Translations under genes and position numbers: made by a program
The notes under the pieces: model-generated
The model's database searches: none
What the model saw: the letters and a program-made list of their open reading frames with translations, nothing else
What the model was told of the DNA's origin: nothing
DNA from: Paramacrobiotus metropolitanus
Lineage: Eukaryota > Tardigrada > Eutardigrada > Parachela > Macrobiotidae
Assembly: GCF_019649055.1 (NCBI RefSeq)
Contig: NW_026570314.1
Span: 496,001 to 560,000, forward strand
Direction of reading: 5' to 3'
DNA length: 64,000 nucleotides
In this document: one piece after another, positions 1 through 64,000 of the stretch
Numbering within the stretch: the first letter of the stretch is position 1
How the letters are laid out: each line of letters opens with the position of its first letter

Positions 1-612
1 CGTGGGTCGCAGGCACAGGCAGAATTGGCTCACCACCAACCCACCTGTCGCCAGTACCCGGACTACTTAGTTAAGGCGTCCAGTCGGCAGTCACTGCCCG
101 GACATCCGTCCAGTCGGTACCGAAGTACCCGGACTGAGCACCTGGGAATGTATAATTCACACACTTCACATATTACTTAGCTTGGCCTAGGAAAGGTTCG
201 AACTGACGGTGGGCGCCATGACGGAGAGACGAGTACGATAGGGATAATACCGTAATATCAATCCTACCGACCTGACTCAACGACAGAGAATGAGCTGATA
301 ATCTCAATGTGACATAACTAAATAATATGCATACGCTACGACCTACGCGAAGCGAGAATCTGACTGCATTCCGACGATAGATTTTAATAGAAAAACTCCG
401 ACGCTGCCAAACTTCGAATGCGAACCAACTGATGCCAAAAATACTGCAACTCTCGGACTTATATAGGCGCGAAGCGCCTCCGGTTAGAAAAGCCAAAAGT
501 ATAACCCAAAACAAAAGAGAAACTGCGAGAAAGTACAAAAATATAGCCGTAAGTACGAGTACATATATCTAGAAGTACGTACATCGCTGCTACTGTACAC
601 CATATTCCGTCA
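1..612 (-). mobile_element. LTR retrotransposon, 5' end only (body lies left of the window)
   Basis: Positions 1-218 match the leader of the complete element at 34397-42372: the blocks 'cgccagtacccggactac', 'cccggacatccgtccagt' and 'cccggactgagcac' occur in the same order at 41820-41910. A primer-binding site follows, and then the LTR at 219-612. The element therefore reads on the minus strand and its coding body is outside the window. The four bases after the LTR are CATC; the matching target duplication cannot be checked here. The LTR has clearly diverged from the internal pair, so this is a separate, older insertion. Confidence 0.85.
219..612 (-). repeat. LTR (394 bp), TG...CA ends
   Basis: On the plus strand it begins TGACGGAGAG and ends ATATTCCGTCA, giving the TGACG/CGTCA terminal inverted repeat shared by all LTRs of this family here. 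On the element's sense strand it carries TATATAAG with a TCAGTT initiator about 35 bases downstream, a likely core promoter conserved in the internal LTRs. Confidence 0.85.
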
Positions 613-750
613 CATCTTACGAATACTTACCAAACGAGAAACTGGCAGATTTTGCCGACATCTTGCTTTGTTTTCATTAGCCCATTGGGGCCGGAAATGG
701 TGGCTGCATGCTACGTTTTCTGCCTGACCTGGTTACAGTCGCATAGACAG

Positions 751-813
751 TAGTGTTGGGTAGTTTACTAAGTAAATGGCCGTTATTTAATTTTATTTAG
801 TAGCACAACACTA
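751..813. mobile_element. 63-bp hAT-like MITE
   Basis: The ends are inverted repeats (TAGTGTTG...CAACACTA), with weaker pairing further in (GTTTACTAAGTAAA against TTTATTTAGTA). The element is flanked by a perfect 8-bp direct repeat, ATAGACAG, at 743-750 and 814-821. An 8-bp duplication with TAGTG-type termini is characteristic of hAT transposons. At 63 bp it has no coding capacity. Confidence 0.75.
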
Positions 814-1087
814 ATAGACAGACAATGCGAACCAGCGCACACCACAAGTGCAACTTTTCAAAAAACTGTTGTTGTTGACATATTGCATTTTGGACATCTT
901 GGCTATGACCGTGAAAAAGAACAGAAAAGCCTCTTTCAAATGATGAGCGAAAGTCTACAGGGAATCGAACAGTAAGTTTTATCAGGGATTAGCAAATGCG
1001 TTGACGATCGTTAAGAACATTGGAAAGGGACATAGCACAAGGAGTAGATAGAGCAACAGCGCAACGGGAGGCGATGTGCAAAAATTT

Positions 1088-1122
1088 CTGCTTACCGCAC
1101 AATTTACCGCTTACCTGAATTG
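1088..1122 (+). promoter_or_regulatory. Upstream block shared by three BTB genes
   Basis: The block TGCTTACCGCACAATTTACC and following bases lie about 190 bp before the start codon at 1305. Close relatives occur before the starts at 5007 (about 4828-4852) and 8635 (8429-8465). They mark the 5' ends of the duplicated units and may include a shared promoter, but no specific factor site is recognised. Confidence 0.4.
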
Positions 1123-1304
1123 GACCAAACATTCAACAGCTGTCTAGTGTCTGTGTCCTGTGTGTGATCGTTACTGTTTTCCATTTTCATTTCAAGCCTT
1201 GTCAGTTTTATTTCGAGATTTTCAACAATTTTGGCAATAAGGTCCTTGTAACTAGTCGACAATAGCTCCTTATCTCCAGAATTTGTTTTTAATTAAATTT
1301 CATC

Positions 1305-3415
1305 ATGTCGCGTAAATCTCTGGCGATCGCAAGCAATCCACAGCCGCGACGAGTAGGAATTGCTAATCGACTGCAGGGTTCGCTGCGCAGCGGCGAACTG
1401 AGCGATGTGAAGTTCACAGTTGGACGCGATCATGGCGAAGCGCGCACATTCTCCGCACACAAGTGCGTCCACTGCAACTATCAGCATTCAGATCTGCCGC
1501 CGTAACAAGTATTTGAAAACTTTTCCGAGGCATTTCGATTCTGCAGGTACATCTTGAGTCTGGGCAGCGACGTGTTCTACACGATGTTTCACGGCAGTCT
1601 GTCAGAGCGGAAAAAGATTATCGAGATTCCCGATGATCTGCCAGAAGCGTTTGAGGTTATGCTGAAGTGAGTTATGCAAATCTAACGTAGCAGTAAAACT
1701 TTTACTGATATAGCGTGTATAAACGCGGCGCTTGGATTATAAAAGTACTAAAAATAAGTATGGACTTATTATCCGTTACAGTTTTATGTACACTGACAAG
1801 GCGGATCTCACCGTGGAGAAAGTTTGGCCTGTGTTTCAGTGCGCGGATAAATACGATGTTCCGTTACTGGTGGAGATGTGCACCCAGTTCGTGTTGAAGC
1901 AAATCCGACCGGAGAATTGTCTGACATATTTGGAAAAGGTACATAGTTATTAAGTCATAACTCTGCGTTCAGTGATGATGTGGGTTATGTGCAGCATTCA
2001 TTTTGGCCGACTAAAAGCCAGTGAACCTAGCTGAGGGACTTGTCCTTTTTTTTAGGCCGTAAAGTGGCATGCTGACGATATCGCAGAATTGTGCTTCAGT
2101 GTGGCGGACGCGTTCACCGTAGTCGCGTTCAAGTCCCAACAGTTCACTTCGATTAGCCAGGAGACGTTGCGGAAACTTTTGCAGCGGGATACGTTTCTCG
2201 TGTGCGAAAACACCATCTATACAGCTGTGGAAAGGTGAGAGAATTTCGTCTTTGGTTGATGTTGTAACACTCTGCTGCTCACGGGATTATCTGAGTAGAG
2301 CGCATCGAATGATGGAACTTTAAAACCAGAATGTTAAAATATTGTTGATTAAAGAAGGAAAACTGGCATTAATGATTACTGTAAACCGGAAAACTGTATG
2401 ATTGTTATCCATACAAATCGATGACCTCTTCCAGTCAATTTTTTGTTGTTAATTGTTTTACCATTGCTCTCCTCCATGGCTACAGTTGGTGTGTGGAAGC
2501 TTGCAAGAGGACTAATCAGGATGCTTCAGCGGCCAATCGGCGTGCAGTACTGGGGGATGTGTTGTTCCTCGTCCGATTTCCGCTGCTCAGCCCTACGCAG
2601 CTAGCTAATGGCCCTTCCAAGGTGAGATAAGCACGAAGTGTATTTCTATTAGTTTTAAGCAAATTTATTGTGCAACGTAACGAAGCGAGCGTGTGTGTTG
2701 CCGCTGCTTGCAATTGTCGAATTTGTCATATTCTGGATAATGTTTACGAAACTTTAACAAGAGGGCTCGGGATTCTTCTTCAAGAAACTTCTATGACTTA
2801 AGCATGAATACATAATTATAAATTGTTCCGCAATATAGTTTCTAGACCGGCTTGCTGTCTGAACGGGAACTTGTAGATCTCTACTCTTATAAGCATGCCA
2901 CACCAAAACCCACGAATCTGCCGTTTTCAACCGAGCTGCGAGCTAGGATGGCGCCATTCCGCGTCTGTGGCAGAGAATTCCAGCTTCAAGAACGTGTTTT
3001 TGTGGAACAGCTTCCGGAAGTCTCTTTCTGGGTGCCGGCGAAAGTAATCGGTATTCGACATTCCCAAGTGCTGGTGTCCATGCATGGGCTCTCGGATGCA
3101 GGAGGATTTCAGTTGGTAGAATCTGAGAAGCTGGTCCGTGCTGCCATCATCTTGATCAGCGGCCGGAACCTCGTGTGTCACTGTAGCGCCGGTCAGCATG
3201 CCGACGCCACTTACCAGTCACCAGGCCATGATTACGATCGCCACTGGATCAAGGCGCGTGGCCGACGAGAGGAGGTGTCGTTTAAGGATATTTTTGTCCG
3301 CCGCGATGCCGTGCCAAAATGGATGACGGAACCGGAGAGTAACGATGGTAGCAGCGAGGACGCGAGCGAAGACGAGATACCCCATCCCCCAGCCAGGAAA
3401 CGTTCGCGGAAATAG
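1305..3415 (+). CDS. BTB-BACK protein with C-terminal SH3/Tudor-like domain (copy 1)
   Basis: Six exons, all GT-AG and in phase: 1305-1462, 1547-1666, 1782-1938, 2056-2234, 2486-2621 and 2846-3415, about 439 residues. Exons 1-3 encode a BTB/POZ fold (SDVKFTVGRD, FSAHKY, DVFYTMFHGSL, then ADKYDVPLLVEMC). Exons 4-5 encode a BACK-type helical region. Exon 6 carries a small beta-rich segment (SFWVPAKVIGIRHSQVLVSM) that looks like an SH3/Tudor/Agenet barrel, then an acidic stretch and a basic tail PPARKRSRK resembling a nuclear localisation signal. BTB-BACK proteins usually act as cullin-3 adaptors; that role, and nuclear action, are inference. The start has upstream context ATCATG. It heads a tandem array with the genes at 5007 and 8635. 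Confidence 0.85.
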
Positions 3416-5006
3416 GAAGCTGTAGATGGTACAGCGCTACAACCAGTTTTCAGTTTCGTGGATAACGTCCAAATGCGTTTGTTATTTTTGAAAACTTCCC
3501 CTTTTTGCTTTTTGGAAAGTTTGGTTTGTACAGTGTCAAATATGTGAAAATACGTGACCGTTTAAAATTACTTTCTTTTATGCAAAATTATAAGTACTAC
3601 TCTGTAGCTCGAAGTGTTTTGTCTAATTATTAAGTGTATCGGTCTGGTGGATCCTCGCTACACGAATCGAATCGGAGTTTTTACAGTTGAACTGTCTGCA
3701 CAATATACGAGCACCTGAGTTTGCGCGGCTTACATGCACAAGAGAATACGCGTTATAAACTTTTCCTGGTCTCTGAACCTACTGCGCATCGGACATAAAA
3801 AACTTGAGCCATAGATAGGGCGGTGACAGCCAGTGAAGATTGGAGAAAAGACTAGCAAGCTTTTTCTGGAACACAGAAATGTACAAATTTCTGTATCACT
3901 GAAGCGAGCAAAGCAGCACGGCCTTCTGTTCATACTTGAAAATCAGTTTCGCCAAACTCCGAAACTTCAAAATTAATTTGATTTCAACTTGAAATAGGCG
4001 GCTCTTCTTCCTGCTGACTGGGATACATTCAGGATATCTCCCACAGGCGACCCAGTGCACTCCGAGTCCGGCGCACTCGGTAGACTCGGTTGACTTTATA
4101 TCCGGTTCATCATAAAGGTCTCCGTTGCGCTTTAATTCCAAAGCGATCGATCCGCCAGGTTTTTTGCCATAAACGGCATGCTTTAAGTGTAGACTCGGTT
4201 GAAAGTCACCGAATCAAAACGAGAATTGAATGCTCTAGTTGCTCTTAGGGTTGTGTAACTGTAGTCGCATCCATCGGGATTGATCATTTTTGGCCTTCAT
4301 GGACAGAGTACTAGCTGCTACCCGTTGGATGTTAAGATTTTCGAACATCCGCCGTTTCCTGTTTCTCACCAGCTGTAGCCATTTGGCATCACACTGGCGA
4401 AGACTGTTCCTTAGTAAGAAACCTGACTTTATATCCGGTTCATCGTTCCGCATAATTGTTTAAGGATTTCATTTCCAGGTTTTGTTACGACAAACTTCGA
4501 GCTACCATGTCTGTTTATCGGGGGAAAAGGATCCCAGACGGTTTCGGTAGGGGGATTGTGCTGGCGGCAAAACGTCTGGAAGGTAGTTAGTGACTAGTTA
4601 CTTGGTCCGGGACGACGGTGACCTTATGTTTTTCTAAAAGGAGGAATGCATGATCTCAGAACTGTATGCCTACTTAATCGGAGCGCGTGCGGTTTAAATT
4701 TCTCAGCGGACGGAAGTTGTTTTGACGGTAACCTTGTTGGAACGCTGGGCTGTTGGAGATCATGGGCGTACCGATCGCTAAGGAGTCAGCCGCGAAAGGG
4801 GCGGCGGTTTGCACAAAGAGTATTTCTTACCGCACTGTTCTCCGTTTACAGTGGCTTTGGGAGAGCAAGACTTACTCGACGTTTTCGGTTTTTTCAAAGC
4901 TCGCCAGTTTTTGCTTCTGGCTTTTCTGAACGTTTTGACTGTTTGGTCCATCCTGATCCAACTATTTGCCCACAGTTCTTTACCTCTGTAATTTTTTCAT
5001 CCCACC
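3416..5006. other. Intergenic, no gene recognised
   Basis: No homologous coding segment is seen. A degenerate local duplication is present: 'tttatatccggttcatc' occurs near 4095 and again near 4428, and 'gtagactcggttga' near 4079 and 4190. Positions 4800-5006 resemble the upstream region of the 1305 gene and probably contain the promoter of the gene at 5007. Confidence 0.5.
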
Positions 5007-7064
5007 ATGTCGCGTAATTCTGCGGGTTTTGCCAGCGCAAACAATCCGCAGCCGCGGCGAGGTGAAGTGGCAGGCGTTGCCAATCGACTACAGGGTTCTC
5101 TGCGCAGCGGCGAACTGAGCGATGTAAAGTTCACAGTTGGACGCGATTATGGTGAAATGCGCACATTCTCCGCGCACAAGTACGTACGTCGACCGCAGAC
5201 TATTCATATCTTTCAATATTTGTAATTTGCCGCCGTAATAAATGCTTGATTACTTGATGTACTTCGTCGATGCATTTCGACTTTGCAGGTACATCTTAAG
5301 CCTGAGCAGCGACGTGTTCTACACCATGTTCCACGGCAGTCTGCCGGTGCGAAAGAACACCATTGAGATACCCGACGATCTTCCTGAAGCTTTTGAGATT
5401 ATGCTGAAGTAAGCTATGTACTGTGCATTACTGTCGTGTTCGTGAGTACGATTTACTTATTTGATTTCAAGCGCTCTAATCAACTGAGAGAATTAATGCA
5501 CATACGGTCATGCACAAGTTTGAAACAACACACGTACACTACGTTTACAGTGTATCAATGACGTTCGTACATTAGCGCTGGGGAAGAATAATGATGTCGT
5601 TGATTCGTTACAGTTATGTGTACACGGATAAAGCTGATCTGACAGTGGAGAATGTTTGGCCCGTGCTGTCCTGCGCGGATAAATATGATCTTCCGTTACT
5701 GGCGGAGCTGTGCACCCGGTTCGTGTGGAAGCAAATCCGACCGGATAACTGCCTCACATATCTAGAAAAGGTATCCACTCAGGACCACTCCTGTACGCAG
5801 TGTTGATGTAGCCTCGATTCCTCATTTTGTCGGTACGACAGCACGACTCTTTAGAAAAGCGTCCGTACTGTTTTTCTGTAGGCCGTAAAGTGGTATGCTG
5901 ACGATATCGCACAATTGTGCTTCAGTGTAGTTGACGCGTACACCCCAGACGCGTTTAATTCCGAGCAATTCACTTCGATTAGCCATGAGACGCTGCGGAC
6001 ACTTCTCCAGCGGGATACACTGCACGTGTGCGAAAACACAGTCTATACAGCAGTGGAGAGGTGAGCAGGCTCCAGTATTGATTGATGATGCTTAGGGAAA
6101 TTATCTACCGAAGTGCAGGGCATCGTGGAAATGAAAACCTATGGTTCCGGAAGGCAAAACTGTTACATAAGACTATAAGGGAGGCGAAGTGTATGTTAGC
6201 TTAACGAATCCATAATATTACCTTTGCTCCGATCGACCCGTGCACGATTCGTTGCTGTGCGTACTTTTGCGTACTCTCATTTATGGCTGCAGATGGTGTG
6301 TGGAAGCTTGCAAGCGGACTAATCAGGATGCTTCGGCTGCCAATCGGCGTGCAGTACTGGGGGATGTGTTGTTTCTCGTCAGATTTCCGCTGATGAGTGC
6401 TATCCAGCTGGTCGAAGGCCCCGGCAGGGTATGATGAGCGCACAAAATACACAAATATAATGTTCAAGAGTAGCGCTAAACGTGACTAAGCTATATGTGC
6501 CGCAATAAGTTTTCCAGACTGATTTATTGTCTAAACGGGAGCAGTTAGACCTCCACGCGTTTATACTGGCCAAAACAAAGCCGGCAGACCTTTTCTACGA
6601 AGCTGCGTACTCATGTGACGTCGCCGTTCCGCATCCGTAAGAAAGAATTCATGGTCCGGGAAAATGTTTTCGTGGAACACGATCCGGGAAGTCCATGTTG
6701 GGTGCCGGCAAAAGTAATCGGCGTCCGAAATTCGAAAGTGCTTGTGTGTCTGTACGAGCTCTGTGATGGAGGTGGATTTCTCTTGCTGCAACCGGAGAAG
6801 CTCATGCGTGCTGCCATTTTCCTGACAAACGGTCGAAACCTCGTCTGCAACTGTGGTATCGGCTGGTTTGTCGACGCAATTTACCAAGCTCCGGCTTATG
6901 AATATGGATGTCATTGGGTTGAGGCGCGCGGTCGCAGAGAGGCGGTGGCGTTTAAGGACATTTTTGTTCGGCGCGATGATGTGCAGAAATGGATGACTGA
7001 ACAGGAGAATAGCGGTGCGAATGAGGCAACCGATTTCCCAGCCAGGAAACGCTCGCGGGAATAG
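5007..7064 (+). CDS. BTB-BACK protein with C-terminal SH3/Tudor-like domain (copy 2)
   Basis: Exons 5007-5179, 5289-5408, 5614-5770, 5882-6060, 6293-6428 and 6518-7064 match copy 1 in number, length and splice phase. BTB (DVFYTMFHGSL, YVYTDKADLTVENVWPVL) and BACK regions are intact through exon 5. In exon 6 the reading frame shifts between about 6590 and 6615: the segment before it (LLSKREQLDLHAF) and the SH3/Tudor-like segment after it (PCWVPAKVIGVRNSKVLVCL) are in different frames. The C-terminus FPARKRSRE is again basic. It is either a recent pseudogene or a functional gene with an assembly indel. Everything else is conserved, so the second is quite possible. Confidence 0.8.
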
Positions 7065-7954
7065 GCAGATATAGATGGCGTTCCCGCTGCAGCCAGTGTA
7101 CACTGCAGTTAGAGTTTGATGTATTTTCAAAAAATGTTCAGCATTTTTGGAATCTATTCTGTACTTTTGAAGAACTGGTTTTATACAGTATTCGTATCGG
7201 CTATGTGAGCACATCTACCTATTCGCATAAATTTTCCGTTATTGCAGCTTCTACTGTTTTTATAGTTTCACATTAGCTCTAGATAATACTTAATTCTTGT
7301 TGTATAACTTCTGTTACAAATTAGCACGGACACGCAACACCTTTTGGAGGGGGTGATTCTATGTACTGCATGGATAAAGTGCACTGTATTATACCTTCCT
7401 ATCTCTTTTATACATCAGTTGTATACGTTGTATATCACTCAACGTTACACCAGTTTCGCCTCGCTAGAAAACGGAAGTGGAACTAAAAGGAAAACAATGA
7501 ATACCGGCTGATAAAAATGACTACTGGGCATGGCGTCGAGTGCTACTTGCTCGCCGCTATGTACGTGCAGCAGGACTGCCTGGCCCTGCGGATCCTGGCC
7601 GCTGTTGAACATTTGAGACATCCACAACGTCTGCCTGTGGGCGGGTGGGCACTATACACAATTTGCGGGGCTGCGCGAAGCCGCCCTGCGAGTAGGGAAT
7701 AAAACGGCGAGTGCTGGTCAAACACCTTCCCACGCTCATACTGACGGACAACCTCCTGGAGTGCACCGCGCATATGACCTCATAAATGTTCTGAAGTACA
7801 AAATGGTGCAAGTCGCTTCCAAGAAGGATCCACACCTCGATGTACGAAGCGGGTTGAGTCAGTGCTATTGGTGGAACTGTATGCAGTTTTGAATACCGCA
7901 GTTCGCAGCATGGAGGAATACGACACTTGTAGCGTATGGAGTAACGTAGAGCTA
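7065..7954. other. Intergenic, no gene recognised
   Basis: Several overlapping open frames of 60-90 codons lie at 7445-7835 on both strands in GC-rich sequence. None resembles a known family or a neighbouring exon. They may be remnants of an unrecognised gene. Confidence 0.4.
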
Positions 7955-8425
7955 ATGGATCTTTAAAGGCTTCCTGTTACTTAAATTATGCCTTTACAAG
8001 CCACAAGCAGGCCAGCGAATTTGCCGCTTTTGACTGAGCGACGAGCTAATATAACGGCGCCACTGCGCCCCATCGTAAGGAATCCCGGCGTCGGGAGGCA
8101 GAATTTTGTGGAACAGGATCCTGAAGAGCCTTTCCGGGTACCGGCAATGGTGATCGGGGTTCGTAATTCCAAAGTGCTGGTGTCTCGGTATGGGCTCTCG
8201 GATGAAGGAGGCTTTCTGCTGGTTCAGCTTTGGAAGCTCATACGTGCTGCCGATTTCTTGACCCGCGGTCAGGACCCCGTGTGCCAAAGCAGTACCGCCG
8301 GATATGCCGATGCCATTTACCAGATCGTTTCTGTTCTGGTAAGTCCACAATCAAACGAATAATAGTCGTTTGAAAGTGGACTACTGGTCAAAGCGCGCAA
8401 CCGCACTGAGGAGGTCGGTTTGCAT
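7955..8425 (+). pseudogene. Truncated BTB-family gene: last-exon fragment
   Basis: This stretch corresponds only to exon 6 of the neighbouring BTB genes (RPANLPLLTERRA, NFVEQDPEEPF, VIGVRNSKVLVSRYGLSDE). The frame holds to GYADAIYQ near 8323. It then breaks, and a short piece resembling KARNRTEEVG follows at 8395-8417. The similarity stops abruptly and runs straight into the promoter-type block of the next gene (8429 on). No BTB or BACK exons precede it. This is what unequal crossing-over between tandem copies would leave. Confidence 0.75.
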
Positions 8426-8634
8426 AAAATGATTGCTTACCGCACATGCTACCGCTTACCTGAATTCGGGGAATTACTTTGAACAGGTGAGTCGAATTCG
8501 ATGCTTTCAGTTTTCTTTCCAAAGCTTGCCAGTTTTATTCTGGGACTTTTGAAAAACTTTGACGATCTGGTGACTTACTGACTTTGGCCCACATATTTGC
8601 CAATAGTTCTTCATCTTAAGAAATTCGCACCACC

Positions 8635-11600
8635 ATGTCGCGTAAATCTCTGGCGATGGAAAGTAATCCGCAGCCGCGGCGAGGCGCAGTGGCAGGCATT
8701 TCCAATCGGCTGCAGGGTTCGCTGCGCAATGGTGAAATGAGCGATATCAAGTTCGTAGTTGGACGAGATCATGGTGAAACCCGCACGTTCTCCGCGCACA
8801 AGTGAGTTCGTTGCAATCCCCTGAAGTGATTTCCTGTAGGTGCTCGAGCACGAAGGACTTCGGCAATGCTTTTTGACTTTACAGGTACATCTTGAGCCTG
8901 AGCAGTGACGTGTTCTTCACCATGTTCTATGGCAGCCTGCCAGAGCGAAAAAAGACCATTGACATCCCCGATGTTTTTCCCGAAGGCTTCGAGGTTATGC
9001 TGAGGTAAAAGCAGTACTGTATTTCGGTGAATTTCTTCCGCTGGCACTCAGCTGCACAGGCTTGCGTACGGGATACTGTTGTTGCAGTTACGTGTACTCT
9101 GACAGAGCGGATCTCACTTTGGAGAATGTCTGGCCCGTGTTGAACTGCGCGGATAAATACGATCTTCCGCTGCTGGTGGAGTTGTGCAACCAGTTCGTGG
9201 TCACCCAAATCCAACCGGACAACTGCCTGATTCATCTGGAAAATGTAAGTGGTACTTTGTGCGTACTGTTTGCGTATGGATTCTGTTCGCCTTCCTTTTG
9301 GTATGATAGTCAGATAGTACGACTCTCTATAGAGGAGTAGAAAATCGAAGCCTATTGGGAAGCCTAAAAAAGTACTATAGAGTGTAAACTATCTGTACAG
9401 ATACTGAGATACATAAGCAAGTGATAAGCTAACGCACTAAAGTACGTTTTGTAGGCTGTGAAGTGGCACGCTGACGGTATCGAAGAATTGTGCTTCAGTG
9501 TATTGGGGGCCCACGCCGAAGCCGCGTTAAAATCCCAGCACTTCACTTCAATTAGCCGAGAGACGTTGCAGAAGCTTCTGCAGCGCGACACGTTCTATGT
9601 GGACGAAAACACAGTCTACACAGCCGTTGAAAGGTGAGTTTGTTGCATCCTTAATAATTGATGGTCTGTACGACGGTTAAAAATCGACCGGAGGAGAGCG
9701 AATTATTTGTGATCAGAAATTGGGTGTGACCGTGTGAGTGGAATAAAACATGAATAGCAAGAATGGTTGATAATATATAATATAGCCTGGGCTCTTGCCG
9801 ATCTCGTACCACTACAAAAATTTAACCACTTCAAAAATTCATTTCATTTTTTGCTGTCTCCTTGTTTATTTCTGCATGGTATCGCTGGTTTGTTGGAACT
9901 ATGTACAATCTCAGCTCGAATTTCCTGGACCACTGTAAGCATAAAATATGCGGGTTATTACAACATGAGGGAGATCGTCATATAGACAAGGTCGCCACCA
10001 GCTTTGCAGGTTTGACATAAAGAAAACTGCACAGGCAAAAATCTTGGGCAGATTCTGCAGTGGATCAAGTGTAGAGCAAACGAAATCTAATGTTTCGATG
10101 CGCTTTTTTTCGTGTCGTGCCTACATTGTCCAAACCTTTCGAGCCGGGCTCGTAGGAATCCGTATGGCCTACACTCCGGTCGGTCGATACACGAGTCAGT
10201 AATGTTATTTCTTACACCGTTCTTGTCATCTTTGGCTGCAGCTGGTGTGTGGAAGCTTGCAAGCGGAATAATTTGGATGATTCAGCGGCCAGTCGACGTG
10301 CAGTACTGGGAGAAATGCTGCACCTTATCCGATTTCCCTTGCTTACCCCGAGCCAGCTGGCTGACGGACCCGCCATGGTGAGATAATATTCAAAACAAAC
10401 AAATTCAAAGGATGACGGCAAAGCGGTACTGCTACGAGTTATGTGAATTCTGGCAACATTTTCATTGGTTTGATTGACTCTGTTTTTGTCTCGGGTCATC
10501 CCTGCCCAGGTCACATTTTCTTCCTCCAAATTCACAAAATTTTCGTATTTTGGAAAAAAGGTAGTATACTACTGTAGTATGCGCAAAGAAATATATATTT
10601 TTAGCTGCCATCGTCAAGTGAGCGTGGCCAGGCAATTACTTATCAAAAGTTCGCGTAATATCACTGATATGCTGTGTAATGCTGTGCAGTACTTGTACAA
10701 GTTATTCGTACAATCGTACTTGACTGTCTACTGACACACCGTAGACTCGGGCAGCTGTTGAGTAGGGAATCAAAAGAAGCCCACGGCGCGGCTGCAGCAA
10801 AAAGTTAACAATAATGACGAATAACTTGTACTGTACCGCATACAGCATAACACAGTATTTCAGTGATAGTACGCAAACTTTAAAATGTTGCCTGGCCACG
10901 CCCCCTTGACGATGGCATATGAAAATATTTTCTTACGCATACCACTATAGTATACTACCTTTTTACAAAATATGAAAATTTTCTGAAGTTGGAGGGGGAA
11001 AATGTGGCCTGGTGAGTGAAGCCTGAAGGGTAACCAGTCATCTTCCATGTTATTGCTTACCCGCCTTACCGGCAGTGTTAGAATGGGTAGTGACTGGTTT
11101 CCCTTTAAGCAAGGAAAAACGCAACAATAGAAGCGAAAAAAACAACAAAAGATGAAATTTCAAAAAATAAAGAAATCAGCTGATTTGCAAATTGAAATAT
11201 TGTCGCGTTTTTCGCCGCGGTATTTCTGCTCATACAGCATACTCGTACCAATTGTTCACTGCAATATATTATAATTATGCTAATATTTTTCTAGACTGGC
11301 TTGTTAACCGAACGTGAACTGGTAGAACTCTACGGATATCAGCTGGCTAAGAAGAAGCCCGCAAATTTACCATTTCCAACCGGACGACGAGCTTTTAAAG
11401 CTGAGCCATTCCGTCTCCGTCGTAAAGCATTCCAGCGTCGGGAAGGGGTTTTTGTGGAGCAGGATCCGACAGGGTCTTTCTGGGTACCGGCCAAGGTGAT
11501 CGGTGTGAGTGATTCTCAGGTGCTTGTATCAATGCATGGGCTGTCGGATGAAGGAGGCTTTCGGTTAGTGCAACCCGGGAAGCTCGTGCGTGCTGGCGAT

Positions 11601-11855
11601 TTCTTGAAAAGGGATCGAGACCTCGTGTGCCACTGTGGTACCGCCAGATATGTCGATGCCGTTTACCTGAGTCTATCTTATTCATTTGGAGCACGCCACT
11701 GCCTAAAAGCGCGCAACCGCATAGAGGAGGTGCCGTTTAAGGATATTTTTGTTAAGCGCGATGATGCGCGCAAATGGGTGGTTGAGCAGGAGAGTGGTGA
11801 TATCAGCGACGCGGAGGAGCGCGATGGCCCTGCCAAGAAACGCTTGCGGGAATAG
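8635..11855 (+). CDS. BTB-BACK protein with C-terminal SH3/Tudor-like domain (copy 3)
   Basis: Exons 8635-8801, 8885-9004, 9088-9244, 9455-9633, 10242-10377 and 11295-11855 sum to 1320 nt, 439 residues with no frame break. The BTB core is clear (SDIKFVVGRD, DVFFTMFYGSL, YVYSDRADLTLENVWPVL, CADKYDLPLLVELC). BACK follows in exons 4-5 (WCVEACKRNNLDDSAASRR). The last exon has FVEQDPTGSFWVPAKVIG...QVLVSMHGLSDEGG, an SH3/Tudor-like strand pattern, ending PAKKRLRE. This is the best-preserved member of the array. Intron 5 is enlarged to 917 bp by a foldback repeat. Cullin-3 adaptor function is a family inference; the ligand domain is not identified. Confidence 0.88.
10511..11011. repeat. Foldback inverted repeat in intron 5 of the 8635 gene
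   Basis: Left arm about 10511-10711 and right arm about 10815-11011 are imperfect reverse complements over roughly 200 bp. Landmarks are 'ggtagtatactac' (left, 10560) against 'gtagtatactacc' as its complement (right, about 10960), 'cgtggccaggcaa' against 'ttgcctggccacg', and 'acaagttattcgt' against 'acgaataacttgt'. The spacer is about 100 bp. No coding sequence is present; it is probably a foldback or MITE-type element. Confidence 0.65.
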
Positions 11856-13977
11856 GCGGCTGTGAAATGTGAATGCCGCTCCGATGCTGTCAGTGTGCAG
11901 TTTTGTGTGCTGACAGAGCGCGTGCACCATTTCAACGGAATAGCTCCATTTCTTTATGTCTGCACGAGTGCAGTTGGTTTGTCTCTAATCAGCAAATGTA
12001 TTTCCATATTTTCCAGTTTTCCGTTCATTTACGCTGTGCAGATAAAAATAATTTTCTTCTGGATGTACACTTTACGCAAGGTAATAATAAATTCTTGTAC
12101 AGCAGATACATTATGAGTGACTGGCTGACTGTTTAGGCGAGGGTAGATTCGCAAAGAGACCGGTGACCTCTCTCAGCCGCCGTTTTGCGGCAACGTAGAA
12201 GATCGGTTGGTGGTATAGAAAACACTTCATGGTTCGACTGGTTGAGTCCAACAAAGATACGGTTTAAACCACCGGTTAAACGCAGTTCTCTTATGCATGA
12301 CTCTCGCTTTTTATGTTTTTGTCTAAATCAATTAATACGTGACAGGGCATCCCCCGAAATATTGTGGACGGTGCCTTATGGGCACACATCAGTACTGGCA
12401 TTTGAGTCTCGAAGAAAACTAACTGAATTGACTGGCGGCAGCGGTAAGGAAGGGCTCCGTGACATTTAAAAGCAGAGCAATACTGCTTTTGGATTTTTCG
12501 TGCTCACACAGCAAAAAATGCATCACAAGCAGAGATGTGCGATAACTTTGATTTACTCTTGACAACGCGCATCAGACAGCAGAGGAAAGCAGAAAAGGAA
12601 GAGGACGACCAGTCGATTATTGACGGAATGACGGTTGAACATCGTTTGTTGTACGTATCAAGACAGAAACTGTGTTCCTGGTGTAAAATTCATTAAAGCT
12701 TCCGAAATGTGAACCTAAAATGTGAAGCTATGTTATGAAACATTATCCAAAGCAGCAGACTGTTTATAAAAGAACAAGAATTTAGAAATATCACACAACA
12801 GGACAGCAGCCGGGTTGTTGTTATACACCTCCACACTAATTGGTATATATAAGAACATACAACCGGATCAATTTACCACAAACGAAAAACCAACCAAAAG
12901 GAATTAGTACTAAATTAGTCAAACACACGACAATGGTACGCCATGGCCCATTTCCGAAAACACGAGGAACCTGAAACCATTTCAAAGACAATTTCATAAT
13001 CCTTTACGAGCATCCCTGACATCTAGACGCGCTCCGCATTCAGTCTAATCCGACAGGAAGGTCAGCAGTCATTTGGATTTGCAGTCTCAAGGAGAAGTCA
13101 GCAGGATTGATGTAGCCACTCTCCAGATCCAACAATTGCTGCAAAGACAAAATGATTACGTAAGCAAAACGTACCTTTTATGTGTTAAACTAATTTGCGA
13201 TGTCTTGATGTATGCGCAACGAATCGAAACTTCATTTGTATGTACAAGAAGCAAGGTAGAACTAAGCAAGGTAAAATCGTAGTTAGGAGAGTCTAAGAAA
13301 CATAAGATTGCAGAAAGAAACTAATATTATAAATCTAAGAACATTGACAAACAATAGAGCAGTTGATATCGCAGTTCATACGTACTGTCATGTTTTGCTT
13401 ACTTTTAACTTTAAAGTGTATGGTGCCATATGTTGTTCCCCGATCCCAGCACCACCCCCCCAAGCGGCATGCTGGATGAGTGACTGCTGATCGTAAGTCG
13501 CACGACTTGCCTTCTGACTTTTTTCGCTGCTCTGTATTGATGGAATAAATGGAATTTATTGAAATCTAAAATTGCCGAAGTGCCTATGCAGAATGCGTTG
13601 ACGATCCGTTCTTCCCCGTTGCGCCCGCCGCCCGGTACACTTGTGACTTGCTACACTGTTCCCTTTGTGTTTTTATGGAAATTTATTGATGTTTATTCTT
13701 CAGAAGGATAGGGGAAGTTTCTGCTGTGAAGAGTTTTTGTTTCTGTTAGTTTATTTGTCAGGAAATTCAGACACGTAGTGAGCAAAATATGTAAACTTAA
13801 ACGTAAAAGTAAGCCAAGTGAGAGAAAAACTGAATTGAACTTCGTGCTGTACGAGTAATACCCGCGTACCCAAGGATTTTCTCGCAGAAACAATCTCACC
13901 TGCATAGAGATGAATGAGTATCCCCAACTGCTTTTACACGTATCCATGTCGAACAAGTGGGACAACTCTGCAAAATT
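11856..13977. other. Intergenic, no gene recognised
   Basis: Only short open frames occur. A possible exon-like segment lies at 13073-13159 (LQIQQLLQRQNDY followed by GTAAGC), but no partner exon is found. The convergent BTB genes end on either side. Confidence 0.35.
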
Positions 13978-16425
13978 TTAGAGCACTGGTGAGAATGTTC
14001 TGTTGCAGTAACCATACGGATACCCAAACGGCGGCAAACGCGTACTTCTCTTAATTGGCGCAGTTTTCGCGTTCCATGGCAGTAAGCGCAGTTCTGCATT
14101 AACCTGACACGTCCAGGGAGTCGATTTCGGATAGCTCCTGCAACGCAGGTAGAAGCCCAGCGCCGGAAACGGGCCATCAATGTCCTTTGTAACGCTGATA
14201 CTCCTGCCAAACAAGGCATGTCAGTAATGGCAGCCTTCTAGCACTGTCTTTTCGTTTTGCGCCAGGGCGTGGCGTTTTACGCACCAAAGCAGCTTTCGGA
14301 CGGTGATAGGATCGCTGATCGTAGCCGAGTCATACAGTTTTCGCACATCCGGAACCGTGAAATTAATGGTACCTTCAGCGCGTCCATCTACAAAGGTCAC
14401 AGCCATACTTTTAAACATGAATGGAATTTTGAGGGAAATGCATGAACGCGCTAACTTTGACGGGGATCCGTAGGGAACGGCAGCTGCGGTTTAATGGTGG
14501 CGTGTTTGTAGCGGTAGATGTCCAGTACCTCCGATTGCAGCAACAAACCAGTCTAAGCAAGCCAAACCCGACATTACCCATTCATCTGCATAAAAATGCG
14601 AAATATACATTTAGTTGGGAAACAAATAGTTATGCGAACTACTATATTAGTCATTACCTTTTCGGGCCCATCCAGCAGCTGTGTATCCGTTAAAAGAGGA
14701 AAGCGAACGAGAAACAGTGTTTGCCCCAACATTTCGCGCCGATTTATGGAGGAAGCATCAATATTGTGTCGAGTGCAGTTTATTTCCGCCCACCTGCGAA
14801 GAAGAATCAATCACTAACCAGCAGAATTCATACAGCTCAAAATCTCACCGGTCGGAAATACATGATTAATTTAAGACTGTAAAAATGGTGATAAAACTGC
14901 CAAAATACCATGGCAAGATATCTTCGTTATTGGAGTTTTGGCTCCTATTTTATTAATGGAATTTTTTTTAGTAGGATAATAGTAAGAACAGTATTAACCT
15001 ACTTGTCAGCCGACGAGCAAATGGTCTCTTCGTTGGCTGTCAAAGTGTCCCGCCGGAGAATGGACCGCAGTGCCTCTAAGCCGATGGCACAAAACTGATC
15101 CGACTGCCAAACAATCAACGCCGACTCATCAACAAGGCATAGACACTTCTCGAGGATGGTGGGCGGAGCATTCGCATACCGAACCGCCTTAAAACAATAA
15201 CATTCCGGTCAGTATGTGGATTAGCGCCTTCTGCTGCATAATGGCCACCCACTCTGTCCAGAATATGCAGGCAGTTGTTGGTGTTGAGCATGTCCAGGAT
15301 GAAGTCGGTGCACATGACAACCAGCAACGGCAGCTCGTACTTGTCAGCGCAGATTAGCGTGTCGAAGACGTTGTCCGGGGTGAAACCCGCCACCGTGTCG
15401 GTGTACATGAACCTGTATAGTTCATCCAGTTGTTACTCACAAGTTGGATATTCCCTGCAGAAAGTTGTAATGCAATACCGTGAAGACAGACATACCGCAG
15501 CATATTCGCGAAGGCTTCCGGATAAATGTCGGGAATGTCAATAGGAGCTGTGCAGGTTTGGGGAAGACTTCCGTAGAACATCCTATGGAACACTGCGCTA
15601 CGGACGCCCATAATGAACCTGGATAACAAAATCACGAACTGCAAGGAAGCCAGACTTATCTGCCATTATTACCACTTTATCAAGCGTAGACTCAGGCATA
15701 CTATTTCAACTGCCGTTGCAAGCACGTAAACTATGCATATGACCTCCTAATGCATATGATCGATTCTTTTCGGTTGTTCTAATTTTCCCGTAGAAACCGC
15801 TTGTGTATTCAGCTACATTTATATTTTACAAAAAAATTGCCAACGTGAAAATTTCAAATAAGAAGATCCAGAGACTTCCGACACTCAGAGCAGTTATAGC
15901 CGCCCACGGTGGCAGCGCAATCTGGTTTTGTTTTACTGTGCGAGTTTAGAGAAGGAACATTCCGCAATATTGAATATTCCGATCCGAAGAACTGGGAAGA
16001 AATTATAAGGAATCATATATTTTTTGAAAATTTAAGTTGTAAATTGTGCGGGTAAGTGGTAACTGCTCTGACCATGAGTCTAGACTGAATAAAAGTAAGC
16101 AACCCATCTGCCTTCACATCCAACGGCAAATGCTTATACTTATTATAATTTTTAAACAAACATCGACCGTAGAAAAGTGTTAGCGTTATGGATCAGGAAT
16201 TATTACGGATGTTTCAACATGGAACAGCAAATCGCAGTCGCAGCAATGGAAAGCGAGCGCTCACCTGTGTGCAGGAAAAATTTTTGCGGCGCCATGCTCG
16301 TGTCCCACTGCGAACTGCACATCACTCATGTCATCACACAGCAAAAACTGTTTCACACAGTCCGCAAGCTTCTCCACCGCGGCGCGCCTTTCCGCGTCCG
16401 AGTGTCGTATGGAATTCTGAGACAT
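13978..16425 (-). CDS. BTB-BACK protein with C-terminal MATH-like region
   Basis: Minus-strand relative of the neighbouring genes with conserved intron positions. Exons are 16425-16265 (MSQNSIRHSD...MSDVQFAVGHEHG), 15618-15496 (VFHRMFYGSLPQTC), 15412-15253 (FMYTDTVAGFTPDNVFDTL, ADKYELPLLVVMC), 15187-15003, 14793-14658 (WAEINCTRHNIDASS) and a last exon from 14552. Splice phases agree through exon 5. The last exon starts like the others (VLDIYRYKHATIKPQLPF) but, after a frame break near 14450, continues as a MATH/TRAF-like segment (EGTINFTVPDVRKLY, then GFYLRCRSYPKSTPWTCQ, AELRLLPW) ending at 13978. A second break lies near 14200. It thus pairs BTB-BACK with MATH, where the plus-strand copies have an SH3/Tudor-like domain. 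Confidence 0.72.
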
Positions 16426-16886
16426 GATTAGCAGCTACATCCACAGAATTCCAAAACCAGAAAAATAATCTTAGAAAACATCGAAAATGCCATGCGATAA
16501 ATTGGATAAGAGCGCTTTCAAAAGCTTTCAAAAATTTAAAATGGTGTTTTGGTTTTTCAACTCAAACTGCGTTTGACGAAGCAAGCATGGCCAACCGCCG
16601 CTCGGAGGCGGACGGATATCACCACCGCGCCATCTGTTGACGGCGGTTATGAGTTATGAGAAACATATTTTTAGCGTTTTATGCACTGCTTCTGGGAATC
16701 CCTGCGACTCGCCTAGATTATTGATTTTTCCCAAGATGCCTGCCACTTATCACCTGTACTGTGGACGTCAGCTCTTCATCTCTCCCACCTTCCATTTGCA
16801 CGTGCACTGAGCTGGCAGTCCCTGCTGATCAGTGCAGTTCGCCGTTGAAATCAGTATCTCCTTCCATCTGTTACAGTTCTTCTATC

Positions 16887-19800
16887 ATGTCCCTTATCTT
16901 GGCATCCTCCTCCACCCAGGATCGTAAAGGATCCGATGTTCTGGACTGTATGAAACAGGCGTTGGCCAGCGGTGATCTGAGTGATGTACAGTTCGCTGTG
17001 GGACGATATTATGGATATGTCAAGATCTTTTACGCGCATAAGTACGCACAACGTTATACTGCTGCAATTTGGTTATCAACATTAATGGAAAATCTTTATG
17101 TTGGCCCGTTTTTTTGTAGGACCATCTTGGCTATGCGTAACGAAGTATTCCGTCGGATGTTCTTCGGAAGTCTACCGGAAAAATGCAAGGATGCCATCGA
17201 TATTCCGGATATTCTACCGGAAGCTTTCAACAACATGCTCAAGTAAATATGCTAAATACGTACACATCAGTAGTCTGCGCTGCGATGTTTTAACACTAAT
17301 TGAAAATTCTTCAAAATCACATGTTCAGACACTCAAGCTTATAAAGCATAAATCCGTAAAAATTAAGTTCACCACTACTCTAGTAACAATTTTAAAAAAA
17401 TTGCTTAACCTTGAACTGCGAAGCGTTGATTTATTATTTTTAAATCCGATGATACAAAGTAATGTAACATCCACAAAAGGAACATGACAATACGAATTTA
17501 ACAAACAGCGGAAACAGGCGGCCGAATTACAGAGAACATTTGATCTAAATTAGCCGTGGCTGGTGCCGTTCCCAGGATGGATGCCGCGTTTCCCCGTTGG
17601 ACTTCGATGCTGAACCTCTGGCGCAGATATTCCGTTGCACGTACCTCGCCTGTTTCCTGACGAATCATCTTGCCCACTTCAGTGATTAGCTGGGATGCTC
17701 CCGGTCCGAGTGGTCCCAATGTCCTCAACGCCCACCGCACGGAACAGGTAGTCCTGCGTGATGTTCTGGTACTTCCCAATTTTCTTCCGTTCGGCCTGAG
17801 CCGCTGCTGCGCCGGCTTGCGTGGATGTTGCTGCGATATGTGATAAGGCCATCGTGCACACACATGTCACATCCCATGTTAACATCTTGCCTCGTTCCCA
17901 TGGCACTAAGGTGACTCCGTCTGGGCGTTTGCCGTTGGTTCGCGATATACCCAAAGGCTCGAGTTCAGTCTCAATGGTGGCTGAGGCGAAGGCTCGTTTG
18001 AGCGTGGCGTTTAAGCTGCTGTGTCGTGACTTCCGGCCCCGACTTTTCTTACAGCTCAAGCCGTGGTAGCCTCGTGCGTCCACCCATTCACTGCAAATGC
18101 ATTGGTGCGGAGTAACGATCGGTGTTCCAAGACGCAGGCCAACAGCGATTCTTAATGCAGAGTCGTTTAGGAGATTTCCCAGTGATGCAGCTGGAAGTGC
18201 ATCCAGCCATGCTCCGTTGTCCTTGGTGCTAACACCCAGAAGCCGTGCTTGGCTAGAAATGTCGGACTGGGCCATTTCAGAAAGCATTTTCACGGAAGTT
18301 TGGATGACTGGTTCATCCCACATTTTCTGAAATTTTCGGGCTTCCACAGCTGGAAGATCAGCTTCCGTTACACGCTGCCACTCAGCTTCGGCGGTGCCGC
18401 AGTACACTTCCGGGTCAAAGTCGGTTATTTCGGTTGCCAGTCGGGTCACGTTGATTAAATCAATTAAAGAGCGTTGATTAAAGATTAAATAGCGTTGATT
18501 AAACAACTGAACTGCAAAGTCTAGAAGCTGGCGCAGGGAATTTGGGTAATGGATACCAAGATAGTACGTTACATACATATTTTGTTTTTATTGGGGCACT
18601 GTACACGTAATTAATAATTATAGCGATTTAATATTCTAATATTGTAGTAAATCGTTTCAGGTAATATATGCACAGAGGTATTTTAAGGTCTCTGTAGGTA
18701 TTTTAACGCTGAGTTAATGCCATTTAAGTTGGCTTGAAATTCAATAAACAAATGCACGCAATATTGAAAATTAATCAAGCTGTGTTAATTGTACAGTCTA
18801 GTGTATACTGGCGCTGTGGAGGATCTCTCAGATGACAACGTCTTTCCCACCATTAACTGCGCGGATAAATACGATTTCCCGTTATTGACGGAGATGTGCT
18901 CGGAATTCATTATGAGCCAGCTGAATGCCGATAACTTTCTCATGAATCTGGAGGATGTACGTGTTCCTTGGTTTACAATAAGGATGGCCGCTCATTAGGC
19001 TCATTAAAGCGCACACCATTACCAGTCCGTGGAATGTGCTGTACGCGTGGCTTTTCTTTGCTACAGGCGATTCACTGGGGCGCGAAGGGCATCGCGGAGA
19101 AATGCCTGGAGCTGCTGGATGTGTCCAGTGACGACTGTGAGACCATCTTCCGCTCCGAGCGGTTCGCCAGCGTCGGCCAGATGACGCTGCGCAAGATCCT
19201 GCAGCGGGATACGTTGTCAGTGGACGAGAATCTCGTCTATTCTGCCGCAGAAAGGTGCGTACAGTGGATTTAAACAATATATTTATAATAATTATTAAAT
19301 TCGGCGGCACTAATAAATACGTTTTACGAATAAAATATATATTTTACGTATATTTATAGTAATAAAATAAATCTGGTTGCATTTATCAATAGTACAATAA
19401 CAGTTGAATAACCTAGAGTACTCTTATACAAGAGTATGACTATGTACTACGTGTACAAGGTACGGATGATTAAATCCATGTAGGAGTCTTTGAGTACATA
19501 AAAATCTGACTGCATATAGAAATTTATTGTACGAACAAAAATTGATATACAGATCAGTGAATTTTCTTAACAGTACTTCTGTAGACGTTAACATGTCTGC
19601 AACATGGCGTAAAGTAATGCAGAAGAAATCTTTTACTGCGCGATATTTTGTTTTAGCAAGTAATGGGTATAAAATCATGCGATTATTGTTTTCATGTACG
19701 CGAGTCAATTTTGCATTAATTATAACGTGCGTATCGGTCGTGCCATAGGAAAACGACGATGTCTTAATCAATCGATCGATACCAAGGCATTAAGTAGGCT

Positions 19801-21570
19801 TTTGGTTTTGTGTGCTTTTATGGGTTAATTTCTGTACGTTGGGAAATTGTAGATGGGCTGTCGAGTCCTGCAAGCGGAACAATGTACCTGCATCTCCGGT
19901 TAACCGGCGCCGGATGCTCGGCGCCGCGTTATTCCTCATACGATTTCCCTTACTCAGCGAGGCTGAATTGGCGGATGGCCCTGTGAAGGTAAGCATTTGC
20001 ATTGAGTACCTACCAAAACATTTGCCTACCAAAATTACATTTGCCTACCAAAACATTTGCCTACTTACATTTGCCTACCAAAATTAATGTTTCAAAGCGA
20101 CGCATAAAAAATATCTCGTGGTGATTTGATGATATTTCCTTATGTGTTTCCATTGTTACCCCTCGAATAATATAGGACCATTCGCAAAAATTTTAATGTT
20201 TCTATATTTAGAAATTTTATAATGTACGTATTTTTCATTTGTTTATTTCAATTTTCTGATACACGTTTCATGGATAAGTTATAATTAGCAATTAACGCGG
20301 AAGGTCAGAGCGTAAAGGGTATTTGTTCTACGTTTATTAAGCTTATACTGCAGTTTCATAATATTGTCTTATTTTCTTTGTATACCGCTGTTAAATTACT
20401 TTTTGTATTTATAAATTCAAAAATCTGGAGGTGCATTGGCTGGCGGGGTAGTGGAAGTAGCCATTTTGATTGTAGTTTATGATTGTGAATATGAGATACT
20501 CTAGGTACCTTTGTTTTATCCAAAAATCGTTAATTAATTAAGCATCTTTTAACAATGTGCTGGCCCTCCTGTTGAGTACTGTATATTACGTTAAGCAAAG
20601 CAAGCAGTTTTTTTTCTTGCATCTCTAAAGCACTTACCATTAGATTTGTCCATGGCTGAAATAAGTTTTAAAAACTTATTTATTGTACTGGGAAACTTTT
20701 GTTTTTACGTTAACGTATTGTGATTTTTCCTGGTGTGCATGATTCCACTATGACATGTATGCCCTTTACTGAGTTTGTGTGGCTGTTTTATATCCGCTGA
20801 TTTTATTTTAATTTGTACCCGCGTTTTATATATGCAAGTACAGATATCTACGTACAAGACGTGTTAAATTATTAAGGAAAACAAAAAATTCGAAGAATAA
20901 GCGCATCATTATGCACGTACACGTGTACATGTTCTTGATAATGAGTAATTTTATTTTATTTTTAATATTTGTACGATTCTTTTTAGTCAGAGTGAACAGC
21001 TTTTCCAGTGATGTAGCAGCTTTTCACTTTTTTTATAAATTTTTATTATTTTTACAGAGCGGATTACTGCTGTCGACGGAACTGCACGAAATCCTCATGC
21101 ACAAACACGGCACCGCCCAGCCCTGCCTCCCCTTCTCCTCCGAACCCCGCCAACCGCGGGCCTTCCGCATCGGGCAAGTGGAGTTCAAGCGCAACGAAGA
21201 GGTCTTCGCCGTCCTGGTCCGCGGCAGCAGCTTCTGGTTCCCGGCGCAAGTCATCGGGCGCAACCAATCACAGGTGCTCGTCTCCATGTGCGTGTCGCCG
21301 CGGCAGCGCGAACGCGTGGCCATGAGCCTGGAAAAGGTTATCCCGGCGGCGGACGTGTTGACGCGGGGGCGCAGCATCGTCACCGACTACGGGATTAAGG
21401 CCGTGTACATGGCCCCGCGGGACAACCTGCACATCCTCAGTGATGAGGGCCATGAATGGGCCGTGCCCTTTAAGGATATCCGTCTGTTCACCGATGACGT
21501 GCAGGCCTGGAAGGAGGCCAAGAAGCGCATTGCGGGGCAGAGACCGAGTGTCCGCCGGGCTAATCCATGA
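16887..21570 (+). CDS. BTB-BACK protein with divergent C-terminal SH3/Tudor-like domain
   Basis: Exons 16887-17041, 17120-17242, 18797-18956, 19067-19254, 19853-19988 and 21058-21570 total 1275 nt, 424 residues, all phases consistent. BTB: DLSDVQFAVGRYYG, VFRRMFFGSLPEKC, NCADKYDFPLLTEMC. BACK: exon 4 (HWGAKGIAEKCLELL) and exon 5 (WAVESCKRNNVPASPVNRR). The last exon has SFWFPAQVIGRNQSQVLVSM and AVPFKDIRLFTDDVQAW, the same barrel-like unit as the genes to the left, but GC-rich and diverged and without the KRSR tail. Intron 2 (1.55 kb) contains a retroelement relic and intron 5 (1.07 kb) a short minisatellite. A cullin-3 adaptor role is inferred from the family. Confidence 0.87.
17498..18578 (-). 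pseudogene. Retroelement C-terminal fragment with PD-(D/E)XK-like motif
   Basis: Antisense inside intron 2 of the 16887 gene. A 299-codon frame (18578-17679) continues in another frame (to 17498) after one shift near 17740. The motifs (CICSEWVDARGYHGLSC, then GKRPDGVTLVPW and LTWDVTC) match a region that follows the reverse transcriptase in a widespread invertebrate retroelement group. The 'PDG...WD' spacing looks like a PD-(D/E)XK nuclease core. The continuation RATEYLRQRFSIEVQRGNA is its usual C-terminus. No RT domain or terminal repeats are present, so it is a 5'-truncated relic. Confidence 0.7.
20006..20085 (+). repeat. Short minisatellite in an intron
   Basis: Four to five imperfect copies of 'catttgcctaccaaaa' start just after the exon-5 donor of the 16887 gene. 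Confidence 0.7.
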
Positions 21571-23190
21571 ATCAGAATGCTCGCTCGCTGTTTGATGAAG
21601 GTGTGGCGGACAAAGATTTAATCCTCATTCCTCCGTGCAGATCTCGCTTTACATTATGGATATCGATTACCACGTGGCTTTGCTTCAGTTCGGCGATCTC
21701 TCCCCAGAGTATACTGATGTCTTTGCACAAAAATTTGCTTTCGCTTAATAGAGCTACCATTAATGGAGTTTTGGCAAAGGAAAATGTAATTGCAGGTGCA
21801 ATTGTCCATATCGGCAATTTCCGGTGGTTTCTGCGTTGTTTTTTTGCGTTTTTTGTCTGGCATACCTGTATGTGTAACGGTCATAATAATCGCTTTCAGT
21901 TTTTGCGCTCTTGTTATTTATTAGAGTTTTTGATTGTTTGATGAGACTGCAACTCTAGTTTGTAAATGAACCAAGCATCAGTTATTTTAAACAACGTTGA
22001 ATTATTAATGGTGGCATGTTTGCCGTTTTTTGTAATGAGCGGAAGAAAATCTTCAGTTTAACATTAAACCTAAAAATAATGTATGCGTATGTAGAGAGCA
22101 ATGTTCGTACATACAAATTCGGCGGCTGAGATGAAACAAGGTGCAAAAATAATTTTCGAATGAAAAAAATAGCCGCTTTAACAGGATTATATCTTATGTT
22201 ATTATCTGCTTATGTATAACACGTACACACAAGGATTTCGTAAGGATATTAGCATTTCAATAGTTCCTTGCGTATCGAGAGCGTGCAGCACTATGTGGAG
22301 AGGTTATGACAAGCGATCTCGTTGCGAATTCGCAAACGGGATCGCTTATCGCGTGGACATTGTGGACCCGACCTTGTACGAACGCTGCGGCCAAACAGCT
22401 GAGTATCTACAGCACGCCACGTTTATAATCATGAGTTATTGTGATTACCGCCATACAACGCGGTAATGCCGCCATTATCCTTGGTGTAAGTAAACGCATT
22501 TGCACTACTCGTACGTTACCTAGTAGTTATTATCTGTTTTCGATTTTTTAAAAGCTTAAGTCTTGTGCCTTTATGGCGTCTGACAATTGTACTCGTATCA
22601 GTACTGCTATATTTTGTTTGGACCAATGAAAATAATTTTCGTTTAGACAATTTAATTCTTTATTATATTTACTGAACTTCATGCATAACATGTGTGGAAC
22701 AAGTGGTCTCTGAATCGTAAACTGTTTACCATAAACAAAAACGTTTACCATAAACCTCTGTTTACCATAAACAAAAATGTGACTAAGAACCGTGCTCAAA
22801 TTCTAACTACAGAATTCTGTACATGGCGTACTCGCCGAGCTTTGCCGATTCGAAGTTCAAGGTGAATGTTTGGTGTTTGCCCCTTCAAACGTGTTCTCGT
22901 TTGTCACAACATTTTACCATTTTCAACCTTCCACGAGTGCAGAGGGTCCTAGCAACCGGAGCTCATACGAATCGCTTTAAATTTCCTGAATAAAAATTCT
23001 CCATTCTCTGGCGTTCCAAGACTTTACTTCTTTTTATAAGTACCAGCAAATGGACGATAAAATACCACAGCGATCGAAATATCTTGTGGCGGGAGATTGG
23101 CATGGCTTCGAAACTATTTTCACTTACTGGTATTTTGTTAGCAATTACGGGGAATGAAACCAAGCCGACCGATCACAAAAATTAATTCCT
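21571..23190. other. Intergenic, no gene recognised
   Basis: AT-rich with short open frames only. A near-palindrome lies at about 22311-22349 (aagcgatc...ttgcgaattcgcaa...gatcgctt). The segment around 21800-21850 (caatttccggtg) loosely resembles 44990-45020, which may mark a dispersed repeat. Confidence 0.35.
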
Positions 23191-23605
23191 TTATTTTCCC
23201 AATACGGTGCGGTTGTCAAGAAATGGAACCGATCGTGCTTTCGAGTCGACGTACATGAATCGGAAATGGTTAGATTCAGTACCGTTATGATATGAATATA
23301 AGATTGTTTCAGTAATCATTTTGCACTTCGAGAAATACTCGTATATATCGTGCTCAGTAAGATTTCCGTCTATGTGTCTATGCGGCATATCTACAAAGAC
23401 GGGAATCTTGTCGGTTGAGAATGTACTAGGCACCAGCAACACCTTGCTCTGAGGACACGAATGCATGCTATCTGAGTATCTGTACACGATCACATTATTC
23501 ACATGATCACATCCATAGTTATCAGGTAAATCTAACCTAAAATGTTTGGAATATGGTTGCATGTTTTTGTCCAGAAGAACAATTACACCAGAACCGGACA
23601 CTGGG
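23191..23605 (-). CDS. Hypothetical protein, terminal exon
   Basis: An open frame of about 137 codons (starts near SGSGVIVLLDKNMQPYSKHF, ends DNRTVLGK and stop) preceded by a plausible acceptor (CTAACAG) near 23605. It is unusually rich in varied residues for chance sequence and has no overlapping alternative. The family is not recognised and upstream exons were not found, so it may be a partial or relic gene. Confidence 0.4.
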
Positions 23606-24605
23606 TTTTCTGTTAGTGATTACTAAAATTATTCTCCCAGAGATATCATTAATTTAAGTTATATACGTCTGCGTAATCGCCAACAAGAATTTTTTTATTC
23701 TACAGACTCTTCGTCTTGTTATTAATTTACCACGTTATAAAAAATGTGTTGTAATGTATCATGAACCATGTATCGTCATGAAGAATGTTGTATTGTTTAA
23801 AGAATGTAGAAAATTGAATGAATGTAGTGCAATTTGCATATTTTCTTGTTTTCTTACATGTCCTCACACGTTTTGGTTCTATTCTTGATTTCCCGTCCTA
23901 GCTTAAAAAAGGCGATCCTCATAGCAAAGGCCGGATAACAAACAAGTTAAGTATTACTAATGTTTCGAGTACATCAGTGTAGTACTAATATTATATTATG
24001 TTTCGAGTACATCAGTACTTTTCAAATCGGTGGCTTTCGACCTTTCCTATATATTCGCTTTAAACATAGGCCAGACGCTACGTGCGTGCGCAAGAAATTC
24101 AGAAATTGAAACAGCTCAGGCTATATCAATAATGGGGCTAAAGTCGAAAAACCGCAAACAATTTAAGTTGAAAAAAGCCTTGATATGATTGAAACGGAAA
24201 CATATTGATTGATCCAGTGCAGGCGGTTATTGTGCTTAGTGAGCTGTCAAGCGACTCGTTATTACAGGCTTTTACAGCAGCAGCGTCTATCTGGGCAACA
24301 AGGGCTGCCCTTGTGCATTAGGAGAGTAAAAAAAGTGAATTCATGAGTATAATCTGTATAATTCATGAGTATAATCGCTCAGCTTATCACATTGGTAGCT
24401 CATTCCACTGCATGACTAATATGCCCGTGCACATTAACGACAAGCTGTAACTTTTAAAGTCACTTCTGCGCTCGCATGCAGTACTTTATAGTGCGCTTGC
24501 GACAGATGTGGCTATGAGCGCTTCGAAAAGTATTGATAGAAGTATAGTAGAAATTTCCTGGATGATCAGTGCATCCCGTAACGCATCCTGCATATCCCAA
24601 GGGTC
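23606..24605. other. Intergenic, no gene recognised
   Basis: Contains only small direct duplications: 'atgtttcgagtacatcagt' at about 23959 and 23999, and 'aattcatgagtataat' at about 24340 and 24361. Confidence 0.4.
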
Positions 24606-27600
24606 ATGACAGGCTTGCCAGCTGCTAGCACCGTTACAGATTTGACCCCATGGGTGATACCATCCTTTATCAATGGCTGCGTCTGCCCAATCGATGACCA
24701 TGTGTGGACTTATGGTGCGCTGGACACTGGTGTCGATGCTCCGCCCACGTTGTACCGCCGCGGACCGGCCAAGCAGCGCGTCAACGGACTGGCACTGAAC
24801 CTGGACGCTGGCTTTACACACAGGCTCAAAAACCGGCCGGCCAAGGATCCCAAGAATTTTCCGCAGCGCTACCAATTGGCCCCGTTGCGACAATGGTGTC
24901 AGGAGCACCCGGACGTCTTTAGAGATCCTGCGTTAGTATATTTAACTACTTTTACGCGTGTTTCGGTTGATTCAGTTTCACTTTGGACTTTGGCACTGCA
25001 AGCTCGAATTGTGCCGTATGCTTTATGATGTTTGCAGTTGTAGACCAGAAGTCGTCTGCTGGGCTGGATTGCTGAAAACGATTATGCTCACGCCGGCACA
25101 TTTGCACAACCCGGAAGGTAGGATTAGCTCATAATTATAACGGGCAACGGAACCGGCTAATATCGTACTGCTCGAAATATTGCTTACCCATCAACTGAAG
25201 ATACCGCAGCAAATACGTCGCTACATATACTTACTACCCTAGCATTTCGGCATTTTATACTACCCTTAATTTGGCATATACTGACATTTTATTGCTCAAA
25301 ATACTGTAGTTCTGTCGCCAGCTCTGCGCAAGAATAATAGTTTTCACAGCAACATACACAAATTGTTGATTATACATAAGGATGATATAAAACGCCTAAA
25401 TATATATAATTTTATGTAAACTTAATGGTTAATATGTATACATACTATGCATACTGTTATGAGTTGTTCTTTGTTTTATCCTATTCAGAGTTAGGAAGTG
25501 GTTTTGATGGTACAATTCAGAATGCACGGAAACTTTAAAGGCACTTATATTTTTTTCGGTTTATGGCCAGATGATTATACATGCGTGAAAACTGCTTGTG
25601 CAACGTCCGGTCTAAGAGTTATGCTGGTTTCAAAGAATGATTTTGTAAAAAGATACCGATTTCACTTTGCACGTAAATGGACATGACTTGAAGATTGCTT
25701 TTACACCGATCCAGTATTCCATGATTTTTTTCCAATTTTAAAATGAATTTTAAAATTTTTGAAATTCATTTTAAAATTTGAAAAACATGCTAGAACAGTG
25801 GATCGGTGTGAAAACGTTCTTTGTGGTTATGTGCATTTACGTGCAAAATTTGAGGGAGATCGGTCCATAATGAGACTTTTGGTACACCTGAATGCATTTA
25901 AACTTTTTAGAATTTTGTAACAGCCATAACTCTTGAACCTGATGTTGCGCGCACATACGGTTTTCTCGCCAGCGTATACAAATCATCTGGCTACAGAATG
26001 CTGTGAATCGAAACAAAAATGTGTTTGGGAGTGCGCGAAAGTGAAAGTTTCCGTGCATGTACACAAATTTGGTACCATGTACCGGGCCACTTCCCTTAAA
26101 TGCAAGCAGTATATGGCTTTATGCAGCCACAGGGTGGATCGTGTTGGCCTGGAAAATCGAAGGAACGCTGTACCTGGCGCACGTGAACCGTCCAGCAAAG
26201 CCCGTGGAACAGCCCGCGATGAAAAAATCTTCGGAAAAGGATAACGAAGACACGGAGCGCTACTCATTCTGGTAGGCGTGCAATAAAAGTATACTGGTTA
26301 AGCAGCGGAACCACATTTAGTATACTTCATATGCATACTGTTTTAATCTTTTTAACTGCACGAAATCAAGGTGATACTATATTTTATTTTTCGCTTATCA
26401 AATGTGAACAGCATTTATATCAAAATTCAATTAACCTTCCGCTGATGTGTACTAGGCGCTTTTGCCGCTTTGTATTTTCGCATGGTTACCCGCAGATGTG
26501 TCTAGAGAATGTTTAATTTTGAGTGCCGGTTGTTAGTAAACTCTGCAAGAAAACGGGTGTATCTGTACACAGTGACGTGAAAAGCGTTTGTGCGCGCCTT
26601 AACTTTCAAGCTTTCAAGTGCGCTATCAGGTGCACGTTAGTGAATCTATGCTTATAACTTGTAATTTAAAAGTAGATTTTATAATAAGTAACAGTACTCG
26701 TATTCATAACAGTAAAATTTCATTTAACGCTGCCCTCAATCCTTCCAATGTTCCGAGTACAGAAATGGCGTTGCCTCGCTGAATCTCCAGCGACAGCCGT
26801 TGGCGAAGGAATTCATGAGAGCGAGTTCCACCCGTAGAAAGTTGAGTCGCTTGTCGAATTTTTCACTAACAGGATAGCTGACTTTCCACTTTCCCCATAG
26901 ATCGAGTGTGTCAAAGGCTAGCAGTGTGAGACGTGTCTGTTTGATTTGAAGACGTATCTGTCGTTTAGATAAGTTCCGTCAGTAATATTTAGTTATCACC
27001 CCTATTCTGCGTTTTAACAAAGCCACACCGTTGTCTTTTAATGTACAGTGCTTACAACTGGCGTCACCAAATTTGCCGATATGTAATGGCTATGCATATT
27101 AGCATCAGTTTTGCGTAGTGTTTTGGGTACAGGGGCCAGAAGTTCGAGCAGTGTCTCACTCATTCGAACGAGGAAGCGAACTTCAGCGATACATCAGCAG
27201 ATAAGACCAGCTACATCGCGGTCCGATCGCGCCGAATTAACGGCATCAAAGTCCTGTTTGGAGCGGAGATAGATTGCCGGGATCCGGACGGTTCCGGACG
27301 CTACGTTGAACTCAAAACAACATCCGTCGACGCCATAAGTACCCACCAAGGCAGGAGTATGAACAATGCCAAAAACAATTACTAGTAAGTCAGCATATTA
27401 CGGGCTTTACATTTTGACTGTGAGAAATTAGTGCACCTAGAAAATGTAATCAAATCCCCATTAATGTTTTTACACAATTTTAAAAAACCTTCCCTGACCG
27501 TAAGTACAGAGAATTATATCTCTGTTCTCTACTATGCCTTCGCTGTGACCCACAGCCTGTGAGTACGAACTCGCTGCCCATAGTTAAAAGCCGATCCGGA

Positions 27601-28673
27601 GCCACCGTTACGACTTGTATCATTTTTGCTGTTACTGTATATCTTTAAGAAACTCATTGTAGACAAATAGTCGCACCATCTAATCTGCATTGCAGTCGCT
27701 TCAAGATGCTGAGTTGGTGGGCTCAGTGTTACATTGCTGCAGTCCCAAAAGTGCTTGTCGGCTACCGGACTGCTGACGGTTGTTGCGTTTCGACCGATGA
27801 ATTCTACACTGATGATCTTCCCGCCAAGAGCAAGGTACTGACAAGTGACAGCACAACCCGAACCATTGGCGCTTTAGCTAAACAAAAGGATTTCAGCTTG
27901 GCGGCTGAAGAGCACTGTACATGTACTGCAGTAGTACAGTGACGTACTGTTATACCATAATCTGTGACGATTATTGCGAATTTCAATGTAAAGGTAGTAG
28001 TGAGTAATTTCAGTGTAAAAGTGTGTGTTCAGGTAGTAGTTCGTATTTCGAAGTACTTGGTGCCAACTTTTGTATGTACAGTACTTATTCCTACTTGCCT
28101 GTTAAAGGCCTGTTTTTTAAACTTTTTGAAATTTTATTTGACCGATAACTACGCTATTACCTGATGCTTCGAGCACAACGTGCACCCGCCACTGCATTTA
28201 AATTATGTGCCTAAACACTGTCAAAAAAAGAACGCAAATGAGTGTCTGGGAGGGCGCGAAAGCGAATGTTTCCGTGCACGTATACGAATTCGGTACGAAG
28301 TACAGTGCTGTACCCGGGTCGTACTTTCCCTGCACCATTAAGTAGCACCGTAGCAGTATCGTTTCCTGGTTTCAGGCGGCAGGAGCTGAGTGGAACTGCC
28401 AAGATGCTATTAATTTTCTGGGTGCCTTTCTGGATAAGGTGAAAAAGACAGTGAAAGAGGACTATACAAAGTGAGTGGGCCGGTCTTTGGCTTGTTGACG
28501 TGAAAAATTTTTGAGCGCGCAACGTGCTGCTTTTTCCGGGCGGCTGTAGTGGATACTTCTTTTGCAGGAATATGTACACATTTGAATGGAGCCCCGGAAC
28601 GTTATTAGTCAAAATCAACAGTATCACAAAGAACCAACCAAAGAAGAGCAGTTACTGTGAAACAGCAGCGTAA
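24606..28673 (+). CDS. DXO/RAI1-family decapping exoribonuclease
   Basis: Seven exons join in phase: 24606-24931, 25038-25117, 26133-26271, 27133-27384, 27696-27834, 28376-28470 and 28568-28673. The order of motifs follows DXO/RAI1: VVCWAGLLKTIMLTP, then GWIVLAWKIEGTLYLAHV, WGQKFEQCL across the exon 3/4 junction, VLFGAEIDCRD (acidic metal ligands), RYVELKT (the E-x-K motif), MLSWWAQCYIAAVPKVLVGY, WNCQDAINFLGAFL and MYTFEWSPG. Family members remove defective mRNA caps, including NAD caps, and degrade the RNA in the nucleus or cytosol. All recognisable catalytic motifs are present and no frame break is seen. The start (ATG 24606) is the first in the open frame, but an upstream exon is possible. 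The 1-kb intron 2 holds a dispersed repeat and intron 3 a retroelement scrap. Confidence 0.88.
25840..26110 (+). repeat. Dispersed repeat copy (family R1)
   Basis: About 270 bp similar to 57395-57680 (opposite orientation), with shorter matches at 28200-28335 and 46440-46540. Shared blocks include 'gtgtttgggagtgc', 'ggtaccatgtaccggg' and 'gatcggtcc'. It lies in intron 2 of the DXO-like gene. No coding capacity or clear termini are seen; it is probably a short non-autonomous element. Confidence 0.55.
26730..26850 (-). pseudogene. Second relic of the PD-(D/E)XK retroelement C-terminus
   Basis: On the minus strand this encodes GTRSHEFLRQRLSLEIQRGN followed by AISVLGTLEGL. This matches the tail of the relic at 17498-18578 (EYLRQRFSIEVQRGNA). 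Only about 40 codons survive, inside intron 3 of the DXO-like gene. Confidence 0.6.
28200..28335 (+). repeat. Dispersed repeat copy (family R1), partial
   Basis: Contains 'gtgtctgggagggcgcgaaagcg' and 'cgtgcacgtatacgaattcgg', aligned with 26020-26075. It lies in intron 5 of the DXO-like gene. Confidence 0.5.
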
Positions 28674-29650
28674 ACTCCGGCTATTGTCCTAATTATTTAC
28701 TTTCCTATATTGACGGATTATCTAATGCAGAATCAGATATGTACTTTGAAATTTTTGTGATAATTACAGATATGTGGCTGGTTTCATCATTGTTTGCTGC
28801 TTCCAGTAGTGCAGTTGCTTTTAGTTTTCTATCGAATTTCTTGTTTACGTTTATCACGTTTTGTCATAACTGTTAAACATTTTATTTGCATTTAATGGGC
28901 TACAGCTGGGCAAAGCAAAATGCAGTACAAATAACTGTATCGACCTAATCTCCTGATGATATCTGCAATGTGCACAATCGTCGATCAGATGCTCACTCAA
29001 AACACTGCTTTAAAAATGGGACGCTAAAACTGGAATGGAGGAAAAAGAGGTTCGATGCGAAGATGCAAACAGAAGGGATTGTTAGAATGGGGAGTATGGT
29101 GGAATACGGCACGAGCGCAAATGGGATCCCTCTGGACCGTACATTCTGCTTAGTAATTTTACACATGTATTTGTTGGTAACCGGTTAAAGTGACGTTTCA
29201 AGCTGCACCTCCGTGTGAAAGTGGATCGTGACAGGGAGCGGTTTTCAGAATTCCATACAATGTACTATTCCGCTTACGTAGATATTGCAGCCCTGCATAA
29301 TTTCCATATCCGGTGAAGAGTTGTTTGTTACTGTTTAAAGAAATTTGCTTTCGCAACTGTAAATCCGCTGAACCGGCAAATTGTTTCCTTAAGCACTTAT
29401 AACCGATGTGTAACGTGCCTCGATGTATCACGTACTACAGTCGCACACACATTTTATATTATTCCTTATGAATAAATGTTTTCAGCGTACGGCTGCATCG
29501 CCAAAATCATATTATCGCTCCAATGAAAAGTACTTAACTGTTGTTTGTCCTGAGAAGTGCATCAATTCCTTTTGCTGTCCCCGGTTTTGAAAGAGGGATA
29601 GTATTGCAGCTGTGCTTTGCTTGTAATTGTAACTGTTCGTATTTGCAATA
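28674..29650. other. Intergenic, no gene recognised
   Basis: Short open frames only. It should contain the promoter of the GH45 gene, but no convincing TATA box or initiator was identified. Confidence 0.4.
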
Positions 29651-30623
29651 ATGCAAGCTCTACTGTTACAGATGTCTGGTATTCTCTCATTGTTCCTGCT
29701 TTCTTCCTACCTGGTGGAAGAAGCCCTGTGCGCCAACATTCAATGGAACGGTAACTGGGCCATGGGCTGCGACTTCTCCGGGAACGATCTATCCCGCGTC
29801 CAGGTACCCAGCGAGCAATGCTGTGGACAGTGTGCCAACAATCCCCAGTGCACCCATTTCTCCTGGACCCGCTCGAAGGGGTGTTCCCTGAAACGCGGTG
29901 CCATCAGCAAATCCAACGCCATAACAGTCGGGGATACTTCTGCAGTCTGCGGAGTGATTCGCGAAACGGCCGGCAGCAGCAACGGCGGTGGTGGCGGTGG
30001 TGGCAGTACGCAGACGGGGAAGACGACCCGCTACTGGGACTGCTGCAAACCCAGCTGCTCATGGAAGGATAAAGCCGTCGTGAGCAACCCCGTGAAAACC
30101 TGCCGCAAGGACGGTATCGCTGCGTTAACTGATGTCAACGCCAAGAGTGGTTGTGACGGCGGTGACGCGTACGTCTGTAACGACAACATCCCGTGGGCGG
30201 TCAACGATAAGCTTGCCTACGGATTCGCGGCCGCCCATATCAAGGGTTCGGATGAGCGCGGATGGTGTTGTGCTACAAGCTGGATTTCACCAGCGGCCCG
30301 GTATCCGGGAAGTCCATGATCGTGCAGGTGGTCAACAGCGGCGGCGATCTGGGGGAGAATTACTTTGATCTGCAGATCCCGGGCGGCGGTTTCGGGATCT
30401 TTGATGGGTGTACGCGGCAGTGGGGCTAGCGGCGAGTGCGTGGGGAGAGCGGTACGGTGGGGTGCGGACGCGGGACCAGTGCAATGCGCTGCCGCAGCCG
30501 ATCCGGGCCGGATGTTATTGGCGGTTTGATTGGTTTAAAGGAGCAGATAATCCCAGCATGAACTTTGCACCGGTACAATGTCCGGCGGAATTGCAGCGCA
30601 AGAGCAACTGTGCTCGCAAATAG
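29651..30623 (+). CDS. Secreted PAN/Apple-like + GH45 endoglucanase (two frame breaks)
   Basis: Starts [20 protein letters not shown], a signal peptide of about 27 residues. Residues 29-107 are a Cys-rich PAN/Apple-like module ([19 protein letters not shown]). A Gly linker (112-118) leads to a GH45 catalytic domain with the family signature [14 protein letters not shown]; Asp130 is the expected catalytic base. The second catalytic Asp lies in [15 protein letters not shown] near 30525. GH45 enzymes hydrolyse beta-1,4-glucan by inversion. The frame shifts near 30272 (after DERGWCC) and near 30422 at a GGGG run (…TRQWG, then AWGERYGG), ending CARK and stop at 30623. No introns are seen. Patchy GH45 distribution in animals suggests ancient horizontal gain. 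The breaks may be real inactivation or assembly indels; both catalytic residues remain. Confidence 0.85.
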
Positions 30624-31131
30624 TAGAACCGTGAAAAATTTGCAACAAAGAATTTCTATCGCATTGACGTACCGTACTATCGAGTTTTGTTATGACTGTT
30701 AAGCATTTTATTCGCATTAAATGGCTATACGAACGCAGAAATTACAACGATGGGCAGAACAAATACAATATTAATATTATTATGTATCAACCGAATCTCG
30801 TGACGGGGATGTGGCTGCTGCTATCAAACTGAATATTTGACATCATTGTGCTATCATATGGCTCAGTCCTTATGCTTTCAAGTTAGAATTTTACCGTGAA
30901 TCAGATCGAAGCTCATTTTCCGCAAGAGCTGCAATACCAAGCTAGAATGTTGCACGTGATACTTATCATTCTCACAAATATCATTAGGGCACTCGGCTTT
31001 ATTTAAACATTTACACTATGTATGTATGTGTAGCACATGCATACACAGCCCGTCTAATAAGTTAACGACATATATCAAACAATAAAGGAGCACACCTGGT
31101 ATTTGAAGCAAAATGTACGCACTAGCAGGCT

Positions 31132-34100
31132 CGAATAAGAAAATTGACAGCATGATATGGTGGCATGTTGTTATAGGCATACTGCCGCCCGTGTTGGCTG
31201 TTTTACTGGACCATTTGTACTTCAAATCATTGACCCGCGTTGTCCAAATATCGTATACCGTTTGGCCGCTGTGTTTTGTCAGGAAGCTGGTATCAGCTGA
31301 ATGAGAATGGGCCGGCATCTCGTTGATGGTTAACTTGTGGGTGGCGGCTCCCCCTGTGGCTCCGAGACTGTACACAAAGCTACTGCCCAAGAGAAAACGT
31401 CCCCGGTAATCCGGAGTATACGAGGTGGGAAGTATCCTGGACAGGTTCTCGTGCGTGTAACTAAAATAACTCCCATCGCACTTTAGCCAGCATGGTGGAA
31501 TCTCTCGGTTGACCGGGTAGGCTATAACCGACCCGATGGGCATCATTCCGGCCTGGATATCCGTTGCGGTCGTTTCCATCTCTCCCATTCGGCTTTGGAG
31601 CTGTCGGACTTTTCGCTCTAGGCGGTGCATTTCCTCTCTTTGGCGAGCCAACGCACCGGTGCTCGAAGCGGACGGCAGGATATTGATGCGGCTGCTGAGT
31701 TCTGATGTGGTCTTCGTCACTTGCACTTGCGTGGACGTTATAACGGAAGATGTTCGCAGTCCTGCAACGCATCCAGAACTGGATACATAGAGTATAGTCT
31801 GCGCTTAAGCTAGCACTTGCGCTCGGATTTGCAGTACTAAAACTTGGACTTGGACTACATAACTAAGACTGAACTGAAGATTCTAAAACTTGGACTATCT
31901 AACGAGTAATAAAACTTGAGCTAGGTGAGTGTTGGGTCTACTTGACTTGGACTTACTAACTTTTGCGGCATATTGTATTAGCTTCAAAATTCTTCAGTTT
32001 CGAGCTAGTCCACTTTAACCTCTTACACTGGAATTGACCTCTCGATCTTAGTTTCGATCTCTCGATCTCGATTTCTTATGTTTTCTTACGTCTCTCAAAT
32101 TATTTCTTAGGTTGTTCCTTAAGAAAACCAGCAACTCAAGGACACTTATGAAACATCATGAACTGAAAACCTAAAACAAATCTCAAGATATCTTAGAAAA
32201 TGTAAGAACGAAAACCTAAAGTAACTAAGAAACTATTGTGTTCAAGTCCAAGTCAAGAAGTCCAAGTCTGATAAGTGGTCCGAAGTGGTCTAGGCCCAGT
32301 TTCTAATTTGAGCGCGGGCCAAATATTACGGATCACCTGACGCTTAAATTTCGAGTAAAATCTCTTGAACAAGGCGGCGGTCGCTTCCGTCTTACCAGAT
32401 AAGTTGATTCGTCGGAGCTGCATGGCCTTGGGAATGAACTTCTCCCCATCCCATTGAATGACGTGTTTGGCTTCGGTCATCAGTTCGACGAGTTTGGCCT
32501 TTTCTTCGTTGCTGACGGACTGCGACGCCGTGTTGACGCCACCGGAGCCAGAGGAGTCGCTCCCAAATATTCCCAGAACGTCCACTTTCGACATGAATGA
32601 ACCCGAGACATTGGTGCTGTCCTGGTTAGCTATGTACTTTTTGATATCGTCCTTTAAAGTGCTATCACTCTTATTGTACGCATCGTTTAAGGACTGGGTG
32701 ATGCGGTCCGGTCGGCCGTTCTCGTCGTGCCAGAACACCGAGCTCCACATCTGCTCCTCGAAGGATTCGGTCGATATGCTCTTGGCCTTGAGAATGTTCT
32801 CCAGTAAGGTGCCGATGGTGATAGACTGGTCTTGGCTGACAAATTCATCGTCGGTCACTTCGCTGGCCACCACATTGCTGGCGATTTCCAGGGTCAGCTG
32901 CTTGAGGTCTCTTCATGAAAACGGTGTCCTTGTTGGGGAAGCGTTGGTTCAGGGCTGTCGCAAGAGCTCCGTTCTGCACGTGCTCCGCTTTGACCTACAA
33001 GCAGCCAGTTACCTCTCCATTTAACTTTTTATTATAATTATAAACAACTACAGTAAAGCGGATGTTGTCTAAGCGGTTCAGCATGTTGTGTCTAACCATG
33101 GCCCGTTTCCATAACTGGTTTGCCCTCATTCAGGGCCGTCGCGAGTTCCGAGGGTAGGGGGGAACGCGCGGTCGCGCGCCCGGCGCGCCAGTTCGAAAAT
33201 GGCTCAAAAATTGAAAAAAATCGTAGAAAAGTGGCTCAAAAAAGCCACTTTTCTACGCTTTTCTATTGTAATTTTCGAGCGCCAGTCCCATTTTTTCGCG
33301 CCAGCGCCAGTTGCGCCCAGCACGTCCCCCCTCGCGACGGCCCTGCCCTCATTTAACTTAACGGAAGTGGTCAAGCTTTTCTAAACTTGACTTTATTTGG
33401 CTTCGGTTCTGCTTTGTTCGTTCGTTCTACTAATTTAGGTCCACAAGAATCTGTTGGTTCTCGATTCTGAAAACTGTTACCATAGATGATTTCGTGACCT
33501 TTTGTAACTTGTACAGTCAACTGCATTCTTTGAGTGTTGAATAAGAAATTCGATTTGATAAGTCGCTTTATTATGGTTTGTACATTAAATGCACTGCGCG
33601 TTTGATTTTTCAAATGCTTTGGAAAAGCTTTTGATGCATCTAGGGAGCTTGTTATTTCGAACCCTGGATAATTTTAGTCAAACCAATAACACAAAAGGGC
33701 TGATCTTGGGAAAAAGATTAACCGTCGCTGTCGCATTATTAAGTTCTCCTGTAAGCGCACCTGTACTACACCTGCGCAGGTCAACGATGACCTTTACCTA
33801 TGTGTTCCTATAACGATTAGGCAACGCACCCGTAAGACAGTGACCTTCATTCAATATAACACTATGCCCACAATAAACAATGCTAATGCTAGATAGCCAG
33901 GTGTAGATTGGGAGTCGACTGAGAGTCTGCTGGTGGACTGCTGTCATACTACTGACTGGTACGGAGTGGAGGGGTGCTTTATATATGGTCCTGGTCCGGA
34001 TGGGTTCGGCTACCATATGTGGGGCTGGTGTGGCGACAAGCCAGTGACAGAGTGCATAACGGCAAAATGATGTGATATGCGGTCACCATGATGTCATATG

Positions 34101-37100
34101 ACCGCGCAAAAATGTGCAGGGCATACCTGCACGTAGGTTTCCGGTGACTAATGGTCGTGCGGTGCGACAAGAGAAGATGTCGTCACACTAACATTGGTCG
34201 TGCGGTGCGACTAGAGAAGATGTCGTCACATCGCTCCGGAGCGCTTATCTGCGGGAAGCGTTCATATATTTCGAACGACCAAGCGAGGTGGTATTTAAAA
34301 TCGCCCTGGGCGTCAATTGCGGCAAGGGACGCAAATATTAAAAGCACCTTTTGATCGGAAACCAAAGTTAGGCGGAGACTGTAGGCTACATACCTGTGAC
34401 GGAGAGATCAGTACGATAGGAATAATTACCGTAATAATCTATCCTACCGACCTACTCAACGACAGAGTATGAGCTAATAATCTCAATGTGGCATAGCTAA
34501 GTCTACGAATCTACGCGAAGCGAGAACTGCATCTCCGACGATATTTTAATTAGAAACTCCGAAACTGCCAAAACTCGTAATGAGAGAACTGATTCCAAAA
34601 GTACTGCCACTCACGGACACTTATATAGACACGGCGCATCCGTGTTGAAACAACCAAAAGTAAATCCGAACACAAAAGAGAAACGTCGAGAAAGTGTAAG
34701 AATAATACAAAGTACGAGTAAAGCCGTCACATTATTACGTACGTATCGCTACAGTACCGCTATATCACGTCACCCCCGCAAACGGCTCTTGGGGAACCCA
34801 GCACAAAAAGAACAGAAAAGGAAAGCAAAAAACAGGAACAAAAACTAAATGAGTTCTCATGCTCACGACTGGGCAAAGGCGGGCATTCCATCCACCGTCC
34901 ACAAACTGACTGATCCTCCTCCACGGGTGACTGAGTGAGATGTTGAATGAGGAGAGGATCCTTGACGGGATGGAGAACTGAGCGTAGGCAGAAAGACTGA
35001 ATAGGATGGCAGAACGGCAGTCGGAGTAAAGACAAACAGGAAACGTCGGAACGAAACAAAGTTCATGTTTTTTCAGTGGCAAACATTAAATTAATGTAAA
35101 TCGCCGATGAAAAACTAAAGCAAAAAACATCCGCGATGAAAAATGAAAATAAAAGCAAACACCACTTTGAAAATTGCGAAACACAGTCAAACGCAAGTAG
35201 TCAGCATAACACCCGAAGGCGGTTACCAATGCGACTCTCGTAGCACACACAATCACCGTTTGACGGCATTCAGAAAGGATATCTCCGGGAATAAACTCCC
35301 AAGAAATTTACAGGCGCATTGTCCACATCACTGGACACCACTTCATACACCATTTTCACTACTTGACCATCAACTTCAGTTACCGCATTTTTTGAATCAG
35401 CTAATGTCTGGTTTTCAACTTTGGACTTTCTGCAATTATCTGCGTCGATGCGTCGACCAGCCCCATTATAATCGCACTGAACACATTTCGTAGTGCACTG
35501 GCTTTCTCCCTGTAACTGACAATTATGAATTTTTTCAAACTGCAATTCACCGCACACTTCCGCTACGCATTCAACATGGCGGATTTTCGCACAATCTGAG
35601 ACATTTCTACATACATTTTCAGAAACTTCAGGATAATCACATTTCAACAAAACATTTCCAATTGTTTTCTCCATATTATGCCAATAATACCGAGTGGTCA
35701 GATACTGTTGAACTGACACTCCGTGCGGCATTAATTCATTTTTTAAACATCGTTCACGTACTGATTCAACCAGTTTTTCCTGCCATTGTTTAGGCACCAC
35801 AATTTTGTCGATACCATTTTCAGAGCGCTTTCTACAAAGCAAACCATTTATCACAACAAAGTGATAAATTTCTTCATTTTGAAATTTATTTTTCGCTTTA
35901 ACTGGGTTTTGTACAAGTAGAACCAGTGTTTGGTATCCTTGTACTTGCGCTGCTCGGCTTTCCAAAATTTTTCGTTTACAAAATTTTCAGCCATTAAGGC
36001 GCTCCCATTCATATCGGGCTTGCCCCCGCAAACTTGACTGGACACAGTCGTTTGCAACGCATCGGGCGGTAGCTCATTGGGCACTGTTCGCCCCCGCAAA
36101 CTTGACTGCTGCTGCTGCACTTCAGTTTCCACCTTTTCAGTTAATTTTAAATCGCACTGTACAGTACGAATTTCCAGTGAACGCGCTTCTACATTTTTCA
36201 AATTGTACCGCTTAAGCACTTCAGCTGGCGGCTCATTTGACACTTCTTTCCATTTACCCTCGAAAGTACAGTACTTTGCTGGGTGCAGCTCATGACATTT
36301 AAAGCAGATCGGCTGACCGCTATCAGTTCGCCATTTATTAATATCAATTTCGACATTTCCGATCATGTACGGCTTATTACCATAATTATTGTAACATTCA
36401 TAATTTTCATCATATTCACATTCGTCATCATTCAAACTTTCGGTTTCATATTCACCGTATTCATTTCCACAGTCATCTTCGTATTCATACATTTCTCGTT
36501 GCACTCTCAGTACGTACAGCGTTTTTAGCTGTGCCATAACATCTTCAACAGTTTTCGGTTTTGACAAAGTCAAGTTTTCATACCACTTATTACGCGTTTT
36601 TTTCAAGCCCAGAACGAGTACAGATACTCTTTCTTCTTCCTTCGTACCAAGTGCATTAAACCAATTTAGGTATCCGTCAACGTAAGAATTAACCGTGTCT
36701 TCCTCTTTGAAGGCACGTGCATACATCGCTTGCCGTATTTCGGCCGGATCACTCTCCGATGAGAAGTGATTAATTAGCATGACTTTCCATTCCTTCCAGT
36801 CCCTATCGGGATTTAATTTTTTATGTTCCGCATACCACAGATATGCATCACCCTTCAATGAATATGACAGTCCTTTTTCGATCAACTGTTTTTCGCTCCA
36901 GCCATTCAAATCTTTACATCGTTCACAGTCCATTATGAAACGTTCTACTTTACCGCTTTCTTGCGTACCTTCGTACACTTGCGGATACTGTATTTTGTCA
37001 CCGACTTCAGGCATTCGCTGCATTTCTTCCATTTTCAACATCAAAGCTAACTGACGCTCCATCAATTCAACAGCTCGTGTTTTTTCGACACGACATTCAT

Positions 37101-40100
37101 TTTTAATTCTTCCAGTTTTATTACGCAATTTAGTCAGTTCAGCGTTAAGCGCACTAATTTCAATTTCGATACTCGTATTACGGCTGTTTAACGCATGACA
37201 TATGCGATTCGCGTTGCTGTACTTCCTTTGAAGTGCAAGCGCGGTATACAGAGATGCCCAAGCAATCTCTCTCAGTTCATTAACATTCATTTCGTTATCA
37301 ATTCTTACATCCCAGTTTTCAATTGCTGCTTCAATTCATTAGCCGAAAACCTTCTTAAATTATTATTAATGAATTCATAATATGTTTGAACTTCCGTTTA
37401 CGGCACTTGACATTTTAGTAACGTTTTTTTTTGTGGAGGCCTTATTTTTCAAACCGGTCAAGGGAAGGAGCTTATTACGGAGGAAGGGGGGCTTGTTATG
37501 GGAAAGGTGCAGATTTCAGGGTTACGGTGGATGTAATTTCCGAAGCGAAACAAAGAAGATACTGTATGAAAGTGTGCTGCATCCAGAAACAGCACCCAGA
37601 TTTTGATCCAAGGGTGCCACGCCTCGATTCCAGCCGTAAAACTTGAAGAGTTTTCCGACATTGATCTGAACGCATTTGCTTCATTCAAGGCCAACAGGAA
37701 GTTTCGACCTAATAATTTTCACAGTTTTGCGATTGTTTAACCGGTAACGCTCTAACTGATTTCGCACGCGATACAGTTGCTCTACTAGATAAAAACCTTG
37801 TTGAAAGAAGGTCTTTTTGACCACTGGCCCATTACAGACGCCAGAAGGTCATGAACTATTATTAAACTAATTATGATTACGGTACCTACTACCTTGCTAT
37901 GTGCTATACAGTGTGTAAAAGAATAAAGCTCAATTTTTGTTCAATAATGTCGGAGCGAAGCGGAGGTCCTCTATGTTCACGAATACGGGACTTTCTGTCA
38001 CGTCGGTCACATCGGTCACGCACAGATAAAGTATTGCGCAATCGTAAATCCCCAAATGACTTAAGGTGACCACTCCGTAAAGGCGTAAACTACATTTCCC
38101 TACCGTTTACTCCGCAGTCCGCACGCTGCCTTTTGCACTACCCTTTATTCCCTGTACTACCATTTCGGGCACTACCTTTCATTTGGGAAACTATCAATCC
38201 ATGCTACCGTTAGCGTTGAGATTGCCTTTATGGAATAGACTAAGCGAAAGCATCTTATTGCAGTAAAGCTTTCAAAATAAAAAAACGAAAAAGCGGCACC
38301 TTGCAAAGCTTCAAACGCTGCAAGGAAAAACCGACACACCGGCGCTCGATGTTGCTTACGTTAGTTACGTATAGGTAACTGCTGATAAGATTCTTTAAAT
38401 TAAGCAGTAGTTGTAGCTGTTAAAAAAAAACTTTGATTCCCGAAATAACGGTGATGTGAAGAAACTGAAAAAGGTCGTGCATGTGCACGCAGATAAAGGG
38501 AAAATTAGCCTTCGGAGTGGTCTCCAGAACTTAAATACGCATACACAATGTAATTTATTACTACAGTTTATGTTACACGTGTATAATACACTGTAATATA
38601 TACTGTAGTAATAAATTTTTGTGATACACAGAACTACGTACGATTCATTATGTATATCGTCTTTTCTATAATCTATCACACGCGGGTTCCACCACGCGCG
38701 GGTTACGGCGGGTAGCTTCTTTACCGTACCGTACCTACTACCTTGCTATGTGCTATACAGTGTGGTGCTATACAGTGTGTAAAAGAATAAAGCTCAATTT
38801 TTGTTCAATAATGTTTTCATTTTCCGTGTTGCGAAATCTTGTGTAATTCACATTGAGCAAAACTTGTATGTTAATGGTAACGTATGGTAGCTGTAGAAAA
38901 AAATTCCTGCCCGAAACTGTGCTCGATTAGACCTCCGAACAACGTGTTTGTCCCACAAACTTGTATGTTAAGCGGTATATCCCGTTTTGAGAATGATTGC
39001 CTGGCTAAAGCAACCTCCAGTTATTATTTTAAAAGATGAGATATGAAATCAAAAATTAGGTAAAAGCGGTGCACTTATTTGCCGGATACCTAGTACACAG
39101 CTAGGCGGAGAGTTGGTATTGTTTTCCTTCAGTTTGAAATGTCTTCCTCCAAAAAGGTTTTCCTCCAATTTGACAGTACATTGCAAAATGCCATGGACGC
39201 TTGGCGGAGCTGGATTGCTGCGTGATATCTGTACTTTTTGCAAGAGAACGGATTGCCAGACACCTTTAATTTAACCTTTCTGAATTATGGCAGCAACAGA
39301 ATTTATAAGTAGATTTTGAAAGGGCAAAGGCAATCGAGGTAAAAGGGTCGAGCCGCTGCTTTGGAACCCGCGTGTGATAGATTATAGAAAAGACGATATA
39401 CATAATGAATCGTACGTAGTTCTGTGTATCACAAAAATTTATTACTACAGTATATATTACAGTGTATTATACACGTGTAACATAAACTGTAGTAATAAAT
39501 TACATTGTGTATGCGTATTTAAGTTCTGGAGACCACTCCGAAGGCTAATTTTCCCTTTATCTGCGTGCACATGCACGACCTTTTTCAGTTTCTTCACATC
39601 ACCGTTATTTCGGGAATCAAAGTTTTTTTTTAACAGCTACAACTACTGCTTAATTTAAAGAATCTTATCAGCAGTTACCTATACGTAACTAACGTAAGCA
39701 ACATCGAGCGCCGGTGTGTCGGTTTTTCCTTGCAGCGTTTGAAGCTTTGCAAGGTGCCGCTTTTTCGTTTTTTTATTTTGAAAGCTTTACTGCAATAAGA
39801 TGCTTTCGCTTAGTCTATTCCATAAAGGCAATCTCAACGCTAACGGTAGCATGGATTGATAGTTTCCCAAATGAAAGGTAGTGCCCGAAATGGTAGTACA
39901 GGGAATAAAGGGTAGTGCAAAAGGCAGCGTGCGGACTGCGGAGTAAACGGTAGGGAAATGTAGTTTACGCCTTTACGGAGTGGTCACCTTAAGTCATTTG
40001 GGCGATTTACGATTGCGCAATACTTTATCTGTGCGTGACCGATGTGACCGACGTGACAGAAAGTCCCGTATTCGTGAACATAGAGGACCTCCGCTTCGCT

Positions 40101-42910
40101 CCGACATTATTGAACAAAAATTGAGCTTTATTCTTTTACACACTGTATAGCACATAGCAAGGTAGTAGGTACCGTAATCATAATTAGTTTAATAATAGTT
40201 CATGACCTTCTGGCGTCTGTAATGGGCCAGTGGTCAAAAAGACCTTCTTTCAACAAGGTTTTTATCTAGTAGAGCAACTGTATCGCGTGCGAAATCAGTT
40301 AGAGCGTTACCGGTTAAACAATCGCAAAACTGTGAAAATTATTAGGTCGAAACTTCCTGTTGGCCTTGAATGAAGCAAATGCGTTCAGATCAATGTCGGA
40401 AAACTCTTCAAGTTTTACGGCTGGGTCGAGGCGTGGCACCCTTGGATCAAAATCTGGGTGCCGTTTCTGGATGCAGCACACTTTCATACAGTATCTTCTT
40501 TGTTTCGCTTCGGAAATTACATCCACCGTAACCCTGAAATCTGCACCTTTCCCATAACAAGCCCCACCCCTTCCTCCGTAATAAGCTCCCTTCCCTTGAC
40601 CGGTTTGAAAAATAAGGCCTCCCACAAAAAAAACGTTACTAAAAATGTCAAGTGCCGTAAACTGATAAGTATACCGCAAACTCCTTCATAATAATTTAAT
40701 AATTTAATGGAAAATTGCAAACGGATATAAAAATAATGAGAATTAGCTCAGTTTTTGTTCAATGATGTTTTCATGTTCCGTATTATGATATCTTGTAAAA
40801 TTCACATTGAACAAAGTCAGAAGGCGAAGGCCTAAAATTAGGAAGGGGAAGGAGAAGGAAAAGGCGTAAAACTTAAAAGGAGAAGGCGCAGGAGAAGGTT
40901 TTCGGCTAGAATGCGGAGGCGAAGGAGAAGGCGGAAGGAGAAGGCGAAGGCCACTCATATATAGCCCTATTCTGGTCAAGCGACAATTCAATCAGTTCCG
41001 ACTGCAACGGGTGCATGTCGTACCACAATTCTTCATTATCAGCAATGCCGCCAAATTGTACGGCATTTTCTTTTTCACATGAATAAGTACTTTCAGTTTC
41101 GTTTCGTTTTGCTGCATTATCATATGCAGGTGACGATGCGCTTTCCATTCCTTTGAATTTATCAGTGTCCATTGCACTGGCTTTAAATTTTAATCCGGTT
41201 CTACGCGGAAACTTAAGCTACGCTTTTGTTTTCAGTGTTCGTTACGCTGACTACCGGGTTGACTCTTTTGTTCTAACCCGGATACTTCAGAAAGAGATTT
41301 TGATCGTCGGTGTTCTCTCACCGCTCACAGCACTCGCAACTGCTCTGGCTGTATGGCTACGCTACGATAAGGTGCACCTGTATGCTCTCGCTTTTCGCTC
41401 TCGCATACAAAACTATAGCTCAAGATTGTGTACACAGTATATGCGCAGGCACTGCTCTGGCATATAAAAAACTTTAGCTCAAGGGAAACTGCTTTCAAAC
41501 TCTTGTCTACTCACAGTCGGTTACGTAACCGCTACGCTTCAGATTTCTAGGTAACTCTTGCCCTGGCCAGTGGCTACGAGAACCTGCTTCACTATCAGTT
41601 CATCAGTTCACTTTCGTCATTTCATCAGTTCAATATTCAATTCATTTTCATTTCATTCACTTCAGTGCTCATGGGTCGATCTACAGGTTACCCCTGCATC
41701 GCCCTGCTGGCAGGACAAACTGCTCAGCGTCCAGACAGGGCAAAGCCCCCGGACATTTACAGGTTTTCGCCGTGGGTCGCAGGCACGAATCAGCAGGGTT
41801 TCCCCTTACCAAAGCGTCGCCAGTACCCGGACTACTAACGTTTAGGCGTCCAGACGGCAGACCAGCTGCCCGGACATCCGTCCAGTCAGTACAATTGTAC
41901 CCGGACTGAGCACTTTCTAGAAGCCAACATTCACAATCACAACTTCAATCACAGTTTACTTAGCTAAGCCATCGGAAAGGTTCGAATACCGGTGGGCGCC
42001 ATGACGGAGAGATCAGTACGATAGGAATAATTACCGTAATAATCTATCCTACCGACCTACTCAACGACAGAGTATGAGCTAATAATCTCAATGTGGCATA
42101 GCTAAGTCTACGAATCTACGCGAAGCGAGAACTGCATCTCCGACGATATTTTAATTAGAAACTCCGAAACTGCCAAAACTCGTAATGAGAGAACTGATTC
42201 CAAAAGTACTGCCACTCACGGACTTATATAGACACGGCGCATCCGTGTTGAAACAACCAAAAGTAAATCCGAACACAAAAGAGAAACGTCGAGAAAGTGT
42301 AAGAATAATAGAAAGTACGAGTAAAGCCGTCACATTACGTACGTATCGCTACAGTACCGCTATATCACGTCACCTGTATCAGTCGGCGACTGCTTTTCTG
42401 CGTTCGAAGGCTGTAATACACCACCATTTCCGATACGAAATTCTGTGGATTATTCTGCATATTTTGCGCTGCTTCGACGCAAATTTCGCTTCTCAGGCAG
42501 TTTATGCGGAAAGAGTACGTCGAGGGCTGACTGGCGTACGATGTCCATTTGTTGGAGATTTCATACTTGTCGGCGTGTCCGACGGCATCAATACGAATTT
42601 CTTCGATGGGCAGCGTGCGGACGCTGCTTTTGGCCACTTTCCGCCCGTTCTTCTTACTAATTTCGTCGCAGACGAAATCTTCAAATTCCTCGTCCCACAT
42701 CAGTACGGAAAAGGTCATTTCGAAGCGCTCGGTGAAGCGGTTGAAGGAGCCGACCGCGGAACTGGGATCGATGATCAGAGCGGGGAATAGAAGTACTGCA
42801 GCGACGCTGGGTCCGTGGCTTGGTTTTGTAGACCGAGATGCGGAAGTTGTTCTTGTACGTAATGGACTTGTAAGCGTTGGGCGAGATTTCCAGGATGCCC
42901 CATCCACTGG
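31132..42910 (-). CDS. Multi-exon protein with C-terminal phage tail collar-like domain
   Basis: Three exon blocks are recognised: 42910-42374, 32994-32337 and 31761-31132. Block 1 holds GWGILEISPNAYKSITYKNN, VGSFNRFTERFEMTFSVL and ending SSRRLIQ before CAG|GTATGT. Block 2 holds MWSSVFWHDENGRPD and VIQWDGEKFIPKAMQL, ending FKRQ before CAG|GTGATC. Block 3 has a heptad-like coiled stretch (MHRLERKVRQLQSRMGEMET), then a tail-collar-like domain: MPIGSVIAYP, WLKCDGSYFSYTHENL, YRGRFLLG, NEMPAHSH and, after a frame break near 31185, MPPYHAVNFLIRAC and stop. Frame shifts also occur near 42810-42840 and 32910, and the intron-2 phases do not match, so the model is incomplete; 5' exons are missing. I recall similar uncharacterised proteins in arthropods and molluscs. 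Function is unknown. Intron 1 holds the MITE and LTR element. Confidence 0.65.
33131..33345. mobile_element. 215-bp hAT-like MITE with long terminal inverted repeats
   Basis: Ends are CAGGGCCGTCGCGAG and CTCGCGACGGCCCTG, a perfect 15-bp inverted repeat. The flanks are an 8-bp direct duplication, CCCTCATT, at 33123-33130 and 33346-33353. The centre folds into a perfect 15-bp hairpin (CGTAGAAAAGTGGCT/AGCCACTTTTCTACG). CAGGG termini and an 8-bp duplication point to the hAT superfamily. It lies in intron 1 of the collar-domain gene. Confidence 0.85.
34397..34772 (-). repeat. 3' LTR of the internal retrotransposon
   Basis: 376 bp. On the sense strand it contains TATATAAG (complement of about 34620-34630) and a downstream TCAGTT. 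The pyrimidine-rich terminus CTCTCCGTCA followed by the target CAG makes an acceptor-like end. Confidence 0.9.
35270..35965 (-). pseudogene. Integrase N-terminal segment of the LTR element
   Basis: The frame contains YHFVVINGLLCRKRSENG, IVVPKQWQEKLVESV and TRYYWHNMEKTIGNVLLKC, the pattern of the zinc-binding H-H-C-C region of Ty3-type integrases. No DDE core follows. It overlaps the end of the gag frame, as if everything between the gag tail and the integrase start had been deleted. It cannot encode an active integrase. Confidence 0.65.
35851..37290 (-). CDS. Gag-like protein of the LTR element (main part)
   Basis: 479 codons. A coiled N-terminal stretch leads to a Ty3-type capsid segment (KVERFIMDCERCKDLNGW, GDAYLWYAEHKKLNPD, DWKEWKVMLINHF) and then an acidic, Tyr/Glu-rich linker. 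A zinc-knuckle-like CFKCHELHPAKYC ends the recognisable part. Capsid proteins of this type assemble around element RNA. The open frame continues upstream of the first Met to about 37338, where an insertion separates it from an N-terminal piece at 40966-41172. The motif CCCCCGCAAACTTGACTG occurs twice in the tail (about 36024 and 36090) and resembles the polypurine-tract region. Confidence 0.75.
   Translation of the reverse strand: MNVNELREIAWASLYTALALQRKYSNANRICHALNSRNTSIEIEISALNAELTKLRNKTGRIKNECRVEKTRAVELMERQLALMLKMEEMQRMPEVGDKIQYPQVYEGTQESGKVERFIMDCERCKDLNGWSEKQLIEKGLSYSLKGDAYLWYAEHKKLNPDRDWKEWKVMLINHFSSESDPAEIRQAMYARAFKEEDTVNSYVDGYLNWFNALGTKEEERVSVLVLGLKKTRNKWYENLTLSKPKTVEDVMAQLKTLYVLRVQREMYEYEDDCGNEYGEYETESLNDDECEYDENYECYNNYGNKPYMIGNVEIDINKWRTDSGQPICFKCHELHPAKYCTFEGKWKEVSNEPPAEVLKRYNLKNVEARSLEIRTVQCDLKLTEKVETEVQQQQSSLRGRTVPNELPPDALQTTVSSQVCGGKPDMNGSALMAENFVNEKFWKAEQRKYKDTKHWFYLYKTQLKRKINFKMKKFITLL
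37396..38690 (+). repeat. Left arm of the giant inverted repeat
   Basis: Pairs with 39363-40668. The junctions are 'cacgcgggttcc' (38679-38690) and 'ggaacccgcgtg' (39363-39374). Identity is very high, with mainly small indels and homopolymer differences. Confidence 0.85.
39363..40668 (-). repeat. Right arm of the giant inverted repeat
   Basis: Reverse complement of 37396-38690. On the minus strand it carries the longer version of the shared open frame (40679-40314, 121 codons, RVTVDVISEAKQRRYCMKVC), which matches no family I recognise. Confidence 0.85.
40966..41172 (-). pseudogene. Gag N-terminal piece of the LTR element
   Basis: Starts MDTDKFKGMESASSPAYDN and stays open to the insertion boundary at about 40987. 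Its position between leader and main gag frame, and the matching boundary duplication, make it the displaced 5' end of gag. Confidence 0.55.
41173..41978 (-). other. Leader of the LTR element
   Basis: No coding sequence recognised. The last 220 bases are conserved with 1-195. The rest has pyrimidine-rich runs (cattcactttcatcagttca) with no assigned role. Confidence 0.6.
41979..42001 (-). promoter_or_regulatory. tRNA primer-binding site of the LTR element
   Basis: Directly adjoins the LTR. On the sense strand it begins TGGCGCCCACCGG, complementary to a tRNA 3' end with CCA, and runs into a T-arm-like GTTCGAA block. The same feature is conserved at 196-218. The tRNA species is not assigned; arm spacing does not fit a standard T arm exactly, so probably only the first 12-14 bases pair. 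Confidence 0.75.
42002..42372 (-). repeat. 5' LTR of the internal retrotransposon
   Basis: 371 bp, nearly identical to 34397-34772. On the sense strand it begins TGACGTGATATAGCGG directly after the host CAGG. The junction CAG|GTGACG therefore still offers a GT donor. Confidence 0.9.
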
Positions 42911-45900
42911 CTATACACAGCAGTATACGAAACGTAAAGTATACTTGCTTATTATGTAAAATTATGCATCGATACTAGAGTATTTGTAGTGCAACTGGTT
43001 TTCGCAAAAGGTTTCGCTTGGCCCAGTGTAAAAGTAAATAGCAGTGGAAGCCATAAGGATGTTACACTTAAATAACAACATCCAGGCAGTAAAGGTTTGC
43101 TTTATAAGTTTTCTTCTGAAGCGCAAACTTTTCGTTCCCTTTTCAGTTTTCAACCATCAGATGCACCAGTTACAACTTACAACCTCCCTAACTGACAAAC
43201 GGAAATACCAATACCGTGCAAATCAATTTGCATAAAATTTTAAGAATTATTGAAATACAAATAATGATACTGAAATAATAATAATAAGTAGTAGTAATAA
43301 TACTAATAAATAATACTAATAAATAAATCTAGATAATCCTAATACCATTGATAAACATTTTGTGTGTATTTTAAGCAACGAGGTTAAGTAATCATTTATG
43401 TTTACCGACTTCCGCTGTAGAAAAGAACAGCATGTTCAGCAATAATAATTTTGATGCGTGCGTGCTGGGACTTATGCGTTCACGAATACACGAACAGCAA
43501 AATTATGCCATTTTATTAGTACCTGCAAAGCAAGTAAAAACTAAAAAAAATACCTTTAATTCGGAGTTAACTTTATTTAAAATTACGTATGGCGTTATCG
43601 ATTTAGATTAGTATAATTATGTTAACTGGCTAAATAAAGCTACGTATGGGCGGTAGCCGTTATCCATTTAGATTAGTATATGTTAACTGGCTAAATAAAA
43701 GATTAATTAGGCCAAAACAGCGAAGAAAGATGATCAAAATTAGTAGACTCACGTAAAAGTAAGTAAGATTATTAGGTGACAGTAAATTACACACCACCGG
43801 CTCGGACCACGAACTCAGAAGCCACTACTACCACCAACAGAAAACAAAAGACCTACTCTTTGTCGCGGTGCGGCTGGAGTTATCCGCCCCTTGTCCGCTG
43901 CATCCCGTTGTCAGCAAAATTGCTCCCAGTAGCAAATTTCCCATGGAAAATGCCATAATCATGACGACGATGCGAAGTGAACCGCAGTGGACAAACCCGG
44001 CTCGCTGTAATGTAGCGCGTGCACTACCTCACCGTTACCGATTGCCGGCTGGGGAATCGTGTTGTCGATTGCGCAATGGTTTCCGCCAAAGGTCAGTGTC
44101 ACGTGCGTGGTTTAGCCACGCTGCTGTTGCCGGCAAAGAGGCAGAGAATATCAGTATTTTATCGAGACCAAATTTTCCTTTCATTACAGTTTACTGCACC
44201 AACGGTTAAAAAAGTAATATCTTGCCAAATGATTGATAACAATCATTAATTTTAGCGTTCTCTGTGCGCAGTATAAAACTACAAGCTGTAGTTATCAATA
44301 CAAGTTACACACTTTTGAGTGATTGTGCTTGTAGTGTCGGATACCAGATACCTATACGGCTTTTGACAATATATTCCCTCCAATCCTACAGATGGATAGG
44401 TGTACTTGATCGACTTTTGAATGGTTGGCCCGGTTAAAACCAAAAGATGTTAGTGGATAAATTTTACTAGCTAACACAACTAGTATGCAAATTTTTATGG
44501 ATTAAGGTTCATTAACCTAATTGGTTTTAACCACTAAACCTCACGGTCAACCAAAATTCAGCGTACCGCTAAAAATGCACAGAAAATGCCTTATTTGTGT
44601 GTATGCAACTAAGCATGGAATGTTGACCGTTAAAGGTCAAACGCGAAGAACGTGCTGCATAGTCGTTAACTCGTTACAGGACAGTAGTTAAAGGTGAATG
44701 CAAGCTTTTTCTTGAAATCAGCCATTGTTATTGTTCGCTTTTAAAACCGGTGAGCCAGGAAAGCGTCTGTACACTTGCCATACCGCATGACACTTCATAA
44801 TGCAAAGTGCGCCTTCCTTTTTTCTGTTTGTTTTAATATGTATCGTAGTTCGTTTATTACTTCTGAAGTTTTAAACAGCTGCCCAAATAACTGCAAGATA
44901 AAATTTTACGTGCTTGTGCGCGCTGGGTAGGCCCGAGGTGCGAGTATCAATGCAAGTATCCATGGGAAATCAAAATGTAAGTGCATGTGCAATTGGCAAT
45001 TTCCGGTGATCGGCTTGGATTATTTAAGCGATTTTTTGCATGACATTTCGGTATAATGGCAGCTTTGTAAATCACAGTATTGCTTTCCGTTTGTTTATGC
45101 ACACTTGTTGTTTATTAGATTTTTTTTATTTTGTGATAGGGCTGAAGCTGGAGCATTACAAAGAAGCGACGACAAGTACTCATTACATTTGCCAGTAGAG
45201 TGGAACCAGCAGTGTCCTGCTCGCCGTTCATATTTCTCTTATGAACATGAACAAAAAATAATTGTTATGCGTAGATGTATTGTGCATTTACAGTAATTAT
45301 ACGAGTAAATAATCCAAAGCGGTGGGCGAGAATAGAGTAACAGAATGAAAGTGCCAATGACCCATACCGTAAGGGCGCCATCACGTTATCCGTGCGTGCG
45401 AATCTGCGCTGCCCCAGGCGGAAGTATATCCAGCATGCCTAGCATATCCGCCATGTTCAGTCGCCATGGTATCTGCTCTTCGCAACACGTGATACGTCCC
45501 TTACCTGTCGGATTCATGGGCGGCTTTATCGGACCCAGCCGATCCACAGGCAGTATGTAGATTTCAGGAAGAGCACATTCAGGCACTATACCTCACTGCC
45601 GCGGTGGTGCTTCCTGCGTTTACAACCTGAGTCGATTTGCGATCGATCGATTGATTAACGCACGTGTCGGTTTCCTCCACGGATACGAATCACACAACAA
45701 GCCCGTGTCGATAGATTTGTGCTTGTACGCGAAGAGGAAAAACCGAACCTGCAAGCAAATCTGCATGTGAAAATCCATCGCCGATAGTAAAAACCTCACT
45801 TCTGGTGTATTTGCAGTCCAGATGCTTTAGCGTTTGTTAAGCGCAGCCGCCAATCTTTTTTGTTAACAACTTTGTTCCCATAAGCTATTCAGATCAGATT

Positions 45901-46002
45901 GGGACCGCGTACAGATTTTGTGCAGCTAACGAAGCGCCAGATTAATTGCCGTGCACCGGTAAATAAAAATTGTGCAAAGCAATTCTCCTCTGCACGCACT
46001 GG
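42911..46002. other. Mostly non-coding; one possible orphan exon
   Basis: Missing 5' exons of the collar-domain gene should lie here but were not identified. A direct repeat occurs at 43588-43640 and 43642-43700 (gttaactggctaaataaa). A GC-rich minus-strand frame at 45386-45586 (LPEIYILPVDRLGPIKPP) looks exon-like but matches nothing I know. Confidence 0.35.
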
Positions 46003-49000
46003 ATGGTAGGCCAGGCCAAGGAATCCGAAGCGTCAGCCACCAGAAACGCCGGTGCCGGCTTGACTTACATGGATTTCATTCCAAGGTGTCTTCGTTCGGA
46101 TTCCTTGCTGCACTGGCCGGAGTTCGAGCCATTTTCCACGCTGATCGCCCCGGCCAATTACTACCTTCGCCAGCAGCCGCACATGAAGATCGTCACGTGT
46201 GAGACCATCCAGCTGCACGTGGAGGGAGACCACGTCCATCATCCCGACCACAGCGAGTTCTGCCAGGTCGGCGAGACCGCTAAGCCGTTCGTCAAAGCGC
46301 TCAGGATCTGGCTGCTGCACCGCGCAGCTCACGAGTCAGAACAGGTAAGGTATAAGTGTACGCAGTTCACGTGGACATGCAGATCGAGAATGCCGAAACC
46401 GTGGAGAGATACGGCATCCGTATATTCATAAGATCTAAAATAACTGTCCAACAAATGTGGAATCGAAATTTGTTTAAGAGAAGTGACCCGGTACATGGTA
46501 TCAAATTCGGTAATAATGTACAAGTGGGCCTGAAATGAAGTGGGCCGAGAATGCTAGAATGCAAGCATGCCGGGATACGAGGCTCCATACTGCGGGCCTG
46601 CTTGTATGCTGGGCTGCGGTATGCGGCGCTGTGGAAATGCCGAGCTGCGTATATGCTGGGCTGCATACTGCGGGCCTGCTTGTATGCTGGACTGCGGTGT
46701 GCGGCGCTGCGGGAATGCCGGGCTGCGTATATGCAGGGCTGCGGTCTGCGGCGTTGCAGAACTTGCGGTTGCGGGACTGCGGTTTGCGGGACTGCGGCGC
46801 TGCGGGACTGCGGCGCTGCGGACGGTGGTACTGCGGCGATGCAAAATGTATTTATATGGTGTTGCTAGGTCTTGATATTGAAATTGATATGATGCCACTG
46901 GCTTTGAACTTTCGCGTATGCATTTTTTTCGTATGGTACTTTTTAAAGCAAAATGGCGTTAAAATTGAAAGAATTTTTGAATTTAATCGATGATTGCGAT
47001 CAAAAAGCCTTCGAGTTTTGCATCGAGCACGGTCTTTTGAGATCGGAAATTGTATGTCCTGCTCATAGTGAAGAAATACTACGCATTACACGTAGAAGTG
47101 ATCGTTCACTCTTCCCATGGACATTTCGGTGTAGTCAGCCACCTTACAGCAAGTATTCTGCGAAGACTGGCACTTTTTTTGAAGAATCACATCTTCCACT
47201 TCATAAAGCAGTTCAGTTGATGTACTTTTGGGCTCATGAAATTTTTAACCAACGAAAATTGTGTTTCCATTTTAATTTTAGCGAACACACTGTCGTCCAG
47301 GTGTCATTCATGCTGCGAAATGTATGTGAAGCAAAAATAATTAAGGATTTGTCGGTTGCGAAAATTGGTGGCATTGGAATGACAGTCGAGATTGACGAAT
47401 CGTTAATTTTAAAAGAAAATACAATCGTGGAAGACTCTTGTCAAACGAAAGAAAACAGCAATGGGCGTTCGGGGTATTTGCAGAGAAACAAAAGATGCTT
47501 TTATTGTTTTTGTCAATGACAGGGCTGCTGAAACATTACTGCCAATTCTACAAGCACATGTTTTGGAAGGCACACTAATTATGAGTGATAAGTGGCGGGC
47601 ATATTGCCGCATTGAAGAAATGGGGTATGATCACCTAACAGTGAATCATTCTGAGAATTTCGTGGACCCGACTACCGGCGCATGTACAAATCGCGTAGAG
47701 AACATGTGGCGATGGCTGAAAGATTCTTTGCCATCAAATGGAACTACGGATAAGATGGCCGATTCGTATATTTGTGAATTTTTATGGAGAAAGAAGTATG
47801 ACGCAAATCATGATGGTTTCGATAATATTATGAAGCATATTGTGGAATACTGTAATCATGAACTGGACGTTTCGAATGATGAGTAAATAAATAAAAGAAA
47901 GATCGTAAATAAAAGAAATATCTTTGTACTAGCGAATCCGATGGAGTGAGGAATAAGGTTAATAATAAATATAATCAGTAAAGTAGGAATACGATTTTGT
48001 ACGATAACGATGCTGGCCTAACTTTTTGTACGATAAATTTTATACGTACAGTTATTTTCTTTGTGTTTTGCGCTATAGTACAGTACGATTACGAAGTATC
48101 TGTATTGTGCATACTGTACACACTGCACACAACACGCATGCGTTAATAGTGAATACGTGAATATTTTATACGTACAGTTATTTTCTTATTTTCTTGTTTT
48201 CTTGTTTTCTAGTTTTCTTATTTTCTTATTTGCTTATTTGCTTATTTTCTTATTTTCTTATGTGTCTGTACATACTGTACTGTCTGTTGCCTGCATACTG
48301 TACAGACAACACGCATGCGTGGATAGTGAATACGTGAAGCATTATGTACACATAGCACGTACGTATGTCAATAAATATGCACAAGTAAATATGTACAAGT
48401 TGCATACTAGCAAAACTTTAATCGTTTAACTGAGTTTTGTACAATTGTTGTACGACGTATATGTAGCTCAAAATTAGTTTCATAATCCGATGTAGCAAAA
48501 TCGAGATTTTTTCCAAAATCCGAGGATTGATAATCCGTAGCTTATTGCCTTCTTTGAAAAATTGCGAATAGTCTGCGATTGTGTCCTGGAACATAACACC
48601 GCGAATTTTAGCACTTTGGTCTGCTATATCGAAGGAGAGGAACTCTCCAGCCTTTCCGTCTTTGAACCATTTCGTGGGTCCTTTTACATTTGAGATGACC
48701 CCATCGATCGTACAGCTAGCAATAAAAATATTTAGTCAGTTATCTCCAATCTATATTGTGGATCGTGCTATGTTCTAAACAAAAAAACAATAATTCTTAA
48801 TTTTATTAATAATTTCAAAGTAATTTCTGCATTGATAATAATAGTGATACTAATTAATGTTATGTTTTAACAGCAGTCGGTTAAGTGTATTGTCATGGTG
48901 CAGACCGACAGCATTACTTGGCTGATTCCAGATTCAGTTCGATAATCAACATTTCTTTCGACGTGCGAAAGTTTTCTCGTTTAATGCCAATCGGTTCCCA

Positions 49001-52000
49001 TTCATCTACCATTTTTTGAATTCTGTCTGCGGCGGTATCGAGTAGTTGGAAACTTTGAATGAACAGAAATTTTCTAGAAAATTATAGCGGCCGTTATTAT
49101 AGTTTCTGAACAGAACAGTTATTAAAGGATTGTAAATTTGTTATAGAAGTTTATTGTTATCTTACTCCGGTGAAGTGTGAATCACGCTGACGTTTATCAG
49201 TTTTGCGACTTTGGGAAGAACTGCTGCTTCGATTAAAGTATTTAGACTTCTGTCGATCTGGACATCTGCAGAAAACATGTCTGTGTAAATATTATCAAAA
49301 ATACGAAAATCAGTAAATAAATATTATCAATATTGCTTCCGCACTCGATGTTAAATTAAATGCGTCCTGTATTGTTAACAGCCATGTTCCGTTAATGTGC
49401 CGTTTATGGCGTACGATGACCAGATCGCTTTGTAATACGTCCCCGTTTATGATTTGCTGCAAATACACATAATTTTAGTATGAAGGTGTTTTTCTTACGA
49501 GTATTCTAATGAATATATTTATTACGAGAATAAACCTGTATGACAGGCGTCTGGTTAGAAGGCAAAGCCGTGCACGATATGTCTTCTTCATCTGGTAGAT
49601 TGATATCCTCGAGAGAAATATTCATTTTGGCAGCTTCATTCTATAAGTATATTTTTTCCGACCAAAGATATGGTGCTTGAAACACTTCATAACACTTCAC
49701 TTGAAACACACTTGAAACACTTCATGAAACACTTCCACTAGCATAAATTTCATGTAGATCATCAAGAATTCTATAATTTGTTGAGTGACCTTTAAGAACT
49801 AATTGTCAAGGTTACAAGGGAAGATATTTGAGTGCAGCGATAAGTACTTATATGAATACAGTAGTACTACAAGCATTACTAAATGTACAAAATGCACGTA
49901 TTGCAATGTTTAAAGCTTACGTTAGGCAAAGCAGTTGATACTTGAAACGAAGAATGTATCAATTCCATGACTTGACGTTCCAACATTGTGATTGTGTATG
50001 TTGCAAATTTTCCACAGGAAGCAGATTTGCAAACAGAGTCAGTACAACGAAATTGCAGGGATGTGCTTCCATCCACGTGCACAAAATAAACATTGTTGTG
50101 TTTATGCCTCTTTTTGGCAATAAGGCAATGCTGTTGTCCGCGAGTAATACAAAGCAACACATCATGTTTTTTTGAAAACTGCATCGAACCGAGCAGTAGA
50201 TTACGATAGTTTTCTGACCATTTGATTAATATCTGAATAAAAGCCTTACAAATATCAGATGAAAAATTCGCTTGTCCAAGCGCACTGACTGCATCAAAAT
50301 GTAAGTCGTGTGTTTTTGATTGCCCTGATATCTACTGCCACAAATCAAAGACTGCATAAAAATCAAATAATTACATTTGATTTGTCCACATTCTGTCGTA
50401 AGGTTATGGAGTACAAAATTATTGGTCGCGCCTTTCTTGTTGCACATGAACATGCGGAAATTTTGATTTCGACTGTAAACAGATAAATCCACGCAGTCGA
50501 TGTATGTGATATTTAAAAGATCAGCTTTAAGTTCGTTCGCTAAACTTTTGTGTTCTTGATTTCCAGCTGCTAAAATGGCAGGCCAAATTAAATGATAGCT
50601 TTCTTTGCGATCAGTAGTAGCGTCAAGCACAATAACTTTGTGCGACTTCTTTTTCAATCCGATGTATTCGATGATTTGTTTCAGTAAAGTCAGCAGTAAT
50701 CTGCATTTAATTGTCTGCGGGTAAACAAGCTCGATATCCATATAAAACTTGCAGTAATAGCCAGGTAAAAGAATTTCATAAAAAGATCGTTCGGACGGAT
50801 TTCGTGATAAAAGTAATGAATACATCTCAGCTTGCGTACAAACAAGAAACTTTCTGCATCCGCTGGTCAGAATTTGTTCGGCAAATACGTGTTCGCCATC
50901 TTTAAGATGATGAATCGCATGTTGCAACTTAGAGTACCACAACATGGTTATTTGTCTTTGCGGAATTGTCACAGCGCAACAGCTTAATCAGCTTCTGCTG
51001 TATGTACAATATGCAGCTGATCTGTGTATCGTACGAAGAAAAACTACGTATTTGCAGTGGCTATGATAATGTAGTTACTGTACGTGTAGCGTAGTCTAGC
51101 GGTTACGTTAATGTAGGATAGAGATAATGTACGTACTTATTAAATGAGGCGGAAAATCTGCTCCTTGATATCAGCATATAATTGTGCTTGTGGAATTTCG
51201 GCATTCATAGTCTATAATTCCAAAGTATAGGTTTTAGTCCGATTTGTTATTGACGTGCAGTGCGCACCACCGCAGGTCTGCATAATTATGATAATTATTA
51301 TGATTTTCGTATTCTCTATGACGATATTAACTATGATTTCGTATTTGGACTATAGCATTTCGATTAATATTGTTATTGAATTACCATAATAATACTGGGA
51401 ACCGGAAAGCACTTTCCACTGAGCCATGTATCGTAAAGTTCATTAAGCTTTGTAAGATACGCCTAAAATGGACATTCATATAATATGACCTTTTATAAAC
51501 TTCCAATTAAATTGCTGTGCAGTTCGATGAAGCTTCTAAAATTTGAGTGACCTTTGTGATGCAACTTTCTTCTTCTCGTCCGCGGCAAAGAATTCGTTGT
51601 TGCAAAGTTTCAACCGAAGCTTTGAGATAAATAATCATTGTCACTGGCAGGTGTTTAGCCGAGTAATTTTGAAATAGTTCGTCAAGCTTTTCGTACTCCA
51701 CATTCTCCAGCAGTTCGCTTAAAACGTAAAGTAGGTGTTTAAAATAAGTATGCTTACTACAATACTTTCAAATGTGTTGTACCTCGAGCGCAGACTTTCA
51801 GTAAAAACGTAACGCGCACTGAAAATTGATCTTTCAAATACAGTAATTGTTTCGGTGGCAAGATTTTTTGGCGGTCCATCATGCTTTGCATAACCAGCTT
51901 TTGAAAGTCAAAGCCGTATTTGCGTGGATCTTTGTACATTAGATCCTGAAAATATATGTGAGCGAACTGAATTACATATTTATCTACTAATTATTTGTCT

Positions 52001-55000
52001 GCAGGTTAACCAGCAAATTTCGGTTGTCTTTCGTTTTCCAAATTTCAACTGGTTCTTCAAAAGCCTTAAAAGTAATGAACAATATTAGATTTACAGATAA
52101 AAAAATTACAGACAAATTAAATTACTTGAATACGGCAGTCTGCTCCCAGATATTTTATGAGATCTGTTTTCCCGCATCCAATATTTCCCTCGATAATAAT
52201 CTGCATGGATGAGTTATATGAAGACAGTGTTGTCGAGACAGTTTTACAGTGTTGTCGAGTCAACTTGCCACCTTTTTTTTCAGTGAGTCGTATCCGATTA
52301 GCATACAGCTTACTGTAATACGTAGTACTGGTGGTACATAATACTGATAGTACCGATGTACTTAGTACTACTAATAGTACTTGTTGTTGTTGTTGTTGTT
52401 AGGATTTTACAAAGTATTCTGTATTTATTAATAGCCAAATTACTATATCCAAGGCGAAAGCCGCTGCGGCAGCTGCGACCTATTGTACCAATGCACACCA
52501 ACGTGCATTTGTTAAAAGTAGGTTATAATTAATACAGCACTGGAAAAGGTTAATTAGTTTTCTTAACTACACCAGCAACTACTCGTTAACTGAAAATGAA
52601 CTCTTCATTGAAAGGAAAGTTGTCCGCCGTATCGAAACATGAGGCTAAGTTCGTGCAGGAAGTCTGCATTAAGAATTTTAGCCACCAGGTTGAAGACTAC
52701 GTGTCTGGTGATTTATTGAACTGCATAATCTACCATGCTCAGACCAACAGAACAAAAGAGATGGCTGTTTATGGTTCGTTGTTGGCTACAACAGCAACAA
52801 TTTCCGCAGAGAAAGTTCTGTTGCAAATCACAGAGAACTACAAGAAACAATGCCCAGCCATTAACTTGCTTATTGTTTGCAATCCGGGGGAGGAAAAAGC
52901 ACAGCTTTGCAGGACTACTGTACAGACTTTCTGGATGCAATTTCACAAAAAAAGAACAAGAAGTTCTATGATAATCCGCATACATTTGGAGGTAACAGAT
53001 TTGTGTTTATAAATGGACATATACAATAATTATCCATATACAATAATTATTATTCATCACAATATTTCTTTTAATTTTGTACACCATTAATTTTAATTTT
53101 GTACAGTTTAAACACGCCACTGTTTACACACACACTTCTACACTAACGAACGCACTTTCACAAACTATAACTTTGTTTTAGCTTATCGTACATTTCTTGC
53201 CGACACCAAAGGATTTGGTTCTGTCATAGCTGACGAAATAGCGGGAACACTCGGTACACTAACATTGGCAGAGGAAAACGCAGCAAGCCTGATGAACAAA
53301 GTTTGGGGAGGACAAAGCTTAAACGTGTCGTATAAAACAGCAGGATCGTTGAAGCTGCCTCGCAGTTCGTCTGCGTTTTTCGGTAGTTTGCATCCGCAGC
53401 CATTCTGTAATATTCTTAAATCTTGGACAGCCGGAAACGGCTTGGAAGACCGGTTGCTGGTCACTGCAGTCGATAACATCGTTACTGATATTCCGGAAAG
53501 CAGAGAAGCAAAACAGCGTCTGCCAAAGCCGGTGGTTGACTTGAAAGAAATGTTTATTAAATTGTATGAATATTTGGACAAACATCCTGGCTTATTACTC
53601 ACTTATTCGGAAGAAGCTTTCGAATTTATTGCGAAAATATCTTCGGATGTAAAACGGATGCGCATTCTACACAACCAGAAAATTGCCAACGGTGAGTCAT
53701 CTATGGATAGATCGGATTTTGTTTCGAAGTTGGAGGACAACATTCAAAAAGTTTCAATGCTGTCCCACATATTGAGCTCGTCCTATCAGAGTATGCTTAC
53801 TATCAAGGCAATCATTATTCCCGATAAAGTACCATTGGAAACAGTGCAAAAGTCATACAATTTTGCTGATATCAGCGGAGGTGCCTTCAATGAATACGAA
53901 AACATCAGGCCGGCAACATGTGCTAAACCCACAAATTTCTCTCTTGTTCTTACACCGGGCGAATTTACAACATGTCGTATACATAATGACACATACGGAT
54001 CCAGAAAAGCATTTGTGAGGCTGACAGAAACCGAGTTTTCTAATGCGGCGCTACAAATGCAAGAGGACGGTCTGGGCATTATAAAAGTTTTGTCATGTCC
54101 AACGGCAAAGAAGGAAACGTTCTGTATAAATGCCCCCTGCTGAAATTGACAAGCAGATTTTGATCGCTGCCGGGCTGATTTTCACGGTTTACGAAAGTGC
54201 CTACAACGCGGACTTTGCATTACCACCATCCAAGAAACGTGAACTCTCGGAAATAATTGAGCAACTAAAAAATCAAAATCCTTACAACCGCAAAGCTTCA
54301 ACTGAACGCGGCACCAAACGAGTTGCGCCCGACGATGAATATCCGATGGGAGTAAACATCTATTGACCATCGATTCCTAATACTGTGCACTCGCATTAAG
54401 TTTAATAACTACACATTTACGCTTATGTTACTAGTCGTAACGAAAACGAGTCGTACCGTTAAAATTGCTTCATGCTGTTACCAGAATTCAAAACATGGAT
54501 ATTATTTAAAGGTTAAAACATAAAGATGTCCGCTACAACGACTACTGTCGTAGACACTACTGCCGTATCTCGTAACAGTCCATAAATTCAGGCCTGACCT
54601 TTCCAATACACATTTACACGCTTACCCTGTGTATAGTAAAGAAAGCAACTTCAAACAATATAAATACTGTATATAAATGGTAAGATAATAACTGGAAACG
54701 CATGGTTTTGTTGCTATGCAGTCAGTTATGTAAAGAACACACTAATGCTACGTAGTACTGATAACACTTTGTGGTACATATCATAAATTTGTGGTACTGA
54801 TACAGTGTTGTCGAGTCAACTTACACCTTTTTTTTCAGTGAGTCGTATCCGATTAGCATACGAGCTTACTGTAATACGTAGTACTGGTGGTACATAATAC
54901 TGATAGTACTGATGTACTTAGTACTACTAATAGTACTTGTTGTTGTTGTTGTTGTTAGGATTTTACAAAGTATTCTGTATTTATTAATAGCCAAATTACT

Positions 55001-58000
55001 ATATCCAAGGCGAAAAGCCGCTGCGGCAGCTGCGACCTATTGTACCAATGCACACCAACGTGCATTTGTTAAAAGTAGGTTATAATTAATACAGCACTGG
55101 AAAAGGTTAATTAGTTTTCTTAACTACACCAGCAACTACTCGTTAACTGAAAATGAACTCTTCATTGAAAGGAAAGTTGTCCGCCGTATCGAAACATGAG
55201 GCTAAGTTCGTGCAGGAAGTCTGCATTAAGAATTTTAGCCACCAGGTTGAAGACTACGTGTCTGGTGATTTATTGAACTGCATAATCTACCATGCTCAGA
55301 CCAACAGAACAAAAGAGATGGCTGTTTATGGTTCGTTGTTGGCTACAACAGCAACAATTTCCGCAGAGAAAGTTCTGTTGCAAATCACAGAGAACTACAA
55401 GAAACAATGCCCAGCCATTAACTTGCTTATTGTTTGCAATCCGGGGAGGAAAAGCACAGCTTTGCAGGACTACTGTACAGACTTTCTGGATGCAATTTCA
55501 CAAAAAAAGAACAAGAAGTTCTATGATAATCCGCATACATTTGAGGTAACAGATTTGTGTTTATAAATGGACATATACAATAATTATCCATATACAATAA
55601 TTATTATTCATCACAATATTTCTTTTAATTTTGTACACCATTAATTTTAATTTTGTACAGTTTAAACACGCCACTGTTTACACACACTTCTACACTAACG
55701 AACGCACTTTCACAAACTATAACTTTGTTTTAGCTTATCGTACATTTCTTGCCGACACCAAAGGATTTGGTTCTGTCATAGCTGACGAAATAGCGGGAAC
55801 ACTCGGTACACTAACATTGGCAGAGGAAAACGCAGCAAGCCTGATGAACAAAGTTTGGGGAGGACAAAGCTTAAACGTGTCGTATAAAACAGCAGGATCG
55901 TTGAAGCTGCCTCGCAGTTCGTCTGCGTTTTTCGGTAGTTTGCATCCGCAGCCATTCTGTAATATTCTTAAATCTTGGACAGCCGGAAACGGCTTGGAAG
56001 ACCGGTTGCTGGTCACTGCAGTCGATAACATCGTTACTGATATTCCGGAAAGCAGAGAAGCAAAACAGCGTCTGCCAAAGCCGGTGGTTGACTTGAAAGA
56101 AATGTTTATTAAATTGTATGAATATTTGGACAAACATCCTGGCTTATTACTCACTTATTCGGAAGAAGCTTTCGAATTTATTGCGAAAATATCTTCGGAT
56201 GGATGCGCATTCTACACAACCAGAAAATTGCCAACGGTGAGTCATCTATGGATAGATCGGATTTTGTTTCGAAGTTGGAGGACAACATTCAAAAGTTTCA
56301 ATGCTGTCCCACATATTGAGCTCGTCCTATCAGAGTATGCTTACTATCAAGGCAATCATTATTCCCGATAAAGTACCATTGGAAACAGTGCAAAAGTCAT
56401 ACAATTTTGCTGATATCAGCGGAGGTGCCTTCAATGAATACGAAAACATCAAGCCGGCAACATGTGCTAAACCCACAAATTTCTCTCTTGTTCTTACACC
56501 GGGCGAATTTACAACATGTCGTATACATAATGACACATACGGATCCAGAAAAGCATTTGTGAGGCTGACAGAAACCGAGTTTTCTAATGCGGCGCTACAA
56601 ATGCAAGAGGACGGTCTGGGCATTATAAAAGTTTTGCCATGTCCAACGGCAAAGAAGGAAACGTTCTGTATAAATGCCCCCTGCTGAAATTGACAAGCAG
56701 ATTTTGATCGCTGCCGGGCTGATTTTCACGGTTTACGAAAGTGCCTACAACGCGGACTTTGCATTACCACCATCCAAGAAACGTGAACTCTCGAAATAAT
56801 TGAGCAACTAAAAATCAAAATCCTTACAACCGCAAGCTTCAACTGAACGCGGCACCAAACGAGTTGCGCCCGACGATGAATATCCGATGGGAGTAAACAT
56901 CTATTGACCATCGATTCCTAATACTGTGCACTCGCATTAAGTTTAATAACTACACATTTACGCTTATGTTACTAGTCGTAACGAAAACGAGTCGTACCGT
57001 TAAAATTGCTTCATGCTGTTACCAGAATTCAAAACATGGATATTATTTAAAGGTTAAAACATAAAGATTAACAATAGTAAGCTCGCTAGCGAAAACCTAC
57101 ATATAACTGGAACGGGTGTTATTATATGTAGAAAATGTTTTCCGCTGGCAAATTTGTCAGCACATCACACATTCGCAACCTGTATCAGTTTCACAGGATG
57201 CCGCAGTTTCGTAGGCTACTGCAGTTTTGCGGCCTATCGCAGTCTCGCAGGATGCCGCAGTTTCGCAAGATGCCGCAGTTTCGCAGGATGACACAATTTT
57301 CAGATTGTAATGACTTGATATTCCAGGGTCCCACCCCCCCCCACACCATAGACATTAACAAGTATCCATGCAACACTGTCCCACTAGTGCACTGATGCCT
57401 CAAATTCGTATACATGAACGCAAGCTATCCCTTCTGGGCACTCCCAAACACTTTTTTGTTTAATTTTATAAAAAAGTTTGAACATTCTGTAGCGAGCCTA
57501 AGCGAGGTGATTTGTGTACAGTACGTAGGCGCAAAAATCATTTGTGCGCGCAATGCAACATACTTCGTGAGTTACGGCTGTGAGAAAATTCCAAAAAGTT
57601 TAAATGCGTTCAGATCGATGTGCCAAAAGTCCCATTTTGGACCGATCTCCAGAAAATTTTGCACTTTAAAATTATAATTAAAAATGTTAATGAACTTGTG
57701 GGTCATGCGGAAGGTCTTGTGCACAGGTGCAGCAAATCGGTTATGTCAGCTTCCTGCCCTCCGTCGCTCCCAGCTGCAGTCAAACGCTTTCCAACCTGAC
57801 CCAACAGACCAACGACTGGCTACGCCGCAACCCTCTTGCGGGCCGTATCCTCAGCGTAGAAACGCTGCTGATACGCGGTGTAGAAGGTGAGATAGACGCG
57901 GACGCCAGCGCGTGGAAGCAAAAGACCTGCATGGCCGCCCTTCAAGGCCTCCATAAACAGACCTTCATCCAACTGTACCGCATCTTCTACGAAACCATGC

Positions 58001-59167
58001 CCCACCCCGTCCACGAGGACATCGGCTTCGTGGACTTTGTCCCGCGCATGCTGGAGCCCGGTGGCCTCGTGTCATATCCCCGTGGGGAACAGTTTCCGGC
58101 CGTACTGCATGCCCTTAACCAGTGGGCCAGCACGATGCCGGGCAATGTCCGGCTGCTGAACATCCAGACCCTCCTGACGCGCGCCAATAAACAGGTGACA
58201 GAGAGACCAGTACGATAGAAATAATTACCGTGATAATCTCGATGTGGCATAGATAAGGCTTCGCATTTACGCGAAGCTAGAATCTGGACCTCAGAGGACA
58301 AATTACCATTCTGTTTCCTCCGACGACATTCGGTTTTTCATTCTGATTTTAGCAGTCTCGGAGTTTAAAATTAAGATTTTGATTTTCTATTCCAAAACTG
58401 CAAAAATCAGAATGAGAAACAGAGCGTGAAAGCACTGCCACAGTGCCACTAACGGACATATATAGGCGTGAAGCGGACTTATACAGGCGTGAAGCGCATT
58501 TGTGTAGAAACCATAACATAACCCAAAACAGGTAACAGAGAACGTTCTAGAAAGTACAAGCGAATAATAATAAGACTTAGTACGAGTAAAGATATGAAGT
58601 ACGTAGAATATCGCTAAGGTACTGCTATATTCCTCACAGGGGCAACCCCTAAACCTGTACAATGCCTGCTACACGGATGTGGAGTGTCATGAATTCTACT
58701 GGCGGTTTCTACGGCTGGCCTTCGTCGCACCCGGGAGGAGTCCGCATCGCCGCCGGTGTACGCGTTTCCCACCATTCACAGCCGGTTGTTCGTGGCGGGA
58801 TTGACCCGGGATCCCGGGTGGTATCACAACGCCGAGTTGGAGCGGTTGAGTGTGGTGAAGGAGCGGCTGGACAGGTGGGTGCGAGAGCGGATGCCGGGTG
58901 ATGTGTGGAGACCGTGACCTATAAGACCTTCGAAACGAAAAGCTGGCGGGGTTTGATTCCATGCACACGTGGAACGAGCACCACAATAACCAGAGAAATG
59001 AGCTACCGCGGACTGAGCAGTATGTCTTAGGTTTCCGGGTCTACTTCCAGGAGTTGTTAAGGAAGTACCGGGAGTGGAACCCGCTCGCAGTATGGCTGAC
59101 TTTCGACGGGAGAATGCCGACAAATGCATCGTTGCTTGAATACTATCGTATAATGAACTCTATTTGA
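46003..59167 (+). CDS. Unrecognised protein of four ~95-residue repeats, 11-kb intron and LTR-derived intron
   Basis: Exon A 46003-46344 joins exon B 57727-58194 in phase 0; exon C starts at 58640, also phase 0. The protein repeats one unit four times: YMDFIPRCLRSDSLLHWPEF...ETIQL; VSFLPSVAPSCSQTLSNL...VETLL; VDFVPRMLEPGGLVSYP...IQTLL; YAFPTIHSRLFVAGLTRD...YKTF. Each has F-x-P near its start, a central 'ETLL/QTLL'-like strand and an aromatic-rich end (LYRIFYETM, FYWRFLRLAF, FRVYFQELL). No signal peptide or membrane segment is visible. The family is not recognised. Frame shifts occur near 58730 and 58915; the last open segment ends MPTNASLLEYYRIMNSI and stop. The intron between A and B hosts the transposase and replication-type genes. 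Upstream exons are probably missing. Confidence 0.6.
46440..46540 (-). repeat. Dispersed repeat copy (family R1), partial
   Basis: On the minus strand it carries 'taccatgtaccgggtcacttctctta', similar to 26070-26105. It lies at the left end of the 11-kb intron; a longer copy lies at its right end in the same orientation. Confidence 0.5.
46585..46850 (+). repeat. GC-rich minisatellite
   Basis: Repeats of about 76 bp (ctgcgggcctgcttgtatgctgg, then gcggcgctg) degrade into a short unit gcgggactgcggcgct. It reads open in all three frames, which explains the spurious frames here. Confidence 0.8.
46953..47886 (+). pseudogene. Merlin/IS1595-type DDE transposase with two frame shifts
   Basis: The N-terminal part (VCPAHSEEILRI, PWTFRCSQPPYSKYSAKTGTFF, LHKAVQLMYFWAHE) and the catalytic core (TVEIDESLI, then MSDKWRAY, YDHLTVNHSENFVDPTTGA and NRVENMWRWLK) are typical of ISXO2-like transposases, known in animals as Merlin. 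The acidic residues of the core are present. The frame shifts by one base at a TTTTAAAA run near 47412 and again at a GGGG run near 47472; the piece between lies in a third frame. Either a dead transposase or two homopolymer errors. Terminal inverted repeats were not found. Confidence 0.8.
47887..48424. other. Non-coding with direct repeats and a TTTTCTTA array
   Basis: The segment at 48105-48155 (actgtacacactgcacac...cgcatgcgttaatagtgaatacgtga) recurs at 48290-48340. The array at 48177-48262 is built of TTATTTTC/TTGTTTTC units. Confidence 0.6.
48430..48763 (-). CDS. RPA-like OB-fold protein (partial)
   Basis: The minus-strand frame contains SNVKGPTKWFKDGKAGEFLS, FDIADQSAKIRGVMFQD and KEGNKLRIINPRI. 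This is the strand order and spacing of the first DNA-binding OB fold of replication protein A large subunits. No start codon is in frame; an upstream exon or a partial gene is likely. The C-terminal stretch is unremarkable. Expected role: single-stranded DNA binding during replication (family inference). It heads a cluster with a primase and a nucleoside kinase on the same strand. Confidence 0.6.
48914..49625 (-). CDS. Unrecognised 153-residue protein, four exons
   Basis: Exons 49625-49536, 49456-49345, 49265-49166 and 49073-48914 join with consistent phases (90, 112, 100 and 160 nt), giving an intact 153-residue protein. It starts MNISLEDINLPDEEDI, an acidic N-terminus; the middle has LVIVRHKRHINGTWLLTIQD; the end is LIIELNLESAK. 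Introns are 72-92 nt, GT-AG. No family is recognised. Because the reading frame survives three introns without a break, it is probably a real gene. Its place between an RPA-like gene and a primase suggests a replication accessory role, which is inference only. Confidence 0.55.
49879..50972 (-). CDS. PrimPol-like archaeo-eukaryotic primase with UL52-type zinc region
   Basis: The first block (50972-50226) has the three primase motifs in order: YYCKFYMDIEL (metal-binding D-x-E), KESYHLIWP (S-x-H) and YIDCVDLSVYSRNQNFRM (D...Y-x-x-N-R-x-F-R). The second block (50184-49879) has HCLIAKKRHKHNNVYF and FRCTDSVCKSASC, the Cys/His arrangement of the C-terminal zinc region shared by PrimPol and UL52-type primases. 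The blocks are in different frames, with either an intron or a break at about 50184-50226. A short peptide frame at 51210-51130 (MNAEIPQAQLYADIKEQ) may be a 5' exon. Such enzymes make primers for DNA replication or restart. Host PrimPol is an alternative, but the context is a cluster in an intron of another gene. Confidence 0.7.
51487..52206 (-). CDS. Deoxynucleoside kinase
   Basis: Exons 52206-52126, 52064-52011, 51945 to about 51771, and 51717 to about 51487. The start exon has the P-loop IIEGNIGCGKT; exon 2 has EEPVEIW; exon 3 begins DLMYKDPRKYGFDFQKLV and, after a one-base frame shift near 51860, reads ERSIFSARYVF; exon 4 has DELFQNYSAKHLP, MIIYLKASVETLQQRI and the lid-like CRGREEES. These match the thymidine/deoxynucleoside kinase family. 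They phosphorylate deoxynucleosides to supply dNTPs. A further shift near 51520 probably hides the true C-terminus. It diverges from the P-loop gene starting at 52596. Confidence 0.75.
52378..52401 (+). repeat. (TTG)n microsatellite
   Basis: Short TTG run, present identically at 54936-54957 in the second copy. Confidence 0.8.
52596..54366 (+). CDS. P-loop protein resembling DUF3987/primase-associated helicase, copy 1
   Basis: Exon 1 starts MNSSLKGKLSAVSKHEAKF at 52596 and runs to about 52992; an intron with donor GTAACA and acceptor TTTTAG (53181) follows; exon 2 starts near 53182. Exon 1 has AINLLIVCNPG before a Walker-A-type loop, whose frame is broken here by a one-base deficit in the G run near 52890. 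Exon 2 has FGSVIADEIAGTL (Walker-B-like), VWGGQSLNVSYKTAGS, LPRSSSAFFGSLHPQPFC and GNGLEDRLLV, the order seen in DUF3987 proteins of phages, bacteria and some eukaryotes. A stop after NAPC at 54142 coincides with a CCCCC run; a downstream frame (AEIDKQILIAAGLIFTVYES) is probably the rest. DUF3987 assignment is tentative; a role in DNA replication is inferred from the neighbouring primase and kinase. Confidence 0.6.
54802..57068 (+). repeat. Tandem duplication, copy 2 (2267 bp)
   Basis: Second copy of 52246-54527. It is 15 bp shorter overall through scattered small deletions, including loss of bases at 'gtaaaacgg' near 56202. Confidence 0.9.
55153..56906 (+). CDS. P-loop protein resembling DUF3987, copy 2
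   Basis: Same start (MNSSLKGKLSAVSKHEAKF) and exon layout as copy 1: exon 1 to about 55545, exon 2 from about 55735. Here exon 1 stays open through the phosphate-binding loop, reading CNPGRKSTALQDYC; three bases fewer than the expected loop keep frame but shorten it. Exon 2 breaks near 56200 (SSDGCAFYTTRK instead of the copy-1 reading), resumes at 56301 and shares the NAPC stop (56686). The final segment has two more shifts (near 56793 and 56813). As each copy is intact where the other is broken, at least some breaks are likely sequencing errors. Confidence 0.55.
57195..57300 (+). repeat. Minisatellite, 18-bp unit
   Basis: Five to six copies of 'gccgcagtttcgcaggat'. Its reverse complement (cctgcgaaactgcgg) resembles the gcgggactgcgg unit at 46750-46850, at the opposite end of the 11-kb intron. 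Confidence 0.75.
57395..57680 (-). repeat. Dispersed repeat copy (family R1)
   Basis: Reverse-complement match to 25840-26110 over most of its length; both encode a fortuitous ALPNTFLF peptide. It ends just before exon B of the repeat-protein gene. Confidence 0.55.
58196..58636 (-). mobile_element. Solo LTR (441 bp) with TSD CAGG, acting as a candidate intron
   Basis: Same family as the LTRs at 219 and 34397: starts TGACAGAGAG, ends ATATTCCTCA, and contains the conserved 'cagtacgatagaaataattacc' block. It is flanked by CAGG at 58192-58195 and 58637-58640. It interrupts a coding exon: ...AAT AAA CAG before it, and GGG CAA CCC after it in the same phase. The left junction reads CAG|GTGACA and the right junction CCTCACAG|GGG, preceded by a pyrimidine-rich stretch and GCTAAG as a possible branch site. 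A GT-AG intron 58195-58639 (445 nt) would remove exactly the LTR plus one target copy. The LTR is antisense to the gene. Confidence 0.85.
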
Positions 59168-60076
59168 CTAACGTTCTTGCTGTTGCGTGTTACGCATGCA
59201 GTTATCAACCCGTCCCAAATGGAATATCTACGATGTCTAGTATTTTTTAAATTAATATGTGTATTTATTTCTTTTATTATGTGTATTTATTTCTTTTAGG
59301 CTGATACCAACTGGTGTGTGCAGATTGCAGATTACTGTAGACTGTAAAGAAGGAGAAGTGCTTCTTTCTCATTTTCGTGTTTTTGTTTTATTATGTGCGT
59401 AAAATCGGTATATTGATACGGGTAGTTACCTTGGTGAGCGGATGGTAACATCAGAACTTCAAACTTACCGGCATCAAAACTTCAAAGTTCATACTTAGCG
59501 GCAGAATGACAAAAAATACCTGTTGTGCCAAGTCGAAATCGCACTTGTTCGTATAGTGAGTTATATCCTAATCGGATACGACTCACTTTACGAAAAGTGC
59601 AGTTTCGACTTGGCACCACTCGATTTCGAGTACCGTATATCCAAGTGATGGATATACGGTACTCGTCGGTCTCGTCCTCGCACTTCAGTGAATTAGTGCA
59701 AAGCTAGAGAAGCGCTTGCCCCAAAGAGGTCAAATTGCACACGCCCGCAGCCCTCCGCAGACTGAAATGTAGACAAAAAAATCACGAGAACAAAGCGTAT
59801 ACCGGGAAATTATCCGGCTGTGCCGTAATGCTTTCGCTGTTGTATCCTCTTGCTCGATAGTCGATACAGTCATTAGTTTCTCTGGCTCATTATTAGGACA
59901 GCGACCTCGTCAAGTTTATTGAATGAGATATAAAATTAGCCATTAGTTGGCATCAGCAATTTTGTATTTTTAAGAAAATTTGTGTATAAGGAATTTCAGT
60001 ATAAAACACCATTTGAATCTTTCACACATCCACCGATACTGCATTCTGGGCTTTTGTCTTCTATCTGTACAGTATA
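59168..60076. other. Intergenic with two cruciform-forming repeats
   Basis: 59525-59617 is an imperfect 45-bp-arm inverted repeat (gtgccaagtcgaaa...tttcgacttggcac). 59628-59664 is a perfect 16-bp-arm hairpin (gagtaccgtatatcca, 5-base loop). No gene is recognised. Confidence 0.6.
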
Positions 60077-61303
60077 ATGGAGTACCCAATTCCTGCAGCC
60101 ACGTCCTACAGGGATTCTAAGGGCTTGCTGGTGACCTTTCAGTATTGCATCATTGCGGAGAAAATTGCCAGCGAAACACTCGCGGTCTGCCGTTGGTACT
60201 CTGAAAATACAAAAATGTACACGGCAAAATTTACTGTGGAGAAGCAAGGAGATTATCCGGAAATCCCGGCATCCAAGTGGGCACTGATACTGATGGTTAG
60301 CCAGGAGCAGGGCATTCACACGGCTTGGCTGGAGTGCCAAAATGCTTACGATGAACCCTACGGCCCCTCTGGTGAGGTCACATCAGGTAACAGCCTCAAA
60401 ATTTTGCCCCAAAATTGTGAGACTGCCGGCAGGATGGTCTCAGGTTGTTGTTGTTTGAAGTTATAAAGGAGATCTTATATCTTGTCAAGCAGCAACATCT
60501 ATTCGAGTTCTGGGTACGCTTTTTGCGTAGAATAATTTTATTGTGCTGTTGCTTATGCTGTAGCAGTTGTAAAGTTACTAATGATAACAATGTAGGTAGA
60601 GTTTTGGGTGTCCACATTCTGTCAAACACAAGATATTTTTGCGTGGCTTTTTATGAACTCTTGTTTTAAAATTTAATTTTACTATGTTCTTACAAATTTA
60701 AACATCTCGTGCGTGCTGCGGGCTACCTGTACGTCGTCAAACTGTCCTACCGCCTCTCCCGTCCGGCCATAGAACGTCGTCTATTGCCGCGTCCCGACAG
60801 TTTCTCCGACTGCACTTTGGTCTCCAACGACGGACGCCGATTTCCGGTGCAGCGTGTCATGATGGCGCATCAGTCGCCCGTCTTCTTGGCCATGTTCCAG
60901 GGCTCGCGCTCCGCTGAACGGGGAGCTGTACTTCGTGGATGTGAGCGGCGACATCCTGGAGGCGATGGTGACGTATGTGTACACTCGGGAGATTGCGGAG
61001 GGGAAGCAGCGCAAGGAACTGCAGGAGCTGTGGCGCGTGGCCGGCAAGTATAACCTCGTGGACATGAAGCAGGCCTGTGTGGACCGTTTGTTTGACGGTT
61101 TAAAAGATCGCGACTTGTGGGGATCATATAAATTCGGTCGGGATAATGGACTGCATGAACTGAAGGAAAAAGCGGAGATTGTTTACTTCGAAAGCAAAGT
61201 TAAACCAGTTCCGCCGAAAAAGCGGTGTTTTATTCCTTTGGATATCGCGGTAAATATTGTGTTGGTCGACCCTGAAACCCTAGAAGTATTCAAGGTGGAT
61301 TAA
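60077..61303 (+). CDS. BTB/POZ protein (SPOP/TDPOZ-like), frame-broken
   Basis: A first exon at 60077 (MEYPIPAATSYRDSKGLLVT, then KWALILMVSQEQGIHTAWLE) may be a diverged MATH domain; the donor is probably GTGAGG near 60373. The second block from about 60709 carries a clear BTB fold: SFSDCTLVSNDGRRFPVQRV, MMAHQSPVFLAMFQGS, then after a frame shift near 60915 ELYFVDVSGDILEAMVTYVY, VAGKYNLVDMKQACVDRLF. It ends DPETLEVFKVD and stop at 61303. No good acceptor was found before 60709. MATH-BTB proteins recruit substrates to cullin-3 ligases. It is not closely related to the array at 1-22 kb. Confidence 0.65.
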
Positions 61304-62234
61304 GTAGCTGGGAATTGATCATCCAACCTTTTTGCTCGCCGCTGGTTACTCTGACAGCTTTGTTGAATAGTTGACAGCAGTAGTGGTATGTGTTTGGCTC
61401 TTGGGTTTAAAATGAAGTTGCTAGATGTTACGTGGAAATCACAGATACTGTGGCTGAAAATCATTAATTATTTTTACTTCTTAACTGTGTGTTGCGTATA
61501 CTTTAACAACTAACAAAACCAGTTTTACAGATGCTATACGTTATTGATTATTCGTGGAGAATACAGCGAAATGTCGTTTTTAGATGGCTCGAATTCTAGG
61601 TTTTCATTCTGATTTACGGAGTACTTACTGATTAAATTTTTCCTTAACTAGCTGCGCGGTTGATAGATGAAGTGTGGGATTGGGTCAGCTCACGGTTTTA
61701 AAGTGTGTGGTCAAATCACGAAATGTGTTAATTACAACAAGGAGCGGATACATGTCAACGGATGATAATGAGGAATTTAATGTCTTCGTGCTTTTTCTTT
61801 TGTTTGGTCCATGTTCAATTATTCTGCTAATCTGGCGGCGCTAAACAATACGCACCACTTGCTGTGCAACGGAAAATTGATCAAACTGGATTTTGTTAGA
61901 ACTGTTGAACAAACTGAATTTTCCAAAGTGATATGGTTATTTCCATTGCGTGTTATCAGGTACGACATAGCATTGTCGCACGATCAGCGGGTTTTGTTAT
62001 CAATAAGCGAGACACTAGTGGCGCCGTTCACGAAGACAAAGACAATCCGTCATGCAGCTACCAGCTACTGTTTTCTAAAACGACTTACACAGTACCCAAG
62101 GATATGATATGATAACGGTTCGATTGTTCACCGTACTTAATGTTTCGATAAACGCTGCCGTGGTTGTTCACACCCTATTGTGCGTGTTCTCGGCACAACA
62201 CAATAAGGTCACGCAGTCAGGGTGACCGTTTTCG
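61304..62234. other. Intergenic; possible gene fragment at 61811-62107
   Basis: A 98-codon frame has an exon-like acceptor (TTATCAG|GTACGACATAGC near 61960) and a segment YDIALSHDQRVLLS that recalls beta-propeller repeats of S9B peptidases. The similarity is weak, and no other exon is seen. Confidence 0.25.
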
Positions 62235-62273
62235 TATTTAAACGTGCCCGACGTTCGGCTATCCACTTCAGTC
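62235..62273 (+). promoter_or_regulatory. TATA box and initiator of the crystallin-like gene
   Basis: TATTTAAA at 62235-62242 and TCAGTC at 62268-62273 (A about 35 bases after the TATA box) precede the start codon at 62336 by about 65 bases. TCAGT is the arthropod-type initiator. Confidence 0.6.
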
Positions 62274-62335
62274 TTTGAGTGAAGACGTTTTGTAATTAGC
62301 CAGCCGTCTTGTTAAGCACTTCATACCTACTTATA

Positions 62336-62791
62336 ATGTTTCTCCTAGTCGTCTTCCTGTTAGCAGCAGGAACCACAGCTTCCGCTGTGCCAAATGGGTC
62401 ATTGTTCCAGCATCCGGTTGCCAGAAAACCAGTTGCCACGTTCCACGATCTGGAAGCAGCAATGCCTGTCCAACACGGAACAGCCAGTCTTGCAGGATCA
62501 CGAGACGGAAAATCATTTGTCTGTGCGAGATTGTGGAGTGAACCCAACTACACCGGGGGCTGGTATGAGTTCCTGAAAGGCGCCAATATAAATTTTGATG
62601 CTGGTGGCAGCGATGTGATGTCGTCAGCATGGGTGCAATATGGATGCTCGCTGCAACTGTTCTCCTTGAACAGTTTCCAGGGTACTAGCTGGACCTTTAC
62701 ATCGTCTGCACCAGACCGTGGCTACTTTACATTTCCCGGTAATGCATGGGATAACAACAGTCGTTCTGGAAAGTGCACTTGCGCGTACTGA
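62336..62791 (+). CDS. Secreted beta/gamma-crystallin-like protein
   Basis: Single exon, 151 residues. The ATG at 62336 is the first in frame; the frame is open further 5' but without a Met. A signal peptide (MFLLVVFLLAAGTTASA) is followed by a linker and a Greek-key-like module: FVCARLWSEPNYTGGWYEF, then WVQYGCSLQLFSLNSFQGTS. The Y-x-G-G-x-Y-E-F and S-x-x-x-Q motifs fit a beta/gamma-crystallin fold. It ends CTCAY. A clean core promoter lies upstream. Secreted members of this superfamily are structural, calcium-binding or antimicrobial; the role here is unknown. No frame break. Confidence 0.7.
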   Translation: MFLLVVFLLAAGTTASAVPNGSLFQHPVARKPVATFHDLEAAMPVQHGTASLAGSRDGKSFVCARLWSEPNYTGGWYEFLKGANINFDAGGSDVMSSAWVQYGCSLQLFSLNSFQGTSWTFTSSAPDRGYFTFPGNAWDNNSRSGKCTCAY

Positions 62792-64000
62792 AATACCGTG
62801 CTTGCATTTAGTGGAATGTAGCTGCTCATCCTGTGAAATATTTTAATTTTCTTTAAATATTTCTCTTGACTGGATGTTTTTCTGGTTCAGTTCGCCACTG
62901 TGCACTTCTTATTTGCTGGGGCAGAGTACGCTTTTGCTCAGGGCAAATCAAATCTAATAATTAAATTTAATTTTTAAAAAATTTAATTCGGTGTGAAAGC
63001 ACTTTTTTTGTCTTGGCGCATTTCTCGGCAGAGTTTGCAAAGTGAAGTAGTTTTGGTGGCTCACCGGCATTTCGTCGACTAATACTTCGTCATAGAGGCG
63101 GCAAACCGTACGGTGCGGTCAAACCGTACATAACCGCATAGGAAACGACTACGGTAAATCGGTGAGATCATTCTTTATTGTCTTAGTTGTTAGCAACTAA
63201 TTTAAACATCACACACGAAAAACATTATAACACAAAGTAAATAGCATTTAAACCATCAGAACGTGGAACAGTGGACGTCACAGACAGCGCACTCCCGCGC
63301 TGTATTTAAATGCTAAGACGTTGCATCGTAAGAACCAAAAAACCGAATAGATCTAAGAAAACTAAGACAGTTTAGCATAACGGTTGGTCGACTTTGTGAC
63401 GGGTCGTCATCAAGGGCGTTCGATAAGGTTTTGGTCGACAAAATGGCGGGTCACCACTTTAGGTGTACTAAGTTGTAGTAGGTAATTCGCCAATTGGTAA
63501 ATCACTTTCCCAACAAAATATCACTTTCGATCAAAGCAGAATCATTTGCCGACAAAGCCAAAGCTTGCGATTAATACAGAGCAAGCTTGCTACCATCGGA
63601 GTTTTCCTAACGAAGCTTTTTAGTGGCAGCTTCACCTTGCGCGTTGGCGACTCTGTTCTTATGGTAACAGACTACGGGGCACCGGAAAGTTCCAGACATT
63701 TTTCGCGTACACTACTTGTATCTTCGCATGCATGCGTGAGGGTACTCAGCGTAGCCGGTATTCTTCCCTCAAGCTGCACTTGTCGTCGTCGGGAAATCGT
63801 GGCATAACCAGCAAAAGAGTCTGTCAGCGACTGGTTCTGGATTTCATATCTGTTCACTGAGCTCATAATTTTTTGAGAAGTACAGCATAACAGACACAAG
63901 GTTTCAGGAGTCTACAGGTAACTAGAGTAGAAATACGGTAAAATCGTGTTATCGCTTATCGAGCTGTTTACTGTGTACATAAATCTATTTAGTACGTTTA
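62792..64000. other. Intergenic; no gene confirmed
   Basis: Contains short direct repeats ('ggtcgacttt' near 63386 and 'ggtcgacaaa' near 63434, 'aaaccgtac' near 63104 and 63123). Overlapping open frames at 63565-63899 on both strands lack recognisable similarity; the minus frame (FAGYATISRRRQVQLEGRIP) is the more protein-like. Confidence 0.3.

Follow-up and report, generated by a model that had tools for sequence, protein, structure and literature searches.

The origin of new introns is a long-standing question, and this locus poses it in a narrow form: can a retrotransposon that lands in a coding exon become an intron simply by landing? In the window, the whole 64,000-nucleotide stretch of Paramacrobiotus metropolitanus DNA that was analysed, a 441-bp solo LTR with TG..CA ends, read directly from the letters at 58196–58636, splits a coding exon. 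It lies on the minus strand, in antisense orientation relative to the host gene (the direction being taken from the strand on which a longer member of the family carries pol), between two plus-strand copies of a CAGG target duplication (58192–58195 and 58637–58640). The final G of the first copy and the first T of the LTR form a donor GT, and the second copy is the source of an acceptor AG. The predicted intron, GTGACA..TCACAG, spans 58195–58639 on the plus strand, and its removal would delete 445 nt (441 of LTR plus 4) and leave phase 0 on both sides. A first-pass annotation of this DNA had described just such a solo LTR in an exon at CAG|G, with GT-AG seams and an exactly frame-restoring excision, and direct reading confirmed both the structure and the arithmetic.

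We put at about 0.8 the probability that an antisense LTR insertion at CAGG became an intron at once, and did so repeatedly in this family. A Ty3/gypsy-like element inserted antisense in exon 2 after CAGG, with integration duplicating the CAGG, and a solo LTR is what remains of it. The donor CAG|GTGA would be made by the final G of copy 1 and the terminal TG of the LTR, and copy 2 would provide the acceptor CAG|G behind an LTR end (GCTATATTCC..) that is indeed pyrimidine-rich, as first noted. The spliceosome would then excise the LTR plus 4 nt and the original codons would return, so that the insertion would be an intron without further mutation. TG..CA ends and an NAGG target would thus be enough for a seamless intron, and the family would have repeated the process in an Ig-like (C1), a UGT (C14) and a serpin (C32) gene, which brings the apparent separate cases to at least four genes.

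The window LTR is not a chance resemblance, since its sequence matches 66 places genome-wide (itself counted), its ends coincide with the family ends TGACGG..CCGTCA, and, of the 27 pairs of outer ends taken from solo LTRs and from elements with two LTRs, 24 have perfect 4-bp duplications; a 28th pairing, whose 3′ end belongs to another copy, was left out. TG..CA LTRs, direct pairs and a duplication of fixed length mark the family as an LTR retrotransposon, and its type is Ty3/gypsy-like. Pieces of a longer member, L090, match RVT_1 (6.9e-36) and RT_RNaseH (3.8e-29); its best protease match, at 27.2 bits, is slightly below the cut-off of 28.2, and a weak H2C2 finger, also below cut-off, lies ahead of the reverse transcriptase (RT). 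A finger before RT is the order in Gmr1-like elements, and integrase after RNase H is the usual gypsy order; the integrase core was not found within a 4.5-kb slice of L090. The inner junction on the pol strand reads CCGTCA|TGGCGCCC, and the window held no tRNA for comparison with it. An 8-kb element of the family within the window gave sub-threshold matches alone, including an integrase finger at E 0.04, among the 29 of 52 frames of at least 60 codons that were scanned.

The family prefers C..G targets, CAGG among them, which makes CAGG targets likelier. CNNG occurs in 27 of 70 five-prime flanks, these being the 100 listed of 160 LTR starts less 29 inner junctions and one repeated-flank copy; a further 42 three-prime flanks were chosen by eye among 100 listed of 179. 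CAGG or CCTG makes up 5 of the 70 flanks, compared with a window frequency of 0.54% (P=4e-5), and 5 within 27 CNNG flanks is about what the CNNG bias alone predicts.

The host gene begins with exon 1 at 46003–46344 (plus strand), which ends CAG|GTAAGG and matches exon 1 of the nearest paralogue, C40, at 67% by tblastn. Intron 1 of the window copy holds a 10.9-kb insertion (46510–57399) with a 9-bp duplication, TCAAATTCG, at 46501–46509 and 57400–57408; it is missing from C319, a second copy of the region. Exon 2, on the plus strand and supported by 23 protein matches (the window exon itself and C319 counted), runs from 57727 to 58194, ending in phase 0 at ..AAT AAA CAG, and resumes after the LTR at 58640–58931. 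An uninterrupted exon in relatives had been named as the comparison to make, and C40 supplies it: the exon is continuous across the LTR site, codon for codon. The C40 protein itself had no match in Pfam or PDB sequence searches, and a single sub-threshold Pfam match of the window protein piece was not believed.

The LTR is present in C319 too, and there the reading frame is open before and after it. In the window copy the frame breaks about 30 codons past the LTR (58729), through a small deletion of the kind that separates the window contig, C94, from C319 generally: C94 is the shorter at 16 of 20 small indels over 42400–46480. Near 58932 the two copies have a 4-bp deficit in common, a frameshift after which a conserved C-terminal region continues (58932–59136, plus strand).

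These lesions raise the possibility that the LTR killed the window gene and that its frames are still open because death was recent. The shared frameshift and the additional small deletions in C94 speak for this, as does relaxation of exon 1 on the window lineage, where w is 0.198 against 0.068 and the best neutral time is about 0.1, with lnL 2.4 above none. We nevertheless consider gene death unlikely. The frameshift lies near the C-terminus, and most of the C94 deletions occur in short repeats and have the appearance of assembly error. Under a codon model that assumes a clock, zero neutral time fits best for both parts of exon 2, and the part after the LTR has w=0.062 on the window lineage against 0.055 in the paralogue; for this part a neutral time of 0.05 costs 1.4 lnL, 0.1 costs 4.2, and 0.234, the length of the LTR branch, costs 15.5. 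In three further genes that have this LTR at NAGG, the frame is open before and after it. Selection has thus continued on exon 2 beyond an old-looking LTR. The part after the frameshift has a best neutral time of about 0.15 (1.2 lnL better), and given this, the neutral time in exon 1 and the frameshift in both copies, the window gene may be weakening.

The figure of 0.234 substitutions per site is the stem branch of the window LTR, which has decayed at otherwise invariant sites as other old solo LTRs have. The age that it gives is an upper bound, since some divergence may have preceded insertion; we infer that most of the divergence arose afterwards. Conservation of the exon past the LTR also bears on whether the LTR acts as a terminator or promoter that yields truncated proteins. 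Read-through of the window LTR does reach a stop after 7 codons, but the LTR is antisense to the gene and the portion beyond it is conserved, and we regard truncation as very improbable.

The splice signals of the LTR were scored with a model built on 23 introns of the same genome. The family end placed before CAGG scores 5.86 as an acceptor in the antisense, observed orientation and 0.65 in the other. The proposal that any TG..CA element landing on CAGG would behave as an intron is therefore too broad. In C319 the window acceptor (TTCCCTCACAG) reaches 7.08, above 12 of the 23 real introns, whereas C94 (TTCCTCACAG) scores 2.29; that value and the -0.28 of C32 lie below all 23. A branch-like CTAAG lies 23 nt upstream of exon resumption in the window LTR. 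The idea that exonic copies carry acceptors improved over the family baseline (5.86 to 6.22 in most copies) was not supported.

At the seam the donor, GTGAC(A/G), scores low (2.1–2.4, with 2 of 23 real donors lower), and GTs scoring above it are present inside the LTR. Splicing could thus start at CCA|GTACGA (58210–58211, plus strand), which is in frame and would retain five extra codons, leaving the seam GT a passenger. This donor scores 4.44 in the window against 2.08 for the seam, and similar GTs occur in the Ig-like (3.39) and serpin (5.15) copies. In the UGT copy, however, that GT is gone and a stop follows 15 nt past the seam, which makes the seam GT the frame-keeping candidate there, and the serpin seam donor scores 5.68. 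Use of the internal donor is possible, though we think it the less probable course; GT..AG borders with the frame preserved, as in U2 GT-AG introns, are present in the window, Ig-like, UGT and serpin copies, and the letters suggest splicing at exactly these LTR borders.

The strongest reason to look beyond one gene is recurrence. A family survey for CAGG targets in coding exons had been suggested, and it returned three more exonic insertions in unrelated genes, at NAGG, which would be the requirement rather than CAGG alone. The search sought the family LTR start behind VAGG with at most one mismatch, a design that finds the antisense orientation only. LTR starts of the family number 160 as counted, and the search gave six exact VAGG sites. 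Four of these lie in host exons (the window gene and the Ig-like, UGT and serpin genes), where in every case a GT..AG pair matches in phase 0 and the sequence to either side of the LTR is coding. The three additional copies are old-looking, mid-exon, antisense and at NAGG. The Ig-like exon is continuous at the same codon in all eight paralogues examined, the two UGT alignments listed run through the join without a gap, and the serpin family is matched on both sides of the C32 LTR. Some 4 nt have been lost from the 3′ end of the C1 and C14 LTRs, and their second CAGG was therefore read next to a worn end. The four host genes would thus carry sequence-related introns at unrelated positions, and continuous paralogous exons, downstream purifying selection and recurrence together support the original suggestion of instant intron gain from an LTR element, with splicing itself deduced.

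That the LTRs entered existing introns or splice sites is hardly probable at all. Coding resumes directly after the second duplication copy in all four cases, and no intron occupies the site in C40 or in any of the eight Ig-like paralogues. The family can strike a splice site: a long element with two LTRs (34397–42372, minus strand; CCTG at 34393–34396 and 42373–42376) hit, on the minus strand, the CAGG of a conserved exon/intron border, CAG|GTATGT, which reads CAG|GTACGT and CAG|GTAAGT in the two nearest paralogues.

None of 16 non-NAGG solo LTRs fetched lies in an identified host exon, which against 4 of 6 VAGG sites gives a Fisher P of 0.002, or 0.054 if three long frames are counted as host; these controls are mostly younger copies, judged by open frames only. 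Eleven had no long frame, two looked mobile-element-like by eye (without a Pfam match) and three were unclassified, one of these with a sub-threshold Pfam match. C57 (CAGG) was tried as a host exon and not counted, its long frame having no Pfam match and a gag-like appearance by eye; C282 (GAGG) also stands outside the four. Among the CCTN sites in the 100 rows listed of 148, where the gene would be on the other strand, C3 and C91 had no long frame, C84 and C345, which have common flanks, had none in the one flank read, and C94:530393 is at a splice site. C9 has a CCTG 3′ flank and no long frame, and AAGG stands at the 3′ end of C103, whose LTR start was not found.

Parallels exist. The introner survey (Gozashti et al. 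2022, PMC9860276) describes splice sites that derive in whole or in part from target duplications, 4 bp long in some cases, with mRNA length mostly unchanged, and suggests movement as DNA for most introners; the term "LTR" is absent from its text. The present family resembles introners so described in having related mobile copies as probable introns in unrelated genes, splice sites that draw on a 4-bp duplication, and absence from paralogues at the site (C40 and the eight Ig-like paralogues). It differs in that an LTR retrotransposon acts as carrier, donor and acceptor both arise at the seam, and the majority of copies are not introns, introner-like behaviour being found in a minority of insertions. 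In the AGGT model, as given in a 2012 review (PMC3443670), donor and acceptor both come from a duplicated AGG(T) and the coding sequence stays intact, as here; in the present family the donor T comes from the TG end of the element, so NAGG suffices. Whether target preference predisposes some transposons is called not understood in that review, and beside this question stands the C..G preference, CAGG included.

Evelknievel, an LTR retroelement in exon 13 of Arabidopsis CMT1, is spliced via partly duplication-derived sites, and the study (PMC6238269) gives the frame-restoring form as 25% of splicing incidents and the other two (58% and 17%) as producing premature stops. The likeness lies in an LTR element in an exon, sites partly from the duplication and a restored frame; Evelknievel is a single full-length copy with a GC donor. 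New genic ONSEN insertions in Arabidopsis are spliced as introns at once on cDNA evidence (PMC12112155), much as we propose for insertions here. ONSEN, however, was a full-length element in an experimental burst in a plant, whereas the present copies are old-looking LTRs kept in genes.

We think it likely that the family is a recently active, Ty3/gypsy-like part-time introner, in which a C..G bias and a pyrimidine-ended TG..CA LTR would make antisense NAGG insertions seamless introns, and solo-LTR formation would make them compact and permanent. If so, an ordinary LTR retrotransposon makes introns by a simple rule, an NAGG target plus TG..CA ends, that in principle holds wherever LTR elements occur, and any genome can be searched for it. 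The long element at 34397–42372 is a recent insertion whose empty site is preserved in C319, so that one organism offers an empty site, a fresh insertion and an old intron for study.

The 441-bp sequence at 58196-58636 starts with TG, ends with CA and, read directly, is flanked on both sides by CAGG. A DNA search with it gave 66 matches, itself included, in the 170-Mb genome; family copies have common ends (TGACGG..CCGTCA), and 24 of 27 paired ends among the matches listed carry a perfect 4-bp duplication. These features identify 58196-58636 as a solo LTR, upholding the first-pass annotation of a TG..CA element with a CAGG duplication at 58192-58640. A longer family member, read over 4.5 kb (L090, C94:489000-493500, on the window contig), contains reverse transcriptase (RT) and RNase H (Pfam), with a protease match just below cut-off, and because the pol domains of this relative lie on the strand opposite to the window LTR as read, the exonic LTR is antisense to its host gene. 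An inverted repeat at 58330-58423, which matches its reverse complement at 79%, lies in a middle stretch of the LTR unmatched by most other copies. The 4.5 kb of L090 form a single open frame of 1500 codons with a weak integrase zinc finger upstream of RT; an integrase zinc finger before RT is an unusual order for gypsy elements.

Where a duplication ends in AGG and the element starts with TG, the first duplication copy would supply a donor (AG/G+TG) and the second an acceptor (AG/G), and removing element plus duplication would restore the exon whatever the duplication length. That this seam geometry would yield matched splice sites follows from the sequence, and from the selection on exon 2 and the recurrence in other genes we infer that the spliceosome uses them.

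The host gene has two exons, and exon 2 has 23 matches, including itself and C319, the contig with a second copy of the region; Pfam and PDB searches with the protein of C40, the nearest paralogue, gave no match for the family. An uninterrupted exon, which the first-pass annotation had proposed to look for in orthologues or other strains, exists in the paralogue C40, where exon 2 is one open frame of 324 codons with no break at the site of insertion (..LLTRATRH GDPL.. in C40, ..LLTRANKQ/GQPL.. in the window). C319 carries the window LTR at the identical position and is 98-99% identical to the window over the comparable 19.5 kb, with insertions of 0.65, 8.0 and 10.9 kb in C94 only and ~0.2 kb near 60700 in C319 only. 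We take C319 as the other haplotype, though it may be a recent duplication. Four coding indels 3' of the LTR look like assembly errors in C94, since C319 matches C40 against C94 at all four, and C94 is the shorter in 16 of 20 small indels at 42400-46480, mostly in short runs. The same tendency is seen at 57400-59400. A 4-bp deficit at ~58932, common to both contigs, shifts the frame ahead of the last ~70 codons; the region 3' of it is a conserved C-terminal region. The 10.9-kb insertion (46510-57399, in intron 1, absent from C319) has a 9-bp duplication and two near-identical frame copies, the first matching DUF3987, and a BTB-domain frame at 60670-61303 is broken by a small frame change where C319 is two bases longer.

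The LTR appears old. Among 17 LTRs placed in a tree, it has a stem branch of 0.234 substitutions per site, the longest other tips being slightly shorter (0.218 and 0.198), and its change rate at sites invariant in other copies is 0.10, as against 0.05-0.12 in the four other oldest copies. Compared with C40, exon 1 has a dN/dS of 0.16 and the pre-LTR part of exon 2 one of 0.14; the ratio is 0.10 downstream of the LTR and 0.20 beyond the frameshift. A codon model that includes two outgroup paralogues and assumes a clock gives the post-LTR part of exon 2 a dN/dS of 0.062 in the window lineage and 0.055 in the C40 lineage, and if this part is taken to have been dead for the most recent 0.05, 0.1 or 0.234 units, lnL falls by 1.4, 4.2 or 15.5; the best fit for the pre-LTR part is likewise zero neutral time. 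Together with the LTR branch, these fits indicate that selection acted on both flanking parts of exon 2 during most of the time implied by the LTR's divergence, provided that the LTR had not diverged before it inserted. Both ends of the gene may be loosening: exon 1 fits best with ~0.1 neutral time (lnL 2.4 better; 0.198 versus 0.068 in the C40 lineage) and the post-frameshift part with ~0.15 (1.2 better; 0.236 versus 0.114).

The earlier proposal to survey the family for CAGG targets in coding exons was taken up by scanning the genome for VAGG followed by the LTR start, one mismatch being allowed. All 36 matches were listed, and six sites are exact, four of them in host exons (the window gene and genes on C1, C14 and C32). 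The Ig-like exon of C1 reads ..LFRDQ, CAG/GTGACG .. TTCACAG/GTC TTC.., with a putative intron of 1371 nt that includes a nested insertion of ~1 kb. Of 141 matches, more than 40 span almost the entire joined stretch as a single alignment, all eight paralogues examined are uninterrupted at the site, and dN/dS is below 1 on both sides of the LTR in the five comparisons possible out of seven tried. In the UGT exon of C14 (..GKQ, CAG/GTGACG .. TTCTCAG/GTC.., 377 nt) the join is gap-free in two alignments to solved UGTs; in both C1 and C14, ~4 nt are missing from the LTR 3' end beside the second CAGG. The serpin exon of C32 (..PTK, AAG/GTAACC .. CCAAAG/GTG.., 805 nt) matches Serpin to the left of the LTR and, marginally sub-threshold at 24.2 bits (cut-off 27), to the right; alignments to solved serpins run across the LTR and show a gap of 3 residues where the two parts join. 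All four cases are in phase 0 with coding sequence directly adjoining both sides, and all are antisense, the only orientation that the search design detects; among the matches listed, five CCTN sites represent the opposite orientation, none mid-exon. At other targets, none of 16 solo LTRs, mostly younger copies, lies in an identified host exon and three lie in unclassified long frames; the host-exon excess at VAGG has a Fisher P of 0.002, rising to 0.054 if the three are scored as host exons. The two remaining exact sites are on C282 and on C57, the latter in a long frame, possibly another element's; there, L051/L052 (C57:848931-859373) is a 10-kb family element that sits at CAGG inside a long frame uninterrupted across the empty site. 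At L003 (C103:176700-177700), a possible fifth case, an old LTR end is followed by AAGG, with no start found there.

LTR insertion as a route to intron gain, the main point of the first-pass annotation, thus appears right, on a larger scale than proposed (four genes). A minority of the insertions seem to behave as introners do, but since most copies are not introns, the family does not qualify as an introner family in the strict sense. Introner surveys more recent than the one cited here exist. A 2012 review describes insertion into AGGT as an intron-gain model and calls it not understood whether target preference predisposes some transposons to intron gain (PMC3443670). An introner survey, whose text lacks the term 'LTR', points to DNA-based movement for most introners (PMC9860276); the term is also absent from two intron-gain papers (PMC12124190, PMC4202315). 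Evelknievel (PMC6238269) and ONSEN (PMC12112155) are retroelements spliced from plant exons. Our search of the open-access literature found no recurrent LTR-derived intron family.

Splice signals were scored against introns of nine CCT-chaperonin gene regions of this genome: of 30 gaps between neighbouring exon matches, the 23 with a single GT-AG solution were used (two had two, five none). The seam donor CAG/GTGACA is weak (2.08), only two of 23 real donors scoring lower; an alternative donor at 58210 (4.44) would keep the frame and add five codons. The window acceptor scores 7.08 in C319, above 12 of 23 real acceptors, and 2.29 in C94, below all 23. In C32, the LTR's TG is changed to TA, with a donor score of 5.68 and an acceptor score of -0.28. 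The family's common 3' end before CAGG scores 5.86 as an acceptor in the observed orientation versus 0.65 in the other.

Among the matches listed, 41 of 70 outer flanks have a duplication with C as its first base, and 45 have one with G as its last. CNNG makes up 27 of the 70, against 4.5% of window 4-mers, and the count of CAGG or CCTG (5 of 70 versus 0.54% of window 4-mers, P=4e-5) is in line with this general bias. A long element of the same family at 34397-42372 (LTRs 0.3% apart; none of the scanned pieces gave a pol domain above cut-off) has the target CCTG, equivalent to CAGG on the minus strand, and its empty site is present in C319. It sits exactly at a conserved 5' splice site, CAG/GTATGT, the border between exon and intron in a gene on the minus strand, and similarity to the two nearest paralogues stops at that border (CAG/GTACGT and CAG/GTAAGT).
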